A DNA stretch of 64,000 nucleotides from Ornithinimicrobium tianjinense (lineage in GTDB: Bacteria; Actinomycetota; Actinomycetes; Actinomycetales; Dermatophilaceae): assembly GCF_014636495.1 (NCBI RefSeq), contig NZ_BMEM01000001.1, positions 62,001 to 126,000 on the forward strand, written 5' to 3'. Both the position numbers and the translations under genes were made by a program. The notes beneath the pieces are model-generated. The model made no database searches and was not told the DNA's origin. It saw only the letters and a program-made list of their open reading frames with translations. Shown here in pieces: positions 1 to 64,000 of the stretch (positions within the stretch are counted from its first letter, which is position 1; each line of letters begins with the position of its first letter).

Positions 1-64
1 CGTCTGGGGCACAATCGCCTCCTACGCCCGCGGCGCCCGCCCGGCGGCGACGAGGAGGTATGCC

Positions 65-898
65 GTGACGCTCGCCCTCGTGGTCGCACTGCTCGCCGGG
101 CTGTCGACGGTGCTCGGCGGCTGGCTGGGGACGCGGCAGGAGCTCCTGCGGCGCCAGGTGCTGGCCGCCGCGCTGGCCTTCGCCGCCGGGCTGATGATCG
201 CGATCTCGGTGGTCGAGATCGCCCCGCAGTCGGCCATCGCGCTGCGCGAGGTGGTCGGCCCGACGCGCAGCCTCCTCTGGGTCGGCGCCGTGATGGTGGT
301 CGGCTGGCTGCTCGTGGTCCTGATCGACCTCGTGATCCCGCACGACGTCAACCCCTCCGAGATCGAGGGCGACGAGGGCCACCTCCACCGCGGGCACGAC
401 CACGGGCTGCCGTTCGTCCCGGGGGTCGACGACGAGGACCGGGGGCTGCTCCGCAGCGGCATGCTGCTCGCCGCCGTGGTGGGGCTGCACAACCTGCCCG
501 AGGGCCTGGCGACCTTCATGTCCACGCTGCAGGACCCCACCGCCGGCATCACCCTCGCGGTCGCGATCGCCATCCACAACGTCCCCGAGGGCGTCGCCGT
601 CGCGGCGCCGATCTTCGCCGCGACGGCCAGCCGGGCCCGGGCGCTGACGTGGGCCACGCTCTCCGGCCTGGCGGAGCCGGTCGGCGCCGTCGTCGGCTAC
701 CTGCTGCTCCGGGCGATCCTGCCCGAGGAGTGGCTGATCCTCTCCCTCACCCTCGTCGCCGGGATGATGCTGGCGGTGAGCTTCAAGGAGCTCCTCCCGG
801 CAGCGCGGCGCTACGAGACGCACTACTCCCAGTCGCTCGTCGGCTTCTTCCTCGGCGCCGTCGTGATGGTGCTGTCGCTGGTGCTCCTCACCCTCTGA
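65..898 (+). CDS. ZIP-family divalent metal transporter (ZupT-like)
   Basis: A 277-residue polytopic membrane protein of the ZIP family, which moves Zn2+ and related divalent metals into the cytoplasm. It has about eight hydrophobic segments. The two family-defining metal sites are visible as HNLPEG (about residue 145) and HNVPEG (about residue 175), and a histidine-rich cytoplasmic loop (HLHRGHDH, about residue 113) precedes them as in other ZIP proteins. The GTG start at 65 is chosen because a GAGGAGG ribosome-binding site lies 8-14 bases upstream. Substrate cannot be told from sequence; ZupT homologues are broad. The first 64 bases of the window hold no other recognisable gene. The gene looks monocistronic, with clpB's operator region beginning 20 bases after its stop. 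Confidence 0.9.
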   Translation: MTLALVVALLAGLSTVLGGWLGTRQELLRRQVLAAALAFAAGLMIAISVVEIAPQSAIALREVVGPTRSLLWVGAVMVVGWLLVVLIDLVIPHDVNPSEIEGDEGHLHRGHDHGLPFVPGVDDEDRGLLRSGMLLAAVVGLHNLPEGLATFMSTLQDPTAGITLAVAIAIHNVPEGVAVAAPIFAATASRARALTWATLSGLAEPVGAVVGYLLLRAILPEEWLILSLTLVAGMMLAVSFKELLPAARRYETHYSQSLVGFFLGAVVMVLSLVLLTL

Positions 899-917
899 CG
901 TCGGTGTAGCGATCTCG

Positions 918-942
918 AAGTTGAGCGGAATAGGCTCAACTT
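918..942 (+). promoter_or_regulatory. HAIR-type HspR operator upstream of clpB
   Basis: A perfect 8-base inverted repeat (AAGTTGAG / CTCAACTT) separated by 9 bases. Read as GTTGAGC-N7-GCTCAAC it fits the spacing and core of the HAIR element (CTTGAGT-N7-ACTCAAG) bound by the repressor HspR in Streptomyces and mycobacteria. It lies 58-82 bases before clpB, the classic HspR target. That HspR binds here is inference; no hspR gene is in the window. Confidence 0.75.
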
Positions 943-999
943 TGATCGGGTTGGACCTGACAGACTGACACCGTCACGACATACCCGAAGGGGAGACGT

Positions 1000-3558
<2,559 letters not shown>

Positions 3559-3570
3559 GCGCCATTAGTT

Positions 3571-3607
3571 CACCGCGGGCCGGGGCGCAATGCCCCGGCC
3601 TGCGGTG
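3571..3607 (+). terminator. Hairpin terminator after clpB
   Basis: GC-rich inverted repeat with a CCGGGGC / GCCCCGG core around a GCAAT loop, extended by CACCGC / GCGGTG. It lies 12 bases after the clpB stop and before the Pho box of pstS. There is no clear T-run, as is usual in high-GC actinobacteria. Confidence 0.7.
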
Positions 3608-3627
3608 TCTCCGGAGATTCGCGCGCA

Positions 3628-3645
3628 GTTCACCAGTGGTTCACC
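3628..3645 (+). promoter_or_regulatory. PHO box (PhoP operator) upstream of pstS
   Basis: Two exact GTTCACC direct repeats at 3628-3634 and 3639-3645, an 11-base period. This is the actinobacterial PhoP-binding direct repeat unit. A third GTTCACC lies at about 3763-3769, just before the pstS start, and another at about 3568. Position before pstSCAB supports phosphate-starvation control by PhoR-PhoP; binding itself is inferred. Confidence 0.85.
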
Positions 3646-3771
3646 TTCGACGCCATTTCGGGTCACGTCCTCTCCCTACCTTCACTGACGTCGGCCGCAG
3701 CGCCGACGTCACGCCCGACGGATGAGCCGGGGCGTGCCCGACGTGTTACCCCGCTCAGAGAGGTTCACCCC

Positions 3772-4917
3772 GTGAAGCTTCACCGCTTTGGTTCTGCCGC
3801 CGCCGTCGTCCTGGCGTCCGGCCTCGTCCTGACCGCCTGTGGCAACGACGACCCGACGGCCACCACCGAGGAGACCTCCTCCGAGGCCGACAACAACGCC
3901 GCCGAGACCGAGGCCGCGACCTCCGAGGAGGCTGCCGCTGCGCTCTCCGGCGACATCAAGGCCGCCGGCGCGTCCTCGCAGGAGTCCGCGATGAGCGCCT
4001 GGATCGCCGGCTACCAGGGCGTGCAGGCCGACGTCACCGTCGCCTACGACCCGATCGGCTCCGGCGGCGGCCGTGAGAACCTCATCGCCGGCGCCGTGGA
4101 CTTCGCCGGCTCCGACGCCTACCTGGACGAGGAGGAGCGCGAGGCCGTCAAGGACGTCTGCGGCGACGATGGCGCGATCCACATCCCCGTCTACATCTCC
4201 CCGGTCGCCATCCCCTACAACCTCGAGGGTGTCGACACGCTCAACCTGCGTCCCGAGGTCCTCGCCCAGATCTTCGACCAGAAGATCACGAAGTGGAACG
4301 ACCCGGCCATCGTCGCGGACAACCCCGACGTCGAGCTGCCCGATCTGGACATCACTGTCGTCAACCGCGCCGACGAGTCCGGCACCACCGAGAACTTCAT
4401 GGAGTACCTCTCGGCCGCGGCTCCCGAGCAGTGGACCTACGAGGCCGACAAGGCGTGGCCGGTCGCGGGTGGCGAGGCCGCCCCGCAGACCACCGGTGTC
4501 ATCGACGTCGTGACGAGCACCCCGGGTGCCATCGGCTACGCCGACGCCTCTGCCGTCACCGGCACCGCCGCCTCCATCGGGGTCGGCGAGGAGTTCGTCG
4601 AGTTCTCCCCGGAGGCCGCGGCCAAGGTCGTCGACGCCTCGTCGCCGGCCGACACCGGCATCGAGGGCGACCTCGCCCTGGACCTGGCCCGCGACACCAC
4701 CGAGTCGGGCGCCTACCCGATCGTCCTGGTCTCCTACCACATCGCCTGCACCTCCTACGACGACGCCGAGCGCGCGAACCTCGTCAAGGACTTCCTGCAC
4801 TACGTCGTCTCCGAGGACGGCCAGGCGGCCGCCTCCGAGGCCGCCGGCTCGGCTCCCCTCTCCGCGGAGCTCAGCGCCAAGGCCGACGCCCTGATCGACA
4901 CCATCCAGGGTGGCTGA
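3772..4917 (+). CDS. pstS: Phosphate ABC transporter, substrate-binding lipoprotein PstS
   Basis: 381 residues. A lipoprotein signal peptide with lipobox LTAC puts the mature N-terminus at Cys23, followed by a Thr/Glu-rich tether. The rest is a PstS-type periplasmic-binding fold: the phosphate-binding loops are visible as AAGASSQES (about 63), a glycine-rich GSGGGRENL (about 99), GSDAY and DESGTTENF (about 201). It captures inorganic phosphate outside the membrane and hands it to PstC-PstA. GTG start at 3772 with AGAGAGG upstream. First gene of pstSCAB, directly under the Pho box. The hairpin that follows probably keeps pstS expression above that of the membrane components. Confidence 0.96.
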   Translation: MKLHRFGSAAAVVLASGLVLTACGNDDPTATTEETSSEADNNAAETEAATSEEAAAALSGDIKAAGASSQESAMSAWIAGYQGVQADVTVAYDPIGSGGGRENLIAGAVDFAGSDAYLDEEEREAVKDVCGDDGAIHIPVYISPVAIPYNLEGVDTLNLRPEVLAQIFDQKITKWNDPAIVADNPDVELPDLDITVVNRADESGTTENFMEYLSAAAPEQWTYEADKAWPVAGGEAAPQTTGVIDVVTSTPGAIGYADASAVTGTAASIGVGEEFVEFSPEAAAKVVDASSPADTGIEGDLALDLARDTTESGAYPIVLVSYHIACTSYDDAERANLVKDFLHYVVSEDGQAAASEAAGSAPLSAELSAKADALIDTIQGG

Positions 4918-4943
4918 CGCTCCACGCGACGCGTGACACCATG

Positions 4944-4980
4944 GACCGGCGGTCGTCGACGATGACGACGACCGCCGGTC
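4944..4980 (+). terminator. Intra-operon stem-loop between pstS and pstC
   Basis: Near-perfect 15-base inverted repeat (GACCGGCGGTCGTCG and its complement) around a 7-base loop, in the 103-base gap between pstS and pstC. Such a structure usually gives partial termination or protects the 3' end of the pstS message, so that the binding protein is made in excess. Function is inferred from position. Confidence 0.7.
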
Positions 4981-5020
4981 ACGTCATACCCGACCTCCCC
5001 CCTTGCTCCGAAGGAAGCCC

Positions 5021-5965
5021 ATGAACGACTCGGTAGCCACCGAGCAGCGACCCGCACGCACCAAGCCCGTCCGTCGGGTGGGTGACATCGTCTTCGGGGG
5101 CGCGTCTCTCGGGTCGGCCGTGCTCATCCTGCTCACGCTCGTCGGCGTGGCCGTCTTCCTGGTCATCAAGGCGATGCCGGCGCTCACCGCCGATCCCGCC
5201 GAGATCAGCGGTGGGAAGGGCTTCTTCTCGTACGTCTGGCCGCTGGTGTTCGGCACGGTGGTCTGCTCGCTCATCGCCATGGTGCTCGCGACCCCGGTCG
5301 CCGTCGGCATCGCGCTGTTCGTCTCCCACTACTCCCCTCGACGGCTGGGCGCGGGGATCGGCTTCGTGATCGACCTGCTGGCCGCCGTCCCCTCCGTCGT
5401 CTTCGGCATGTGGGGTATGGCGGTCTTCGCGCCGAAGCTCTTCCCCCTCTACGGCTGGCTGGAGGACAACCTCGGCTTCATCCCCCTCTTCGGTGAGGCC
5501 TCGGCCTCGGGGCGGACGATCCTGACCGCCTCGATCGTGCTCGCGGTGATGATCCTGCCGATCATCACCTCGGTCTCGCGCGAGGTCTTCCTGCAGACGC
5601 CGCGGCTGCACGAGGAGGCGGCCCTCGCCCTCGGTGCCACCCGGTGGGAGATGATCCGCACCGCCGTCCTGCCCTTCGGGATGCCGGGCGTCGTCGGCGG
5701 CACCATGCTGGGTCTGGGCAGGGCGCTCGGGGAGACGATGGCTGTCGCGATCATCCTCTCGCCCAACGTCTTCACCTGGAACTTCATCGGCTCGGGCAAC
5801 CAGACCATCCCGGCCGAGATCGCGCTCCACTTCCCCGAGGCGTCCGGCCTGCGGCTGGCCGAGCTGATCGCCGCCGGGCTCGTCCTCTTCGTGATCACCC
5901 TGGCCGTCAACCTCTTCGCGCGGTGGATCGTCGACCGTCGCGCCGAGTTCTCCGGAGCCAACTGA
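5021..5965 (+). CDS. pstC: Phosphate ABC transporter permease PstC
   Basis: 314 residues, six predicted membrane helices, with the binding-protein-dependent permease (EAA) loop [14 protein letters not shown] near residue 200 that contacts PstB. ATG at 5021 is preferred over an upstream in-frame TTG (5003), because GAAGGA sits 6 bases before it and the longer N-terminus would overlap that site. PstC pairs with PstA to form the phosphate channel. Its stop overlaps the pstA start (TGATG), so the two subunits are probably made in equal amounts by coupled translation. Confidence 0.95.
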
Positions 5966-7113
5966 TGAGCATCCAGACCGACCCGCACCAGGGCGACATC
6001 CACCACGCCCGGTTGGACGACTACAGCGGCGTGGTGCCCTCCCCGGTCCGGCCCACCACCGGCCGCCCGGCGCAGCTCCTCGGCCTGGGGGCCCTGGCCC
6101 TCGCGGTCGTGGGCTGGCAGATCTTCGACCTGCACCTCGGAGCGGCGCTCGCTGGCGCCTTCGTCCTCTACCTGGTCGCGGTCTACCTCGTGTACCGCTC
6201 GCTCGGCGGCCCTCGCGTGGCCGTCGACCAGCTGATGCGGGCGCTGGTCTACTTCGCCTTCGTCTGCGCCGTCCTGCCGCTGATCTCGCTGCTGTGGACC
6301 GTCCTGGCGGAGGGCGCCGCCAAGATCGTCTCGCCGGCCTTCCTCACCCAGACCATGAACGGCGTCACGGGCCTGCACGACCAGGCCTACGTGGAGGGCA
6401 CCGGACCGTTCATCGGCGGCGCCTACCACGCCATCATCGGCACGCTCATCGTGACCGGCCTGGCGACACTCATCTCCGTCCCGATCGGCATGTTCACCGC
6501 CATCTACCTCGTCGAGTACGGCAACAAGGGCCGGCTGGCCCGCTGGATCCGGTTCTTCGTCGACGTGATGACCGGCATCCCCTCCATCGTGGCAGGCCTC
6601 TTCGCGTTCGCGCTGTTCAGCCAGATCTTCGGGATCCGCGACGCCAAGATGGGCCTGGCGGGCGCGGTCGCGCTGGCGGTCCTGATGATCCCCACGGTCG
6701 TCCGCAACAGCGAGGAGATGCTCCGCATCGTGCCCAACGAGCTGCGCGAGGCCGCGCTGGCGCTCGGGGTGCCGAAGTGGCGCACCGTCGTCAAGGTGGT
6801 CCTCCCGACCGCCGCCTCGGGCCTGGCCTCCGGGATCACGCTGGCGATCGCGCGCGTCATCGGCGAGACGGCGCCGCTGCTGGTCGCCATCGGCTACGCG
6901 CGGGGCCTGAACTGGAACGCCTTCGAGAACGCCATGACCACGCTCGCCGTCTACGCCTACTCGATGTTCACCAAGCCGCTCAGCCCGGCGGTGCGCGAGC
7001 CCAGCCTCGAGCGCGCGTGGGCGGCTGCGCTCATGCTCGTCCTGATCGTCGTGGCGCTCAACCTGCTCGCGCGCCTCATTGCCAAGATGTTCGCGCCGAA
7101 GACCGGCCGCTGA
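5965..7113 (+). CDS. pstA: Phosphate ABC transporter permease PstA
   Basis: 382 residues, longer than typical PstA (about 300) because of an N-terminal extension of about 80 residues that begins with a soluble, Asp/His-rich stretch and adds extra membrane helices. The core permease domain carries the EAA loop [14 protein letters not shown] (about 263). Start ATG at 5965 overlaps the pstC stop; the frame is open upstream but that part is inside pstC. Forms the transmembrane phosphate channel with PstC and is energised by PstB. The extended N-terminus is common in actinobacterial PstA. Confidence 0.94.
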
Positions 7114-7148
7114 CCGCTCGACCTCTCCAAGAAAGAGACGCACACACG

Positions 7149-7928
7149 ATGTCCAAGCGAATCGACGTCAAGGACCTTGACATCTTCTACGGCAACTTCC
7201 AGGCCGTGAAGGGCGTCAGCATGTCGATCGAGCCCCGGTCGGTCACCGCGTTCATCGGCCCGTCGGGCTGCGGCAAGTCGACCTTCCTGCGCACCCTCAA
7301 CCGCATGCACGAGGTCATCCCCGGTGCGCGCGTCGAGGGTGAGGTGCTCATCGACGGGCAGAACCTCTACGGCAAGGACGTCGACCCGGTCGACGTGCGC
7401 CGCCAGGTCGGCATGGTCTTCCAGCGCCCCAACCCCTTCCCGACGATGTCCATCAAGGAGAACGTCCTCGCGGGTGTCCGGCTCAACTCCAAGCGCCTGT
7501 CCTCCAAGGCCGGCGACGAGCTCGCCGAGAAGGCCCTGCGCGGCGCCAACCTGTGGAACGAGGTCAAGGACCGCCTCGACAAGCCCGGCTCCGGCCTCTC
7601 CGGCGGTCAGCAGCAGCGCCTGTGCATCGCCCGGGCGATCGCGATCCAGCCCGAGGTCATCCTCATGGACGAGCCCTGTTCGGCCCTCGACCCGATCTCG
7701 ACCCTGGCCATCGAGGACCTCATCAACGACCTGAAGACCGACTACACCGTCGTGATCGTCACCCACAACATGCAGCAGGCCGCGCGCGTCTCCGACAAGA
7801 CCGGCTTCTTCAACCTCGAGGCCACCGGCAAGCCGGGCGAGCTCGTCGAGTACGACACCACCCAGACGATCTTCAACAACCCGGCCAAGAAGGCCACCGA
7901 GGACTACATCTCCGGCCGCTTCGGCTGA
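7149..7928 (+). CDS. pstB: Phosphate ABC transporter ATPase PstB
   Basis: 259 residues, the standard length. ABC ATPase motifs are complete: Walker [10 protein letters not shown] (about 38), Q-loop VFQRPNPFP (typical of PstB), signature LSGGQQQR (about 151), Walker B VILMDEP, and the switch histidine in VTHNM. It hydrolyses ATP at the cytoplasmic face to drive phosphate import through PstCA. ATG at 7149 follows AAGAAAGAG. It closes the operon; no phoU follows it, and instead a tandem palindromic repeat ends the transcription unit. Confidence 0.97.
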
Positions 7929-7940
7929 TCCGCATCCCGG

Positions 7941-8037
7941 GGCGTGCCGGAGCCACTCACCTGAGTGGGACCTGCCCGGCATACCCGCGAGCGGCGTGCC
8001 GAAGCCACTCACCGGAGTGGGACCTGCCCGGCACCCG
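7941..8037. repeat. Two tandem copies of a ~45-bp palindromic (REP-like) unit
   Basis: Unit 1 (7941-7987) and unit 2 (7993-8037) start 52 bases apart and are nearly identical. Each has an inner palindrome (CCACTCACCTGAGTGG at 7953-7968, CCACTCACCGGAGTGG at 8005-8020), followed by GACCTGCCCGGCA. In unit 1 the flanks TGCCGG / CCGGCA also pair. The array fills the gap between pstB and the LprG-like gene and could act as a terminator or be a dispersed repetitive element; I see no third copy in the window. Confidence 0.75.
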
Positions 8038-8084
8038 TGGTCCGGCGCGCGCCGGGGCGGCCGGAGCGGCGGCATACTGACCAC

Positions 8085-8795
8085 ATGAGTCGTCGCTCGC
8101 GGTCCGTGGTCGCCCTCGCACTGGGTGCGAGCCTCGCCCTGGCTGCGTGCAGCGACGGAGAGGACGACACCACGACGACGAGCGCGCCTACCGCCGCGGA
8201 CCGGCTGGCCCAGGCGCACGACGTGCTCGTCGATGCCGGTACCGTGCACCTCGCCATGACCGGGACAGAGCTCCCGGAGGACGAGAACAGCTACATCATC
8301 AGTGCCGTCGGCGACGGGACGATGGAGCCGCCCGCGTTCACCGGCACGATCACCGCCAAGCTCGCGGGGATCCAGGCCGACGTGCCGACGGTCGCCCTCG
8401 ACGGGGACCTGTGGGTCAAGCTGCCGTTCGCGCCGGCCTACGTCAACACCGACCCGGCCACCCTCAACGTGCCCGACCCGGCCACCCTGTTCGACCCGGA
8501 GAGCGGGCTCGTGGGCCTTCTCCCGCAGACGCAGGACCCGCAGTTCGGGGAGCAGGCCCGCGCCGGCGCCGAGGTGGTCCAGGAGGTCACCGGCACGCTG
8601 CCCGGCGAGGCGGTGACCGAGCTGCTCATGGTCGGGGACGCGGCGTCGCCCTTCGACGTGACCTACGGCCTGGTCGAGGAGAGCTGGCAGGTGCGCACGG
8701 TCGAGATCACCGGGCCGTTCTACCCGCCGGCGACGTCGACCTACACGCTGACGCTCGACGCCTACGGCGCGCCGGTCACCGTGACGAAGCCCTGA
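8085..8795 (+). CDS. LprG/LppX-family lipoprotein
   Basis: 236 residues. Signal peptide with lipobox LAAC (Cys at about residue 22), then a Thr-rich tether and an LppX/LprAFG-type domain, a half-barrel with a hydrophobic pocket that binds acylated lipids in mycobacterial LprG. Start ATG at 8085. The next gene begins 1 base after its stop and is a 14-helix MFS exporter resembling P55. The same lipoprotein-plus-transporter pair in mycobacteria (lprG-Rv1410c) moves triacylglycerides and lipoglycans toward the outer envelope. By analogy this protein should extract or carry lipids delivered by the transporter; the lipid in this organism is unknown. Confidence 0.8.
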   Translation: MSRRSRSVVALALGASLALAACSDGEDDTTTTSAPTAADRLAQAHDVLVDAGTVHLAMTGTELPEDENSYIISAVGDGTMEPPAFTGTITAKLAGIQADVPTVALDGDLWVKLPFAPAYVNTDPATLNVPDPATLFDPESGLVGLLPQTQDPQFGEQARAGAEVVQEVTGTLPGEAVTELLMVGDAASPFDVTYGLVEESWQVRTVEITGPFYPPATSTYTLTLDAYGAPVTVTKP

Positions 8796-8796
8796 C

Positions 8797-10533
8797 GTGC
8801 TGCGGGGGGCGCACGCGCTGCTGACGGTGGCCGCGCTGGCCGTCGCGCTGGCCGCAGCCGACACCTACGTGGTCGTGCTGGCGCTGACCGACATGATGGC
8901 CGGGGTGGGGGTCGGCATCGAATCCCTGCAGAAGGGGACGCCGATCATCTCCGGCTTCCTGCTCGGCTACGTCGCGGTGCTCCCGCTCATCGGCCGGGTG
9001 TCCGACCTGATGGACCGGCGCCGCATCCTCACCTGGTGCCTGGTGGTCTTCGTGCTCGGCTCGGCGGTCACGGCCGTCGCGGTCGAGCTGCCCGTCATGG
9101 TGGGTGGCCGCCTCCTGCAGGGGCTCGGCGGAGGCGGTCTCGTGCCCGCGACCCTGGCGCTCGTGGCGGACCTGTGGCCCCCCGGCCGCCGAGGTATGCC
9201 GCTCGGCATCGTCGGCGCCGTCCAGGAGCTGGGCTCGGTGCTGGGTCCCCTGCTCGGCGCGCTGGTGCTGGCCGTCGCCGGCTGGCGCGAGATCTTCTGG
9301 CTCAACGTGCTCCTCGGCCTCCTGTGCCTCGGCGCCCTCCACCTCATGACCCGGCGCCCCACCCCCGCCCCACCTCCCACCCCCGCCCCACCTTCCACCC
9401 CCACCGGGCGCGCGGAGTGGTGGCGCCGGGCGACGGCATACCTCGTGGGAATCCTTGCCCTGACCCTGACGGCGCTCACGCTCTGGGCTCCCGAGCTGCT
9501 CACCTCCTCGATCGCGCTCGGTGGACCGTTCGTGCCCTTCGACCCGGCCAGCGGGTCACGGGCGCTGACCCCGATCGGGGCGGTAGCCGCGGGTGCGTGG
9601 CTGCTGCTCGGGGTCCTCACCCTCGGACGCTGGCTGCCGCTCCTGCTGCGCGCCGACCTGCTGGGGGCCACGCTGCTCGCCGTGGCGCTGGGGTCGCTCG
9701 TGCTGACCTTCTCCACCGCGGACCCCGAGTCGGAGGTCCTGGGGCCTTGGGGCGCCTGGCTGCTGCCGGTCGGTGGCCTCGCAGCCCTGGCCTTCCTGCT
9801 GCGGCAGCGGCTGGCGGCCGATCCGCTCATCCCGCACGGCGTGGTCCGCGGTCGCGTCTGGCCGGCGCTGCTTGTCAGCGTGCTCGTCGGCGCGGCGATC
9901 GTCGCGGTGGTGGTCGACGTCCCCCTCCTCTCGCGCCTCACGCAGGGCACCGACGAGACCGACGCGGCGCTGGTGCTGGTCCGGTTCCTCGTCGCCGTGC
10001 CGGTCGGCGCGGTGCTCGGCGGCTGGTTGCTGCGGCGGGTCGGCCCCGCGCTCGTCGCCGCACCCGGCCTCGCGGTCACCGCGGTGTCGGTGCTGGCGAT
10101 GGCCCGCTGGGAGCGTTCGTCGCTCGACGAGCTCGTGGCCACCACCGTTCCGCTCGTCGGAGCCGGCCTCGGTGTCGGCCTGGCGATCGCACCGGTCAAC
10201 GACGCGGCTCTCGCCGACGCCCGCGACGACGGCCACGGCACCGTCAGCTCGCTCGTCGTGGTCGCCAGGATGGTCGGGATGGTCGTGGGCCTGGCGCTCC
10301 TGACCTCCGTCGGGCTGCGACGCTTCCACGACGAGGTCGGCCGGCTCCCCGACCCCACGGACACGGAGGCCCTCCTCGACGCGGCGGTCGTCCAGGTCCA
10401 GACGGTCCTCACCGGTGCCGGGTATGCCGCGGCCCTCGCCGCGGTCCTCGCGCTCGCCCTCGGCCTGCGGCCGGTCGGGCACGGGAGGGCGGTCCGCCAC
10501 GGTCAGGACGACGGGGCTCGCACTCACGCCTAA
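8797..10533 (+). CDS. MFS exporter, P55 (Rv1410)-like
   Basis: 578 residues with about 14 membrane helices, the size and topology of the DHA2/P55 group. The MFS signature loop between helices 2 and 3 reads GRVSDLMDRRRIL (about 66), and the helix-4/5 region has LLQGLGGGGLVPA and a GxxxGPxxGG-like antiporter motif (GSVLGPLLGALV). A proline-rich cytosolic linker (about 188-203) separates the halves. GTG start at 8797, 1 base after the LprG-like stop, indicates translational coupling with that lipoprotein. Mycobacterial P55 works with LprG in lipid export and affects drug tolerance; the same role is inferred here from gene order. Confidence 0.8.
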   Translation: MLRGAHALLTVAALAVALAAADTYVVVLALTDMMAGVGVGIESLQKGTPIISGFLLGYVAVLPLIGRVSDLMDRRRILTWCLVVFVLGSAVTAVAVELPVMVGGRLLQGLGGGGLVPATLALVADLWPPGRRGMPLGIVGAVQELGSVLGPLLGALVLAVAGWREIFWLNVLLGLLCLGALHLMTRRPTPAPPPTPAPPSTPTGRAEWWRRATAYLVGILALTLTALTLWAPELLTSSIALGGPFVPFDPASGSRALTPIGAVAAGAWLLLGVLTLGRWLPLLLRADLLGATLLAVALGSLVLTFSTADPESEVLGPWGAWLLPVGGLAALAFLLRQRLAADPLIPHGVVRGRVWPALLVSVLVGAAIVAVVVDVPLLSRLTQGTDETDAALVLVRFLVAVPVGAVLGGWLLRRVGPALVAAPGLAVTAVSVLAMARWERSSLDELVATTVPLVGAGLGVGLAIAPVNDAALADARDDGHGTVSSLVVVARMVGMVVGLALLTSVGLRRFHDEVGRLPDPTDTEALLDAAVVQVQTVLTGAGYAAALAAVLALALGLRPVGHGRAVRHGQDDGARTHA

Positions 10534-10535
10534 AA

Positions 10536-10549
10536 TCTTGACGTCAAGA
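10536..10549 (+). promoter_or_regulatory. Perfect 14-bp palindrome, MarR-type operator candidate
   Basis: TCTTGACGTCAAGA, fully palindromic and AT-richer than its surroundings, overlapping the end of the P55-like gene and lying 30-43 bases before the next MFS gene. The TTGACNTCAA-like core resembles operators of MarR-family repressors of drug exporters. The cognate regulator is not adjacent. Confidence 0.55.
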
Positions 10550-10578
10550 CACCTGGCACCCTGCGGCTGAGGAGGACG

Positions 10579-11820
10579 ATGTACCGCCAGCTCTTCTGGC
10601 CCGTCCTCGCACCGTCGATGCTCTTCTCCACCGGCGCTGGTGCCACGGTGCCGGTGATGGTGCTCGCTGCCGTGGAAGCGGGAGCCTCGACGGCCTTCGC
10701 CAGCCTCATCGTCGCCCTCGTCGGGGTCGTGGCCCTGCTGACCACGGTCTCCGCGGGTCAGCTCATCGACCGGCTGGGCGACCGTCGTGCGATGGCGCTC
10801 GCGACGGCCTGGGCCGCGGTGTCGATCGGCGGCACGGTGGTGGCCCTGGTCGGTGAGGCGCGGTGGTCCCTCGGTCTTTTCGTCCTGTCCGCCGTGCTCC
10901 GGGCCCCTGCCGTCAACGTCTGGAACCTCGCCCGACAGGCTCTGGTGGCCGACACCATGCCCACCGAGCAGCTCGGCCGGGCGATGACCGCGCTGGGCGG
11001 CACGATGCGCGTCGGCTCCCTCGTGGGTCCCCTGTGCGGCGCGCTGCTGCTCCTGCGGCTGCCGCTCTGGTCGGTCTACGTTTTCAGCCTGGTGTGCGCG
11101 CTGCTCTCCCTGGCGATCCTCTACAGCCCGCGCGGTGCCACGCTCGAAGGACATCGTCACCCGGTGGTCCCGCAGGAGGACGGCGACGCTGGCGCACCGG
11201 CCTCGGGTCGGGGCATCCGCTCCCTCCAGGTGCGCTGGCCCGCGGTGATCCTCGCCGGCGCCGCGATCTCGGCGCTCTCGCTGGTGAGGGTCTCCCACCC
11301 CGTGGTGCTGCAGGTCTGGGGCGTCCACCTCGGCCTGACCGCCTCCACCATCTCCCTGCTCGTCGCGCTGATCGCCACCATCGAGCTCGTCCTGATGTTC
11401 CCGGGCGGCTACCTCAAGGACCGGCTGGGGCGCGCACCCGTCCTCATCGCCTGCCTCACCCTGCTCGGGGCCAGCTTCGTGCTGATGCCGCTGCTGCCCA
11501 ACGTGCCCGGGCTCGTCGGCGCGGTCGTCGTCGCCGCCGTCGGCAACGGCCTCGGTGCCGGGATCAACATGACGATCGGGGCCGACCTGAGCCCGCCCGT
11601 GGGCCGCGGCCGCTTCCTCGGCGTCTGGGCGGTGTTCAGCAACGTCGGCGTCGTCGCGGGGCCCGGCCTCGTGGCAGCCGTGCTCGTCGTGGCCAGCGTC
11701 CAGGCAGCCCTGCTCGGCATCGCGGCAGTAGCCCTGGGCGGAGCCCTGTGGATGGCCGCCTGGGCCAGGACGGTGGACCTGCCCCGGGGCACCGGGCGCG
11801 GCATACCATCAGGACCATGA
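10579..11820 (+). CDS. MFS transporter, 12-helix
   Basis: 413 residues with 12 predicted membrane helices and MFS loop motifs GQLIDRLGDRRA (after helix 2) and GYLKDRLGRAP (after helix 8), consistent with a drug/metabolite:H+ antiporter. ATG at 10579 follows a strong GAGGAGG site. Upstream is a palindromic operator candidate, so expression may be inducible. The stop overlaps the ATG of the HhH-GPD gene (ATGA). Substrate is not predictable from sequence. Confidence 0.85.
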   Translation: MYRQLFWPVLAPSMLFSTGAGATVPVMVLAAVEAGASTAFASLIVALVGVVALLTTVSAGQLIDRLGDRRAMALATAWAAVSIGGTVVALVGEARWSLGLFVLSAVLRAPAVNVWNLARQALVADTMPTEQLGRAMTALGGTMRVGSLVGPLCGALLLLRLPLWSVYVFSLVCALLSLAILYSPRGATLEGHRHPVVPQEDGDAGAPASGRGIRSLQVRWPAVILAGAAISALSLVRVSHPVVLQVWGVHLGLTASTISLLVALIATIELVLMFPGGYLKDRLGRAPVLIACLTLLGASFVLMPLLPNVPGLVGAVVVAAVGNGLGAGINMTIGADLSPPVGRGRFLGVWAVFSNVGVVAGPGLVAAVLVVASVQAALLGIAAVALGGALWMAAWARTVDLPRGTGRGIPSGP

Positions 11821-12398
11821 CGGACACCCTGCACCTGGTCGGAGACCCCGAGGCGGACCGGATCCTCGCCGAGCACCCGTTCGCCCTGCTCACCGGCATG
11901 CTGCTCGACCAGCAGATCCCGATGGAGGTGGCCTTCGACGGTCCGCGCAAGATCGTGGAGCGGCTGGGCTCCGTCGACCCGGACCGGATCGCCGCCACCG
12001 ACCCCGACGACTTCATCGCCCTCTGCGCGACTCCTCCTGCGGTGCACCGGTTCCCGAAGTCCATGGGCCAGCGCGTCCACGACCTGGCCGGTGCCGTGGT
12101 GCGCGACTACGGCGGCGACACGGCTGCGATCTGGACGCAGGGCGACCCTGACGGCAAGGAGATCCTCAGGCGGCTCAAGGCGCTGCCGGGCTTCGGTGAC
12201 CAGAAGGCCCGCATCTTCCTTGCCCTGCTCGGCAAGCAGCGCGGCCTCCAGGCACCCGGGTGGCGCGAGGCCGCCGGCGACTACGGTCGCGACGGCGCCC
12301 GGATGTCGATCGCCGACGTCACCGATGCCGAGACCCTGCAGCAGGTGCGTGCCTACAAGAAGGAGAAGAAGGCGGCCGCCAAGGCTGCCAAGGCGTGA
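11817..12398 (+). CDS. HhH-GPD-type DNA repair protein (TIGR03252-like)
   Basis: 193 residues. Contains a helix-hairpin-helix segment (LPGFGDQKARIF, about 127) and the upstream MLLDQQIPM region characteristic of a small actinobacterial HhH-GPD family related to base-excision DNA glycosylases. The C-terminus ends in a Lys/Ala-rich tail that could bind DNA. It lacks a C-terminal Fe-S cluster motif, unlike EndoIII/MutY. Translation is probably coupled to the MFS gene before (ATGA) and the MFS gene after (GTGA). Base specificity is unknown. Confidence 0.8.
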   Translation: MTDTLHLVGDPEADRILAEHPFALLTGMLLDQQIPMEVAFDGPRKIVERLGSVDPDRIAATDPDDFIALCATPPAVHRFPKSMGQRVHDLAGAVVRDYGGDTAAIWTQGDPDGKEILRRLKALPGFGDQKARIFLALLGKQRGLQAPGWREAAGDYGRDGARMSIADVTDAETLQQVRAYKKEKKAAAKAAKA

Positions 12399-13606
12399 GG
12401 CGCCCCAGCCCGGGCGAGAGCACTCCCGGCGGGAGTCCTGACGCGAGCATCTGGACCGTGCCGGGCATGCCCGCACTCGCCTTCCTCTCGTTCATGGGCT
12501 TCTCCGGGTATGCCGCTCTCCTGCCCGTCGCCCCGCTGTGGGCGGTGCACGGCGGCGCGGATTCCGCCGGCGCCGGGCTGGTCAACTTCGTGCTGCTGGC
12601 GACGACGGTCGCCACGCAGTTCCTCGTGCCGGCGCTGGTGCGTCGCATCGGTTGGGGCGCCACCCTCACGCTGTCGCTGGTGCTGCTCGGCCTACCCGCC
12701 CTCCTGCACGTGCTCTCCGATGGACTGGGCGTCGTCCTCCTGCTCTCGGGCGTCCGGGGCGTCGGCTTCGGCATCCTGACGGTGGCCGCCAGCGCGGCAG
12801 CCGTCCTGCTCGTCGACCCGGCTCGGCGCGGTGCGGCGGTCGGGGCCTACTCCCTCGCCCTCGCCACCCCGAACGTGCTGCTCATGCCGGTCGGCGGCTG
12901 GATCGCCGAGGCGTGGGCCTTCTGGCCGGTGTTCGTGCTGAGCGCGCTGCCGCTGGTGGGGCTCCCCGCGAGCTGGGCCCTGGCCCGTCATCTGCCCGTG
13001 CGAGCGACCCACGACAGCCGGCACCCCGAGCCGGACGGGGCGCCCGCCGGGCTCGCCACCTATCTCGTGATCCTGCCGCCCAGCCTGGTCCTCATGGCCA
13101 TCACGCTGGCGGGCGGGGCGCTCATCACCTTCGCGCCGCAGATGGTGGCCGTGCCCTGGTTGTCCGCAGCAGGGCTGTTCGCCTTCGGGCTGGTGTCCAC
13201 GGTTGTGAGGTGGCGGGTGGGCGGGCTGGCCGACCGGTGGGGCTCAGGCCGCCTGGCATGGCCCTTCGTGCTGCTGGCCGTGCTGGGGCTGCTCGCCGTG
13301 TCCCGGCTCGTCGACCAGCAGGTCGTGGCGGACCGGCTGCTGGCCTGGCTGGCGGCCTGCGGGCTGGTCGGGGCGGCCTACGGTGCTCTGCAGAGCCTGA
13401 CGATGATCCGTGCCTTCGAGGCCGCGGGGCCGCGCCGCGTGGGCGCGGCGAGCGCCGTCTGGAACGCCGGCTTCGACACCGGCACCGCCACCGGGTCGGT
13501 CCTCGTCGGCGCGCTCGCCGTCGGCTGGGGGTTCGGTGCGGGTATGGCGATCACGGCCGGTCTGGTCCTGTTGACGCTGCCGCTCGCTCTCCCGGCGCGC
13601 CGCTGA
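12395..13606 (+). CDS. MFS transporter
   Basis: 403 residues with about 12 membrane helices. MFS hallmarks are a helix-4 region with GVRGVGFGILTVAASA and the helix 8-9 loop GGLADRWGSGRLA. GTG at 12395 overlaps the preceding stop (GTGA) and is chosen because the true hydrophobic start follows about 25 residues later. YfcJ/arabinose-efflux-like in general build; no substrate can be assigned. Last gene of a co-directional run that begins with the LprG-like gene; an intergenic block of palindromes follows. Confidence 0.82.
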   Translation: MRRPSPGESTPGGSPDASIWTVPGMPALAFLSFMGFSGYAALLPVAPLWAVHGGADSAGAGLVNFVLLATTVATQFLVPALVRRIGWGATLTLSLVLLGLPALLHVLSDGLGVVLLLSGVRGVGFGILTVAASAAAVLLVDPARRGAAVGAYSLALATPNVLLMPVGGWIAEAWAFWPVFVLSALPLVGLPASWALARHLPVRATHDSRHPEPDGAPAGLATYLVILPPSLVLMAITLAGGALITFAPQMVAVPWLSAAGLFAFGLVSTVVRWRVGGLADRWGSGRLAWPFVLLAVLGLLAVSRLVDQQVVADRLLAWLAACGLVGAAYGALQSLTMIRAFEAAGPRRVGAASAVWNAGFDTGTATGSVLVGALAVGWGFGAGMAITAGLVLLTLPLALPARR

Positions 13607-13644
13607 GCACGCGGACGAGGGCGTGAGGTGTCGACGGCCCACCG

Positions 13645-13714
13645 AGTGCGGTCACGCTGCCCTGACCTTCATCGCCTTGCAGCGTGATGAAGGTCCTCCT
13701 GACCTGACCGCACT
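13645..13714. repeat. 70-bp palindromic element, copy 1
   Basis: Outer inverted repeat AGTGCGGTCA (13645-13654) / TGACCGCACT (13705-13714), inner inverted repeat GACCTTCATC (13664-13673) / GATGAAGGTC (13686-13695), and an overlapping alternative pair CACGCTG / CAGCGTG. The 27 bases of its right arm (from GATGAAGG) match copy 2 at about 14965-14991 with three differences. It lies just after the MFS stop and before the convergent DUF559 gene, so it may also serve as a terminator. Confidence 0.75.
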
Positions 13715-13751
13715 TCCGGGCCCCGGAACCTGACCGACCGTCCACGACGGG

Positions 13752-13829
13752 CATCGTGCCCGGGCATCTCGCACTGGCACCCCGCACTGGCATCGTGCGC
13801 TGGCACCTCGCACTGGCATCTCGCACTGG
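13752..13829. repeat. 13-bp tandem direct repeat, five units plus a degenerate sixth
   Basis: Units at 13765, 13778, 13791, 13804 and 13817, consensus CAYCTCGCACTGG; the unit before them (13752-13764) is degenerate. The array is intergenic, downstream of two convergent genes. The open frame through it is not a plausible protein. It resembles iterons or a minisatellite; no replication gene is nearby. Confidence 0.8.
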
Positions 13830-13867
13830 CTCGTCGGTCCTGCGCGCAGGGGCCGCTGAGCCGGACC

Positions 13868-14824
13868 TCACGCTCGGGACGTGTCAGCGGCGAGGGCCGC
13901 CTCGAGCATCGCCCTCACCTTTGCCGGCGAGGAGAGGTCGGCCCACACGAGCCGGACGACGGTGTACCCGGCCCGCTGCAGCCCCATCTCCCTGCGCTTC
14001 TCCAGGAGCAGAGCCTCACGGTCGGTGTACTTGACCATGCCGTCGATCTCCACGATCACCCGCGTGCCTCGCAGGAGAAAGTCCACCCGACCCAGAAACT
14101 CACCCGCGTCGTCACGGATGACGACCTGCGGCACCGGGTCGAAGCCCAGAGCCTGGAGCAACAACCTGCTCCGGGTCTCGGCGGCCGACTCGGACCGCGC
14201 GTCCATGAGCTCGACGGCGCGCGCGAAGGTCGCGTGCACGGGGTGGTGCCTGTGCGTGTCGGCCGTTCGGCGGAGGTCGTCGACGGTCACGAGCTGCTGG
14301 TGGAGAGCGGCATCACCGACCACGACCGCCTCGTCGCGTCCGTGCAGCTCGGCGACCCCCATCACGGCCAGGCGGGGCTCGACCACCTGCACGCCGTTCA
14401 GGACGGTGGGGTCGGCATCGACATACCCGGTGTGGATCGTGTAGCCCGTCCGCTTCCTGTGCTGGCCGGCACCGAGGCGGCAGCCGTGCACCCTGTCCGG
14501 CTCGAGGGTCAGCGGCAGCCCGTGCATGAGGGCGGCTGTGGTGTGGCTCACCAGGACGCGGGGCGGCCAGGTCCGGGCGATCGCGGTGGCAGCCAGCACA
14601 TGGCGCCCGGCCGCGTCGGCCGCCTGGTAGCGATCGAGGTCCACGAAGGCCGCCCGACCCACGCGCAGGAGCACCTTGCCGGCCAGCAGCTGGCGGGTCG
14701 GACCCCCGCCCGCGCCGAAGGCCGACAGGTCGGCCGCGGTGAGGGTGCCGGCGTGAGCGTCGAGCCCTGAGCGCACGAGCGTGAGGAGTCCGGGCGCGAG
14801 GGCGGGAGGTGGGGTCTGCGGCAT
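13868..14824 (-). CDS. AbiEi-like N-terminus / DUF559 endonuclease-like protein
   Basis: 318 residues. The N-terminal part (about 25-190) resembles the winged-helix antitoxin domain and following region of AbiEi-type proteins. The C-terminal 100 residues form a DUF559/Vsr-like nuclease fold: ETRSRLLLQALG, GRVDFLL, VIVEIDG (the D...ExD of a PD-(D/E)XK core) and a closing VVRLVWADL strand. This two-part family is common and multicopy in actinobacteria. No AbiEii nucleotidyltransferase toxin is adjacent, so it is not an evident toxin-antitoxin pair. It is bracketed by two copies of a palindromic element, which suggests a recombination-prone locus. Function is unproven. Confidence 0.75.
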   Translation of the reverse strand: MPQTPPPALAPGLLTLVRSGLDAHAGTLTAADLSAFGAGGGPTRQLLAGKVLLRVGRAAFVDLDRYQAADAAGRHVLAATAIARTWPPRVLVSHTTAALMHGLPLTLEPDRVHGCRLGAGQHRKRTGYTIHTGYVDADPTVLNGVQVVEPRLAVMGVAELHGRDEAVVVGDAALHQQLVTVDDLRRTADTHRHHPVHATFARAVELMDARSESAAETRSRLLLQALGFDPVPQVVIRDDAGEFLGRVDFLLRGTRVIVEIDGMVKYTDREALLLEKRREMGLQRAGYTVVRLVWADLSSPAKVRAMLEAALAADTSRA

Positions 14825-14919
14825 GAGACCACTGTGCCGATGCTGATCGAGGCATGGCCCGGGTTATCCACAGGGAGGCGACCGACATCACCGTCCGGAC
14901 CTCGCCGGCTCGGTCGCCT

Positions 14920-14997
14920 GGCAGGTGCGGTCACCCCTCCCGGACCTACCTCACGCTCTGGTGCGATGAAGGTCGCCCTGACGTGACCGCAGCTGCC
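14920..14997. repeat. ~78-bp palindromic element, copy 2
   Basis: Arms GGCAG-GTGCGGTCAC and GTGACCGC-AGCTGCC; core TGCGGTCAC at 14926-14934 and GTGACCGCA at 14983-14991. Right arm nearly identical to copy 1 (13645-13714), left arm diverged in its middle. It occupies most of the 217-base gap between the DUF559 gene start and the xthA stop; I see nothing else there. Confidence 0.72.
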
Positions 14998-15041
14998 GAG
15001 GTGGTCGGACATCGTCGTGCTGGGTAGCCGAGGTGGGGCGG

Positions 15042-15836
15042 CTAGACGTCGGCCACGTCCACCACGACCGGCGCGTGGTCCGAGGCGCCCTTGCCCTTGC
15101 GCTCGTCGCGGTCGATGAACGCCTGCTCGACCCTCGCCGCGAGCGCGGGGGAGCCGAGGCAGAAGTCGATCCGCATGCCGCGGCGCTTGGGGAAGGCCAG
15201 CTGCGTGTAGTCCCAGTAGGTGAAGGTCCCCGGCCCGGGAGTGTGCTCGCGCGTCACGTCGGCGAACCCGGCCTCGACGACCCCGGCGAAGGCAGCGCGC
15301 TCCTGCGGCGAGGTGTGCGTCTTGCCTGCGTAGTACTCGACCGACCACACGTCGTCGTCGGTGGGAGCGATGTTCCAGTCACCCATCAGCGCGACGGCCG
15401 CGCCGGGGTCGTCGGCCAGCCACCCGCGGCCGGCGTCCCGGAGCGCCGCGAGCCAGTCCAGCTTGTAGAGCAGGTGCGGGTCGGCCAGCGAGCGGCCGTT
15501 GGGCACGTAGAGCGACCACACGCGCACGCCGCCGCAGGTCGCCCCGAGCGCCCTGGCCTCGGCCTCGGCAGGCTCGCCCCACCCCGGCTGGCCCGGGAAG
15601 CCGACCTCGACGTCCTCCAGGCCCACCCGGCTCACGACCGCGACGCCGTTCCACTGGCTGTACCCGACGTGCGCGACGTCATACCCGGCTGCCTGGAACG
15701 GCATCATCGGGAACTGGTCGTCGCGGCACTTGGTCTCCTGCAGCGCGAGGACGTCCACGTCGTGCCGCTCGAGGAAGGCGACCGCCCGGTCGACGCGGGA
15801 GCGGATGCTGTTGCAGTTCCAGGTGGCGATGCGCAC
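15042..15836 (-). CDS. xthA: Exodeoxyribonuclease III (class II AP endonuclease)
   Basis: 264 residues, the family's length. EEP-fold motifs are complete: TWNCNSIR (metal Asn, residue 7), LQETKC (catalytic Glu, about 34), YVPNGR with the catalytic Tyr (about 110), GDWNIAP (Asp/Asn, about 150) and the C-terminal SDHAPVVVD. It cleaves DNA 5' to abasic sites and has 3' repair exonuclease activity, acting in base excision repair. ATG start at 15836. A second AP endonuclease of the other fold (nfo) lies 0.5 kb away in divergent orientation. Confidence 0.95.
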   Translation of the reverse strand: MRIATWNCNSIRSRVDRAVAFLERHDVDVLALQETKCRDDQFPMMPFQAAGYDVAHVGYSQWNGVAVVSRVGLEDVEVGFPGQPGWGEPAEAEARALGATCGGVRVWSLYVPNGRSLADPHLLYKLDWLAALRDAGRGWLADDPGAAVALMGDWNIAPTDDDVWSVEYYAGKTHTSPQERAAFAGVVEAGFADVTREHTPGPGTFTYWDYTQLAFPKRRGMRIDFCLGSPALAARVEQAFIDRDERKGKGASDHAPVVVDVADV

Positions 15837-15869
15837 CCGGCCAGCCTAGGCGCCGCTGGGTGGCTGGCC

Positions 15870-16286
15870 TCAGGGGCGGGTGATCCTGCGCAGTGCCAGG
15901 AGGTATGCCGCGCGCACGGCCGGGCGCGCCAGCGCCACCAGGCGGTCGGGGAGTCCCGTGACCTCGTAGCGCTGCCTCCAGCGCAACCGGGTCCCACCCG
16001 GCGCCGGCTCGAGGGTGGCCTCGATGCGACCGCCGAGCGGCCGGCCGACCTTCTCCACCACGCACCGGTGAGGCGGCTCCCACTCACGCACGACCATCAC
16101 GTCGTCGACGTGGAGCGGCCCCAGCCGGGTCCGGCCGACGAAGCGTGCGCCCCGGTCCAGCGGCCCGCCGCTCACCACGGTGAGGGGGACGGCGTCGGTA
16201 TGCCGGTCCAGGTCCCACAACCTCTCCCAGACCTCGGCCGGAGACCCGGAGACGGACAGGTCGATCGCGAAGGCGGGCAGCGGCAT
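15870..16286 (-). CDS. SRPBCC-fold (START-like) protein
   Basis: 138 residues with the polyketide-cyclase/START helix-grip pattern: AIDLSVSGSPAEVWERLWDL at the N-terminus, GGPLDRGARFVGR in the middle and a long C-terminal helix (LPDRLVALARPAVRAAYLLALRRI). Such proteins bind a hydrophobic ligand; no catalytic role is evident. ATG start at 16286. Its stop lies 33 bases before the xthA start, so the two may be co-transcribed, with no obvious functional link. Confidence 0.75.
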   Translation of the reverse strand: MPLPAFAIDLSVSGSPAEVWERLWDLDRHTDAVPLTVVSGGPLDRGARFVGRTRLGPLHVDDVMVVREWEPPHRCVVEKVGRPLGGRIEATLEPAPGGTRLRWRQRYEVTGLPDRLVALARPAVRAAYLLALRRITRP

Positions 16287-16338
16287 ACCCCGAGCGTAGG
16301 GGCGAGGGCACGTCGGTGCGCCCGCCTACGATGAGGGC

Positions 16339-17136
16339 ATGAGCGCACTGCCCCTGGGAGCCCACGTCGAGCAGACCGATCCTGTCGCCGAGGCGGTGGC
16401 CCGGCAGGTGCCGCTGGTGCAGTTCTTCCTGGGTGACCCGCAGAGCTACAAGGGCCCGAAGGTGCTCTTCGAAGGCGGGGCGCCGGCGCTGCGGGCCGCG
16501 GCGGAGGAGGCCGGCGTCGACCTCTACGTCCACGCGCCCTACCTCGTCAACGTGGCCACGTTGAACAACCGCATCCGCATCCCGTCCCGCAAGCTGCTCC
16601 AGCAGCACATGGATGCGGCTGCGGAGATCGGCGCCAAGGGCCTCATCGTGCACGGCGGGCACGTCAACGTCGAGGACGACCCGGCGAAGGGGTTCGACAA
16701 CTGGCGCAAGGCGATCGAGGCGACGGACATCAAGGTCCCGCTCCTCATCGAGAACACTGCGGGCGGCGACAACGCGATGGCACGCCACCTCGACCGCATC
16801 GCGATGCTCTGGGACGCGGTGGGACGCGCCGAGGGCGCCGACCAGGTGGGCTTCTGCCTCGACACCTGCCACGCCTGGGCAGGCGGGATCGAGCTGGGCG
16901 ACGCGGTCGAGCGCATCCGTGCGATCACGGGTCGCATCGACCTGCTGCACTGCAACGACTCGCGGGACGGGGCGGGCTCGGGCGCGGACCGGCACACCAA
17001 CCTCGGCTCCGGCCAGGTGCCGCCCGACGAGCTCGCGGACGTCGTGCGGGCCGCCGGTGCGCCGGTCGTCCTGGAGACCCCGGGTGGTGCGGTCGAGCAC
17101 CTCGCGGACCTCGACTGGCTGCGCGAGCGTCTCTGA
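16339..17136 (+). CDS. nfo: Deoxyribonuclease IV (endonuclease IV family)
   Basis: 265 residues, TIM-barrel AP endonuclease 2 family. Family motifs: LGAHV (His), YVHAPYLVNVA, GLIVHGGH (His metal ligands, about 110), LLIENTAGG (Glu), GFCLDTCHAWAGG (Asp/His, the family signature, about 175), LLHCNDS and DRHTNLGSGQV (His). These give the trinuclear zinc site for cleaving DNA at abasic sites. ATG at 16339. The SDR gene starts 1 base after its stop. Confidence 0.93.
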   Translation: MSALPLGAHVEQTDPVAEAVARQVPLVQFFLGDPQSYKGPKVLFEGGAPALRAAAEEAGVDLYVHAPYLVNVATLNNRIRIPSRKLLQQHMDAAAEIGAKGLIVHGGHVNVEDDPAKGFDNWRKAIEATDIKVPLLIENTAGGDNAMARHLDRIAMLWDAVGRAEGADQVGFCLDTCHAWAGGIELGDAVERIRAITGRIDLLHCNDSRDGAGSGADRHTNLGSGQVPPDELADVVRAAGAPVVLETPGGAVEHLADLDWLRERL

Positions 17137-17137
17137 C

Positions 17138-17911
17138 GTGGCCACCGCACTCGTCACCGGAGCGACGGCCGGTCTGGGCCGAGAGTTCGCCGAGCAGCTG
17201 GCCGCACGCGGCGACGACCTCGTGCTGGTCGCCCGCGACGCGCAGCGTCTCGAGCAGGTGGCCGCCGACCTCCGGGCGGCTCACGGGGTCCAGGTGCGCG
17301 TGCTGCCTGCGGACCTTACCCACCGCGCGCAGCTGCACGCCGTCGCCGAGGTGCTCGCTGACCGCTCCGCGCCCGTCGACCTGCTGGTCAACAACGCCGG
17401 CTTCGGCTCGCGCCGGGGGTTCGTGTCCAACGCGCTGGAGGAGGAGGAGGCGGCGGTCGACCTCATGGTCCGTGCCGTCATGGTGCTCAGCCACGCCGCG
17501 GCCGGGGCGATGCGCGAGCGTGGTCGAGGCTCGATCCTCAACGTCTCGTCGGTCGCGTCGTTCGCGGCGATGGGCCACTACTCGGCGATCAAGTCCTACG
17601 TCACGGTCTTCTCCGAGGCCCTGGCCACCGAGCTGGGCCCGCACGGCGTGAGGGTGTCGGCACTGTGCCCCGGGTTCACCCGCACGGAGTTCCACGACCG
17701 GGCCGAGATGAACATGTCCCGGCTGCCCGAGGCGCTCTGGCTCGACGCGCCCTCCGTGGTCCGTGACGGCCTGGCGTCGGTGGCGGCCGGCCAGGTCGTG
17801 AGCGTGCCCGGTCCGCAGTACAAGGTCCTCGTCGGTCTGCTGCGCGTCGTGCCCCGCCGGATCACCCGACGGGTCGCCGGCGAGCTCGCCGCCCGGAGGC
17901 GGCGTCGGTGA
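17138..17911 (+). CDS. Short-chain dehydrogenase/reductase
   Basis: 257 residues, classical SDR fold. NAD(P)-binding TGATAGLG (about 7), structural NNAG (about 84), catalytic Ser in LNVSSVAS (about 137) and YSAIK (Tyr/Lys, about 150). An Arg after strand 2 (VARDAQRLE) favours NADPH. GTG start at 17138, 1 base after the nfo stop, so translation is coupled to nfo. The basic C-terminal stretch (RRITRRVAGELAARRRRR) is unusual for a soluble SDR and could aid membrane or nucleic-acid association. Substrate unknown. Confidence 0.85.
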   Translation: MATALVTGATAGLGREFAEQLAARGDDLVLVARDAQRLEQVAADLRAAHGVQVRVLPADLTHRAQLHAVAEVLADRSAPVDLLVNNAGFGSRRGFVSNALEEEEAAVDLMVRAVMVLSHAAAGAMRERGRGSILNVSSVASFAAMGHYSAIKSYVTVFSEALATELGPHGVRVSALCPGFTRTEFHDRAEMNMSRLPEALWLDAPSVVRDGLASVAAGQVVSVPGPQYKVLVGLLRVVPRRITRRVAGELAARRRRR

Positions 17912-17978
17912 GCGTCGATGCTGACGTGCGGACGCTGACGTTGCGGCCCTGAAGGGGGCGGCGACTACGCTGCCTGCC

Positions 17979-18524
17979 ATGACTGGCACCCGCGAGCGTC
18001 TGCGCGAGCTCATCACCGACAAGGCCATCGTCCACGGCAGGGTCACCCTGTCCTCGGGCAAGGAGGCCGACTACTACGTCGACCTGCGCCGGATCACGCT
18101 GGACGGGGAGGCGGCACCGCTCGTCGGCGACGTCATGCTCGACCTGGTCGAGGACCTGAGGGTCGAGGCCGTCGGCGGCCTCACGATGGGCGCCGACCCC
18201 GTCGCCACCGCGATGCTGCACGCGGCCCACCGGCGCGGTGAGCGGCTCGACGCCTTCGTGGTCCGCAAGGCCGAGAAGGCGCACGGGCTCCAGCGACGCA
18301 TCGAGGGCCCGGACATCACCGGACGCCGGGTGCTCGTCGTCGAGGACACCTCCACCACGGGCGGCTCGCCGCTGACCGCCGTCGAGGCCTGCCGGGAGGC
18401 CGGTGCCGAGGTCGTGGCGGTGGCCGTCATCGCCGACCGCAGCAGCGGCGCCGAGGAGAAGATCCGGGAGGCCGGCGTCGACTACCGCGCCGCCTACACC
18501 CTGGCCGACCTCGGTCTCGCCTGA
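17979..18524 (+). CDS. pyrE: Orotate phosphoribosyltransferase
   Basis: 181 residues. Type I PRTase: the PRPP loop VLVVEDTSTTGGS (about 109) carries the Glu-Asp pair, and the orotate-binding N-terminus has TLSSGKEADYYVDLR (about 24). The flexible catalytic loop contains RKAEKAHG. Makes orotidine 5'-phosphate from orotate and PRPP in pyrimidine synthesis. ATG at 17979; no other pyr gene is adjacent. A strong hairpin terminator follows. Confidence 0.94.
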   Translation: MTGTRERLRELITDKAIVHGRVTLSSGKEADYYVDLRRITLDGEAAPLVGDVMLDLVEDLRVEAVGGLTMGADPVATAMLHAAHRRGERLDAFVVRKAEKAHGLQRRIEGPDITGRRVLVVEDTSTTGGSPLTAVEACREAGAEVVAVAVIADRSSGAEEKIREAGVDYRAAYTLADLGLA

Positions 18525-18566
18525 CGGGCCCCCAGCAACGAGCCTGGGAAGCCTCCGAGCCGACGA

Positions 18567-18603
18567 CGAGGCCCCCGCACCTTCCCCGGGTGCGGGGGCC
18601 TCG
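18567..18603. terminator. Bidirectional hairpin terminator between pyrE and the NlpC/P60 gene
   Basis: 15-base inverted repeat CGAGGCCCCCGCACC / GGTGCGGGGGCCTCG with a 7-base loop between two convergent genes. Confidence 0.85.
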
Positions 18604-18643
18604 CCGTGCCAGAGGGGCGGCCGACGCTCGGCCGGGGGACAGG

Positions 18644-20035
18644 TCACATCCCGGGCACGCGGCCGTACCAGATCTCCGTGGTCACCGGGTCGCCGAAACG
18701 GACCCCGGCGCTGGGGTTGAGCGCCTCGTAGGTCTTGCCGTCACCGGCGTAGATGCCCACGTGGTAGAAGTTGTCGTAGAAGATCAGGTCGCCCGGCTGG
18801 GGGTCGGTGACCCGCGTCACCATCGCCTTCTGGTCGCGCACCGTCCGGGGGATCGTGATGCCGTTCTGCTTGTAGACCCACCAGGTGTAGGACGAGCAGT
18901 CGAAGGCCTCGGGCGGCGTGCCGTACAGGACGTAGGGGTAGCCGACGTAGGACGCCGCCGTGGCCAGGATCGCCTGGCGGAGCGCGGTCGTGTCCTCCGT
19001 GGGCGGGGGCGGGACGACGGGGTTCGGGTCGCTCGGCGGCGTGAGCGCTGGCGCCTGGTCGGAGAGCACCGTCGGCGACATCCACTGGCTGGAGGAGATG
19101 CGCAGCCAGCCGTTGGTGCTGATGGTGCCGGACACCTGGGCGCCGAGCGTCTTGGTGCCGGACACGGCATACGACGTCGACGGACCGGAGCGCACGTTGG
19201 CGACGGCGACGTCGACCCACCGGGTCACGGTCTCAGGTGCCGGCGCCGGGGCCGGGGTGCCGCCCGGGTCCTGGGACGTCAGCACGCCGGGTGACATGAA
19301 CTGCCGGTCGGCGATCTTGAGCCAGCCGTTGGAGGTGAGCTGGCCGGTGACCTTCGCCCCTGCCTGACGGGAGCCGACGATCGCGTAGGTGGTCGACGGA
19401 CCCGACCGGACATTGGCGTTGACCGTCACCCAGCGGGTCACGCTCTCCGCGGTCTCGCCGCCACCGCCGGGGGCGTCCGAGGTGAGGATGGTGCCGCTCA
19501 TGTAGCGGCCGTCGCCCATCTTCAGCCAGCCGTTGACCCACGTGCCGCGGACCTGGGTGCCGCCGGTCAGGGTGCCGACGATCCGGTGCTCCAGACCTGG
19601 GCCGGAGCGCACGTTGCCCACGGAGGCGGTGACGTACTGGGTGACCGTGCCCGTCGAGGGGGTGGTGAGCACGGACGGCGCCATGAACTGCCGGTCGGAG
19701 ATCTTGAGCCACCCGTTGGAGGTCACGGTCCCCTGGACCGTGGTCCCCTGCGTCTTGGTCCCGACGACGGAGTATGCCGTGGACGGCCCGGAGCGCACGT
19801 TGGCGACCGCGACGGAGACGACGCGCGTGACGCTGGTCTCGACGGTCGGCAGCACCGGGGTGGCCGGCAGCGCCGGCGTGGCCGGCAGGGCGGAGCCATG
19901 ACCGAGCGGGGTGCGTGGCAGCGGGGCCTGAGGTGCCGGCGCGGCGTGGGCGGTCGGGGCGAGGACGATCACCGGGGCGGCCGCGGCGGCGGTCGCCACG
20001 AGGTGCTTGGTGATGCGGCGCGTACGTGTGGGCAT
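18644..20035 (-). CDS. Secreted NlpC/P60 peptidoglycan hydrolase with four SH3b repeats
   Basis: 463 residues. Tat/Sec-like signal peptide (TRTRR, then a hydrophobic stretch to AHA at about 31). Four bacterial SH3 domains follow, each with the core NVRSGP or NANVRSGP and GWLKI/GWLRI (starting at about 75, 140, 205 and 280), then a Pro-rich linker and a C-terminal NlpC/P60 domain (about 345-463) with catalytic Cys in FDCSSYTWW and His in YHVGIYAG. It should cleave peptide stems in the wall, targeted by the SH3b array. ATG at 20035 is preferred over the in-frame ATG at 20050, because GGAG lies 9 bases before the former. Upstream lies a CRP/GlxR-like site. Confidence 0.9.
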   Translation of the reverse strand: MPTRTRRITKHLVATAAAAAPVIVLAPTAHAAPAPQAPLPRTPLGHGSALPATPALPATPVLPTVETSVTRVVSVAVANVRSGPSTAYSVVGTKTQGTTVQGTVTSNGWLKISDRQFMAPSVLTTPSTGTVTQYVTASVGNVRSGPGLEHRIVGTLTGGTQVRGTWVNGWLKMGDGRYMSGTILTSDAPGGGGETAESVTRWVTVNANVRSGPSTTYAIVGSRQAGAKVTGQLTSNGWLKIADRQFMSPGVLTSQDPGGTPAPAPAPETVTRWVDVAVANVRSGPSTSYAVSGTKTLGAQVSGTISTNGWLRISSSQWMSPTVLSDQAPALTPPSDPNPVVPPPPTEDTTALRQAILATAASYVGYPYVLYGTPPEAFDCSSYTWWVYKQNGITIPRTVRDQKAMVTRVTDPQPGDLIFYDNFYHVGIYAGDGKTYEALNPSAGVRFGDPVTTEIWYGRVPGM

Positions 20036-20351
20036 GGGAGCGAGCTCCATCGATCACGATCAGGATGGGACATGCCCGGAGGGGGCCGGGCAAGAGCAGT
20101 GAACCCCCGTTCCGACGGGCGCGCAACCCCCGCTGACCTGCGAGAGTGTGGTTTTGCCGGGAACTACAACTCTGTAAGTATGTGATCTTCATCACGTCGC
20201 GGGGGGCAATGCGCAGGTCAGCCCGGATATCACATCGGTGTCATTTGGGCGGGAGCAGAATCTTGCGAAATCACAGGCGTTTTCTCAGGCCACACGCGCA
20301 CCGTGCCGGGAGGTGCGGACGTTGGCTCGCGTGACCGGTGGGAACGTGCGG
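20036..20351. other. Regulatory region upstream of the NlpC/P60 gene
   Basis: No gene seen. On the minus strand a leader of about 130-150 bases precedes the wall hydrolase, with a perfect hairpin GCCCGG / CCGGGC (20074-20091) close to the start codon and a second GC hairpin near 20104-20120. A CRP-like site lies at 20181-20196. I looked for the conserved blocks of the c-di-AMP (ydaO) riboswitch often found before actinobacterial wall hydrolases and did not find a convincing match. Confidence 0.5.
20181..20196. promoter_or_regulatory. CRP/GlxR-type binding site
   Basis: TGTGATCTTCATCACG matches the CRP-family consensus TGTGA-N6-TCACA at nine of ten defined positions. It lies about 145 bases before the NlpC/P60 start. 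CRP/GlxR control of resuscitation-promoting and wall-hydrolase genes is known in mycobacteria and corynebacteria; binding here is inferred. Confidence 0.55.
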
Positions 20352-20382
20352 GAGGCCCCGCCGACGGGGTCGGCGGGGCCTC
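20352..20382 (-). terminator. Terminator after the low-complexity protein gene
   Basis: 13-base inverted repeat GAGGCCCCGCCGA / TCGGCGGGGCCTC with a 5-base loop, 20 bases past the stop of the minus-strand gene at 20402. Confidence 0.8.
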
Positions 20383-20401
20383 TTCGCGGGACGGGACCGG
20401 G

Positions 20402-21583
20402 TCAGCGGCGACGGCGGTCCCAGTGGGCGAAGCCGGCGTTGCGGGCCGCGTCCTCGCTCTCGAACCACACCTCGGCGCGCACAGCGTCATACGAGGGCGA
20501 GTCCGGGGTGTGGAAGAGCATCGACCCGGCGTTGCCCTTGACCTGCCACCCCGCCGGACCCGTGCCGTCCTCGAGGGGCTCCGCCGAGCCGGCGCCGAAG
20601 GAGCTCTCGACGAAGCCGGTCGTGGTGGCCGGCTCCTGGGCGGACAGGAGCTCGTCCTGGGTGTAGGTCGGCGACGCCGTCGTCTGCTCGGTGTCGGTCG
20701 GCGTGGCGAGGGGCTCCTCGACCGCCACGGCCTCGCCGGCCTCGACCCGATAGGTGGCGTCGTCACCGACGGGATACTCGGGCGCGGAGTCCGCGGCGTC
20801 GGCCTGCTCCACGACCGCGTCGGCGGTCAGCGGCTCCGTGCTCGCGCCCGCGTCGATGTCCTGGTCGGTCAGCGGGTGGACGTCGGCGACCTCCTCCGCG
20901 GCACCCTCGGTCACCGTGGGGCGGGACGTCTCGTCGACGTAGGTGGTGTCGGGCTCGTGCGCACCGGCGTCCGGCGCATAGCCCGTCTCCTCCGCCGTGG
21001 GGGCCGTGGCGCCGGCCGCCGCACCCGCCACTCCCGCCGCTCCTGCGGCGCCGAGCGCGCCGATCTCGGCGGAACGGCTGATGCGCTCCTGGCGGTCGGC
21101 CTCGGGCTCGTCGTAGGCGGGGGCCTCGGCGACCGGCTCGTCGTAGGTCGGCTCGTCGTCGGCGGGGAGCGGGGTGTCCCGGAACTCGGGCTCGGCGTAG
21201 GTGGTCTCGTCGTCGGCGGGGAGCGGGGTGTCCCGGAACTCGGGCTCGTCGTAGGTGGTCTCGGCGACCGGCTCGTCGTAGACGGGGGTCTCGGCGACCG
21301 GCTCGTCGTAGACCGGCTCGGCGACCGGTGCCTCGGCATACGTGCCGGCGGGGGTCTGGTCGACCGCAGCCTGGTCGAAGACCTCGCGGTCCGGGCGGGA
21401 CGTCTCGACCGGGGCGACCGGTGCGGCGTCGGTGTCCGCGAGGCCGTCACGGTCCCGGTCGACGTCGGTCACGGCGCGGTCGTCGCCGTTGTCCTTGCCG
21501 GGCGAGCGGAGCAGCATGAACACCGCTGCGCCGATGAGCAGGAGCAGCAGGATGATCATGATCCACTTGGTGGTGTCGTTCAT
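20402..21583 (-). CDS. Membrane-anchored low-complexity protein with small C-terminal sunset-like domain
   Basis: 393 residues. One N-terminal membrane helix (about 7-25, IIMIILLLLLIGAAVFML) with a short N-out/N-in tail, then about 300 residues of acidic, repetitive sequence. Repeats include YDEPVAE-type heptads (at least seven) and two near-identical copies of EPEFRDTPLPADDE. An Ala/Gly patch sits near 170-190. The last 50 residues are a compact conserved module (GWQVKGN, SMLFHTPDSPSY, AEVWFES, ARNAGFAHW) like the small domain annotated as 'sunset' in actinobacterial proteins. Function unknown; the long disordered acidic region could be a spacer or protein-binding scaffold. It lies divergent from dedA. 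Confidence 0.75.
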   Translation of the reverse strand: MNDTTKWIMIILLLLLIGAAVFMLLRSPGKDNGDDRAVTDVDRDRDGLADTDAAPVAPVETSRPDREVFDQAAVDQTPAGTYAEAPVAEPVYDEPVAETPVYDEPVAETTYDEPEFRDTPLPADDETTYAEPEFRDTPLPADDEPTYDEPVAEAPAYDEPEADRQERISRSAEIGALGAAGAAGVAGAAAGATAPTAEETGYAPDAGAHEPDTTYVDETSRPTVTEGAAEEVADVHPLTDQDIDAGASTEPLTADAVVEQADAADSAPEYPVGDDATYRVEAGEAVAVEEPLATPTDTEQTTASPTYTQDELLSAQEPATTTGFVESSFGAGSAEPLEDGTGPAGWQVKGNAGSMLFHTPDSPSYDAVRAEVWFESEDAARNAGFAHWDRRRR

Positions 21584-21750
21584 GAGGCGTTCCTCCTAGT
21601 GGCGACCGGGCAGGCCGCGTCCGAGGCACCCGCAGATGTTGCGGCGCTCCTCCCACCGTAGTGCGAGATCGCAGGTCGGGCCACGGATTCGGGCCCGGCG
21701 CGCGTCGGATGGGACAATCGGGCGACCGCATCGATGAGGAGAACCTTCGC

Positions 21751-22401
21751 GTGAGCACGCAGACCGACCTGACCGGGGTGGCCGGGTGGGCCGTCGACCT
21801 GATGGAGCGACTGGGGGGCCCGGGCGCGGCCCTGGCCATCGCCTCGGAGAACCTCTTCCCCCCGATCCCGAGCGAGATCATCCTGCCCCTGGCCGGCTTC
21901 ACCGCCAGCCAGGGCACCTTCACGCTGGCGGGTGCCATCGCCTGGACCACCGCGGGCTCGGTGGTCGGCGCGCTCCTTCTCTACACCCTCGGCGCGTTGC
22001 TCGGCCGCACCCGCTTCCGGGCGCTGTGGGCCAGGTTGCCGCTCGTCGACCTCGCCGACCTGGACCGCACCGAGGCATGGTTCGACCGGCACGGACGCAA
22101 GGCGATCTTCTTCGGCCGGATGATCCCGATCTTCCGCAGCCTCATCTCCATCCCCGCCGGTATCGAGCGGATGTCGGTCGTGGTCTTCACGCTGCTCACC
22201 CTGGCTGGCAGCCTGCTGTGGAACTCCGTCTTCGTCATCGCCGGCTACCAGCTCGGCGAGAACTGGCACCGCGTCGAGCCCTACGCCGACACCTTCCAGA
22301 AGGTGGTCATCGGCGTGGTCGCGGTGGCGATGCTGTGGTTCGTCGTCCAGCGGGTGCGCCGCAACCGCGCCCGGGCGCGCGCCTCCACCCCGTCGGTATG
22401 A
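21751..22401 (+). CDS. DedA-family membrane protein
   Basis: 216 residues. DedA/SNARE-associated fold: ENLFPPIPSEIILPLAGF (about 30, the conserved re-entrant segment with Glu) and FFGRMIPIFRSLISIPAG (about 125, the conserved Arg-Pro motif), plus four to five hydrophobic segments. DedA proteins act in envelope homeostasis, some as undecaprenyl-phosphate or phospholipid flippases. GTG at 21751 has GAGGAGAA upstream; the frame is open further upstream but lacks family sequence. Stop overlaps the next start (ATGA). Confidence 0.88.
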   Translation: MSTQTDLTGVAGWAVDLMERLGGPGAALAIASENLFPPIPSEIILPLAGFTASQGTFTLAGAIAWTTAGSVVGALLLYTLGALLGRTRFRALWARLPLVDLADLDRTEAWFDRHGRKAIFFGRMIPIFRSLISIPAGIERMSVVVFTLLTLAGSLLWNSVFVIAGYQLGENWHRVEPYADTFQKVVIGVVAVAMLWFVVQRVRRNRARARASTPSV

Positions 22402-23021
22402 CGTCGCGCCCCGCGGTCGGGGTCGGCCCGTGGCCGGGGGAGTGGCCGACGGACGCGAGCGGGGAGCTGCCCGCGCACCTGGACCCGGAGCTGCTCCGCG
22501 AGGGTGATGCCCGCAACGTCGTCGACGGCTACCGCTACTGGCGCCACGAGGCGATCGTCGCGGACCTCGACACCCGACGGCACGGCTTCCACGTGGCGGT
22601 CGAGAACTGGGAGCACGACTTCAACATCGGTTCGGTCATCCGCACGGCCAACGCCTTCAACGCCGCCGCCTTCCACATCGTCGGACGGCGGCGCTGGAAC
22701 CGTCGGGGCGCGATGGTCACCGACCGCTACCAGCACGAGCACCACCACCCGGACGTCGCGAGCCTGGCGGCCTGGGCCGCAGCCCGGGGCCTGCCGCTCC
22801 TCGGCGTCGACAACGTCCCCGGGTCCCGCCCGCTGGAGGGGTATGCCGTGCCGCGCCACTGCATACTCCTCCTCGGTCAGGAGGGTCCGGGGCTGAGCGA
22901 GGAGGCGCTGGCGGCCTGCCAGGAGGTGCTGGCGATCACCCAGCACGGCTCCACGCGCTCGATCAACGCAGGCGCGGCGGCGGCGATCGTCATGTACCAC
23001 TGGGCCCTGCAGCACGCGTGA
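22398..23021 (+). CDS. SpoU/TrmH-family RNA 2'-O-methyltransferase
   Basis: 207 residues. SPOUT knot motifs: NIGSVIRTANAF (motif 1, Arg, about 76), LLLGQEGPGLSEEAL (motif 2, about 155) and GSTRSINAGAAAAIVMYHW (motif 3, about 178), which form the SAM-binding knot. Probably methylates tRNA or rRNA ribose. ATG at 22398 overlaps the dedA stop. TrmH itself (Gm18 of tRNA) is the closest role, but the target cannot be fixed from sequence. Confidence 0.85.
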   Translation: MTSRPAVGVGPWPGEWPTDASGELPAHLDPELLREGDARNVVDGYRYWRHEAIVADLDTRRHGFHVAVENWEHDFNIGSVIRTANAFNAAAFHIVGRRRWNRRGAMVTDRYQHEHHHPDVASLAAWAAARGLPLLGVDNVPGSRPLEGYAVPRHCILLLGQEGPGLSEEALAACQEVLAITQHGSTRSINAGAAAAIVMYHWALQHA

Positions 23022-23079
23022 CGGCGCTGTGGAAGCATGGGGGTCAGCCCCGCGCCGACGCCGTCCGAGGAGGACTCAC

Positions 23080-24108
23080 ATGCCCATCGCCACCCCCGAG
23101 GTCTATGCCGACATGATCGACCGGGCCAAGGCAGGAAACTTCGCCTACCCGGCCATCAACGTCTCCTCCAGCCAGACCCTCAACGCCGCCATCAAGGGCT
23201 TCGCGGACGCGGGCTCGGACGGCATCATCCAGGTCTCGACCGGTGGGGCGGAGTACTTCTCCGGCCAGGGGGTCAAGGACATGGTCACCGGGTCGCTGGC
23301 CTTCAGCGCCTTCGCCCACGAGGTCGCCAAGAAGTACGACGTCAACATCGCCCTCCACACCGACCACTGCCCCAAGGACAAGCTCGACGGCTTCGTCCGG
23401 CCGCTGCTCGCCGCCTCCATCGAGCGGGTGAAGCAGGGCGGTCTGCCCTACTTCCAGTCGCACATGTGGGACGGCTCGGCCGTGGCGCTGGAGGAGAACC
23501 TCGTCATCGCCGAGGAGCTGCTCGAGCTCTCGGCCCAGGCGCGGACGATCCTCGAGGTCGAGATCGGCGTCGTCGGCGGCGAGGAGGACGGTGTCGCCAA
23601 CGAGATCAACGAGCAGCTCTACACCACGCCGGAGGACGCGATCGCGACGGTCAAGGCCCTCGGCGCCGGCGAGCGGGGTCGCTACCTCACCGCGCTGACG
23701 TTCGGCAACGTGCACGGCGTCTACAAGCCGGGCAACGTCAAGCTGCGTCCGGAGATCCTGCAGACCGCGCAGTCCGCCGCGGCCAAGGAGCTGGGCCTCG
23801 CCGAGGACGCTCGCCCCTTCGACCTGGTCTTCCACGGCGGCTCCGGATCCTCGGCGCAGGAGATCTCCGACGCGGTCGACTACGGCGTGGTGAAGATGAA
23901 CATCGACACCGACACGCAGTACGCCTTCACGCGGCCGGTCGCCGCCTTCATGTTCGGCAACTACGACGGCGTCCTCAAGGTCGACGGCGAGGTCGGCGAC
24001 AAGAAGATGTACGACCCGCGCGCCTGGGGCAAGCAGGCGGAGGCCGGCATGGCCGCGCGCGTCGTCGAGGCGTGCGAGCACCTGCGCTCGGCGGGCACGC
24101 ACGCGTGA
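23080..24108 (+). CDS. fbaA: Class II fructose-bisphosphate aldolase
   Basis: 342 residues. Zinc-dependent class II aldolase: HTDHCPKDK (zinc His and catalytic Asp, about 92), LEVEIGVVGGEEDG, FGNVHGVYKPGNV (zinc His, about 210), FHGGSGSS (phosphate/zinc, about 250) and KMNIDTDTQ. Cleaves fructose 1,6-bisphosphate to DHAP and glyceraldehyde 3-phosphate in glycolysis, and the reverse. ATG at 23080 with GAGGAGGA upstream. The DUF3151 gene follows with a 4-base overlap, the usual actinobacterial arrangement. Confidence 0.96.
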   Translation: MPIATPEVYADMIDRAKAGNFAYPAINVSSSQTLNAAIKGFADAGSDGIIQVSTGGAEYFSGQGVKDMVTGSLAFSAFAHEVAKKYDVNIALHTDHCPKDKLDGFVRPLLAASIERVKQGGLPYFQSHMWDGSAVALEENLVIAEELLELSAQARTILEVEIGVVGGEEDGVANEINEQLYTTPEDAIATVKALGAGERGRYLTALTFGNVHGVYKPGNVKLRPEILQTAQSAAAKELGLAEDARPFDLVFHGGSGSSAQEISDAVDYGVVKMNIDTDTQYAFTRPVAAFMFGNYDGVLKVDGEVGDKKMYDPRAWGKQAEAGMAARVVEACEHLRSAGTHA

Positions 24109-24506
24109 GCGGACCCGACCTGCTGGGCGTCCCGCCCACGCATCTGCCGGACGACCCCGCCGCCGCGCGGGGCGACGCGGACCCGCGCGAGGTCGCTGCG
24201 GCATACCCGGCCTCGAGCCTGGCCTGGGCCAGGCTGGCCGAGGAGGCGCTGGGGCGGGACGACGCCGTGGGTGCGTACGCCTTCGCGCGCACCGGCTACC
24301 ACCGCGGCCTGGACGCGCTGCGGCGCGCCGGGTGGCGGGGTCAGGGGCCGGTCCCGTGGGAGCACGAGCCCAACCGCGGATTCCTGCGCGCGCTCGCGGC
24401 GCTCGCGAGGGCGGCCGGCCGGATCGGCGAGACCGACGAGCAGGTGCGGTGCACCGAGTTCCTCCGGGCCTCGTCCGCGGAGGCCGCCCGCGAGCTCGGG
24501 CTGTAG
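24105..24506 (+). CDS. DUF3151 family protein
   Basis: 133 residues, no signal or membrane segment. Family hallmarks are LAEEALGRDDAVGAYAFARTGYHRGLDALRR-type helical repeats (TPR-like in look) and WEHEPNRGFLRAL. GTG at 24105 overlaps the fbaA stop (GTGA). DUF3151 proteins regularly follow fba in actinobacteria; function is not known. A terminator follows. Confidence 0.85.
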   Translation: MSGPDLLGVPPTHLPDDPAAARGDADPREVAAAYPASSLAWARLAEEALGRDDAVGAYAFARTGYHRGLDALRRAGWRGQGPVPWEHEPNRGFLRALAALARAAGRIGETDEQVRCTEFLRASSAEAARELGL

Positions 24507-24521
24507 ACAGGACCCCTAGCG

Positions 24522-24559
24522 TGGCGGGGGCCGGGTCGCTCGACCCGGCGCCCGCCACG
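24522..24559 (+). terminator. Terminator after fbaA-DUF3151
   Basis: Long inverted repeat: GTGGCGGG / CCCGCCAC and, inside it, CCGGGTCG / CGACCCGG around a CT loop, followed by CCCCCTTGT. Ends the fba unit 16 bases after the stop. Confidence 0.8.
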
Positions 24560-24630
24560 CCCCCTTGTGGTCAGACGGCTCGCGTCCCCTGACGTCTCGT
24601 CCGACCTGGCTATGTAATCAGAGGACCGTC

Positions 24631-24660
24631 GTGCCAGGTGGCCCAAGTGTGCCAGTGGCC
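24631..24660 (+). promoter_or_regulatory. Direct repeat GTGCCAG(G)TGGCC, operator candidate
   Basis: GTGCCAGGTGGCC at 24631-24643 and GTGCCAGTGGCC at 24649-24660, 18 bases apart, just before the regulator start at 24675 and after a TATGTAAT sequence. Could be an autoregulatory site; no binding data can be inferred from sequence alone. Confidence 0.4.
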
Positions 24661-24674
24661 TTAACCTGCCATAC

Positions 24675-25664
24675 GTGAAGTCTCAACCACGACGTCTCGC
24701 CCTCGAGCCGGAGGTGGAGCACTTCTACCGCCACCTCCTCCGCTCCGCGCCGGGCACCCTCGAGGAGCACGCCGACCGGCTCGGCTGGCCGCTGCACCGC
24801 GCCCTGGTGTCGCTCCGGCACCTGGAGGCCCTCCAGCTCGCCGCCCGGGGAACCGAGGGCCAGGTGCGTGTCGACGACCCGCGGTCCACGGTCGGGCGTC
24901 TGCTGGACCAGGAGGAGGCCCGGCTGGACGCCCGGCGCGACGAGCTGCTGGGTCTGCGGGCCTCCCTCGAGAGCTTCGAGTTCGACTACCGACGGGGCCT
25001 GCAGCTCTCCGGGCCGCGGCTGCCGGCCTTCGAGGAGGTGGCCCCCAGCCAGGCACCGGCCGTCGTCGACCACCTGGTCCGCACCTCGCGCGGTGACCTC
25101 CTGCAGGTCGCGAGCGGGGTCGACACCGGACCCGGTCACGACGAGGCCGTGCGCCGGCAGTTCGAGGAGGTCGTCGCCTCCGGCCGCGTCGTCCGCAGCA
25201 TCTTCCCGCTCTCGATCCTCGCCGATCCCCACTGGCACCTCTTCGCCGAGGCCCGCGCGTCCGCGGGCGAGCAGCAGCGCTACCTGCCCGACGACGCGAT
25301 CCGGTCCGAGTTCGCGGTCTTCGGCCGGGGCGGCGTGCTGCTCGCCGAGGGCGGTGGCGAGGAGGGCGACTTCCTGCTGCTCCGACCGGCGGCGGTGGTG
25401 GACGTCTTCGTGAGCCTCTTCGAGGAGCTGTGGCGTCGCGCGGAGCCGATGTTCGGTCAGGACGCCTCGGCCCGCGACGTCAAGCTGCTCGAGCTGCTCG
25501 CCCTGGGCTTCAAGGACGAGGCGCTGGCACGCCAGCTCGGGCTGAGCCTGCGCACCGTCCGTCGCCGGATCGCGGCCCTCATGGACGAGCACGGCGTCGA
25601 CACGCGGTTCCAGCTGGGGATGGCGATCGCCGGGCGCGGCCTGCTGGACGGCGACCGACGATAG
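24675..25664 (+). CDS. Two-HTH transcriptional regulator (TrmB-like N-terminus, LuxR-type C-terminus)
   Basis: 329 residues. N-terminal winged helix (about 10-75), a coiled-coil stretch (EEARLDARRDELLGLRASLESF, about 78-105), a central domain of about 150 residues with a PLD-like/TrmB sensor character, and a C-terminal LuxR-type HTH (about 265-320: DVKLLELLALGFKDEALARQLGLSLRTVRRR). No receiver domain, so it is not a standard response regulator. It ends 36 bases before purA on the same strand and may be co-transcribed with it. A protein of the same architecture stands beside purDC-purL at 37073-38113. Ligand unknown. Confidence 0.8.
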   Translation: MKSQPRRLALEPEVEHFYRHLLRSAPGTLEEHADRLGWPLHRALVSLRHLEALQLAARGTEGQVRVDDPRSTVGRLLDQEEARLDARRDELLGLRASLESFEFDYRRGLQLSGPRLPAFEEVAPSQAPAVVDHLVRTSRGDLLQVASGVDTGPGHDEAVRRQFEEVVASGRVVRSIFPLSILADPHWHLFAEARASAGEQQRYLPDDAIRSEFAVFGRGGVLLAEGGGEEGDFLLLRPAAVVDVFVSLFEELWRRAEPMFGQDASARDVKLLELLALGFKDEALARQLGLSLRTVRRRIAALMDEHGVDTRFQLGMAIAGRGLLDGDRR

Positions 25665-25700
25665 GATCAGGCTCCAGTCCACAACCCGAAAGGCGGGCAT

Positions 25701-26993
<1,293 letters not shown>

Positions 26994-26999
26994 CCTCCC

Positions 27000-27521
27000 G
27001 TGGGCACGGTCGACGTCACCGTCCGGGGCATCATCGCGGCGCCGCGCGCGCGGGTGGCGTCCTTCGCGGGCGACCCGAGCAACGCGCCCGCCTGGTACTC
27101 CAACATCCGCTCCGTGCGCTGGCACGGCGAGGACCGGTCGGTACGGGTGGGCGCCCTGCTGGACTTCGTCGCCCGCTTCCTCGGCCGCGAGCTCTCCTAC
27201 ACCTACGAGATCGTCGAGCTCGTCCCTGACCGGCGGCTCGTGATGCGGACGGCCTCCGGCCCGTTCCCGATGGAGACCACCTACGAGTGGTGGGACGAGG
27301 GCGAGGACACCGGTATGTCGTTGCGCAACCACGGCGCACCGCGCGGGTTCGCCTCGCTCGGCTCGGGCGCGATGTCGGTGGCGATGCGGCGTGCCATGAC
27401 GCAGGACCTCCGCCGCCTCGACGAGGTCCTGCGCGGGGAGACCGGCGCGGGCCTGAGGGACGCCCCTGCGGCGCGCGCGGCGTCCGCCGCCCGCTCGAGC
27501 CACCGCGGCACCTCACCGTAG
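27000..27521 (+). CDS. SRPBCC-family protein
   Basis: 173 residues, START-like fold: an N-terminal strand ending at a helix with SFAGDPSNAPAWYSNI, then GALLDFVARFLGRELSYTYEI and a C-terminal helix (RRAMTQDLRRLDEVLRGE). GTG at 27000, 6 bases after the purA stop. The last 20-25 residues (Ala/Arg-rich, RSSHRGTSP) are not typical of the family; they are read from the antisense of the decayed YdeI gene that overlaps convergently. The original stop may have been lost. Function unknown. Confidence 0.7.
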   Translation: MGTVDVTVRGIIAAPRARVASFAGDPSNAPAWYSNIRSVRWHGEDRSVRVGALLDFVARFLGRELSYTYEIVELVPDRRLVMRTASGPFPMETTYEWWDEGEDTGMSLRNHGAPRGFASLGSGAMSVAMRRAMTQDLRRLDEVLRGETGAGLRDAPAARAASAARSSHRGTSP

Positions 27522-27968
27522 CGCTGCGGTGGCACCAGCCGTCCGGCTGCCGAGTCGTCGACCAGCTGGCGCAGGCGTCGGTCGCGGGTCGACTGCTGCC
27601 TGGCGTCGACGAGCCACGCCGCCACCGCCCTGCGATAGCCCGGCGGTGCCTGCGCCCAGAACGCCGCAGCCGCCGGGTCGGCGGTGATCGCCGCCAGCTG
27701 CTCGTCGGTCGGTTCGGTGGGACGTTCGTAGGAGTAGGTGCCCGTGCGGTCCGGGTCCCGGGCCTCGAAGGCCGCCAGGCCTGCGGGACGCATGAGCCCG
27801 GCTGCCGCGGTCGGCGACATGCCTCTTGGACAGGCCCATCCACAGCTCGTCGGCGGTCGCGTGGTGCTCCTCCAGCCAGGCGCGGAAGTCCTCCGGCCCG
27901 TCGAAGTACACCGCGGGCCGCTCCGGCGTCCCACCCTCCCGCCAGCCCACGTCATACCCCCTCGCCAC
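27458..27968 (-). pseudogene. YdeI/OmpD-associated family protein, broken by internal deletion and frameshift
   Basis: The minus strand begins with a good YdeI N-terminus (VYFDGPEDFRAWLEE, TADELWMGL; GTG at 27968) but after about residue 50 the frame fails. The family's C-terminal part (GLMRPAGLAAFEAR, YSYERP, PPGYRRAVAAWL, DDSAAGRLVPPQR) continues in another minus frame down to about 27458. The roughly 50-60 residues that normally lie between (with the CGWIDG-like motif) are missing at about 27795-27840. So a deletion that is not a multiple of three has killed the gene. Its 3' end overlaps the SRPBCC gene, and its start overlaps the PNPOx-like gene's stop. Confidence 0.75.
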
Positions 27969-28476
27969 GACCCGCGAAGGTGAACCGCGTGCAGTCGGTC
28001 GGGAAGGCGAACCACGCCATCGCGCGGGTCGGCGTGATGACCCGCAGGCCGCCGCCGTCCGCGCCCGCCCAGGCGTCGGGGCCGGGACGGTAGCCGGCGT
28101 CGTGGTACTTCCCGAACGCCTCGGCCAGCCGCGCCCCCAGCCCCTCGGGGTCCGCGCGCGTCGCGTGCGACTCGCCCTCGACGATCACCACCTCGGTGCC
28201 GCTCTCGAGCGTCAGGGTGACGGCAGGGTTGGTCTCGACGTTGCGGGTATGCCGTGTGGTGGGCGCGCCGTCGTACCAGAACCGCCCGTCCACCCACACG
28301 CCCCAGCGCGGCACCGAGTGCGGCCGCCCGTCCGGTCGCACGCTGCTCAGCCAGTAGTGCCGGGCCTCCCGCAGCCGCGGCTCGACCTGGTCCCAGCTGA
28401 GCAGGCCTTCGCTGCTCTCCGGTATGCCGTACCCGTCCGGGAAGGTGGGTCGGGAGGCTCGCGGGATCGTCTCCAT
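27952..28476 (-). CDS. Pyridoxamine 5'-phosphate oxidase-fold (flavin-binding) protein
   Basis: 174 residues. Split-barrel flavin-binding fold: ARHYWLSSVRPDGRPHSVPRWGVWVDGRFWYDG (strand pair, about 38-70), ATRHTRNVETNPAVTLTLESG (about 75) and a C-terminal TPTRAMAWF. Such proteins bind FMN, F420 or heme; ligand undefined. ATG at 28476; the frame is open upstream but into the mazEF promoter. Ends in an overlap with the decayed YdeI gene. Confidence 0.8.
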   Translation of the reverse strand: METIPRASRPTFPDGYGIPESSEGLLSWDQVEPRLREARHYWLSSVRPDGRPHSVPRWGVWVDGRFWYDGAPTTRHTRNVETNPAVTLTLESGTEVVIVEGESHATRADPEGLGARLAEAFGKYHDAGYRPGPDAWAGADGGGLRVITPTRAMAWFAFPTDCTRFTFAGRGEGV

Positions 28477-28511
28477 AGCACGACGGTAGACCCTGGGTGG
28501 CAGAGTAGTGC

Positions 28512-28526
28512 ATCCCATTGTGGGAT
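28512..28526 (+). promoter_or_regulatory. Palindromic operator candidate of mazEF
   Basis: ATCCCATTGTGGGAT, a 6-base inverted repeat with a 3-base centre, 22-36 bases before the antitoxin start and next to a TGGTATGCT -10-like sequence. The position fits autorepression by the antitoxin or the MazEF complex. Confidence 0.55.
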
Positions 28527-28547
28527 TCTGTCTGGTATGCTCACGGC

Positions 28548-28781
28548 GTGACGACACAGATCGCGGTACGGCTCCCTGACGAGATGGTTCGCTTCCTGGA
28601 CCGGAGCGTGGCCAGTGGCAAGGCACCCAGCCGAGCCGCCCTGGTGGCCGCAGCCCTGGAGCGCGAGATGCGCCTGCACGCCGCGCAGCAGGACGCCCAG
28701 ACCCTGAAGAAGAAGGGCACGGCCGATGACCTCGACGAGCTCGTCACCTGGTCCGTGGCCCACCCGACACTGGACGACTGA
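28548..28781 (+). CDS. MazE-like ribbon-helix-helix antitoxin
   Basis: 77 residues. N-terminal RHH DNA-binding motif (TQIAVRLPDEMVRFLD, then SRAALVAAALEREM), followed by an acidic C-terminus (DDLDELVTW...HPTLDD) of the kind that wraps the toxin. GTG at 28548; an upstream in-frame start would run into the operator. The toxin gene follows after 2 bases. Also represses its own promoter, by analogy with other RHH antitoxins. Confidence 0.82.
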   Translation: MTTQIAVRLPDEMVRFLDRSVASGKAPSRAALVAAALEREMRLHAAQQDAQTLKKKGTADDLDELVTWSVAHPTLDD

Positions 28782-28783
28782 CG

Positions 28784-29104
28784 TTGCGTGAGATCTGCCT
28801 CGCGCGGCTCGACAAGACCCGCCCCGTCCTGGTGCTCACCCGCGACACTGCCCGCGCCGTGATGACCAAGGTGACCGTGGCTCCCATCACGTCGACCGTC
28901 AAGGGGCTGTCCAGCGAAGTGCCGGTAGGACGTGCAAACGGGCTGGACCACGACAGCGCTGTCTCGATGGACAACGTCCTGACCATCCCCGCCGACCTCC
29001 TGGGACGGAGGCTGGGTTTCCTCACGCCCGAGCAGGAGCGCCACCTCGCAAGAGCCATCGTGCTGGCGTACGACCTCGAGGTGCCGTTACTTGAAGGGCC
29101 GTGA
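28784..29104 (+). CDS. mazF: MazF-family endoribonuclease toxin
   Basis: 106 residues. PemK/MazF fold: RPVLVLTRD (about 12), VTVAPITSTVKGLSSEVPVG (about 29, with the catalytic Arg/Thr region) and SAVSMDNVLTIP (about 62). An mRNA interferase neutralised by the adjacent antitoxin. The only suitable start is TTG at 28784, a weak codon that would keep toxin output below that of the antitoxin. The conserved catalytic N-terminal Arg is in place (RLDKTRP). The pair looks intact. Confidence 0.85.
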   Translation: MREICLARLDKTRPVLVLTRDTARAVMTKVTVAPITSTVKGLSSEVPVGRANGLDHDSAVSMDNVLTIPADLLGRRLGFLTPEQERHLARAIVLAYDLEVPLLEGP

Positions 29105-29178
29105 TCGTCCCTCCCGGCACGTCGCCGGGACAGATGCCCGACGACGCTGCGCAGGCACGTCGGTGACACACTGGCCCC

Positions 29179-29625
29179 ATGGGTGACCCGGGGTCCGGCT
29201 CCGCGCGCGAGGCCAGGCTGCGCGAGCTGCGCCTGCTGCGGCAGGTGCGCGACCGGATGGACCGCGAGTACGCCCGGCCGCTCGACGTCGAGGCTCTTGC
29301 CCGCGGGGTCCACCTGTCCGCCGGCCACCTGTCGCGACGCTTCCGGGAAGCGTACGGCGAGTCGCCCTACTCCTACCTGATGACCCGACGGGTCGAGCGC
29401 GCGATGACGCTGCTGCGGCGCGGCGACCTGAGCGTGACCGAGGTGTGCTTCCAGGTCGGCTTCTCCTCCCTCGGCACGTTCAGCACCCGCTTCGCCGAGC
29501 TGGTGGGCAGGCCCCCGAGCGCCTACCGACGGGAGGCGGGCGTGCCCGCCATACCCCCGTGCGTGACGCGCGCGGTGACGAGACCGATCAGGAATCGAGA
29601 AGCCCCGCTGTCGACCGCGCCGTAG
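29179..29625 (+). CDS. AraC-family HTH regulator (DNA-binding domain only)
   Basis: 148 residues made almost wholly of the AraC double-HTH domain (about 20-118): PLDVEALARGVHLSAGHLSRRFREAYGESPYSYL and VTEVCFQVGFSSLGTFSTRFAELVGRPPSAYR. No ligand domain, so the sensing role lies elsewhere or it responds through expression level. ATG at 29179. The VOC gene follows after 10 bases; such small AraC proteins often control a neighbouring glyoxalase-like gene. Confidence 0.85.
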   Translation: MGDPGSGSAREARLRELRLLRQVRDRMDREYARPLDVEALARGVHLSAGHLSRRFREAYGESPYSYLMTRRVERAMTLLRRGDLSVTEVCFQVGFSSLGTFSTRFAELVGRPPSAYRREAGVPAIPPCVTRAVTRPIRNREAPLSTAP

Positions 29626-29635
29626 CGTGGCGCTC

Positions 29636-30043
29636 ATGGACATCACGATCTCCTCCAGCTTCCTCCCCGTCGACGACCCCGAGGCCTCTCTCGCGTTCTA
29701 CCGCGACGTCCTCGGCTTCGAGGTCCGCGGCGACGTGGGCCAGGGCACGATGCGCTGGATCACCGTCGGCCCGCCCGGGCAGCCCACCACCTCGATCGTG
29801 CTGCACCCGCCGGCCGTCGACCCGGGCATCACCGACGACGAACGCGCCGTCATCGCCGAGATGATGGCCAAGGGCACCTTCGCCGGCATCAACCTCGCGG
29901 CCGCCGACCTCGACGCCGCCTTCGAGCGGGTCCAGGCCAGCGGGGTCGACGTCGTCCAAGAGCCGATGGACCAGGCGTGGGGCGCGCGCGACTTCGCCGT
30001 TCGCGACCCTGCAGGCAACTCCGTCCGCGTCAGCCAGGCCTGA
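29636..30043 (+). CDS. VOC (glyoxalase/bleomycin resistance)-fold protein
   Basis: 135 residues. Two beta-alpha-beta-beta-beta modules: FLPVDDPEASLAFYRDVLGFEVR at the N-terminus and NLAAADLDAAFERVQASGVDVV...ARDFAVRDPAGNSVRV at the C-terminus. One metal-site residue is visible (Glu/His positions are only partly kept), so it may be a binding protein rather than an enzyme. ATG at 29636 chosen; an in-frame GTG at 29627 is possible. Follows the AraC gene in one unit. Confidence 0.82.
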   Translation: MDITISSSFLPVDDPEASLAFYRDVLGFEVRGDVGQGTMRWITVGPPGQPTTSIVLHPPAVDPGITDDERAVIAEMMAKGTFAGINLAAADLDAAFERVQASGVDVVQEPMDQAWGARDFAVRDPAGNSVRVSQA

Positions 30044-30057
30044 GGGAGGACACCGAG

Positions 30058-30486
30058 GTGGCAGCCAAGGACGACGGCTTCAGCGCCGGCGAGAAGAGGG
30101 CCATGCGCGAGCGGGCCAAGGAGCTCAAGGCCGCGCAGAAGAAGGAGGAGCTCGAGCAGAACCTCCTCGACAAGATCGCCGAGATGCCCGAGGCCGAGGG
30201 CCGGATCGCGACGAGGATCCACGACATCGTCAGGCGCGTCGCCCCGCACCTCGTGGCCAAGACCTGGTACGGCATGCCCGCGTGGTCCACGCCGGAGGGC
30301 AAGGTGGTGGTCTTCTTCAAGCCTGCGGGCAAGTTCGAGTCGCGCTACAGCACGCTCGGCTTCGAGGACGCCGCCAGGCTGGACGAGGGCGCCATGTGGC
30401 CGACGAGCTACGCCCTGACCGAGCTGACCGCCCAGGACGCCACGCTCGTCGAGGCGCTCGTGGCCAAGGCGGCGGGCTCTGGATGA
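30058..30486 (+). CDS. DUF1801-family protein
   Basis: 142 residues. N-terminal charged coiled coil (EKRAMRERAKELKAAQKKEELEQN, about 10-35), then the DUF1801/YdhG-like fold: IHDIVRRVAPHLVAKTWYGMPAW, VVVFFKPAGKFESRYSTLGF and the C-terminal helix. GTG at 30058 with GGGAGGA upstream, 14 bases after the VOC gene. No known enzyme function; its fold resembles iron-chaperone frataxin-like proteins. Confidence 0.8.
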   Translation: MAAKDDGFSAGEKRAMRERAKELKAAQKKEELEQNLLDKIAEMPEAEGRIATRIHDIVRRVAPHLVAKTWYGMPAWSTPEGKVVVFFKPAGKFESRYSTLGFEDAARLDEGAMWPTSYALTELTAQDATLVEALVAKAAGSG

Positions 30487-30543
30487 GCGACGTGAGGCCG
30501 TCCAGGGCTGGCGTCGCGCTGGATGCTCATCGAGGAGCGCTGA

Positions 30544-34488
<3,945 letters not shown>

Positions 34489-34500
34489 GGGGCGGTCTCC

Positions 34501-36759
34501 TCAGGCGGGGGTGCCGGCGGTGAACGGCCGGCCGGTCAGGGTCTCGTAGGCCTCGACGTAGCGGGCGCGGGTCAGCTCCACCACGTCGTCGGGCAGGGTG
34601 GGGGGCGGGGTGTCGGAGGCCTTGTCCCACCCGCTCGCCGGGGAGGTCAGCCAGTCGCGCAGCACCTGCTTGTCGTATGACGTCTGCGTGCGCCCGGGTG
34701 CCCACTCGCTCGCGCGCCAGAAGCGGGAGGAGTCGGGCGTGAGCACCTCGTCGGCGAGGACCACGTCGACGACGTCCGGGTCCACCGAGGCCCAGTCGAT
34801 CTCCTCGTCGGCCCCGTCGCCGAGCCCGAGCTGCGCCGGGTCGATGCCGAACTCGACCTTGGTGTCGGCGATGAGGATGCCGCGGTCGGCGGCGATCTCG
34901 TTGCCGCGCTGGAGGATGGCGACCGTGAGGTCACGCACCCGTGCCGCCAGCCGGGGCCCGACGAGCTCCTCGACCTCGGCGAAGGAGATCGGCTGGTCGT
35001 GCTCGCCCATCGGGGCCTTCGTGCTCGGCGTGAAGACCGGCTCGGGCAGCCGCGACCCGTCGACCAGCCCCTCCGGCAGCGGGACGCCGGAGACGGTGCC
35101 GGTCGCGGCATACTCCGCCAGGCCGCCGCCGGTGAGGAAGGCGCGGGCGACGCACTCGACGGGCAGCATCCGCAACCGTCGGACGTAGACCGCGCGACCC
35201 GCGACCTGCTCCGGGACGTCGGTGGAGATCACGTGGTGCGGGGCGAGGTCGGCGAGCTGGTCGAACCACCACAGCGACATCTGGGTGAGCACGCTGCCCT
35301 TGTCCGGGATCGGGGTGTCGAGCACGTGGTCGTAGGCGCTGATGCGGTCCGAGGCGACGAGCAGGAGCCGCTCCTGGTCGCGCTGACCCGTCGCCGGGTC
35401 GAGCGGGGCGTAGAGCCCGCGCACCTTGCCGGAGTAGAGGAGCTCGTGGCCGGGCAGCTGCGGGGCGGCCTCCGGGGTGTGGGCGGTGGGCACGTGGACC
35501 CGTCCTTCCTGCGCGGCGAGCGCGATGTCCGTGCGGTGGTGGGAGCCGGGCAGACCGATCCGCCCCGCGGCGGCGTAGGCGCGGGCCCGGGCGTCGGCGA
35601 GGTCGTCCCCGAGGCTGACGACCGAGAGGACGCGCCCGCCGGCCGAGACGACAGCGTCACCCTCCTGGCGCGTCCCCGCGTGGAGGATGTGGACACCCTC
35701 GACGGCGCTCGCGTCGTCGAGCCCGGTGATGACGCCTCCGGTGACGGGTGCGGCCGGGTAGCCGTCGGCGGCGACCACGACGGTGACGCTGCTGCGCGGG
35801 GACCAGCTCAGCGGCGGCAGCTCGGCCAGCCGGCCCTGCGCCGCGGCCATCAGGACGCCGGCGAGCGGCGTCTCGAGGCGGGCCAGCACGGACTGGGTCT
35901 CCGGGTCGCCGAAGCGGGCGTTGAACTCCACGACGCGCGGGCCCGCGGACGTCATGGCGAGCCCGACGTAGAGGACGCCCGTGAACGGGGTGCCGCGCCT
36001 GGCCATCTCCTGCACCGTGGGCAGGGCGACGGTGCGCACGACCTCGTCCACGAGTCCGGCGGGGACCCACGGCAGGGGGGTGTAGGCGCCCATGCCGCCG
36101 GTGTTGGGACCGACGTCGCCGTCACCGACCCGCTTGAAGTCCTGCGCGGGCTCGAGCGGGACGACGGTGGAGCCGTCGGCCAGGCAGAAGAGCGAGACCT
36201 CCGGTCCGTCGAGGTAGTCCTCGACGACGACGCGGCCACCCTCCTTGGCGAGGCAGGCGGCCGCGTGCTGCAGCGCCGCCTCCCGATCCTCGGTCACGAC
36301 CACGCCCTTGCCGGCGGCGAGCCCGTCCTCCTTGACGACGTATGGCGCGCCCGTCGCCGTGAGAGCCGCCTCCACCTCCGTCGCCGTGGAGCAGGTGCGG
36401 CTGGCGGCGGTGGGCACCCCGGCGGCAGCCATGACCTCCTTGGCGAAGGCCTTGCTGCCCTCGAGGCGCGCAGCCGCGGCCGTCGGGCCGAAGCACGGGA
36501 TCCCTGCCTGCAGCAGTGCGTCGGCGACCCCGGCGACCAGCGGCGCCTCGGGTCCGACGACGACGAGGTCGACGTGCTCGTCGCGGGCCAGCGCGACCAC
36601 GGCGGTCACGTCGGTCGGGTCGCCCGGCCGGCACTGCGCCACCTCCGCGATCCCGGGGTTGCCCGGCAGGGCCAGGAGGGTGTCGACGGCCGGGTCGGCG
36701 GACAGGGAGCGGGCGAGGGCGTGCTCACGGGCGCCGGAGCCGAGCAGGAGGAGCTTCAC
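34501..36759 (-). CDS. purDC: Bifunctional GAR synthetase-SAICAR synthetase (PurD-PurC fusion)
   Basis: 752 residues in one uninterrupted frame. Residues about 1-420 are PurD: LLLGSGAREHALA, VVVGPEAPLVAG, VVKEDGLAAGKGV, DFKRVGDGDVGPNTGGMGAY and VVEFNARFGDPETQ. After PGSHHRTDIALA and a linker of about 25 residues comes a full PurC (about 450-752): YSGKVRGLY, LLLVASDRISAYDH, LTGGGLAEY, STKAPMGEHD, ILIADTKVEFG, DEVLTPDSSRFW and YDKQVLRDW. It would perform step 2 (PRA to GAR) and step 8 (CAIR to SAICAR). GTG at 36759; the frame upstream is leader sequence. An internal GTG at 35493 with AAGGA before it could also give free PurC of 330 residues. Normally these are separate genes. Confidence 0.9.
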   Translation of the reverse strand: MKLLLLGSGAREHALARSLSADPAVDTLLALPGNPGIAEVAQCRPGDPTDVTAVVALARDEHVDLVVVGPEAPLVAGVADALLQAGIPCFGPTAAAARLEGSKAFAKEVMAAAGVPTAASRTCSTATEVEAALTATGAPYVVKEDGLAAGKGVVVTEDREAALQHAAACLAKEGGRVVVEDYLDGPEVSLFCLADGSTVVPLEPAQDFKRVGDGDVGPNTGGMGAYTPLPWVPAGLVDEVVRTVALPTVQEMARRGTPFTGVLYVGLAMTSAGPRVVEFNARFGDPETQSVLARLETPLAGVLMAAAQGRLAELPPLSWSPRSSVTVVVAADGYPAAPVTGGVITGLDDASAVEGVHILHAGTRQEGDAVVSAGGRVLSVVSLGDDLADARARAYAAAGRIGLPGSHHRTDIALAAQEGRVHVPTAHTPEAAPQLPGHELLYSGKVRGLYAPLDPATGQRDQERLLLVASDRISAYDHVLDTPIPDKGSVLTQMSLWWFDQLADLAPHHVISTDVPEQVAGRAVYVRRLRMLPVECVARAFLTGGGLAEYAATGTVSGVPLPEGLVDGSRLPEPVFTPSTKAPMGEHDQPISFAEVEELVGPRLAARVRDLTVAILQRGNEIAADRGILIADTKVEFGIDPAQLGLGDGADEEIDWASVDPDVVDVVLADEVLTPDSSRFWRASEWAPGRTQTSYDKQVLRDWLTSPASGWDKASDTPPPTLPDDVVELTRARYVEAYETLTGRPFTAGTPA

Positions 36760-37072
36760 GGATTCCCAGCCTACTTGGACGGGAGGAGGAGACGGAATCT
36801 GGCGCAGTGCGGGCAGGGGAAGGAGGCGATGGGGAGAAAAGTGCTGAGGAGAAAAGTGTGGCCCCCCTGGAAGGCAGGGGGGGTATCTCCCAGGAGGGCC
36901 ACGTACACAGGGCAGGGTCAGCCAGGTTGATGGGGGGGGCATTGACCCGGCGACGCACACTTCCCTGCGACCGACCGAAGTCGGTAAGCACCAATATGGC
37001 ACACGAGATCCGTGTTGTCACGTCGAGGGTGTCGGCTTGGCGTCACTGTCGGGGATCCGTCACCATCGGCCT
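36760..37072 (-). promoter_or_regulatory. Structured leader of purDC-purL in the divergent intergenic region
   Basis: 313 bases without a gene between divergent purDC and the two-HTH regulator. On the minus strand, from upstream: a hairpin ACCGAC-TTCG-GTCGGT (about 36966-36981), then the attenuator hairpin (36858-36902), then two 11-base direct repeats CACTTTTCTCC, then pyrimidine-rich DNA to the weak start site. Promoters for both genes must lie at about 36985-37060; I cannot fix them. Confidence 0.55.
36858..36902 (-). terminator. Attenuator-like intrinsic terminator in the purDC leader
   Basis: Minus strand: GTGGCCCTCCTGG pairs with CCAGGGGGGCCAC (one mismatch), with a competing inner pairing of the C7/G7 tracts, followed at once by ACTTTTCTCC. 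Nothing is transcribed into it except the purDC leader itself, because the upstream gene is divergent. That points to transcription attenuation. The signal sensed is unknown. Confidence 0.6.
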
Positions 37073-38113
37073 ATGACACGCACGACCGCCAGGCGCGGCG
37101 GGACCCGCGCACCAGCTCCCGCGCGGCTCCACGGGGAGGCCTACGAGGAGTCCGTCAGCCGCCTCTGGCTGACCGCCGTGCGGCTCGGGCGTCCCACGCT
37201 CGACGCCCTGCGGAAGCAGGGGTGGGACGACGCCGAGATCGAGGACATCACCGCAGAGCTCACCGCGCGCGGCATGCTCGTCCCGAACGTCGAGGGGGAC
37301 GCCTGGCAGGTGGTGCCGCCGGCGGAGGCGGTCCTGCGCCACATCGAGAGGTGGGAACGCCGCATCTCCCTGGCCCGGGCCACCGCCTCCGAGCTGGACC
37401 AGATCTGGCGTGCCGCCGTCGGCGACGGCCGGGAGCTGCAGCCGGCCGGTATGGAGCTGCTCAAGAGCGTCGCGGACATCGCCCAGCGCGTCCGCGGGAT
37501 GCACCGCCTCGCCACCGAGCGGCTCTGGTGGGCGCTGGACGCGTCGGCCGCCTCGCTCGCCCTGCTCGAGGAGTCCGCGACCGAGGAAGGCGTCCTGCCG
37601 GTGCGGTCGGGCGTCGACGTGCGGATCGTGGTGGACACCGCGCTCCTGGACACCCCGCACGCCATGAGCTTCGTGGAGCGTGCGCAAGCCGCCGGGCATC
37701 CCGTCCGGGTGGCCGCGGGGCTGCCGTTCTCGTTGCTGCTGTGCGACGCGCGCGCCGCGATCCTCGACCTCAGCCGGCACGACCCCGTCGGCGACGGCTC
37801 GCTCGAGGCGCGCCGCACCGGCCCGCTCAAGGGCGTGGAGGCCCTGCTGCAGGAGATCTGGGTGCTCTCCACGCCGCTCGCCGTGGTGGTGGACACCGGC
37901 ACGGGGACCGTGCTCGACGGGGTGCCCCTCGACGACCGCGACCGCCGCGTGCTGGCCCTGCTGGCCACCGGCGCCAGCGATCAGCTCATCGCGCGCCAGA
38001 GCGGGATCTCGGTGCGCACGGTGGAGCGACGGGTCCGCTACCTCATGGACCACCTCGGCGCCGCCACGCGCTTCCAGGCCGGGGTGCAGGCGGCCCGGCG
38101 CGGCTGGCTCTGA
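37073..38113 (+). CDS. Two-HTH transcriptional regulator, homologous in build to the one before purA
   Basis: 346 residues. N-terminal TrmB-like winged helix (about 20-95: RLWLTAVRLGRPTLDALRKQGW...), a helical stretch, a central sensor-like domain (about 165-270) and a C-terminal LuxR-type HTH (about 285-345: DRRVLALLATGASDQLIARQSGISVRTVERR). The end pattern RVRYLMDHLGAATRFQAG parallels the RIAALMDEHGVDTRFQLG of the 24675 gene. ATG at 37073 (a TTG at 37037 is also open). It is divergent from purDC-purL, a position typical of a local regulator. Ligand and targets unproven. Confidence 0.8.
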   Translation: MTRTTARRGGTRAPAPARLHGEAYEESVSRLWLTAVRLGRPTLDALRKQGWDDAEIEDITAELTARGMLVPNVEGDAWQVVPPAEAVLRHIERWERRISLARATASELDQIWRAAVGDGRELQPAGMELLKSVADIAQRVRGMHRLATERLWWALDASAASLALLEESATEEGVLPVRSGVDVRIVVDTALLDTPHAMSFVERAQAAGHPVRVAAGLPFSLLLCDARAAILDLSRHDPVGDGSLEARRTGPLKGVEALLQEIWVLSTPLAVVVDTGTGTVLDGVPLDDRDRRVLALLATGASDQLIARQSGISVRTVERRVRYLMDHLGAATRFQAGVQAARRGWL

Positions 38114-38198
38114 TCCTGACGGTCCCGCTCCGGCTCCCCGGGCCGACGCCCTGCGGGCTGGGAGCCGGCGACGCCCTCGGTAGACTGTCTGCTTTGTC

Positions 38199-38239
38199 AG
38201 GGGACGGCGGGTGCCGCGCGGACGTGCCACGGCGTCCCC
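38199..38239 (+). promoter_or_regulatory. Leader hairpin and promoter region of the HelD-like gene
   Basis: GGGGACG / CGTCCCC close an imperfect stem before the GTG at 38261, preceded at about 38179-38186 by GGTAGACT, a plausible -10. I looked for the rifamycin-associated element reported before helR genes and did not recognise it. Confidence 0.35.
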
Positions 38240-38260
38240 CGTGCAGGAGAGAGGGAGCGT

Positions 38261-40534
38261 GTGAGCGCTACGACCAACGACGTCGTCGCCGGCGAGATCG
38301 AGGCTGAGCAGCGGCACGTGGACCGCGTCTACGCCGAGCTGGCCAAGGCGGCGGCCCGCACCGAGCTCGTGCACGCCGAGGGGATGGCGCGGGGTCAGAC
38401 CGACCGCAGGGGCACCGGTGACCCGCGGGAGGAAGAGCTGGCGGGACTCTTCGAGCGCGACGCGCTCGTCTTCTCCGCGACGAAGAGGCGTGCGTCGCTG
38501 GAGACCCAGCACGAGGGCCTGGTCTTCGGCCGTCTCGACCTCGACCACGGCGACGGTGGCCCGGAGGGCGTGGGGGACCCGGACGGTGGGGACGGTGGTG
38601 ACCGGGAGGTCCGCTACGTCGGTCGCCTGGGGGTGCGCGACGACGACTACGAGCCGCTCGTGGTCGACTGGCGGGCTCCCGCGGCGGCCCCGTTCTACCG
38701 CGCCACCCCGGTCGACCCGCAGGGTGTCGTGCGGCGGCGGGTGCTGCGCTGCCAGGGCGAGACCGTCGTCGGGATCGAGGACGACCTGATGGTCGCCGAG
38801 GCCCCCGAGGACATGGTCGTCGTGGGCGACGGCGCGCTCATGGCGGCGCTGAGCCGCAGCCGCGGTGCCCGGATGCGCGACATCGTCGCCACCATCCAGC
38901 AGCACCAGGACGAGGCCATCCGCGCCCCCGCCCGCGGCGTCACCGAGATCACGGGTGGCCCGGGCACGGGCAAGACGGTGGTCGCCCTGCACCGCGCTGC
39001 CTACCTGCTCTACTCCGACCGTCGCCGCTTCGAGAGCGGCGGGGTGCTCGTGGTGGGCCCCTCGGCCGCGTACACGGCATACATCGAGCGCGTCCTGCCC
39101 TCCCTCGGGGAGGACAGCGTCGTGCTGCGCTCGGTGGGCGACGTGGTCGCGGGCATGACCGCCCAGCGGCTCGACCCGCCCGCGACCGCCGCCGTCAAGG
39201 GGTCCCTGCGGATCCGCCAGCTCCTCTCGCGCCTGTCCCGGCTGGCGATCCCCGGCAGCCCTGACCTGCTGCGGGTCTTCGTCATGGGCCACGCGATCCG
39301 CCTCGAGAAGAGCGACCTCGACCGCGTGCGCGCGCAGGTGCTGCGCCACCACCACCGCAACAGCTCCTTCGACGCGGCCGCCCAGGCCCTCGCCGAGGCG
39401 GCGTGGGCGCAGGTGCAGGTGCCGGGTGAGAAGCAGGAGTTCGTCGACCGGTTCGTCGACTCCGGCGACGTCGAGGCCTTCCTGCGGGAGTGGTGGCGCC
39501 CCGTCGACCCGCGGGAGATGCTGCTCTGGCTCGCCGACGAGGCGCTGGTCCTGCGGCTGGGCGTGCTCCCGGGCGCGGAGGCCGCGCTGCTCGCCGAGTC
39601 CTACCGGCTCGCGCTCCGCGAGGGCACCTGGTCCGCCTCCGACGTGGCGCTCGTGGACGACCTGCACGCCCGGGTGGGCACGGTCGTCGACCTGCCGAGC
39701 GAGGAGCGGGGCTTCTACGAGATCGAGGAGCTCGAGGACGCCTCGCAGTATGGCGTTGCCGCCCTGCGGAGCGGCCGTGACCAGGCCCCGCCGCGAGCCT
39801 CGCTCGAGCCGGACGAGGACGGCTTCGTGCGGGCCGTGGAGGCCACCGCCTCCGAGCGGATCAGCCACGACCCGAGGACCCGGCTGCTGGCCGGGCGCAT
39901 CGGGTCGGTGGAGGAGTACGCCCACGTCCTCGTCGACGAGGCCCAGGACCTCTCCCCGATGCAGTGGCGGATGCTCGGCCGCCGGGGTCGGTGGGCGTCG
40001 TGGACGGTCGTGGGGGACCTGGCCCAGGCGTCGTGGTCCGACCTGGAGGAGGCCGCGCAGGCCCGCGAGGAGGCCTTCGGCAGCAGCGTGCGGCGCTCCT
40101 TCCACATGGACACCAACTACCGCAACGCGCGCGAGATCTTCGCGCTCGCGGCCCGGATGATCCGCGAGCACGTGCCGGACGCCGACATCCCGGAGGCGGT
40201 GCGCGAGACGGGTCACGAGCCGGTGGAGCTGTCCGTGCCCCGGGCGGCCCTGCCCGAGGAGGCGCGCGAGGCGGTCGTCGCGCTGCTGGGCCAGGTCGAC
40301 GGCTCGGTCGCCGTCATCCTGCCCGAGGCGTGGCGCCACGCCCTGGAGCCTCTGTCACGTCTCGACGACCGGGTGCTGGTGATCGACCCCCTCTCGACCA
40401 AGGGTCTGGAGTATGACGCCACGCTCGTCGTCGACCCCGACGCGATCGTGGCGGAGTCCCCGGGTGGCGCGCGCGTCCTCTACGTCGCGCTGACCCGGGC
40501 CGCGCACCGGCTGACGGTGCTGCGCCCGGCGTGA
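38261..40534 (+). CDS. HelD/HelR-like RNA polymerase-recycling ATPase
   Basis: 757 residues, UvrD/Rep-like superfamily 1. The N-terminal coiled coil (IEAEQRHVDRVYAELAKAAAR, about 8-30) inserts into the RNAP secondary channel in HelD structures. Walker A GGPGTGKT (about 228), motif II VDEAQDLSPMQW (about 560), motif III GDLAQ, motif IV TNYRNAREI (about 625), STKGLEYDATLVVDP and the closing YVALTRAAHRL. HelD releases RNAP from stalled complexes; the actinobacterial class II form (including HelR) can also displace rifamycins. GTG at 38261 after GGAGAGAGGGAGC. Whether this one confers rifamycin tolerance is not visible. Confidence 0.88.
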   Translation: MSATTNDVVAGEIEAEQRHVDRVYAELAKAAARTELVHAEGMARGQTDRRGTGDPREEELAGLFERDALVFSATKRRASLETQHEGLVFGRLDLDHGDGGPEGVGDPDGGDGGDREVRYVGRLGVRDDDYEPLVVDWRAPAAAPFYRATPVDPQGVVRRRVLRCQGETVVGIEDDLMVAEAPEDMVVVGDGALMAALSRSRGARMRDIVATIQQHQDEAIRAPARGVTEITGGPGTGKTVVALHRAAYLLYSDRRRFESGGVLVVGPSAAYTAYIERVLPSLGEDSVVLRSVGDVVAGMTAQRLDPPATAAVKGSLRIRQLLSRLSRLAIPGSPDLLRVFVMGHAIRLEKSDLDRVRAQVLRHHHRNSSFDAAAQALAEAAWAQVQVPGEKQEFVDRFVDSGDVEAFLREWWRPVDPREMLLWLADEALVLRLGVLPGAEAALLAESYRLALREGTWSASDVALVDDLHARVGTVVDLPSEERGFYEIEELEDASQYGVAALRSGRDQAPPRASLEPDEDGFVRAVEATASERISHDPRTRLLAGRIGSVEEYAHVLVDEAQDLSPMQWRMLGRRGRWASWTVVGDLAQASWSDLEEAAQAREEAFGSSVRRSFHMDTNYRNAREIFALAARMIREHVPDADIPEAVRETGHEPVELSVPRAALPEEAREAVVALLGQVDGSVAVILPEAWRHALEPLSRLDDRVLVIDPLSTKGLEYDATLVVDPDAIVAESPGGARVLYVALTRAAHRLTVLRPA

Positions 40535-40594
40535 CGCCGGTGGCTGTGGATCACGAGGTCGGGGTGGTGGGTGGCGGCGGCTAGTGTCAGTGCC

Positions 40595-42751
40595 GTGAGC
40601 ACCGCCCTGTACCGCCGCTACCGGCCCGAGTCCTTCGCCGACGTCATAGGCCAGGAGCACGTCACCGAGCCGCTCATGCAGGCGCTGCGCTCCGGCCGGG
40701 TCAACCACGCCTACCTCTTCTCCGGCCCGCGCGGCTGCGGCAAGACCACGAGCGCCCGGATCCTGGCGCGCTGCCTCAACTGCGAGCAGGGCCCGACGCC
40801 CGAGCCGTGCGGGGTGTGCGAGAGCTGCGTGGCCCTGGCCCGGGACGGTGCGGGCACGATCGACGTCATCGAGATCGACGCGGCCAGCCACGGAGGCGTC
40901 GACGACGCCCGTGACCTGCGGGAGCGGGCCGCCTTCGGCCCGGCGCAGTCGCGCTTCAAGGTCTACATCATCGACGAGGCGCACATGGTGACGCCCAACG
41001 GCTTCAACGCCCTGCTCAAGGTCGTCGAGGAGCCGCCGCCCCACGTCAAGTTCATCTTCGCCACGACGGAGCCGGAGAAGGTCCTGGCGACCATCCGCTC
41101 CCGGACGCACCACTACCCCTTCCACCTCGTCCCTCCCCAGCGGCTCACGTCCTACCTCGAGCAGGTGTGCGCCCAGGAGGGCGTCGCCCTGGAGCCGGGC
41201 GTGCTCTCCTTCGTCACCCGGGCCGGCGCCGGCTCGGTGCGCGACTCGCTGTCGGTCCTCGACCAGCTCATCTCGGGGGCGGGGTCCGAGGGGCTGACCT
41301 ACGAGCGCACCGCCGCCCTGCTCGGCTTCACCGACGTCGAGCTGCTCGACGCGGTCGTCGACGCCGTGGCAGCCGGCGACGCGGCGACCGTCTTCGAGCA
41401 GGTCGACAAGGTGATGGAGTCCGGTCACGACCCGCGCCGGTTCGTCGAGGACCTGCTGGAGCGCTACCGCGACCTCATCGTGCTCGCCGCGGTCGGCGAC
41501 CGCCCCGCCGGTGGGTTGCTGCCCGGGCTGCCGCCGGACCAGGTCGAGCGGATGCGCCACCAGGCCGCGGTGCAGGGGCCCGAGACGCTGTCCAGGGCCG
41601 CGGACGTGGTCAGCCGGGGCCTGTCGGAGATGACCGGCGCCGTGTCCTTCCGCCTCATGCTCGAGCTGCTGGTCGCCCGCCTCCTGCTGCCCGGCCCCGC
41701 CGGGGAGGAGGGGTATGGCGCGCGCCTGGACCGCATCGAGCGGCGCCTCAGCGCGGCCTCGGACGGCGTGGCTCCCGCCCGCCCCGAGCAGGGTCTCTCG
41801 CCACAGCCCGCGATGCCCACGCAGCAGCCGCGCCCGGTCGTCCAGGAGCCGCGACAGGCCCAGCCGGCGCCCCAGGTGGAGCAGGTCCGCCCGCCCCAGC
41901 AGCACCCGGTGCCCACGGAGGAGCCGTCTGCCGAGGTGGGCGTGCTGGACACCGCTGCGATGCGCCGGCAGTGGCCCGAGATCCTCGAGTCGGTCCGCAG
42001 CCTGAGCCGACAGACCTGGAGCGGCCTGCAGACCGCCCAGCTGCTGGACTTCGACGGGCGGACGGTCCGCCTCGGCAAGCCGGACCACTGGTGGGTCGAC
42101 AAGTTCATGGGCACGCGGCACGAGGAGACCCTCAAGCACGCCATAGACCAGCTGCTGGGGCTGAAGGTCGTCATCGACGCGGTCGTCATCGGCCAGGACC
42201 AGCCGGAGCAGCGCCAGCCTCAGCAGCCCGAGCCTCAGCAGCCGGAGCCTCAGCAGCCCGAGCCTCAGGCACCGCCGGTCGAGGAGCGGCCCCAGGTGGG
42301 TCGTCTCCGCACGCGCGGTGGGGATCCGGCGCCCGCCGCGGCAGCGCCCGGGCCGACACCCTCGCCGGCCTCCCACGGCTCGGCCCCCCACGGCTCGGCC
42401 CCCCAGCAGCCGTCCATGGCCGAGCAGCTGGGCGCCACGTCGTCACGCCCCGCCGCCCCGTCCGGTCCCGACTGGGCCGAGCAGGCCCGCTCCTCCGCGG
42501 CGCCCGACTGGGCCACCGGGACGGGTGAGGGAGACGGCATACCCCAGCGTCCTGCCCCGGTGCGCACTCGCACCCCGGCGCCGGCCGCAGCTCCGGCGCC
42601 GGCCCCGACGCCGGCCCGCACGGACGACCTCGGGGACGACCCCAGCGACGACGACGAGGACCTCGCCTCCTCCGGTGCGGTGGGGCAGCCTGTCGTGGAG
42701 TCGGTCCTGGGCGGTACCGTCATCGCCATCAACGACGAACCTGTGGCGTGA
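40595..42751 (+). CDS. dnaX: DNA polymerase III subunit gamma/tau
   Basis: 718 residues. N-terminal AAA+ clamp loader: [19 protein letters not shown], Walker A GPRGCGKT (about 44), a four-Cys zinc module ([19 protein letters not shown], about 59-77), Walker B IIDEAHM and LLKVVEEPP; then the collar and a tau-type C-terminus. A long Pro/Gln/Ala-rich region contains four QPEPQ units (42215-42270). GTG at 40595 gives the standard start [11 protein letters not shown] see no evident slippery frameshift signal, so only the long form is assured. Next to plsC, HAD, recR, but without the usual ybaB. Confidence 0.95.
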
Positions 42752-42761
42752 GAAGGATCTG

Positions 42762-43436
42762 ATGCTCTACGAGGTGCTCCACCCGATCGTGACCCCGCTC
42801 GCCACCGCGATCTGGCGACCCGACGTGGTCGGCACCGAGCACGTGCCGGCCACCGGGCCGGTGATCCTGGCGAGCAACCACCTGTCGTTCGTCGACAGCC
42901 TCGTCATCCCGCTCACCTCGCCCCGCCAGGTGGCCTTCCTCGCCAAGGCCGAGTACTTCACCGGCACGGGCGTCAAGGGCTGGATCAGCCGCGAGTGGTT
43001 CACCGGGGTCGGCTCCATCCCCGTCAACCGCGACGACGCGCGGGCGGCCCAGGAGTCGCTCGACCTCGCCCTGGCACACCTCAGGGCAGGCGGGGCGTTC
43101 GGCATCTACCCCGAGGGCACCCGGTCCCGCGACGGGCGCCTCTACCGCGGCCGCACCGGCGTGGCCTGGCTGGCGCTCGAGGCCGGCTGCCCGATCGTGC
43201 CGGTGGCGCTGACCGGCACGGACAAGATCCAGCCGGTCGGCTCGCGCATCCCGCGCCGCGCCAAGGTGCGCGTCGAGTTCGGCACCCCGATCCAGGTGGC
43301 GGGACGCTTCGACGGCGTGCCGCAGGGCAGGGCGCGCCGTCAGATCACCGACGAGGTGATGGCCTCGATCCTCGCCATGAGCGGGCAGGAGTGGGCGGGG
43401 GAGTACAACCAGCGCGCTCCTCAGGGCAGCGCGTGA
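42762..43436 (+). CDS. 1-acyl-sn-glycerol-3-phosphate acyltransferase (PlsC family)
   Basis: 224 residues. Acyltransferase motifs: NHLSFVDS (HX4D, about 39), IPVNRDD (about 88), [13 protein letters not shown] (about 113) and IVPVALTG. Transfers an acyl chain to lysophosphatidate at the membrane in phospholipid synthesis, or to another lysolipid. ATG at 42762 with AGAAGGA upstream, 10 bases after dnaX. The stop overlaps the HAD start (GTGA). Confidence 0.88.
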
Positions 43437-44107
43437 CCGGTCGGATCACCGGGCTCCTCTTCGACTTCGACGGGACCCTGGCCGACACGATCCCGCTCAT
43501 CCTCGCCTCCTTCCGGCACACGTTCAGCGAGCTCGAGCCCGACCTGGACGAGGCGACCTTCCGCTCGTGGATCGGCCGTCCGCTCATCGACCCGCTGGAG
43601 GAGCGGCATCCCGGGCGCGGGCAGGAGCTCGTCGCCCGCTACCGCGAGCACAACCTCGCCCATCACGACGCCCTCGTCGAGGCCGTGCCGGGCATCGACG
43701 CGGTGGTCGCCGGCCTCGTCGGCGCCGGCGTGCCGGTCGGCGTGGTCTCCTCCAAGCGCGCCGAGACGGTCCGGCGCGGGATGCGCATCGTCGGGCTCCC
43801 CGACCTGGACGTCGTCGGCCTGGAGGAGGTCTCGCGTCACAAGCCCCACCCCGAGCCCCTGCTCGAGGGCGCGCGGCGCCTCGGCCTGGACCCGTCCGGG
43901 TGCGCCTACGTCGGCGACGCCGTCGTCGACGTCCAGGCCGCGCGAGCGGCCGGTATGACCGCGGTGGCGGTGACCTGGGGTGCGTCCGGTCGTGCCGACC
44001 TGGAGGCCGCCGGCGCGGACGCGGTCGTGGCCGACGCCGCGCAGCTGGGCGAGCTGCTGCATCGGCTCACCGGGGTCGATCCCGCCCCTGTGGGTGCGAA
44101 CACCTAG
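43433..44107 (+). CDS. HAD-superfamily phosphatase (Gph/PpaX-like)
   Basis: 224 residues. Motif [13 protein letters not shown] (nucleophile Asp, about 9), motif II VVSSK (about 104), Lys in [11 protein letters not shown] and motif [21 protein letters not shown] (about 160). Cap domain of the phosphoglycolate phosphatase/pyrophosphatase PpaX type. Likely housekeeping removal of phosphoglycolate or a similar sugar phosphate; substrate not certain. GTG at 43433 overlaps the plsC stop. Confidence 0.87.
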
Positions 44108-44118
44108 AGTCCTGCCTT

Positions 44119-44739
44119 GTGTATGAGGGCGTGGTCCAGGACCTGATCGACGAGCTCGGCCGGCTCCCCGGTGTGGGGCCCAAGGGCGCGCAGCGCATCG
44201 CCTTCCACCTGCTGACGGCCGACCCCGAGGACATCACCCGCCTCGCCCACGCGCTGCTGCAGATCAAGGAGAAGGTGCGTTTCTGCGAGATCTGCGGCAA
44301 CGTCGCCGAGGCCGAGCAGTGCCGGATCTGCCTCGACCCCCGACGCGACCTCAGCCTGATCTGCGTGGTCGAGCAGAGCCAGGACGTGGCCGCCATCGAG
44401 CGGACGCGCGAGTTCCGTGGTCGCTACCACGTGCTGGGCGGCGCCATCAACCCGATCGGTGGCATCGGTCCCGAGGACCTGCGTGTGCGCGAGCTCGTCG
44501 CCCGGCTCGCCGACGGTCAGGTCAGCGAGGTCATCATCGCCACCGACCCCAACCTCGAGGGCGAGGCCACCGCCACCTACCTGGCCCGGATGCTGCAGGC
44601 CTTCGAGGGCGTCCGGGTCAGCCGGCTCGCCTCCGGCCTGCCCGTCGGCGGGGACCTGGAGTATGCCGACGAGGTGACCCTCGGTCGCGCCTTCGAGGGT
44701 CGGCGACTGCTGTCCGGAGGCCCCTCGACCGCCTCCTGA
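44119..44739 (+). CDS. recR: Recombination protein RecR
   Basis: 206 residues, family length. HhH segment [20 protein letters not shown] (about 12), the four-Cys zinc finger [16 protein letters not shown] (about 56) and a Toprim domain ([26 protein letters not shown]). Works with RecO/RecF to load RecA at gaps. GTG at 44119 chosen for the conserved YEG start. The DUF5063 gene follows after 13 bases. Confidence 0.95.
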
Positions 44740-44752
44740 GTAGGCTGAGCTC

Positions 44753-45325
44753 ATGAGCCAGGCTGAGGACGACGGCTGGGACCTGCTCGCGCAGGAGATG
44801 CACCTCGAGGTGGCTGCCTACCTGGCGGCCCTGCAGGAGGTGACGTCCGGGGAGGCCCCCGACGCGGCGCTGCCGGTGCTCCTCCTCGCCGTCGGTCAGC
44901 TGTGCGGCGCGGGAGCCCGCATCGGCGCCCTGGTCGACGTCGTCCCGGAGGAGCGCTTCGAGCCCGACGCCGGCCCCGACCCCGACCTGGACGGACTGCG
45001 GGAGCGGCTGCACACCCTGCTCGGCGGCGTCGACACCTACTGCGACCTCGAGGACCCGGTGCTGTCGGGCGAGGTGACCAGCGGCTCGCTCTCGGCCGAC
45101 CTCGTCTCGATCGCGGCCGACCTGCAGCACGGCAAGGTCCACTACGACGCGGGCCGGCCCACCGAGGCGATGTGGTGGTGGCAGTTCAGCTACCTGTCGT
45201 CCTGGGGCGAGCGCGGTGCCGCGGCCCTGCGCGTGCTGCTCACGCTGCTCGCGCACGTGCGGCTCGACGCCGACGACGAGGACGTCATGGAGGCGGAGAT
45301 GGCCGCCCTCCACGCGGTGGACTGA
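44753..45325 (+). CDS. DUF5063 family protein
   Basis: 190 residues, acidic, no membrane segment. Family marks: LLLAVGQLCGAGARIG, DPVLSGEVTSGSLSADLVSIAADLQHGKVHYDAG and AMWWWQFSYLSSWGERGAAALR. Regularly follows recR in actinobacteria; function unknown, with a link to recombination or replication only by gene order. ATG at 44753. Confidence 0.82.
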   Translation: MSQAEDDGWDLLAQEMHLEVAAYLAALQEVTSGEAPDAALPVLLLAVGQLCGAGARIGALVDVVPEERFEPDAGPDPDLDGLRERLHTLLGGVDTYCDLEDPVLSGEVTSGSLSADLVSIAADLQHGKVHYDAGRPTEAMWWWQFSYLSSWGERGAAALRVLLTLLAHVRLDADDEDVMEAEMAALHAVD

Positions 45326-45346
45326 GTCGTCCTCGTCGACCCGGGC

Positions 45347-46744
45347 CTAGTGCTCGGGGGAGAGCGCGTGCTTGCGCATCACGAGCGGCCGCAACGCCCT
45401 GGCCAGCAGGGCGACCGCGAGGACGACGCCCAGCACCTGCGCCCACAGCACGCCCGTGAGGAAGATGCACATCATCGCCAGGAGCACCGGAACGAGGTAG
45501 CGGAAGGCCAGCACGACATACCCGCCGAAGGACGGCATGGCCACGCCGTGCCCGTCCGCGACGGCCTTGGTCATGAAGTTGGGCCCGTTGCCGATGTAGG
45601 TGATCGCGCCGCAGAAGACGGCACCAAGGCTGATGGAGACGAGGTAGGTCTCCAGGACGCCGGCCACGGCGGGATCGCCGCCGAGCTCGCGGGCCATCTC
45701 GAAGAAGGTCACGTAGGTGGGGGCGTTGTCCAGCACGGCAGACAGCCCGCCCGTGAAGAGGAAGAAGGTGACCCGGTTGAGCGGCAGGTCGGGAGCGACC
45801 TGCGCCAGGAAGCGCAGCGCGGGCATCATCGTCAGGAAGATGCCGATGAAGAGGGCGGCAACTTCCTGGATCGGCCCCCACTTGAAGTTGTTGTCCACCC
45901 AGCGGGCGGTCCTGTCGCCCGTGCGCAGCGAGAGCAGGGCCATGCTGATCATGACGATCTCGCGCCAGGGCACCCACTGCCACCAGTGCGCGTGCCCCTC
46001 CTCGATCGCGTGGAGGTCCACGCTCGGGGCGAAGGCGACAGCCAGCACGATGAGGCCCAGGTAGATGAAGTGAATGCCGCCCTTGATCCGCAGCGGCGTG
46101 ATCTCGGAGGCATCATCTGCGCGCGCCTGCGGGGGTTCGCTGGCGTAGAGGCGGCGATCCAGGCCGTAGTAGGTGACCAGCAGCAGGATGTTGACGAAGA
46201 GCCACTCCGGCCACAGCGAGAAGGTCCAGGTGAACGGCACGCCCCGCAGCATCCCCAGGAACAGGGGCGGGTCGCCGAGCGGCGTGAGCAGGCCGCCGGT
46301 GTTGGCGACGATGAAGATGGTGAACACCACGGTGTGCACGCGGTGCACGCGCTGGGCGTTGGTGTTGAGCAGCGGCCGGATGAGCAGCATCGCGGCGCCG
46401 GTGGTCCCGATGAAGCTGGCCAGCACCGCCCCGACCGCGAGGAAGAGGGTGTTCACCCGTGGCGTCGCCCGGATGTCGCCGGCCAGGTAGATGCCGCCGG
46501 AGACGACGAAGAGCGCCAGCAGGAGGGCGATGAACTGGCCGTACTCGACGAGGGCGTGCACGACGGTCGTCAGCTCGCCACCGGCCAGGAACCAGATGGC
46601 CACCGGCAGGCCGAGCACGAGGGCGACGAGCAGCTGCACGCGCTGCTGCTCCCAGTAGTGCGCGACCGCCGGGACGAGCGGGGCCACCGCGATCGTGCCG
46701 AGCATCAGCACGAAGGGGATCATCCCCCACCACTGCACCTGCAT
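45347..46744 (-). CDS. Sodium:proton antiporter, CitMHS/NhaD-related
   Basis: 465 residues, about 12 membrane helices, of the ion-transporter superfamily. Conserved stretches are ASFIGTTGAAMLLIRPLL (about 113), VANTGGLLTPLGDPPLFLGML (about 150, the helix-break motif of one half) and SAVLDNAPTYVTFF (about 328) with YIGNGPNFMTKA (about 378) of the other half. The paired half-helix motifs fit NhaD-like antiporters. ATG at 46744 behind AGGAGG. Separated from sodA by a strong hairpin, so it has its own promoter. Transported ion assigned by family only. Confidence 0.82.
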   Translation of the reverse strand: MQVQWWGMIPFVLMLGTIAVAPLVPAVAHYWEQQRVQLLVALVLGLPVAIWFLAGGELTTVVHALVEYGQFIALLLALFVVSGGIYLAGDIRATPRVNTLFLAVGAVLASFIGTTGAAMLLIRPLLNTNAQRVHRVHTVVFTIFIVANTGGLLTPLGDPPLFLGMLRGVPFTWTFSLWPEWLFVNILLLVTYYGLDRRLYASEPPQARADDASEITPLRIKGGIHFIYLGLIVLAVAFAPSVDLHAIEEGHAHWWQWVPWREIVMISMALLSLRTGDRTARWVDNNFKWGPIQEVAALFIGIFLTMMPALRFLAQVAPDLPLNRVTFFLFTGGLSAVLDNAPTYVTFFEMARELGGDPAVAGVLETYLVSISLGAVFCGAITYIGNGPNFMTKAVADGHGVAMPSFGGYVVLAFRYLVPVLLAMMCIFLTGVLWAQVLGVVLAVALLARALRPLVMRKHALSPEH

Positions 46745-46797
46745 GGTCGGACCTCCTTGGCCAGGGCCGGATCGGTGGGGACACTCTAGGGCAGAGA

Positions 46798-46836
46798 CGA
46801 CGGGGCGGAGCGGGGGTGCCCCGCTCCGCCCCGTCG
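46798..46836 (-). terminator. Terminator after sodA
   Basis: 17-base inverted repeat (CGACGGGGCGGAGCGGG and complement) with a tiny loop, 32 bases past the sodA stop on the minus strand and before the antiporter gene. Confidence 0.85.
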
Positions 46837-46867
46837 AGGACGTGCTCTCGGTATGCCGTTCCGTGGC

Positions 46868-47494
46868 TCAGGCGGGCACGATCAGACCGGCGGTCTGGGT
46901 GCGCGCGGCCGCGAGGCGAGCCTCGACGTCGGCCCAGTTGACGACGTTCCACCAGGCGGTGACGTAGTCGGCCTTGACGTTCTTGTACTGCAGGTAGAAG
47001 GCGTGCTCCCACATGTCGAGCATCAGCAGCGGGGTCAGGCCGAGGGGCACGTTGCCCTGCTGGTCCCACAGCTGGAAGATGCGCGGGGCCTGGCTGATGG
47101 CGTCCCAGGCGAGCACGGCCCAGCCGGAGCCCTGGATGGTGGTGCCGGCGGCCTCGAACTGGCCCTTGAAGGCGTCGAAGGAGCCGAAGTGCTCGTCGAT
47201 CAGCGCCGCGACCTCGCCCTCGGGCCGGTCGCCACCGTCGGGGGACATGTTGTTCCAGAACACCGAGTGGTTGGTGTGACCACCGAGGTTGAAGGCGAGG
47301 TTCTTCTCCAGCATCGGCACGGTGCCGAAGTCACCCGACTCGCGGGCCGCCGCTAGCTTCTCCAGGGCGGCGTTCGCGCCGTCGACGTAGGCCTTGTGGT
47401 GCTTGCTGTGGTGCAGCTCCATGATCTCGCCGCTGATGTGCGGCTCGAGGGCGGCGTAGTCGTACGGGAGGTCGGGAAGGGTGTAGGTGCTCAC
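46868..47494 (-). CDS. sodA: Superoxide dismutase (Mn/Fe family)
   Basis: 208 residues. Metal ligands are all present: [14 protein letters not shown] (His about 28), [12 protein letters not shown] (His about 76) and [13 protein letters not shown] (Asp/His, about 158-162). Converts superoxide to peroxide and oxygen in the cytoplasm. The residue pattern GGHTNHS with Q in IQGSGWA is seen in both Mn and cambialistic forms, so metal is not assigned. GTG at 47494 after AGAGGAGAG; TATAGT at about 47537 (minus) is a likely -10. Confidence 0.94.
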
Positions 47495-47536
47495 GGCAAA
47501 TCTCTCCTCTGACGTGGGGTTTGCGGGCTCCTCGCA

Positions 47537-48451
47537 CTATAGACGGGCGGCCTCCACGCTGCTCGACGAGGCCGGGGGGACGGGCGCGGACGCGGGGGAC
47601 CGGCGCCGGACCTGCAGGAGGGTGACGGCGAACAGGACGACGGCGCCACCGATCACCTGAGCGACGGTCGGCGTCTGCTGCAGCAGGGCCGCGGCGAGGA
47701 CCGCGGTGACGACCGGCTCGGCCATCGACAGGATCGACGCGGTAGAGGGGCCGGTGCGCGCCATAGCGGCGAAGAAGGCGACCATGCCGAGCACGGTGGA
47801 GACGACGGCGATGCCCGCGAGCCAGAGCCAGCCGACCGGCTGGAAGGTGAGGTCGGGCCCGCCCGCGAGGGCGGACCTCACCGCGAGCGTCGCGGCGGCG
47901 CCGGTGAAGACCAGGGCCGCGAGTGGGAGCGGCTCGAGCGCGCCGCTCACCCGGTCGCAGACCAGGACGTAGACGGTGTAGGACAGGGCGCACGTCAGCC
48001 CCAGGAGGACCCCCAGGGGACGCACGCTCCCGACACCACCGCCGAGGACGACCATGACGAGTCCGCCGGTCGCGACGACGAGTGCGGCGAGCCGGGCGGG
48101 CGTCAGCCGCTCGCGGCCGAGCAGGGCGGCGGCGACGGCCACCATCGCGGGGTAGGTGTAGTAGATGATCGTCAGCACCGAGGCGTCCGTGAACTGCAGC
48201 GCCTCGAAGTAGGCCGTGGACTGCACGGCGTAGAGCACCGCCCCCAGCCCCAGCAGAGCCACGAGGGGGGCCGGCCCCCTCCCGACCCTCGCTCCCTGCG
48301 CGCGGACGAGCCCCCAGAGCAGCACCGCGGCGAGCGAGAAGCGCACCAGCAGCAGCGACTCCGGGGAGACGCCGGCCTCGTAGGCGAAGGTGGCGAAGAT
48401 GGCCATGACGCCGAAGGCGGCGGCCGAGAGCAGGACGAGAGCGACACCCAT
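47537..48451 (-). CDS. EamA/DMT-superfamily transporter
   Basis: 304 residues, ten membrane helices in two EamA repeats (about 1-135 and 145-285). The second repeat has the usual MAEPVVTAVLAAALL near 240. Likely exports a metabolite or amino acid. ATG at 48451. Divergent from a LysR regulator with an inverted-repeat operator between them, the common arrangement for a regulator and the exporter it controls. Confidence 0.85.
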   Translation of the reverse strand: MGVALVLLSAAAFGVMAIFATFAYEAGVSPESLLLVRFSLAAVLLWGLVRAQGARVGRGPAPLVALLGLGAVLYAVQSTAYFEALQFTDASVLTIIYYTYPAMVAVAAALLGRERLTPARLAALVVATGGLVMVVLGGGVGSVRPLGVLLGLTCALSYTVYVLVCDRVSGALEPLPLAALVFTGAAATLAVRSALAGGPDLTFQPVGWLWLAGIAVVSTVLGMVAFFAAMARTGPSTASILSMAEPVVTAVLAAALLQQTPTVAQVIGGAVVLFAVTLLQVRRRSPASAPVPPASSSSVEAARL

Positions 48452-48489
48452 GCGTCCATGGTGACGGGTTCAACTCACGAGCACCAGCG

Positions 48490-48522
48490 CATGATTCTGG
48501 AGTCAAATCGTTAGAATTCATG
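48490..48522. promoter_or_regulatory. LysR-type operator between the EamA and LysR genes
   Basis: Imperfect inverted repeat ATGATTCT (48491-48498) / AGAATTCAT (48513-48521) in an AT-rich patch, directly before the lysR start and about 40-70 bases before the EamA start. Size and position suit a LysR T-N11-A box. Confidence 0.55.
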
Positions 48523-48523
48523 C

Positions 48524-49444
48524 ATGGTTGACCTCGACCTGCGCCGTCTCCGCCTGCTGCGCGAGCTGGAGGAGCGGGGCACGCTCGCCGCCGTCGCCGC
48601 GGCGCTCGGCTACAGCCCGTCGGCGATCAGCCAGCAGCTTGCCGTCCTCGAGCGCGAGGCCGGGGTCCGGTTGCTCGAGCGCGCCGGCCGCGGTGTGCGC
48701 CTGACGGAGGCGGGACAGCTCCTGGCCGGCCACGCCGCCACGATCCTGACGGCTGTGGACGCGGCCCGTGCCGACCTGTCGGCGCTGAGCGAGGGGGTGC
48801 GTGGTCGGGTCCGGGCCGTGGGCCTGCAGTCGGCGCTGCGGCGGCTGCTCATCCCGGCGCTGGCGAGCCTGGGGGGACGCCACCCCGAGGTGCGCGTGGA
48901 GCTGACCGAGCTGGAGCTGGAGGCGGCCCTGCCCGAGCTGCGGCTGGGGCGCGTCGAGCTGGTCGTCGTCGACGAGTACCACGGCCAGCCCCGCCCCCGC
49001 CCGACCGGTCTGCGCTTCGAACCGCTGCTCGCGGAGGCGGTCCGCCTCGTGCTGCCCGCGGGTCATCCGCTCGCCGGCGGGATCGGGCCGGTCGCGCTCG
49101 AGGAGCTGCGCGAGGCGGTCTGGGTGGCCTCCGCCCGCGACACCGGCCACCACGCCATGGTGGTCTCGGTCTGCCGCGAGCACGGCGGCTTCGACCCCGA
49201 CCTGCGCCACCTCACCAGCGACGCCCCCGCGCAGCTGGAGGTGGTGCGGCACGCGGGCGCGGTGGCGCTGCTGTCGGACCTGTCGCTGCCCGCGGAGGAC
49301 CCGGAGATCGTGGTGCGCGACGTCGCCGGCGCTGACCTGGGGCGGCATCTCTTCATGGTCACCCGCACCGGGACCCGACCGCCTGCGCTGCGCGAGTTTG
49401 TCGCCGACTTGCGCGCGGTGGCCGGTGCGCTGGGCAGCTCCTAG
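48524..49444 (+). CDS. LysR-family transcriptional regulator
   Basis: 306 residues. N-terminal wHTH (LRRLRLLRELEERGTLAAVAAALGYSPSAISQQLAVLE) and linker helix, then a periplasmic-binding-like effector domain (about 90-300). ATG at 48524. Probably controls the divergent EamA exporter in answer to a small molecule. The carotenoid-associated SDR gene begins 10 bases downstream, so read-through into that unit is possible. Confidence 0.88.
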   Translation: MVDLDLRRLRLLRELEERGTLAAVAAALGYSPSAISQQLAVLEREAGVRLLERAGRGVRLTEAGQLLAGHAATILTAVDAARADLSALSEGVRGRVRAVGLQSALRRLLIPALASLGGRHPEVRVELTELELEAALPELRLGRVELVVVDEYHGQPRPRPTGLRFEPLLAEAVRLVLPAGHPLAGGIGPVALEELREAVWVASARDTGHHAMVVSVCREHGGFDPDLRHLTSDAPAQLEVVRHAGAVALLSDLSLPAEDPEIVVRDVAGADLGRHLFMVTRTGTRPPALREFVADLRAVAGALGSS

Positions 49445-49454
49445 AGTGACGCCC

Positions 49455-50255
49455 ATGACGAGCGGCGGACGCGGTGTGCTGGTGACGGGTGCGTCCCGAG
49501 GGGTGGGCGCGGCCACGGCTCGCGCCTTCGCCGAGCGCGGCGACCGGGTGGCCGTGCACTACCGCGGGGCCGAGGAGCTGGCCCGCGAGGTGCTGGAGAG
49601 CCTGCCCGGCGAGGGGCACGCCATACTCCGGGCCGACCTCGCCGACCCGGGCGAGACGCAGGCGCTCGCCGAGGGGGCGGTCGAGGCGCTGGGCCGGGTG
49701 GACATCCTGGTGAACAACGCGGCACTCTTCCTCGACGCGGCCGCGGGCAGCCGCCGGGGCGACCACCGGCTGACCGACACGGACTACGACCACTGGGTGC
49801 AGGCCTGGCGGCAGACGCTGGCGACCAACCTGATGGGACCGGCCAACCTGACGTTCTGCATCGCCCGCCACATGGTCGAGGTGCCGGCCGCGGCGGGTCT
49901 GCCGACCGGTCGGGTCGTCAACGTCGGCTCCCGGGGCGCCTACCGCGGGGAGCCGGACGTGCCGGCCTACGGCGCGAGCAAGGCCGGGCTGCACGCCTTC
50001 GGCCAGTCGATGGCGGTGGCCCTGGCGCCCCACGGCATCGCGGTCACCTCCATCGCCCCGGGCTTCATCGCGACCGACATGGCCGCCTCGCTGCTGGACG
50101 GACCGGCGGGTGACGGCATCCGCGCGCAGAGCCCGTTCGGTCGCGTCGCGACGCCCGAGGAGGTCGCGGCAGCCATCGTCACGCTGGCCAGCCCCGGCGC
50201 CGAGTGGGCCTCCGGCGCGGTCCTCGACTTCAACGGCGCCAGCCACCTGCGCTGA
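49455..50255 (+). CDS. Short-chain dehydrogenase/reductase
   Basis: 266 residues. Cofactor motif TGASRGVG (about 11), NNAA (about 85), Ser in VNVGSRGAYRG and YGASKAG (Tyr/Lys, about 175). FabG-like build. ATG at 49455, 10 bases after lysR and 65 bases before the crtT-like gene. It may oxidise or reduce a carotenoid or simply be a neighbour; no residue pattern decides. Confidence 0.85.
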   Translation: MTSGGRGVLVTGASRGVGAATARAFAERGDRVAVHYRGAEELAREVLESLPGEGHAILRADLADPGETQALAEGAVEALGRVDILVNNAALFLDAAAGSRRGDHRLTDTDYDHWVQAWRQTLATNLMGPANLTFCIARHMVEVPAAAGLPTGRVVNVGSRGAYRGEPDVPAYGASKAGLHAFGQSMAVALAPHGIAVTSIAPGFIATDMAASLLDGPAGDGIRAQSPFGRVATPEEVAAAIVTLASPGAEWASGAVLDFNGASHLR

Positions 50256-50320
50256 GGAGGCGAGCGACGGGCGCGCGCGCACCCACCGCCGTCACCCTCC
50301 CCACGCCGTAGGGTGAACAC

Positions 50321-51106
50321 GTGCTCCGCAGACGTCTGGCCACCCCGGGTCCCACCGCGCAGCACGGTCAGCAGCTCGCCGACGAGTTCGACCGTGCCGC
50401 CGACCGCTATGACCTGCTGACCCGGCTCAACCCGGGCTACCACCGTGCCCTGCGGACGGCGGCGCGCGAGCTGGTCTCGCTCCTGCCGCCCGGCGCTGAC
50501 GGGCGGCCCCTCGTGCTGTGGGACCTCGGCTGCGGCTCCGGCCTGTCCACCCGTGCCCTGGTCGACGCGGCGGGCGAGGATGCCCGCGTCGTGGCGCTCG
50601 ACGCCTCCGAGGGGATGCTGCGCCAGGCCCGGGCCAAGACCTGGCCGGCCGGGGTCCGCTTCGTGCGGGCCTTCGCCCAGGACCTGCCCGAGGTGGCCAG
50701 CGAGCACGAGGTGGGCGAGAGCGACGGTGCGTTCGCGGCATACCTGCTCCGCAACGTCCCGGAGGAGCAGCGCGACGAGGTGGTGGCCGCGATCCGCGAC
50801 CAGGTGCGCCCCGGCGGCTGGGTGGCGCTGCAGGACTACCACGTCAAGGGCGACCGCGTCGCGACCGCCGTCTGGACGGCCGTCTGCTGGGGCGTGGTGA
50901 CGCCGCTCGCGGTCCTCGTGCGGGGCAACCCGACGATCTACCGCTACCTGTGGCGCAGCGTGCTCGACAACGACAGCACCGCCCAGCTGGAGGACCGCCT
51001 GAGGCGGGCCGGCCTCACCGACATCCGCAGGCGCACTGGCCCCGGCTGGCAGCGCGGCATCCTGCACACGGTCCTGGCCCGCCGACCCGAGAGCGACCCG
51101 ACATGA
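50321..51106 (+). CDS. crtT: SAM-dependent methyltransferase, CrtT-like
   Basis: 261 residues, class I methyltransferase of the UbiE type. SAM-binding motif I WDLGCGSGLSTR (about 69), acidic residue in VVALDASEGMLRQAR (about 92). N-terminus ADEFDRAADRYDLLTRLNPGYH resembles CrtT from the Streptomyces isorenieratene cluster, where crtY-crtT-crtU are neighbours. GTG at 50321. The stop overlaps the crtU start (ATGA), so the two are coupled. The reaction of CrtT is not firmly established; the aromatic-ring methyl shift itself is done by CrtU. Confidence 0.75.
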   Translation: MLRRRLATPGPTAQHGQQLADEFDRAADRYDLLTRLNPGYHRALRTAARELVSLLPPGADGRPLVLWDLGCGSGLSTRALVDAAGEDARVVALDASEGMLRQARAKTWPAGVRFVRAFAQDLPEVASEHEVGESDGAFAAYLLRNVPEEQRDEVVAAIRDQVRPGGWVALQDYHVKGDRVATAVWTAVCWGVVTPLAVLVRGNPTIYRYLWRSVLDNDSTAQLEDRLRRAGLTDIRRRTGPGWQRGILHTVLARRPESDPT

Positions 51107-52776
51107 GCCGACCCACCTCACCCGCCTCGCCCGGCCGGGACCGCGCCGCGGTCCTGCATCGGGCCGAGCCAGGAGCCGAGCGTGCGGCTGGTCAGCACGC
51201 GGTCGTCGTCGGTGGCGGCATCGCCGGCCTGGCTGCGGCGACGATCCTCGCCGAGCGGGGGGTGCGCGTCACTCTCCTGGAGGCCTGCGACCAGCTGGGC
51301 GGCCGGGTCCGCGCGTGGCCGGTCGGGGGTGACGGTGACGGCCGCACGATGAGCCGCGGCTTCCACGCCTTCTTCCGGCAGTACTACACGCTGCGCGCCC
51401 TGCTCCGCCGCACCGACCCGCAGCTCCGGCACCTCGTGCCCGTGCCCGACTACCCCCTGCGCCGGGGCGACGGCCTGACCGACAGCTTCGCGGCCCTGCC
51501 CCTCACCCCGCCGGTCAACCTCGCGGCCTTCGTCGTGCGCAGCCCCACCTTCCCGGTCTCGGCGCTCCCGCAGGTGCACCTGCCCAGCGCCATCGAGCTC
51601 GTCTCGGTCTCCTACCCCGAGAGCCACGAGCGCTACGACGGCGAGTCGGCCCAGGACTTCCTGGACCGGCTCCGCTTTCCCGACGGCGCCCGGCACCTCG
51701 CGCTGGAGGTCTTCGCGCGGTCCTTCTTCGCCCACCCGACCGAGTTCGGCGCCGGTGAGCTCGTCGGCATGTTCCACACCTACTTCGCCGGCTCGTCCGA
51801 GGGGCTGCTCTTCGACGTGCCCGACGACGACTACGACACGGTGCTGTGGGCACCGCTCGGCCGCTACCTCCAGGGCCTCGGGGTCGACGTCCGCACCGGC
51901 ACGCGGGCGGACGCGCTCTCCCGCTCCGCGGACGGGGTATGGCGCGTCCGCGCCGGCGCCGAGGAGCTCACCTGTGACGCTGTCGTCGTCGCCACCGACC
52001 CGCGGGTCACCCGCGAGTTGCTGCCTCCGCTGGCGCAGGCCGACATCGCCGAGACGGACGACGCTGCCCGCCGCGACTGGCACCGGCGGCTGGCCGCCGG
52101 CCGCAACGCGCCGCCCTTCGCCGTGCTCCGGCTGTGGCTGGACGGATTGGTCGAGCCGGGGCGGGAGGCCTTCCTGGGCACCAGCGGCTACGACCTGCTC
52201 GACAACGTCACCGTCCTGGAGCGCTTCGAGCAGGGGGCGGCCGACTGGGCGCGCGAGCACGGAGGCTCGGTGGTGGAGCTGCACGCCTACGCCACCGACC
52301 CGCAACGGGACGCCGACCTGGCGGGCGACGGACCGCGGGGTCTGGACACCGGCCGGCTGCGCACCCGCCTCCTGGACGCGCTGCACGACGTCTACCCCGA
52401 GACGCGGGGGCTGGGGACGCTGCACGAGGAGCTGCTCGTCGAGGACGACTGCGGGCTGGTCGGCACCGGGCCGTGGCGCGACCGGCTCACCGTGGACACC
52501 CCCTACCCTGGCCTGGCTCTCGCCGGCGACGGCCTGCGGGTGGACTGGCCGATCGCGCTCATGGAGCGGGCCGCGGTCACCGGCGTGCTGGCCGCCAACC
52601 ACCTGCTTCGCGCATGGGGCGTCCGAGGTGAGGACGTCTGGACCGTGCCGCTTCAGGGTGTGCTGAGACGCCGGCCCGACGTGCTGCGACATGGGCCGGA
52701 CGTGCGCGCCGCAGGAGCGGCCGTGGCGCGCACCGCGCGCGCCGTGCGCCACCGCATACCCCTCCCGCGACGATGA
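51103..52776 (+). CDS. crtU: Carotene desaturase/methyltransferase CrtU (aromatic-ring synthase)
   Basis: 557 residues. FAD-binding Rossmann VVVGGGIAGLAAA (about 28) and LGGRVRAW; then the CrtU-specific blocks SRGFHAFFRQYY (about 84), SDYPLRRG-like PDYPLRRGDGLTDSF, FARSFFAHP, MFHTYFAGSSEGLLFDVPDD (about 225) and a C-terminal LALAGDGLRVDWPIALMERA (FAD). CrtU converts beta-ionone rings to phi-type aromatic rings, giving isorenieratene from beta-carotene through desaturation with a methyl shift. ATG at 51103, overlapping crtT; its stop overlaps the P450 start. The C-terminal tail of about 40 residues is basic. Confidence 0.85.
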   Translation: MSRPTSPASPGRDRAAVLHRAEPGAERAAGQHAVVVGGGIAGLAAATILAERGVRVTLLEACDQLGGRVRAWPVGGDGDGRTMSRGFHAFFRQYYTLRALLRRTDPQLRHLVPVPDYPLRRGDGLTDSFAALPLTPPVNLAAFVVRSPTFPVSALPQVHLPSAIELVSVSYPESHERYDGESAQDFLDRLRFPDGARHLALEVFARSFFAHPTEFGAGELVGMFHTYFAGSSEGLLFDVPDDDYDTVLWAPLGRYLQGLGVDVRTGTRADALSRSADGVWRVRAGAEELTCDAVVVATDPRVTRELLPPLAQADIAETDDAARRDWHRRLAAGRNAPPFAVLRLWLDGLVEPGREAFLGTSGYDLLDNVTVLERFEQGAADWAREHGGSVVELHAYATDPQRDADLAGDGPRGLDTGRLRTRLLDALHDVYPETRGLGTLHEELLVEDDCGLVGTGPWRDRLTVDTPYPGLALAGDGLRVDWPIALMERAAVTGVLAANHLLRAWGVRGEDVWTVPLQGVLRRRPDVLRHGPDVRAAGAAVARTARAVRHRIPLPRR

Positions 52777-54005
52777 CCGCCAGGCGGCGAGCGGTCCGAC
52801 CCGGTGAACCGAGCGCACCGCGGGTGGAGCGGCAGGGTGCGGACGGCAGGACGGGGGTGAGCACCGTCTGGCGTGTGCGCTCGCTCGAGGTCGCGCGACA
52901 GGTGCTGCGCGCCCGCCACGCCACGACGCAGGCCGGGTTCACCGCCGAGGCGATCCCCAAGGGCCGGCTCAAGCACCACCCGATCCTCGTCTCGGACGGG
53001 CCGCTCCACGACGAGCAGCGCAGCAAGGTGGCGCGGTTCTTCGCGCCGGTGGTCGTGGCCGAGCGCTACACCCCGCAGATGGAGGAGTGCGCTGAGCGGC
53101 TCCTGGACGGCGCACGTGACAGGGGCCGCCTGGTGCTCGACGAGCTGGCGCTGCACTACACCGTCGAGGTGACGGCGGAGGTCGTCGGCCTCACGGCGTC
53201 GTCCGTCCCGAAGATGTCTCGCCGCCTCGTGAGCTTCTTCCGACAGCCGCCCTTCGACATCACCCGGCGCGACCTCGGCCGCACCCGGCAGCAGTGGATG
53301 GCCGCCGCCGTCAACGGGCTGCTGCCGATCGGCCGCTTCTACCTCGCGGATGTACGGCCCGCGGTCCGCGAGCGCCGCCGCGCGCGGCGGGACGACATCA
53401 TCAGCCACCTCCTCGACCAGGGCTATACCGACGTCGACATCCTCGTCGAGTGCGTCACCTACGGCACGGCCGGCATGGTCACGACGCGTGAGTTCGTCAC
53501 GATGGCGGCCTGGCACCTGCTGCGGGACGACGCACTGCGCTCGCGGTATGCCGTCGCCGGCCAGGAGGAGCGCTTCGCGATCCTCCACGAGATCATCCGG
53601 CTCGAGCCCGTGGTCGGTCACCTCTACCGGCGCGCGCAGGAACCCATCAGCGTCAGGGACGGCGACCGCTCCTGGACCATCGAACCAGGTGACCTGGTCG
53701 ACCTGTGCATCCGCCCGGCCAACGCCGACGCCGAGGCTCTCGGTGCGGACGGTCTCGACCTGTGCCCTGGCCGGGAGCTGCCGAGGGGGGTGAACGCGGC
53801 CGGGCTGAGCTTCGGCGACGGCGCGCACAAGTGCCCTGGCCAGCCGCTGGCGATCCTCGAGTCGGACGTGCTGCTCACCCGCCTGCTGGCGCGCGAGCCG
53901 CGCATCGTGCGCGAGCCCGAGGTCGGGTGGGACGACCTGATCGAGGGCTACACCCTGCGCGGGCTGGAGCTGGAGCTGGCCTCGAGGCCCTCCGGCAGCC
54001 GGTGA
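52773..54005 (+). CDS. Cytochrome P450 in the aromatic-carotenoid operon
   Basis: 410 residues. Heme motif FGDGAHKCPG (about 346-355, proximal Cys), K-helix ExxR in EIIRLEP (about 272), I-helix TYGTAGMVTTRE (about 230). Shorter leader and soluble class I build. ATGA overlap with crtU shows it belongs to the same unit. In Brevibacterium linens a P450 is implicated in ring hydroxylation to 3,3'-dihydroxyisorenieratene; the same job is inferred here. No ferredoxin or reductase is adjacent. Its 3' end overlaps a convergent gene by 58 bases. Confidence 0.88.
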   Translation: MTARRRAVRPGEPSAPRVERQGADGRTGVSTVWRVRSLEVARQVLRARHATTQAGFTAEAIPKGRLKHHPILVSDGPLHDEQRSKVARFFAPVVVAERYTPQMEECAERLLDGARDRGRLVLDELALHYTVEVTAEVVGLTASSVPKMSRRLVSFFRQPPFDITRRDLGRTRQQWMAAAVNGLLPIGRFYLADVRPAVRERRRARRDDIISHLLDQGYTDVDILVECVTYGTAGMVTTREFVTMAAWHLLRDDALRSRYAVAGQEERFAILHEIIRLEPVVGHLYRRAQEPISVRDGDRSWTIEPGDLVDLCIRPANADAEALGADGLDLCPGRELPRGVNAAGLSFGDGAHKCPGQPLAILESDVLLTRLLAREPRIVREPEVGWDDLIEGYTLRGLELELASRPSGSR

Positions 54006-54382
54006 CGGTAGGTCCACGAGGTCAGCGCGGTGCCGAGCATCGCGAGGAGGACCCCGGTGAAGATGTGCAGCGCCCGGTCCCCGAGCTCGCCCAGCCAGAC
54101 CTGCACCGTGACCAGCACGGCCACCGCCAGGGCCAGCGCGACGTTGACCGGTCCCGCCGAGCGCCGCAGCACCAGGTAGACGACCGCCGAGGCCAGGGCC
54201 GCCGCGAGTGTGACCCACGCACCGACCTGGTGGTGCACCAGGTAGCGCGGCTCGCCGCCGAGCGCCGCCGAGGCCCAGCCCGCCTGGCCGATCAGGCAGC
54301 TGAGCACCACGGTGGCGGCGCTGCGCAGCCAGATCAGGTGGGGATGCGGCATACCGGGCAGGCGTCGCGGTCCCTGGCTCAT
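53948..54382 (-). CDS. Small four-helix membrane protein
   Basis: 144 residues with four predicted membrane segments (about 20-40, 50-70, 78-96, 104-122) and a short Ser/Arg tail. ATG at 54382; an internal ATG at residue 11 is also possible. The 3' end runs 58 bases into the P450 gene on the other strand. It stands alone on the minus strand inside a plus-strand carotenoid run, and might organise the pathway in the membrane, but I do not recognise the family. Confidence 0.6.
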   Translation of the reverse strand: MSQGPRRLPGMPHPHLIWLRSAATVVLSCLIGQAGWASAALGGEPRYLVHHQVGAWVTLAAALASAVVYLVLRRSAGPVNVALALAVAVLVTVQVWLGELGDRALHIFTGVLLAMLGTALTSWTYRHRLPEGLEASSSSSPRRV

Positions 54383-54423
54383 GGTTGCCTCCCGGGCACG
54401 TAGGGTCGGCGGTGGAGGTGGAC

Positions 54424-55551
54424 ATGGCTGACGTCGCGGTGGTCGGGCTCGGGCCTGCGGGACGCTCGCTGGCGGCCCGGTGCGCGGCCCGCGGTCTCTC
54501 CGTGATCGCGGTCGACCCGCGCCCCGGGGCCGTGTGGACCCCCACCTACGGCATCTGGGGCGACGAGCTCGGGGATCTGCCGGCCTCCGTGGTGCGGGGC
54601 CGGGCGGAGAACCCGGAGCTGCGGGCCACGGGCGTGCACCCGCTGCGGCGTCCCTATCTCGTCCTGGACAACGCCGCGCTGCAGGCGGCGCTGCCGCTGA
54701 ACGGCGTCGACGTGCGCACCGGACGGCTGGACGACCGGGCCGTCAGTGCGCTGCGGGCGGAGGCGAGGGTCGTGGTCGACGCGCGCGGTGCCAGGCCAGA
54801 GGGGCTGCGGCCGGACGACCCGGCGCCCATGCAGACGGCCTACGGGGTGGTGGTGGCGCTGGAGGTGGCCCGGCCCGCGCTGCAGGGGGCGGAGGCGCTG
54901 CTGATGGACTGGCGCACCGACTGGTCCGAGCAGGAGCGGCCGACGTCGACGCCGACCTTCCTCTACGCCATACCGGTCGGCGACGGGCAGGTCCTGCTCG
55001 AGGAGACCTGCCTGGCGGCCGCGCCGTCCGTGCCGATCGAGGAGCTGAAGACCCGGCTCCGTCGCCGGCTCGCCGCCCGTGGTGCGGATCCGGGCGCCGT
55101 GGACGACCCGGTCGAGCGCGAGATCGTCCGGATCCCCATGCGAGGGAGGGACCGGCCGGCTCCTCCCGGCGTCCTCGCGCTCGGCACCGCAGGACGGGGG
55201 GGCCATCGGGTCACGGGCTACTCCGTCGCTCACGCGCTGCGCGTCGGTGACCGCCTCGCGGCCACCCTCGCGAGGGGCGACGCGCCGACGGTGGTCGACC
55301 AGCTGGACGTGGCGGAGCGCGTCCGAGAGGTGGGTCTGCGGGCGCTGCTGGGACTGAGCACCAGGGGCACGCTGGAGCTCTTCGAGGCCTTCGGCCGGCT
55401 CCCCGTGGCGCGCCAGCGGGCGTTCCTCTCGCGCGACGCGGGGGCTGCCGAGCTGCTGGGCGCGATGTGGGGGATGTTCGCGCAGCTGCCGGCGCGCTCC
55501 AAGGCCGAGCTGATTCGCGTCTCGGCCCTGGGCGTGCTGCCCAAGGGGTGA
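54424..55551 (+). CDS. crtY: Lycopene beta-cyclase (CrtY/CrtL type)
   Basis: 375 residues. N-terminal dinucleotide motif VAVVGLGPAGRSLA (about 4), TPTYGIWGDEL (about 40), QTAYGVVV (about 135), MDWRTDW (about 160), PTFLYAIP (about 175), LLEETCLAA (about 192) and a C-terminal GTAGRGGHRVTGYSVAHALR. Forms both beta rings of beta-carotene from lycopene with FAD. ATG at 54424; GTGs at 54412 and 54418 are alternatives. It faces the idi-crtE gene with a 32-base gap between stops. Confidence 0.87.
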   Translation: MADVAVVGLGPAGRSLAARCAARGLSVIAVDPRPGAVWTPTYGIWGDELGDLPASVVRGRAENPELRATGVHPLRRPYLVLDNAALQAALPLNGVDVRTGRLDDRAVSALRAEARVVVDARGARPEGLRPDDPAPMQTAYGVVVALEVARPALQGAEALLMDWRTDWSEQERPTSTPTFLYAIPVGDGQVLLEETCLAAAPSVPIEELKTRLRRRLAARGADPGAVDDPVEREIVRIPMRGRDRPAPPGVLALGTAGRGGHRVTGYSVAHALRVGDRLAATLARGDAPTVVDQLDVAERVREVGLRALLGLSTRGTLELFEAFGRLPVARQRAFLSRDAGAAELLGAMWGMFAQLPARSKAELIRVSALGVLPKG

Positions 55552-55583
55552 GGTCGGGCACGCGATGGCCGAGACGCGGCCGC

Positions 55584-57251
55584 TCATGAGGATCGCCACG
55601 CCACCGCGCGGGCCGTCGCGCGCAGGCCCTCGACCCCCTCGGTGGACAACACACCGTCATCGAGCGAAGCCTCCGCAGCGACCATCTCGGCGGCGATCCG
55701 GTCCTCGACCTCCTGGCGCACTCCGGCCTCGAGGAGCGCCGTCTGCAGCAGTGGCACGTCCTCCTCACGTGCGGCGTTCGTCCCGACGCGGGCCATCGCC
55801 GCCGCGGCCGCGCCCGACAGCCGCTCTGCGCCCAGCACCCAGATGAGGGTCGTCTTGCCCTCGCGCAGGTCGTCACCGGACGGCTTGCCGGTCACCGCGT
55901 GGTCACCCCAGACGCCGAGCACGTCGTCCCGCCAGGCGAACGCCCTCCCCAGGTGGTGGCCGAAGCGCGCCAGCACCTCACGCTGCCCCTGGCTCGCCCC
56001 GGCCGCCAGGGCGCCCAGCTGGAGCGGCCGCTCGATCGTGTAGGCGCCCGACTTCAGCGCCGCCACCGCCTCGGAGTGCGCCAGGTCCGTGCGGCGGGCC
56101 GCGGCGCCGGTAAGGTCGGCCCGTTGCCCGACGATCAGCTCCAGGTTGAGCTCGTACCAGTAGTCGAGCAGGGGCGCCGGCAGGTGACGCACCAGCCTGT
56201 CGGCCTCGCTGTGCGCCAGGTCGCCGAGAAGAAGCGCGAGGTTCTCCCCGAAGCGGCTGTCGTCCCCGTGGCCCTGGGCGGCGCGGTGCCGGCTGGCAGC
56301 CACGACGTGCGCGGCGGGTCGGCCGCGGCGCTCCTCCGACTGGTCCATCACGTCGTCGTGGATCAGCGCGAACTCGTGCAGCATCTCCAGCGCGGCCGCC
56401 ACCCGCACCAGGTCGTCGTGCGGTGGGGTGCCAGGGCGCCCACCGCCGGCCACAAACCCCCAGTGGCACATCCGCGGCCGCAGCCGCTTGCCACCGGCAG
56501 CCAGCAGGCCCGCGAGCCACTGCGGCAGGTCGCCCGGCTCGTCCCCCAGTACGTCGGCCGGACCCGCGGGAGCGAGGGAGCTCCATACCCGGCGCGTCCA
56601 CGCCAGCTCGGTGCGGAGCAGCTGCTCGACCGCCCCGAGCGTGACGTCCGCGGACGTGTCCTCAGAGCCGACCTGCCCTCCGGGGCCCGGCGTGCCGGTG
56701 TGCGGAAGCCCGGCGGGTAGGCAGGCCGCCAACCGGGGCACCTGCAGCGCTGCCCATGGGCTCCAGACGCGGGGTGCGGCGGCGACCGCCGACACCAGCT
56801 GCTGCCAGGGCAGCCAGGCGTGCTCCGCGACCTCCTCGGGGTCGGGGTGCAGCTCGCCCCTGACCTCTCCGACCAGCACGGGACACAGCTCGTGCTCGAC
56901 CACGCCGCTGGCGTCGACAGCCTGGTAGCGGAAGTCGGGCAGCACCACGTCCAGGCGCTCGACCGCGACGCCGAGCTCGTCGTGAAGCCGGCGGCGCACG
57001 GCCTGCCCGAGCTCCTCACCCGGCCGCGGGTGGCCGCAGCAGGCGTTCGTCCATACGCCTGACCAGGTGGCCTTGCCCAGCGCTCGACGCGTGACGAGCA
57101 CCTGACCCTCACCGTCGAAGAGGTAGAGGGAGAAGGCCTGGTGCAGCGGCGTCTCGGCGGTGTGCACGGTGGCGCGGGGCGCGGACCCGCACGGGGTCCC
57201 GGCGTCGTCGACGAGGACGACCTCGTCGTCCGCGCTCGCGCTCACGCTCAC
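55584..57251 (-). CDS. idi-crtE: Fused isopentenyl-diphosphate isomerase and GGPP/polyprenyl diphosphate synthase
   Basis: 555 residues in one frame. Residues about 1-185 are a type I IPP isomerase (Nudix fold): catalytic Cys in NACCGHPRPGE, Nudix-box region RRRLHDELGV and catalytic Glu in EHELCPVLVG. Residues about 205-555 are a trans-prenyltransferase: GGKRLRPRM (about 270), first Asp-rich motif IHDDVMDQ (DDxxD, about 310), ARRTDL, GAYTIERPL and second motif WRDDVLGVWGD (about 460). It would isomerise IPP to DMAPP and condense the products, probably to GGPP for carotenoids. GTG at 57251 behind GGAGGGAG. The glycosyltransferase gene ends 20 bases upstream. Confidence 0.88.
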   Translation of the reverse strand: MSVSASADDEVVLVDDAGTPCGSAPRATVHTAETPLHQAFSLYLFDGEGQVLVTRRALGKATWSGVWTNACCGHPRPGEELGQAVRRRLHDELGVAVERLDVVLPDFRYQAVDASGVVEHELCPVLVGEVRGELHPDPEEVAEHAWLPWQQLVSAVAAAPRVWSPWAALQVPRLAACLPAGLPHTGTPGPGGQVGSEDTSADVTLGAVEQLLRTELAWTRRVWSSLAPAGPADVLGDEPGDLPQWLAGLLAAGGKRLRPRMCHWGFVAGGGRPGTPPHDDLVRVAAALEMLHEFALIHDDVMDQSEERRGRPAAHVVAASRHRAAQGHGDDSRFGENLALLLGDLAHSEADRLVRHLPAPLLDYWYELNLELIVGQRADLTGAAARRTDLAHSEAVAALKSGAYTIERPLQLGALAAGASQGQREVLARFGHHLGRAFAWRDDVLGVWGDHAVTGKPSGDDLREGKTTLIWVLGAERLSGAAAAAMARVGTNAAREEDVPLLQTALLEAGVRQEVEDRIAAEMVAAEASLDDGVLSTEGVEGLRATARAVAWRSS

Positions 57252-57271
57252 CCTGCTCCCTCCACTTCCAT

Positions 57272-58504
57272 CTACCCTCGCACAACCCGCTCCATCAGAG
57301 CGGCACCGTCGCGGCCCGGGTCGCGGCCGGCCAGCGAGGCGGCCAGACCAGCTGCCGCCGCGCGGACGGCCGGGTCGGTGATCGCCCGCTCGAGGGCAGC
57401 GTCCAGCCGACGCAGGTCGGCCGTGGGCAGGTGCGCGCCCGCCCCGGCCCACTCCACCCGTCGTCCGATGTCGGCCTTCTCCTCGGTACGCCCCACCTGG
57501 ATGACCGGCACCCCGTGGGCCAGCGCCAGCAGCACCCCGGTCCAGCCGCCGTTGGTCACCATCACGCTCGCGTGCTGCAGCACAGCCCCGTAGGGGACGA
57601 ACCGCTCCACCGCGACACGGTCCGCCACCAGCCCCGGACCGCCGAGCAGGCCGGGGTCGCCGGGTCCCGTGGTGAGGATCCCCGCACCCCGGCTGCGCCG
57701 CAGCACCGTCAGCACCGGACCCAGCAGCTCGCGTGCGTCGGCGCGGAGGGTGCCCTGGGTCGCGAGGACCGGGCCGCCCGCCACCACGTCCTCCCACCAG
57801 GCGGGGGGCTCCCACCCCTGTGGTGCCGGAGGTCGGAGAGCGCCGACGAAGTGGACGTGCGGCGGCAGGGCACGGCGTGGGTACTCCAGCTCGGGGACGC
57901 CGCAGTGCAGGTGCAGCAGCGGTGACAGTGCCGCCTCGAGGACCGGCACGCCGGACGGGGGGAGCCCCGCCTCCTGGCGGAGCACGGCATACACCTGCTG
58001 TGCCCGGGCGAGGACCAGGTGACGGGTCGCGGCGCGCACGACCCTGTTGCGCCGCTGCCAGGCTGGCTCGGTGCGGTAGGGAAGGCCGGCGCCGAAGGGC
58101 GGTGTGTTCTCGTCGGGGAAGTGCAGCGGGCCGTCGCCGAAGCTGACCCACGGCAGATCGAGACGCTCGGCGACCAGCGCGCCGACGTGGCCCAGCGAGT
58201 CGGTGAGCACGACGTCGGGACGGACCTCGTGCGCCAGCGCCAGCCCCCGCGCTACCCGTGCCCTGGCGTCCTCCAGCAGCCAGGTGTAGCGGCGCGAGAC
58301 CTCCCGAAGGCGACCCGACGTCGAGGGGAAGGGGGGTGCCTCGCCCGTGCCACGCAGCTCGGCGGCACTGTGGCTCACGGCGGCGACCAGGTCGTCCGCC
58401 AACCCCCAGTGCACCTCGGCCCCGCGGGCAGCCAGGCCGTCGACGAACGACGCGGCATTGACCGTGTGCGCGTAGATCGGGCTGCTCAGGACGAGAACCC
58501 GCAC
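57272..58504 (-). CDS. GT1-family glycosyltransferase, CrtX-like
   Basis: 410 residues, GT-B fold. N-terminal LVLSSPIYAHTVNAASFVDGLAARGAEV acceptor domain; C-terminal nucleotide-sugar part with VAVERFVPYGAVLQHASVMVTNGGWTGVLLALAHGVPVIQVGR (about 312-355), the UDPGT-like signature with the H...GG(W/S)xxxxE layout. Likely attaches a sugar to a hydroxylated carotenoid, as CrtX does to zeaxanthin, and the neighbouring P450 could supply the hydroxyl. GTG at 58504; idi-crtE follows after 20 bases in the same unit. Donor and acceptor are inferred. Confidence 0.78.
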   Translation of the reverse strand: MRVLVLSSPIYAHTVNAASFVDGLAARGAEVHWGLADDLVAAVSHSAAELRGTGEAPPFPSTSGRLREVSRRYTWLLEDARARVARGLALAHEVRPDVVLTDSLGHVGALVAERLDLPWVSFGDGPLHFPDENTPPFGAGLPYRTEPAWQRRNRVVRAATRHLVLARAQQVYAVLRQEAGLPPSGVPVLEAALSPLLHLHCGVPELEYPRRALPPHVHFVGALRPPAPQGWEPPAWWEDVVAGGPVLATQGTLRADARELLGPVLTVLRRSRGAGILTTGPGDPGLLGGPGLVADRVAVERFVPYGAVLQHASVMVTNGGWTGVLLALAHGVPVIQVGRTEEKADIGRRVEWAGAGAHLPTADLRRLDAALERAITDPAVRAAAAGLAASLAGRDPGRDGAALMERVVRG

Positions 58505-58866
58505 TCAGCGCTCCCGAGCGGTCAGCACGCGTGCCCGGGGCCACTGCTCACCGGCCAGGTCTTCATCCACGACCGCCACTGTGCCAGACCGGGACGTCAG
58601 CCCGGATGCGTCCATGATGCGTCGCCAAAGCTTTCGGATGACGTACTGGCCCGCGGCTGGGGCGCTCTTCGGCGGCCTTGATGGCGGTGGAGTGGTACAG
58701 CGACACGGAGAGTGACGGAGTAGGTGCGAGATGACGGTGGCTCTGGGGTCGGCTCGCCATGGGCTGTCGGGCTGATGCACCCAGCGGCACGAGCGGGCGT
58801 TGACCTGCGCCCTCCTGTGGCTCCACTTGTGGCTCTGACTGTGGGTGCTGCGACGGCCCACCAGGC
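58505..58866. other. Degenerate intergenic stretch upstream of the glycosyltransferase
   Basis: About 360 bases with no credible gene on either strand. Open frames here lack a start context or known motifs. The base composition is less GC-rich in patches (for example AAAGCTTTCGGATGACG near 58629). It joins the HicA remnant and truncated IS481 gene, and reads as a recombination scar. Confidence 0.5.
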
Positions 58867-58965
58867 CCTGGGCGGTCCGATGTAGTGCTCGCACACCTTG
58901 GCCAGGTCCTCGTACCGGATATTGACCGGGTTGGCTCTCATCTGAGCCAGGGTCTTCGCAACTGA
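58867..58965 (-). pseudogene. HicA-type toxin N-terminal remnant
   Basis: On the minus strand, VPSVAKTLAQ and MRANPVNIRYEDLAKVCEHY-IGPPR (58941 down to 58867) match the opening of an actinobacterial HicA-like toxin, including the first helix and the C-x-H-Y segment. After GPPR the expected GSSHR...PWPGDPRVN section, with the catalytic His, is absent and the frame runs into unrelated sequence. The remnant stops exactly where the truncated IS481 gene begins. No HicB partner is visible. Identity rests on recall of the family, so confidence is moderate. Confidence 0.5.
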
Positions 58966-59880
58966 CGGCACAAGATGTGGGTCCTGCACGCCGAGGGCAT
59001 GGTCGTGCCCGAGCCGCGCAAACGTCCCAGGTCCTCCTACATCCGCTTCGAGGCCGACCTACCCAACGGGTGCTGGCAGGCCGACATCACCCACTGCTTC
59101 CTGGCCGACGGGACCCGGGTGGAGGTGCTGGACTTCCTGGATGACCATTCCCGCTACCTGCTGTACGCCCGCGCGGCACCGGCGTTCACCGGCCCGATGG
59201 TGGTCGCGGCCCTGCAGGAGCTGATCGACGTCCACGGTGCGCCTGCCTCCACCCTGACCGACAACGGACTGGTCTTCACCGCCCGCCTGGCCGGGCGCAA
59301 GGGCGCCCGCAACGGGTTCGAGAAGTTGCTGCAGGCCCATCAGATCCAGCAGAAGAACGGCCACCCCGGCCACCCGCAGACCCAGGGCAAGATCGAACGC
59401 TTCCACCAGACCCTCAAACGCTGGCTGGCCGCCCGGGCCCGCCCGGGCACGATCAGCGCCCTGCAGGACCAGCTGGATGAGTTCACCGGCTGGTACAACC
59501 ACCAGCGCCCGCACCGCTCCGTCGGGCGCCGCACCCCCGCGGTCGCCTACGCCGCGCTGCCCAAAGCCACGCCCGCCACCCCGGCCGAGCCCGAGTGGCG
59601 CACCCGCACCGACCGCGTCGCCGCCACCGGCACCGTCTCCCTGCGCTACGCCGGCAAGCTGCGCCACCTGGGCATCGGCCGCGCCCACGCCGGCAAACCC
59701 GTCCTGATCCTCATCCAGGACACCCGCGTCATCACCAGCCACGCCGACACCGGCGAGATCCTGGCCGAGCACCACCTCGACGCCGACCGCGACTACCACC
59801 CCGCGACCCGACACCACATCGACGACACCCTGAGTCGCGACATCGACGACACCCCCGCGAACCCACAAAAAAAGCCCTGA
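58966..59880 (+). mobile_element. IS481-family transposase, 5'-truncated
   Basis: About 304 codons remain. The rve integrase core is whole: first Asp in CWQADITHCF (about 35), second Asp in LTDNGLVF (about 96), and Glu in QGKIERFHQTLKRW (about 139), the DDE triad of IS481. The C-terminal domain (RYAGKLRHLGIGRAHAG) is also kept. The N-terminal HTH domain (about 100 residues) is missing: upstream of codon HKMWVLHAEG there is an in-frame TGA at 58963. Start ATG at 58975 is only the first Met left. The element is therefore dead or needs help in trans. Confidence 0.85.
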
Positions 59881-59882
59881 GC

Positions 59883-59908
59883 CGCGACACCGTGTCAACG
59901 GTGTCGCG
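59883..59908. repeat. Inverted repeat after the IS481 remnant
   Basis: CGCGACACCGT (59883-59893) and ACGGTGTCGCG (59898-59908), perfect over 11 bases, three bases after the transposase stop and 12 bases before tRNA-Pro. It could be the surviving IS end with neighbouring target sequence, or a terminator for both the transposase and the tRNA. Confidence 0.6.
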
Positions 59909-59919
59909 ACTCAGGACAA

Positions 59920-59996
<77 letters not shown>

Positions 59997-60078
59997 TGGC
60001 AATGCGGCGGCGACGACGAGCGACGCACGCAGCGTCCGCAAGAATAACGCACACCCCCGTTCCGGACCGAATCCGCTC

Positions 60079-61038
60079 TCAGCTCCGGGGACGCAGGGTG
60101 AGCAGCGTGGCCTCGGGCCGGCAGCTGAACCGGAACGGTGTGTAGGGGTTGCCGCCGAGACCCGCCGACACGTGCAGCCACGCGGCGCCGTCGGGTGCCT
60201 GCGATGACGGGGCCGCTCCCGCCCCTGGCCACCAGCGCGACAGTCCGCTGACCCGCCCGGTGTCGAGGTCGCAGTTGGTGACGAGCGCGCCATACCCAGG
60301 GATCTGCAGCTGCCCGCCGTGCGTGTGGCCGGCGATCACGAGGCCCGCCCCGTCGCGCGTCATGCCGTCGAGGATGCGCTGGTATGGCGCGTGCGTCACC
60401 CCGATCGTCAGGGCGGCGTCGTCCGCGGCGGGGGCGGAGACCGCGGTGTAGTCGTCGTAGTCGAGGTGCGGGTCGTCGACGCCCACGAGCTCGAGCGGCA
60501 CGCCCGCCACGTCGAGGCGGGCGCGGCGGTTGGTGAGGTCGAGCCAGCCTCTCCCGGTGAAGCCGTCGACGAGCTCCTGGGTGGGCAGGCGGCTCGGGTC
60601 GAGCGCCTCGTCGTGACGGCCGTCCCCGAGGCCGACGCGCACGTGGCTGTCGTCGAAGTAGCGCAACGGGTTCTTGGCGCGTGGGGCGAAGTAGTCGTTG
60701 GAGCCGAGGACGAACGCACCGGGAGCGTCGAGCAGCCCGTCGAAGGCGTCCAGGACCGCGGGCACCGCACGCTGGTCGGCCAGGTTGTCACCGGTGTCGA
60801 TCACGAGGTCCGGTTCCAGCGCGGCGAGCCCGGCGACCCAGTCGCGCTTCATCCGCTGACGCGGCACCAGGTGCAGGTCGGAGACGTGGAGGACGCGCAG
60901 GGGCCGCGTGCCCGGCGGCAGGCAGGGGACGTCGACCTCGCGCAGGGCGAACCACCGAGGCTCGACCCAGGTCGCGTAGGCCGCGGCGCCCGCCGCGAGC
61001 CCCGAGGCCAGGCCGAGGGCGCGCCATACCGAAGACAT
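60079..61038 (-). CDS. Metallophosphoesterase with N-terminal membrane anchor
   Basis: 319 residues. One N-terminal hydrophobic segment (about 6-24). Calcineurin-like motifs: HVSDLHLVP (D-x-H, about 51), DTGDNLAD (GD, about 82), GSNDY (GNH variant with Asn-Asp, about 113), THAPYQ (His, about 217) and IAGHTHGGQLQIP (GHTH, about 235). YkuE-like family, acting outside the membrane, perhaps on UDP-lipid or cyclic nucleotides; substrate unknown. ATG at 61038. The YqeY-like gene is divergent. Confidence 0.88.
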   Translation of the reverse strand: MSSVWRALGLASGLAAGAAAYATWVEPRWFALREVDVPCLPPGTRPLRVLHVSDLHLVPRQRMKRDWVAGLAALEPDLVIDTGDNLADQRAVPAVLDAFDGLLDAPGAFVLGSNDYFAPRAKNPLRYFDDSHVRVGLGDGRHDEALDPSRLPTQELVDGFTGRGWLDLTNRRARLDVAGVPLELVGVDDPHLDYDDYTAVSAPAADDAALTIGVTHAPYQRILDGMTRDGAGLVIAGHTHGGQLQIPGYGALVTNCDLDTGRVSGLSRWWPGAGAAPSSQAPDGAAWLHVSAGLGGNPYTPFRFSCRPEATLLTLRPRS

Positions 61039-61101
61039 GGGGTCGATCCTCGCACGCGAAAAGCACCCGGGCCCGCCGCGACCGGATGAGAGACTGGCGG
61101 C

Positions 61102-61566
61102 ATGACCGAGCAGACCGGACTCAAGGCCACCCTCCAGCGCGACCTGACCGACGCGATGCGCGCCCAGGACAAGGTGCGTGCCGGCACGCTGCGGATGGCG
61201 CTCACCGCGATCGCGAACGAGGAGGTCGCCGGCAAGGAGGCGCGCGTCCTGGGCGAGGACGAGGTCCTCAAGGTCCTGGCCAAGGAGGCCAAGAAGCGTC
61301 GCGAGGCGGCGGAGGCCTACACCGGGGCGGGGCGACCCGAGCTGGCCGGGGCTGAGGAGGCCGAGCTGGCGGTCCTCGAGGGCTACCTGCCGGCGCAGCT
61401 CGACGACGCCGAGATCGAGCGGATGGCGCGCGAGGTGGTCGCCGAGCTGGGGGTCAGCGGCATGGCCGGCATGGGTCAGGTCATGAAGGAGCTGACGCCG
61501 CGCATCGCCGGTCGCGCGGAGGGCGGACGCGTCGCTGCCGCGGTGCGGGCGGCGCTCCAGGGCTGA
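61102..61566 (+). CDS. GatB/YqeY domain protein
   Basis: 154 residues. YqeY family: LKATLQRDLTDAMRAQDKVRAGTLRM (about 6), RREAAEAYTGAGRPELAGAEEAELAVLEGYLPAQL (about 65), then a C-terminal helical domain like the tRNA-binding tail of GatB (GMGQVMKEL, AGRAEGGRVAAAVR). Possibly tRNA-dependent amidotransferase-related; function not settled. ATG at 61102. Ends at a strong bidirectional terminator. Confidence 0.9.
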   Translation: MTEQTGLKATLQRDLTDAMRAQDKVRAGTLRMALTAIANEEVAGKEARVLGEDEVLKVLAKEAKKRREAAEAYTGAGRPELAGAEEAELAVLEGYLPAQLDDAEIERMAREVVAELGVSGMAGMGQVMKELTPRIAGRAEGGRVAAAVRAALQG

Positions 61567-61621
61567 GCGCAGACCACCGAGGGCACCGGCCACCCGCACC
61601 GGCCACCCGACCCGGACACGC

Positions 61622-61654
61622 ACGAGGCCCCCACCGTGGAGGTGGGGGCCTCGT
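61622..61654. terminator. Bidirectional terminator between YqeY-like gene and the PBP gene
   Basis: 14-base inverted repeat ACGAGGCCCCCACC / GGTGGGGGCCTCGT with a 5-base loop, between two convergent genes. Confidence 0.88.
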
Positions 61655-61662
61655 CGCGTCGG

Positions 61663-64000
61663 TCAGTCGTCCTTGCCGTCCTGGCCGGGCGGGTCAGGGT
61701 TGCCCGGTCCGCCGCCTCCGCCGCCGCCGTCGTCCGGCGGGGGCTCGATGGTCGGCGGGTCGGTCGTCGGGGGCGCGCTCGGCTCGGGCTCGTCCGGCTC
61801 CGGCTCGGTCGGCCCCGGCGCGGGGCGGGGAGCCGGCGCGGGAGCGGGGGCGGGGACGCCGGTCGAGACGTGCAGGACCACCGGGGTCGCCGTGTCGATC
61901 GAGGAGCCCACACCCGGGGTGGTGAACACGACCGTGCCCTCCGGCTGGCCGGACGCCACCCGCTGGATGCTGCCGGTCAGGCCGGCGTCGCGCAGCGCCT
62001 CCTGCGCCGCGGTCTCGGTCATCCCGATCACCTGCGGGATCGTCACTCGCTTGCCGTTGAGGATCTCGGCCGACGGCTTCTCCCAGTCCTCGACCGGCAG
62101 CTCGCGGTGCGCCCAGTCCATGAACTTCTTCCACGTCGGTGCCGCCAGCGACGAGCCGAACAGCGGGCCGTCGACGTAGGTGTCGCCGATCTGCAGGTCG
62201 ACCATGTCACCGTCGTAGGGCTGGGAGTTGCCGATCCGGTTGCCGACGAAGATCGCGGTCGACAGCTGCGGGGTGAAGCCGGCGAACCAGGTGTGGGAGG
62301 AGTTGTCGTTGGTGCCGGTCTTGCCGCCCGCGGGGCGGTTGCCGTCCAGGATCGCCCGCCAGCCCGAGCCGGTCGGCGCGACGACCCCCTTGAGCAGCTC
62401 GACGGTGCCGAGGGCCACCTCCTTGTCGATGACCTGCTCGCACTCGGGCTTCTCGAAGGGGATCTCCTTGCCGGCGGAGTCGATGATCTTGGTCACCGGG
62501 ACCGGCGGGCAGTAGAGACCGTCGGCGGCCAGGGCCGCGTAGGAGGCCGCCACCGTGAGGGGAGCGCCGTAGTCCGAGCCGAGCACGATCGACGGCGGGA
62601 AGGGGTCCGGCTCGGCGCCGTTGCCCTGGTGAATGCCGAGCTTGATCATCGTGTCGCGGATGTCGCAGGTGCCGACCTGGGAGGCCAGCGTGGCGAAGGC
62701 GGTGTTGATGGACAGGCCGGCCGCCGTCCGCAGCTTGACCTGCTCGTCGTGGTTCTTGTCCTCAGCGTTGCGGACCGTCCAGACCGGGTCGCCCAGCGTG
62801 CAGCCCTCCTGGAAGTCCTCCTTCTTGAAAACCCCCACCGGGTGCGTCTCGCCGTCGGCCGGCATCGGCTGCGGGTTCTCGGGGTTGTCCAGCCACACAC
62901 CCCTGGAGTCGGCCAGACCCGGCTTGTCGATCTTGAGCGTGGCCTCGACCGGGATGCCCTTCTCGAGCGCCTCGACCAGGGTGTAGGCCTTGGCGACCGA
63001 GCCGATCTGCATACCGCCCGGGCCGCCGTAGGCGCTGTCGACGTTCCAGTTGACCGCGGTCTTGACAACCTTGTCGCTGGACTCCTCGAAGGAGTACTTG
63101 CTCGACTGGTTGATCGCCAGCACGTGCCCGGTGCCGGGCTCGACGACTGAGCCGGCCGAGCCGACGTGGTACTTGTTCTTGGGCGTGGCCTCGCGGAGCA
63201 TCTGCCCGAGGGTCTTGGACATCTCCAGGTCGAGCGTCGTCTCGACGGTCAGCCCCTTGGTGGTCAGCGTCTCCAGCCGCTCAGCCGGCGTCTTGCCCAG
63301 GGCCGGCTGCTGCATGAGCCAGGCCGTGACGTAGTCGCAGAAGTAGGGGTTCTGGGAGTTGATGCAGGAGCGCTGGCTGTCCCGCAGGTTGCCCTCGATG
63401 AGCTCCGTGACCGAGACCGCCTTGGCCTCCTTGAGCTCCTTCTTGGTGATCATCTTCTGGGCGTACATCTTGTCCAGGACCGTGTCCCGGCGCTCCTGCG
63501 CCAGCTCGGGGTTGGCCACCGGGTTGGTCGCCGTGGGCGAGCGGACGACGCCCGCGAGGGTGGCCGCCTGCGACGGCGTGAGCTTCTTGGCGCTGGTGTT
63601 GAAGTAGTGGCGGGCGGCCGCCTCGACCCCGTAGACGTTGTCGCCGTAGAAGGCCAGGTTGAGGTAGCCGACCAGGATCTCGTCCTTGGTGAGGCGCTCC
63701 TCGAGCGTCACGGCATACTTCAGCTCGCGCAGCTTGCGGACGTAACCGTCCATGCCGGAGCGGGCGTCCAGCTGGCTGAGGGCCTCGGCGTCGCGGTTCT
63801 TGAGGGCCTCCTCCTTGAGCGCCATCTTGATGTACTGCTGCGTCAGCGTCGAGCCGCCCTGGGTGTTGTCCGAGGTGGCGTTGGAGACGACCGCGCGGGC
63901 CAGCGCCTCGAGGTCCATGCCCCCGTGCTGGTAGAAGCGTTCGTCCTCGATCGCGACCTGCGCGTCCTTCATGTTCTGGGAGATGTCCTTGCTCTCCACG
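61663..64000 (-). CDS. Class A penicillin-binding protein with PASTA domain (partial, 5' end outside the window)
   Basis: About 778 residues are present; the start lies beyond 64000. The visible N-terminal part is the GT51 transglycosylase: AIEDERFYQHGG (catalytic Glu), GGSTLTQQYIK, EILVGYLNLAFYG. Then the transpeptidase: SxxK as GSVAKA (about 330), SxN as GLSINTAF and KTGT (about 555). After it come one PASTA domain (about 660-720: VTIPQVIGMTETAAQEALRDAGL) and a Pro/Gly/Asp-rich tail of about 60 residues. Makes and cross-links peptidoglycan. Several Cys pairs in the extracytoplasmic part (CINSQNPYFC, ECEQV) suggest disulphides. PonA1-like. Confidence 0.92.
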   Translation of the reverse strand, partial: VESKDISQNMKDAQVAIEDERFYQHGGMDLEALARAVVSNATSDNTQGGSTLTQQYIKMALKEEALKNRDAEALSQLDARSGMDGYVRKLRELKYAVTLEERLTKDEILVGYLNLAFYGDNVYGVEAAARHYFNTSAKKLTPSQAATLAGVVRSPTATNPVANPELAQERRDTVLDKMYAQKMITKKELKEAKAVSVTELIEGNLRDSQRSCINSQNPYFCDYVTAWLMQQPALGKTPAERLETLTTKGLTVETTLDLEMSKTLGQMLREATPKNKYHVGSAGSVVEPGTGHVLAINQSSKYSFEESSDKVVKTAVNWNVDSAYGGPGGMQIGSVAKAYTLVEALEKGIPVEATLKIDKPGLADSRGVWLDNPENPQPMPADGETHPVGVFKKEDFQEGCTLGDPVWTVRNAEDKNHDEQVKLRTAAGLSINTAFATLASQVGTCDIRDTMIKLGIHQGNGAEPDPFPPSIVLGSDYGAPLTVAASYAALAADGLYCPPVPVTKIIDSAGKEIPFEKPECEQVIDKEVALGTVELLKGVVAPTGSGWRAILDGNRPAGGKTGTNDNSSHTWFAGFTPQLSTAIFVGNRIGNSQPYDGDMVDLQIGDTYVDGPLFGSSLAAPTWKKFMDWAHRELPVEDWEKPSAEILNGKRVTIPQVIGMTETAAQEALRDAGLTGSIQRVASGQPEGTVVFTTPGVGSSIDTATPVVLHVSTGVPAPAPAPAPRPAPGPTEPEPDEPEPSAPPTTDPPTIEPPPDDGGGGGGGPGNPDPPGQDGKDD

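Follow-up and report, generated by a model that had tools for sequence, protein, structure and literature searches.

The fusion gene and its reading frame

One gene in the window (the whole 64,000-nucleotide stretch of DNA analysed) joins a type I IPP isomerase (IDI) to a trans-prenyl diphosphate synthase, and it probably encodes a bifunctional IDI/GGPP synthase for carotenoids with its halves joined by a flexible tether (a reading from sequence to which we assign a probability of about 0.8). The gene lies on the minus strand (55584..57251) and consists of 555 codons and a stop, running from a GTG at 57251 to a TGA at 55584-55586, with translation giving 555 residues and no internal stop. This bears out the single 555-codon frame claimed in an earlier note on this DNA, the coordinates of which were correct although it left the strand unstated; translation of the plus strand of 55584-57251 contained stops. 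The GTG start with a strong Shine-Dalgarno (SD) sequence, also proposed in that note, was confirmed by a GGAGG (57259..57263, minus strand) at a spacing of 7 nt.

Frame length is weak evidence here, because the window has a GC content of 72.5% and long spurious open frames are common in such DNA, the fusion frame remains open upstream as far as 58544, and composition-based gene prediction chose a plus-strand frame at this locus instead of the fusion gene. The case therefore rests on homology and on the conservation of the fusion in many genomes, which together reject a chance open frame. A start at 58544 in the same frame was rejected as the added stretch overlaps a glycosyltransferase gene, and was also disfavoured by the IDI profile beginning at residue 6 of the protein started at 57251. 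GC content at the three codon positions was 0.81/0.52/0.91 over all 555 codons, and in the same frame 0.80/0.50/0.92 for the IDI part and 0.81/0.52/0.91 for the synthase part.

The isomerase half

In the N-terminal half, residues 6-173 (56733..57236, minus strand) form a type I IPP isomerase domain that scored over the cut-offs of NCBIfam NF002995 (245 bits against 127, residues 6-173) and TIGR02150 (149.5 bits against 105.8). It contains H30, H37, C72, H74, Y109, E119, E121 and W166, and each of these was invariant in a 15-row alignment. We take C72, E121, H30, H37, H74 and E119 to be the counterparts of the catalytic and metal residues C67, E116, H25, H32, H69 and E114 of E. coli IDI, and the closest structure found by Foldseek was the E. 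coli IPP isomerase. The earlier claim of a complete type I isomerase is upheld by both profiles and by the conserved catalytic residues, and by its sequence this half looks active as an isomerase.

The synthase half and its product

The C-terminal half is a trans-prenyl diphosphate synthase domain (residues 201-555; 55587..56651, minus strand), identified by PF00348 (146.3 bits against a cut-off of 27, residues 247-498), by its motifs and by its fold. The closest folds in Foldseek were Rv2173 of M. tuberculosis and the GGPP synthase of C. glutamicum, and the match to 8f8k had a TM score of 0.89 by target length, i.e., the all-helical prenyl synthase fold. Both Asp-rich motifs had been claimed. 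The first, DDVMD (residues 299-303), has the canonical form, whereas the second is not DDxxD but a variant of it (DDVLGVWGD, or DDVLG..D, residues 442-450) that also occurs in the solved relatives 3lk5 (C. glutamicum) and 8f8f (M. tuberculosis). D299, D300 and D303 were invariant and D442, D443 and D450 nearly so in the 15-row alignment, in which one row (L021) stops within the synthase at a contig end. The profile score, fold and motif aspartates agree with the claim of a complete synthase, and this half also looks active.

No GGPP-synthase equivalog model scored over its cut-off in the NCBIfam profile search of the fusion protein, and so the assignment of GGPP as the product leans on gene context. 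The CrtE equivalog (NF045685) reached 70.1 bits against a cut-off of 460, and the best-scoring synthase model, the Mycobacterium farnesyl/geranyl synthase NF042416, was likewise below cut-off (214 against 600). The bulk of the residues at positions -4 and -5 before the first Asp-rich motif serves as a chain-length rule for such enzymes, and a small residue at -4 is characteristic of archaeal type I GGPP synthases. Among the fusions with this motif read, position -4 holds Ala or Gly, both small, and the window protein has a bulky residue at -5 only (Phe294, five residues ahead of the motif). From the gene context and this arrangement we infer that the product is GGPP. Two other identities were considered and rejected. 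The cargo polyprenyl transferase of Family 2 encapsulins (NF041169) scored 208.2 bits against a cut-off of 450, and an IDI-squalene synthase fusion did not fit, the C-terminal domain being PF00348 and squalene synthase families being absent among the Pfam and NCBIfam matches of the fusion protein at E up to 0.001.

The linker and expression as a single chain

The two domains are separated by a linker (about residues 178-200; 56652..56720, minus strand) that contains no stop and no usable internal start. An AlphaFold2 model built from a 45-row alignment had a mean pLDDT of 91.8 and a pTM of 0.71 with both domains confident, and residues 184-194, with pLDDT below 50, were predicted to be disordered. 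Judged by aligned length, no chain among the 50 Foldseek matches listed spans both domains. In the window gene there is no in-frame ATG, GTG or TTG between residues 175 and 250, and the in-frame start codons at residues 171 and 174 have no SD, in agreement with the earlier statement that neither a stop nor an alternative SD lies between the domains. Start codons are scattered through the linkers of relatives and four follow an SD-like string (two in L019 and two in L095), but a conserved SD-plus-start was absent from the linkers of the 20 fusions compared; an internal start yielding a free synthase was accordingly rejected. The reading that two complete enzymes are produced as a single polypeptide draws support from homology, from the catalytic residues, from the absence of an internal start and from the conservation of the fusion in many genomes.

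Changed codons in both domains were mostly synonymous between close relatives; between L009 and L011 the synonymous to nonsynonymous counts were 25:7 in the IDI domain, 50:13 in the synthase and 1:7 in the linker. Between the window and its nearest named relative, L008, a much more distant pair whose changed codons were not predominantly synonymous, the raw counts were 39:50, 92:92 and 5:18, respectively. The gap between the domain envelopes was 17-26 residues in the main group of fusions and 37-46 in L018, L019 and L021. These patterns and the structure model fit a fast-evolving, weakly constrained tether rather than a conserved tunnel.

Distribution of the fusion

The earlier note had suggested a survey of domain fusions, and the in-frame fusion proved to recur. 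A single open frame encoded both domains in 14 of the 79 loci from named records (the best 80 of 138 candidate stretches were kept), namely in Ornithinimicrobium (2), Serinicoccus (4), Aeromicrobium, Propioniciclava, Arsenicicoccus, a Propionibacterium MAG, a Propionibacteriaceae MAG, two Actinomycetes MAGs and an Acidimicrobiia MAG in which the locus is cut by the contig end. Among genomes, the fusion was intact in 12 of 31 from the genus of the window and present in 7 of 149 from its family, 2 of 396 from its order, 3 of 394 from its class and 2 of 396 from its phylum. The order, class and phylum surveys used a threshold of E <= 1e-125, scored three candidates per genome and each included the window's genome, so that diverged fusions may have been missed. 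These genome sets overlap and together hold 17 distinct genomes with the fusion, the window's included, some of them from the same species as the named loci; eight are single-contig assemblies (G119, G127, G1225, G1233, G1236, G1244, G535 and G619). All the fusions seen have the IDI ahead of the synthase, and the fusion is retained across 40-70% identity in several families.

In one further single-contig genome (G1229, L132) the coding sequence of the fusion breaks at about residue 285 into two frames that overlap, as either a pseudogene or a sequencing error. A plasmid search matched 225 records, and a single one of them (CP123774.1, L123) covered at least 80% of the query. That record is labelled Bacillus subtilis, from a mixed culture; the stretch has a GC content of 58% and an IDI domain that hardly differs from the one in G362 (of the same order as the window's genome), so that the label is probably wrong and the record probably a misassigned actinobacterial one. 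Its fusion gene, the single annotated copy seen, is named just 'idi', a label that hides the synthase half, and its neighbours are UbiA, a second polyprenyl synthetase and a FAD enzyme, with no crt-named gene annotated in the stretch examined.

Origin and loss of the fusion

A tree of synthase domains (44 rows, with duplicates of the window, L009, L016 and L017 dropped, and L021 and other truncated or short rows excluded from the synthase trees) paired the window synthase with that of G1223 (support 88/83), and placed both in a five-member set together with Aeromicrobium-type fusions (96/93). The G1223 synthase (L131) is 76% identical to the window's and directly follows a glycosyltransferase-like frame, and the type I IDI search gave no IDI match in its locus or genome. 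Standalone synthases of the Mobilicoccus type (L020 type) grouped with the Arsenicicoccus fusion (98/97). The G1223 and Mobilicoccus-type synthases are best read, from their positions in the tree, as losses of the IDI half. Forming the main fusions into one clade without standalone synthases gave p 1e-5 when the G1223 synthase was excluded and 0.047 when it was admitted. G705 (L122) has separate neighbouring idi and synthase genes in different frames, the first ATG of the synthase lying 28 nt past the idi stop, and its synthase falls within or beside the main fusion group; this adjacent pair plausibly pictures the state before fusion.

The fusions of L018 and L019 grouped with Streptomyces-type synthases, and forcing them into the main group cost 41 log-likelihood units for the synthase domain (AU test, p 0.002). 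A single origin of all fusions was rejected on this AU test, for groups that were defined post hoc and with long branches present. The synthase tree thus suggests a second, separate fusion event in the L018/L019 lineage, which the IDI tree neither confirms nor excludes, as it gave four changes at best with well-supported branches forcing at most one.

Carotenoid gene context

The genes around the fusion point to carotenoid synthesis. A UDPGT-type glycosyltransferase gene (57272..58504, minus strand; over cut-off for PF00201 and PF06722, below it for NCBIfam) lies upstream, and L007 and L008 have a relative of it in the corresponding position. A lycopene cyclase gene of the CrtL type (54385..55551, plus strand; PF05834, 155.9 bits against 23.4, with NCBIfam below cut-off) converges on the fusion gene, the two ends being separated by a gap of 32 bp. 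Beyond it on the plus strand are genes for a cytochrome P450 (52773..54005; PF00067), a FAD-dependent amine-oxidase-type oxidoreductase (51103..52776; PF01593) and a UbiE-type methyltransferase (50321..51106; PF01209), with relatives in five, six and five of the 14 fused loci, respectively. In position, the oxidoreductase presumably recalls the CrtU of isorenieratene clusters and the methyltransferase CrtT. A gene on the opposite strand, located between those for the P450 and the cyclase (53948..54382, minus strand), encodes a protein of 144 aa that is hydrophobic by eye and has no Pfam or NCBIfam match; Serinicoccus (L017) carries a relative of it adjoining the P450 gene.

A crtI relative lies just downstream of the fusion in 9 of the 14 fused loci (L007, L009-L013 and L016-L018); the L013 and L017 copies are each in two pieces, and a fragment was found in a tenth locus, L019, at the contig end. 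In L009, L011 and L012 crtI was the sole match within the available DNA. In L008 crtI was not found after the fusion, where genes for a P450, a FAD oxidase and a methyltransferase are present, and L014 gave no match in the about 5 kb examined; L015 and L021 end too soon for downstream context. A match to crtB was found in six fused loci, a lycopene cyclase relative in three and a glycosyltransferase in two. The window cluster itself is without crtI and crtB, and the 32-bp gap has no room for either. These core genes are present in a second carotenoid cluster on another contig, C3 (L086, G000:C3:250001-270000, 5294-10711, minus strand), which encodes a CarH-type regulator, crtE, crtB, crtI and idi in that order, with crtI whole by the family search.

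Isoprenoid supply and other IDI copies

The host encodes Dxr of the MEP pathway, and HMG-CoA reductase was not found in its genome; the role of an IDI would therefore be to rebalance IPP and DMAPP. Type I IDI was detected at 20 places in 19 of the 31 genomes of the genus, with two copies only in the window's genome, and, of the 12 genomes of the genus that hold an intact fusion, 11 yielded no type I IDI besides the fused one. Type II IDI was below cut-off in nine of ten fused genomes searched, including all five searched from the genus. The fused IDI can nevertheless be redundant: the window's genome has separate idi and crtE genes on C3, G056 has an additional standalone type I IDI, and a type II IDI was over cut-off in G362.

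Proposed function and alternatives

In the proposed mechanism the N-terminal half would convert IPP to DMAPP, and the C-terminal half, whose relatives we take to be dimers, would condense one DMAPP with three IPP to form GGPP. With a flexible tether of about 25 residues between the halves, the primer would arise next to the enzyme that consumes it, and C20 synthesis would have its IPP:DMAPP ratio set locally. The GGPP would be taken up by the phytoene synthase and desaturase encoded by crtB and crtI (on the other contig here, with crtI next downstream in most relatives), and the resulting carotenoids would be cyclised, modified and possibly glycosylated. Both activities, the GGPP product and a benefit of proximity are what we infer from the domain and gene-context evidence. 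The separate idi and crtE genes of the genome, the window cluster lacking crtI and crtB, and the IDI-less synthase of G1223 all count against a bifunctional carotenoid enzyme. Each GGPP takes three IPP and one DMAPP, so that a 1:1 fusion supplies the isomerase in excess, and any advantage may come as much from fixed co-expression and local control of the ratio as from transfer. The earlier note had proposed that physical coupling would feed DMAPP directly to chain elongation; the presence of both complete enzymes in one polypeptide is supported, but with a linker that fits a tether and not a tunnel we keep direct channelling of DMAPP as a hypothesis.

The chief alternative is an accidental fusion with no catalytic coupling, in which the halves act independently and joining merely fixes 1:1 expression. 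We consider this a serious contender, at somewhat below even odds: the fast-evolving, predicted-disordered linker, the survival of synthases that lack an IDI in G1223 and among the L020-type relatives of the Arsenicicoccus fusion, and the isomerase excess all agree with it, but the fusion has been kept across wide sequence divergence in several families, seemingly arose more than once and always has the same domain order. The halves might also have been joined by an error of sequencing or assembly, or a frameshift, a concern raised in the earlier note. The separate neighbours of G705 lie in different frames, so that one frame change could mimic a fusion, and the fused gene of G1229 is broken by just such a change; independent assemblies carrying the same in-frame fusion (in the 14 named loci and 17 distinct genomes, eight of them single-contig) nevertheless rule this out, and we give it almost no weight.

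It is unlikely that the synthase makes GPP, FPP or a mixture and that the fusion serves another terpenoid. A farnesyl/geranyl model as best scorer (albeit below cut-off), a best fold match (Rv2173) deposited as a (2E,6E)-farnesyl diphosphate synthase, Phe294 ahead of the first motif and the neighbours of the CP123774.1 fusion would all suit such a product. Against this stand the crtI and crtB genes that relatives carry close to the fusion, the need of a C40 carotenoid cluster for C20, and the small residue at -4. The bifunctional IDI/GGPP synthase for carotenoids remains our preferred reading. A broader form of it, which we hold as possible but doubtful, is that the fusion is a self-contained C5-to-C20 engine that evolved at least twice in actinobacteria and, by holding DMAPP close to the synthase, provides carotenoid synthesis with its own primer supply, isomerisation having become a pigment function where the fused copy is the sole IDI found.

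Comparison with known systems

In a search of the open literature, with most subscription papers outside its reach, no title or abstract opening among the papers listed named a natural IDI-GGPP synthase fusion. No such fusion is described in the accessible parts of PMC2889829 and PMC7432914, and the isoprenoid terms looked for were absent from those of PMC4921024. The nearest systems found were the IDI-squalene synthase (IDISQS) fusions of diatoms and engineered Idi-CrtE assemblies. The diatom fusions are natural, as described in the available portions of PMC12168105 and PMC6723447, and likewise join IDI to a later isoprenoid enzyme, but they are eukaryotic and their partner, squalene synthase, acts further down the pathway, whereas the window fusion is bacterial and its partner belongs to the enzyme class that consumes DMAPP itself. 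In the engineered system the same two activities were joined by RIAD/RIDD peptides to feed carotenoid synthesis, raising the carotenoid titre 5.7-fold in E. coli, and assembly through peptides is stated to have outperformed direct enzyme fusion (PMC6751169). That assembly is man-made, with peptide tags drawing IDI to CrtE at the membrane, whereas the window protein is a natural single chain. Adjacency of crtE and idi in Cronobacter was suggested in the part of PMC3900654 available.

Among the sequences compared, Agrococcus, G705 and contig C3 cover the same pathway steps with separate idi and crtE genes and thus two proteins; the genes are adjacent in Agrococcus and G705 and share one cluster on C3, and the Agrococcus and C3 synthases sit on other branches of the synthase tree than the fusion. 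Rv2173 (8f8k) and the C. glutamicum GGPP synthase (3qqv, 3lk5) share the fold and Asp motifs of the C-terminal half, but have no IDI domain and are 31-36% identical to the fusion in the fold alignments. Fusion of neighbouring isoprenoid enzymes is a known kind of event, within which the IDI-GGPP synthase pairing appears to be new.

The pair that engineers join to raise terpenoid yield has been fused in nature, probably twice by the synthase tree, and the fusion has been retained across wide divergence. On the broader, doubtful reading given above, IPP isomerisation would no longer be a housekeeping step where the fused IDI is the sole isomerase found. The fusions, the adjacent unfused pair of G705 and the lone synthase of G1223 form a natural set of variants for testing the benefit of coupling, and the evolved fusions are available for engineers to try.

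Other features of the window

Just beyond the glycosyltransferase gene lie a tRNA-Pro(cgg) gene (59920-59996, minus strand) and, adjoining it, an IS481-type transposase (58975-59880, plus strand) that scored 162 bits against a cut-off of 224 with the first 100 model positions unmatched. The carotenoid cluster may lie within an island beside the tRNA. Elsewhere in the window, a tandem array (13750-13834) consists of 13-base units in about five copies, which can also be read with a period of 39 bases.
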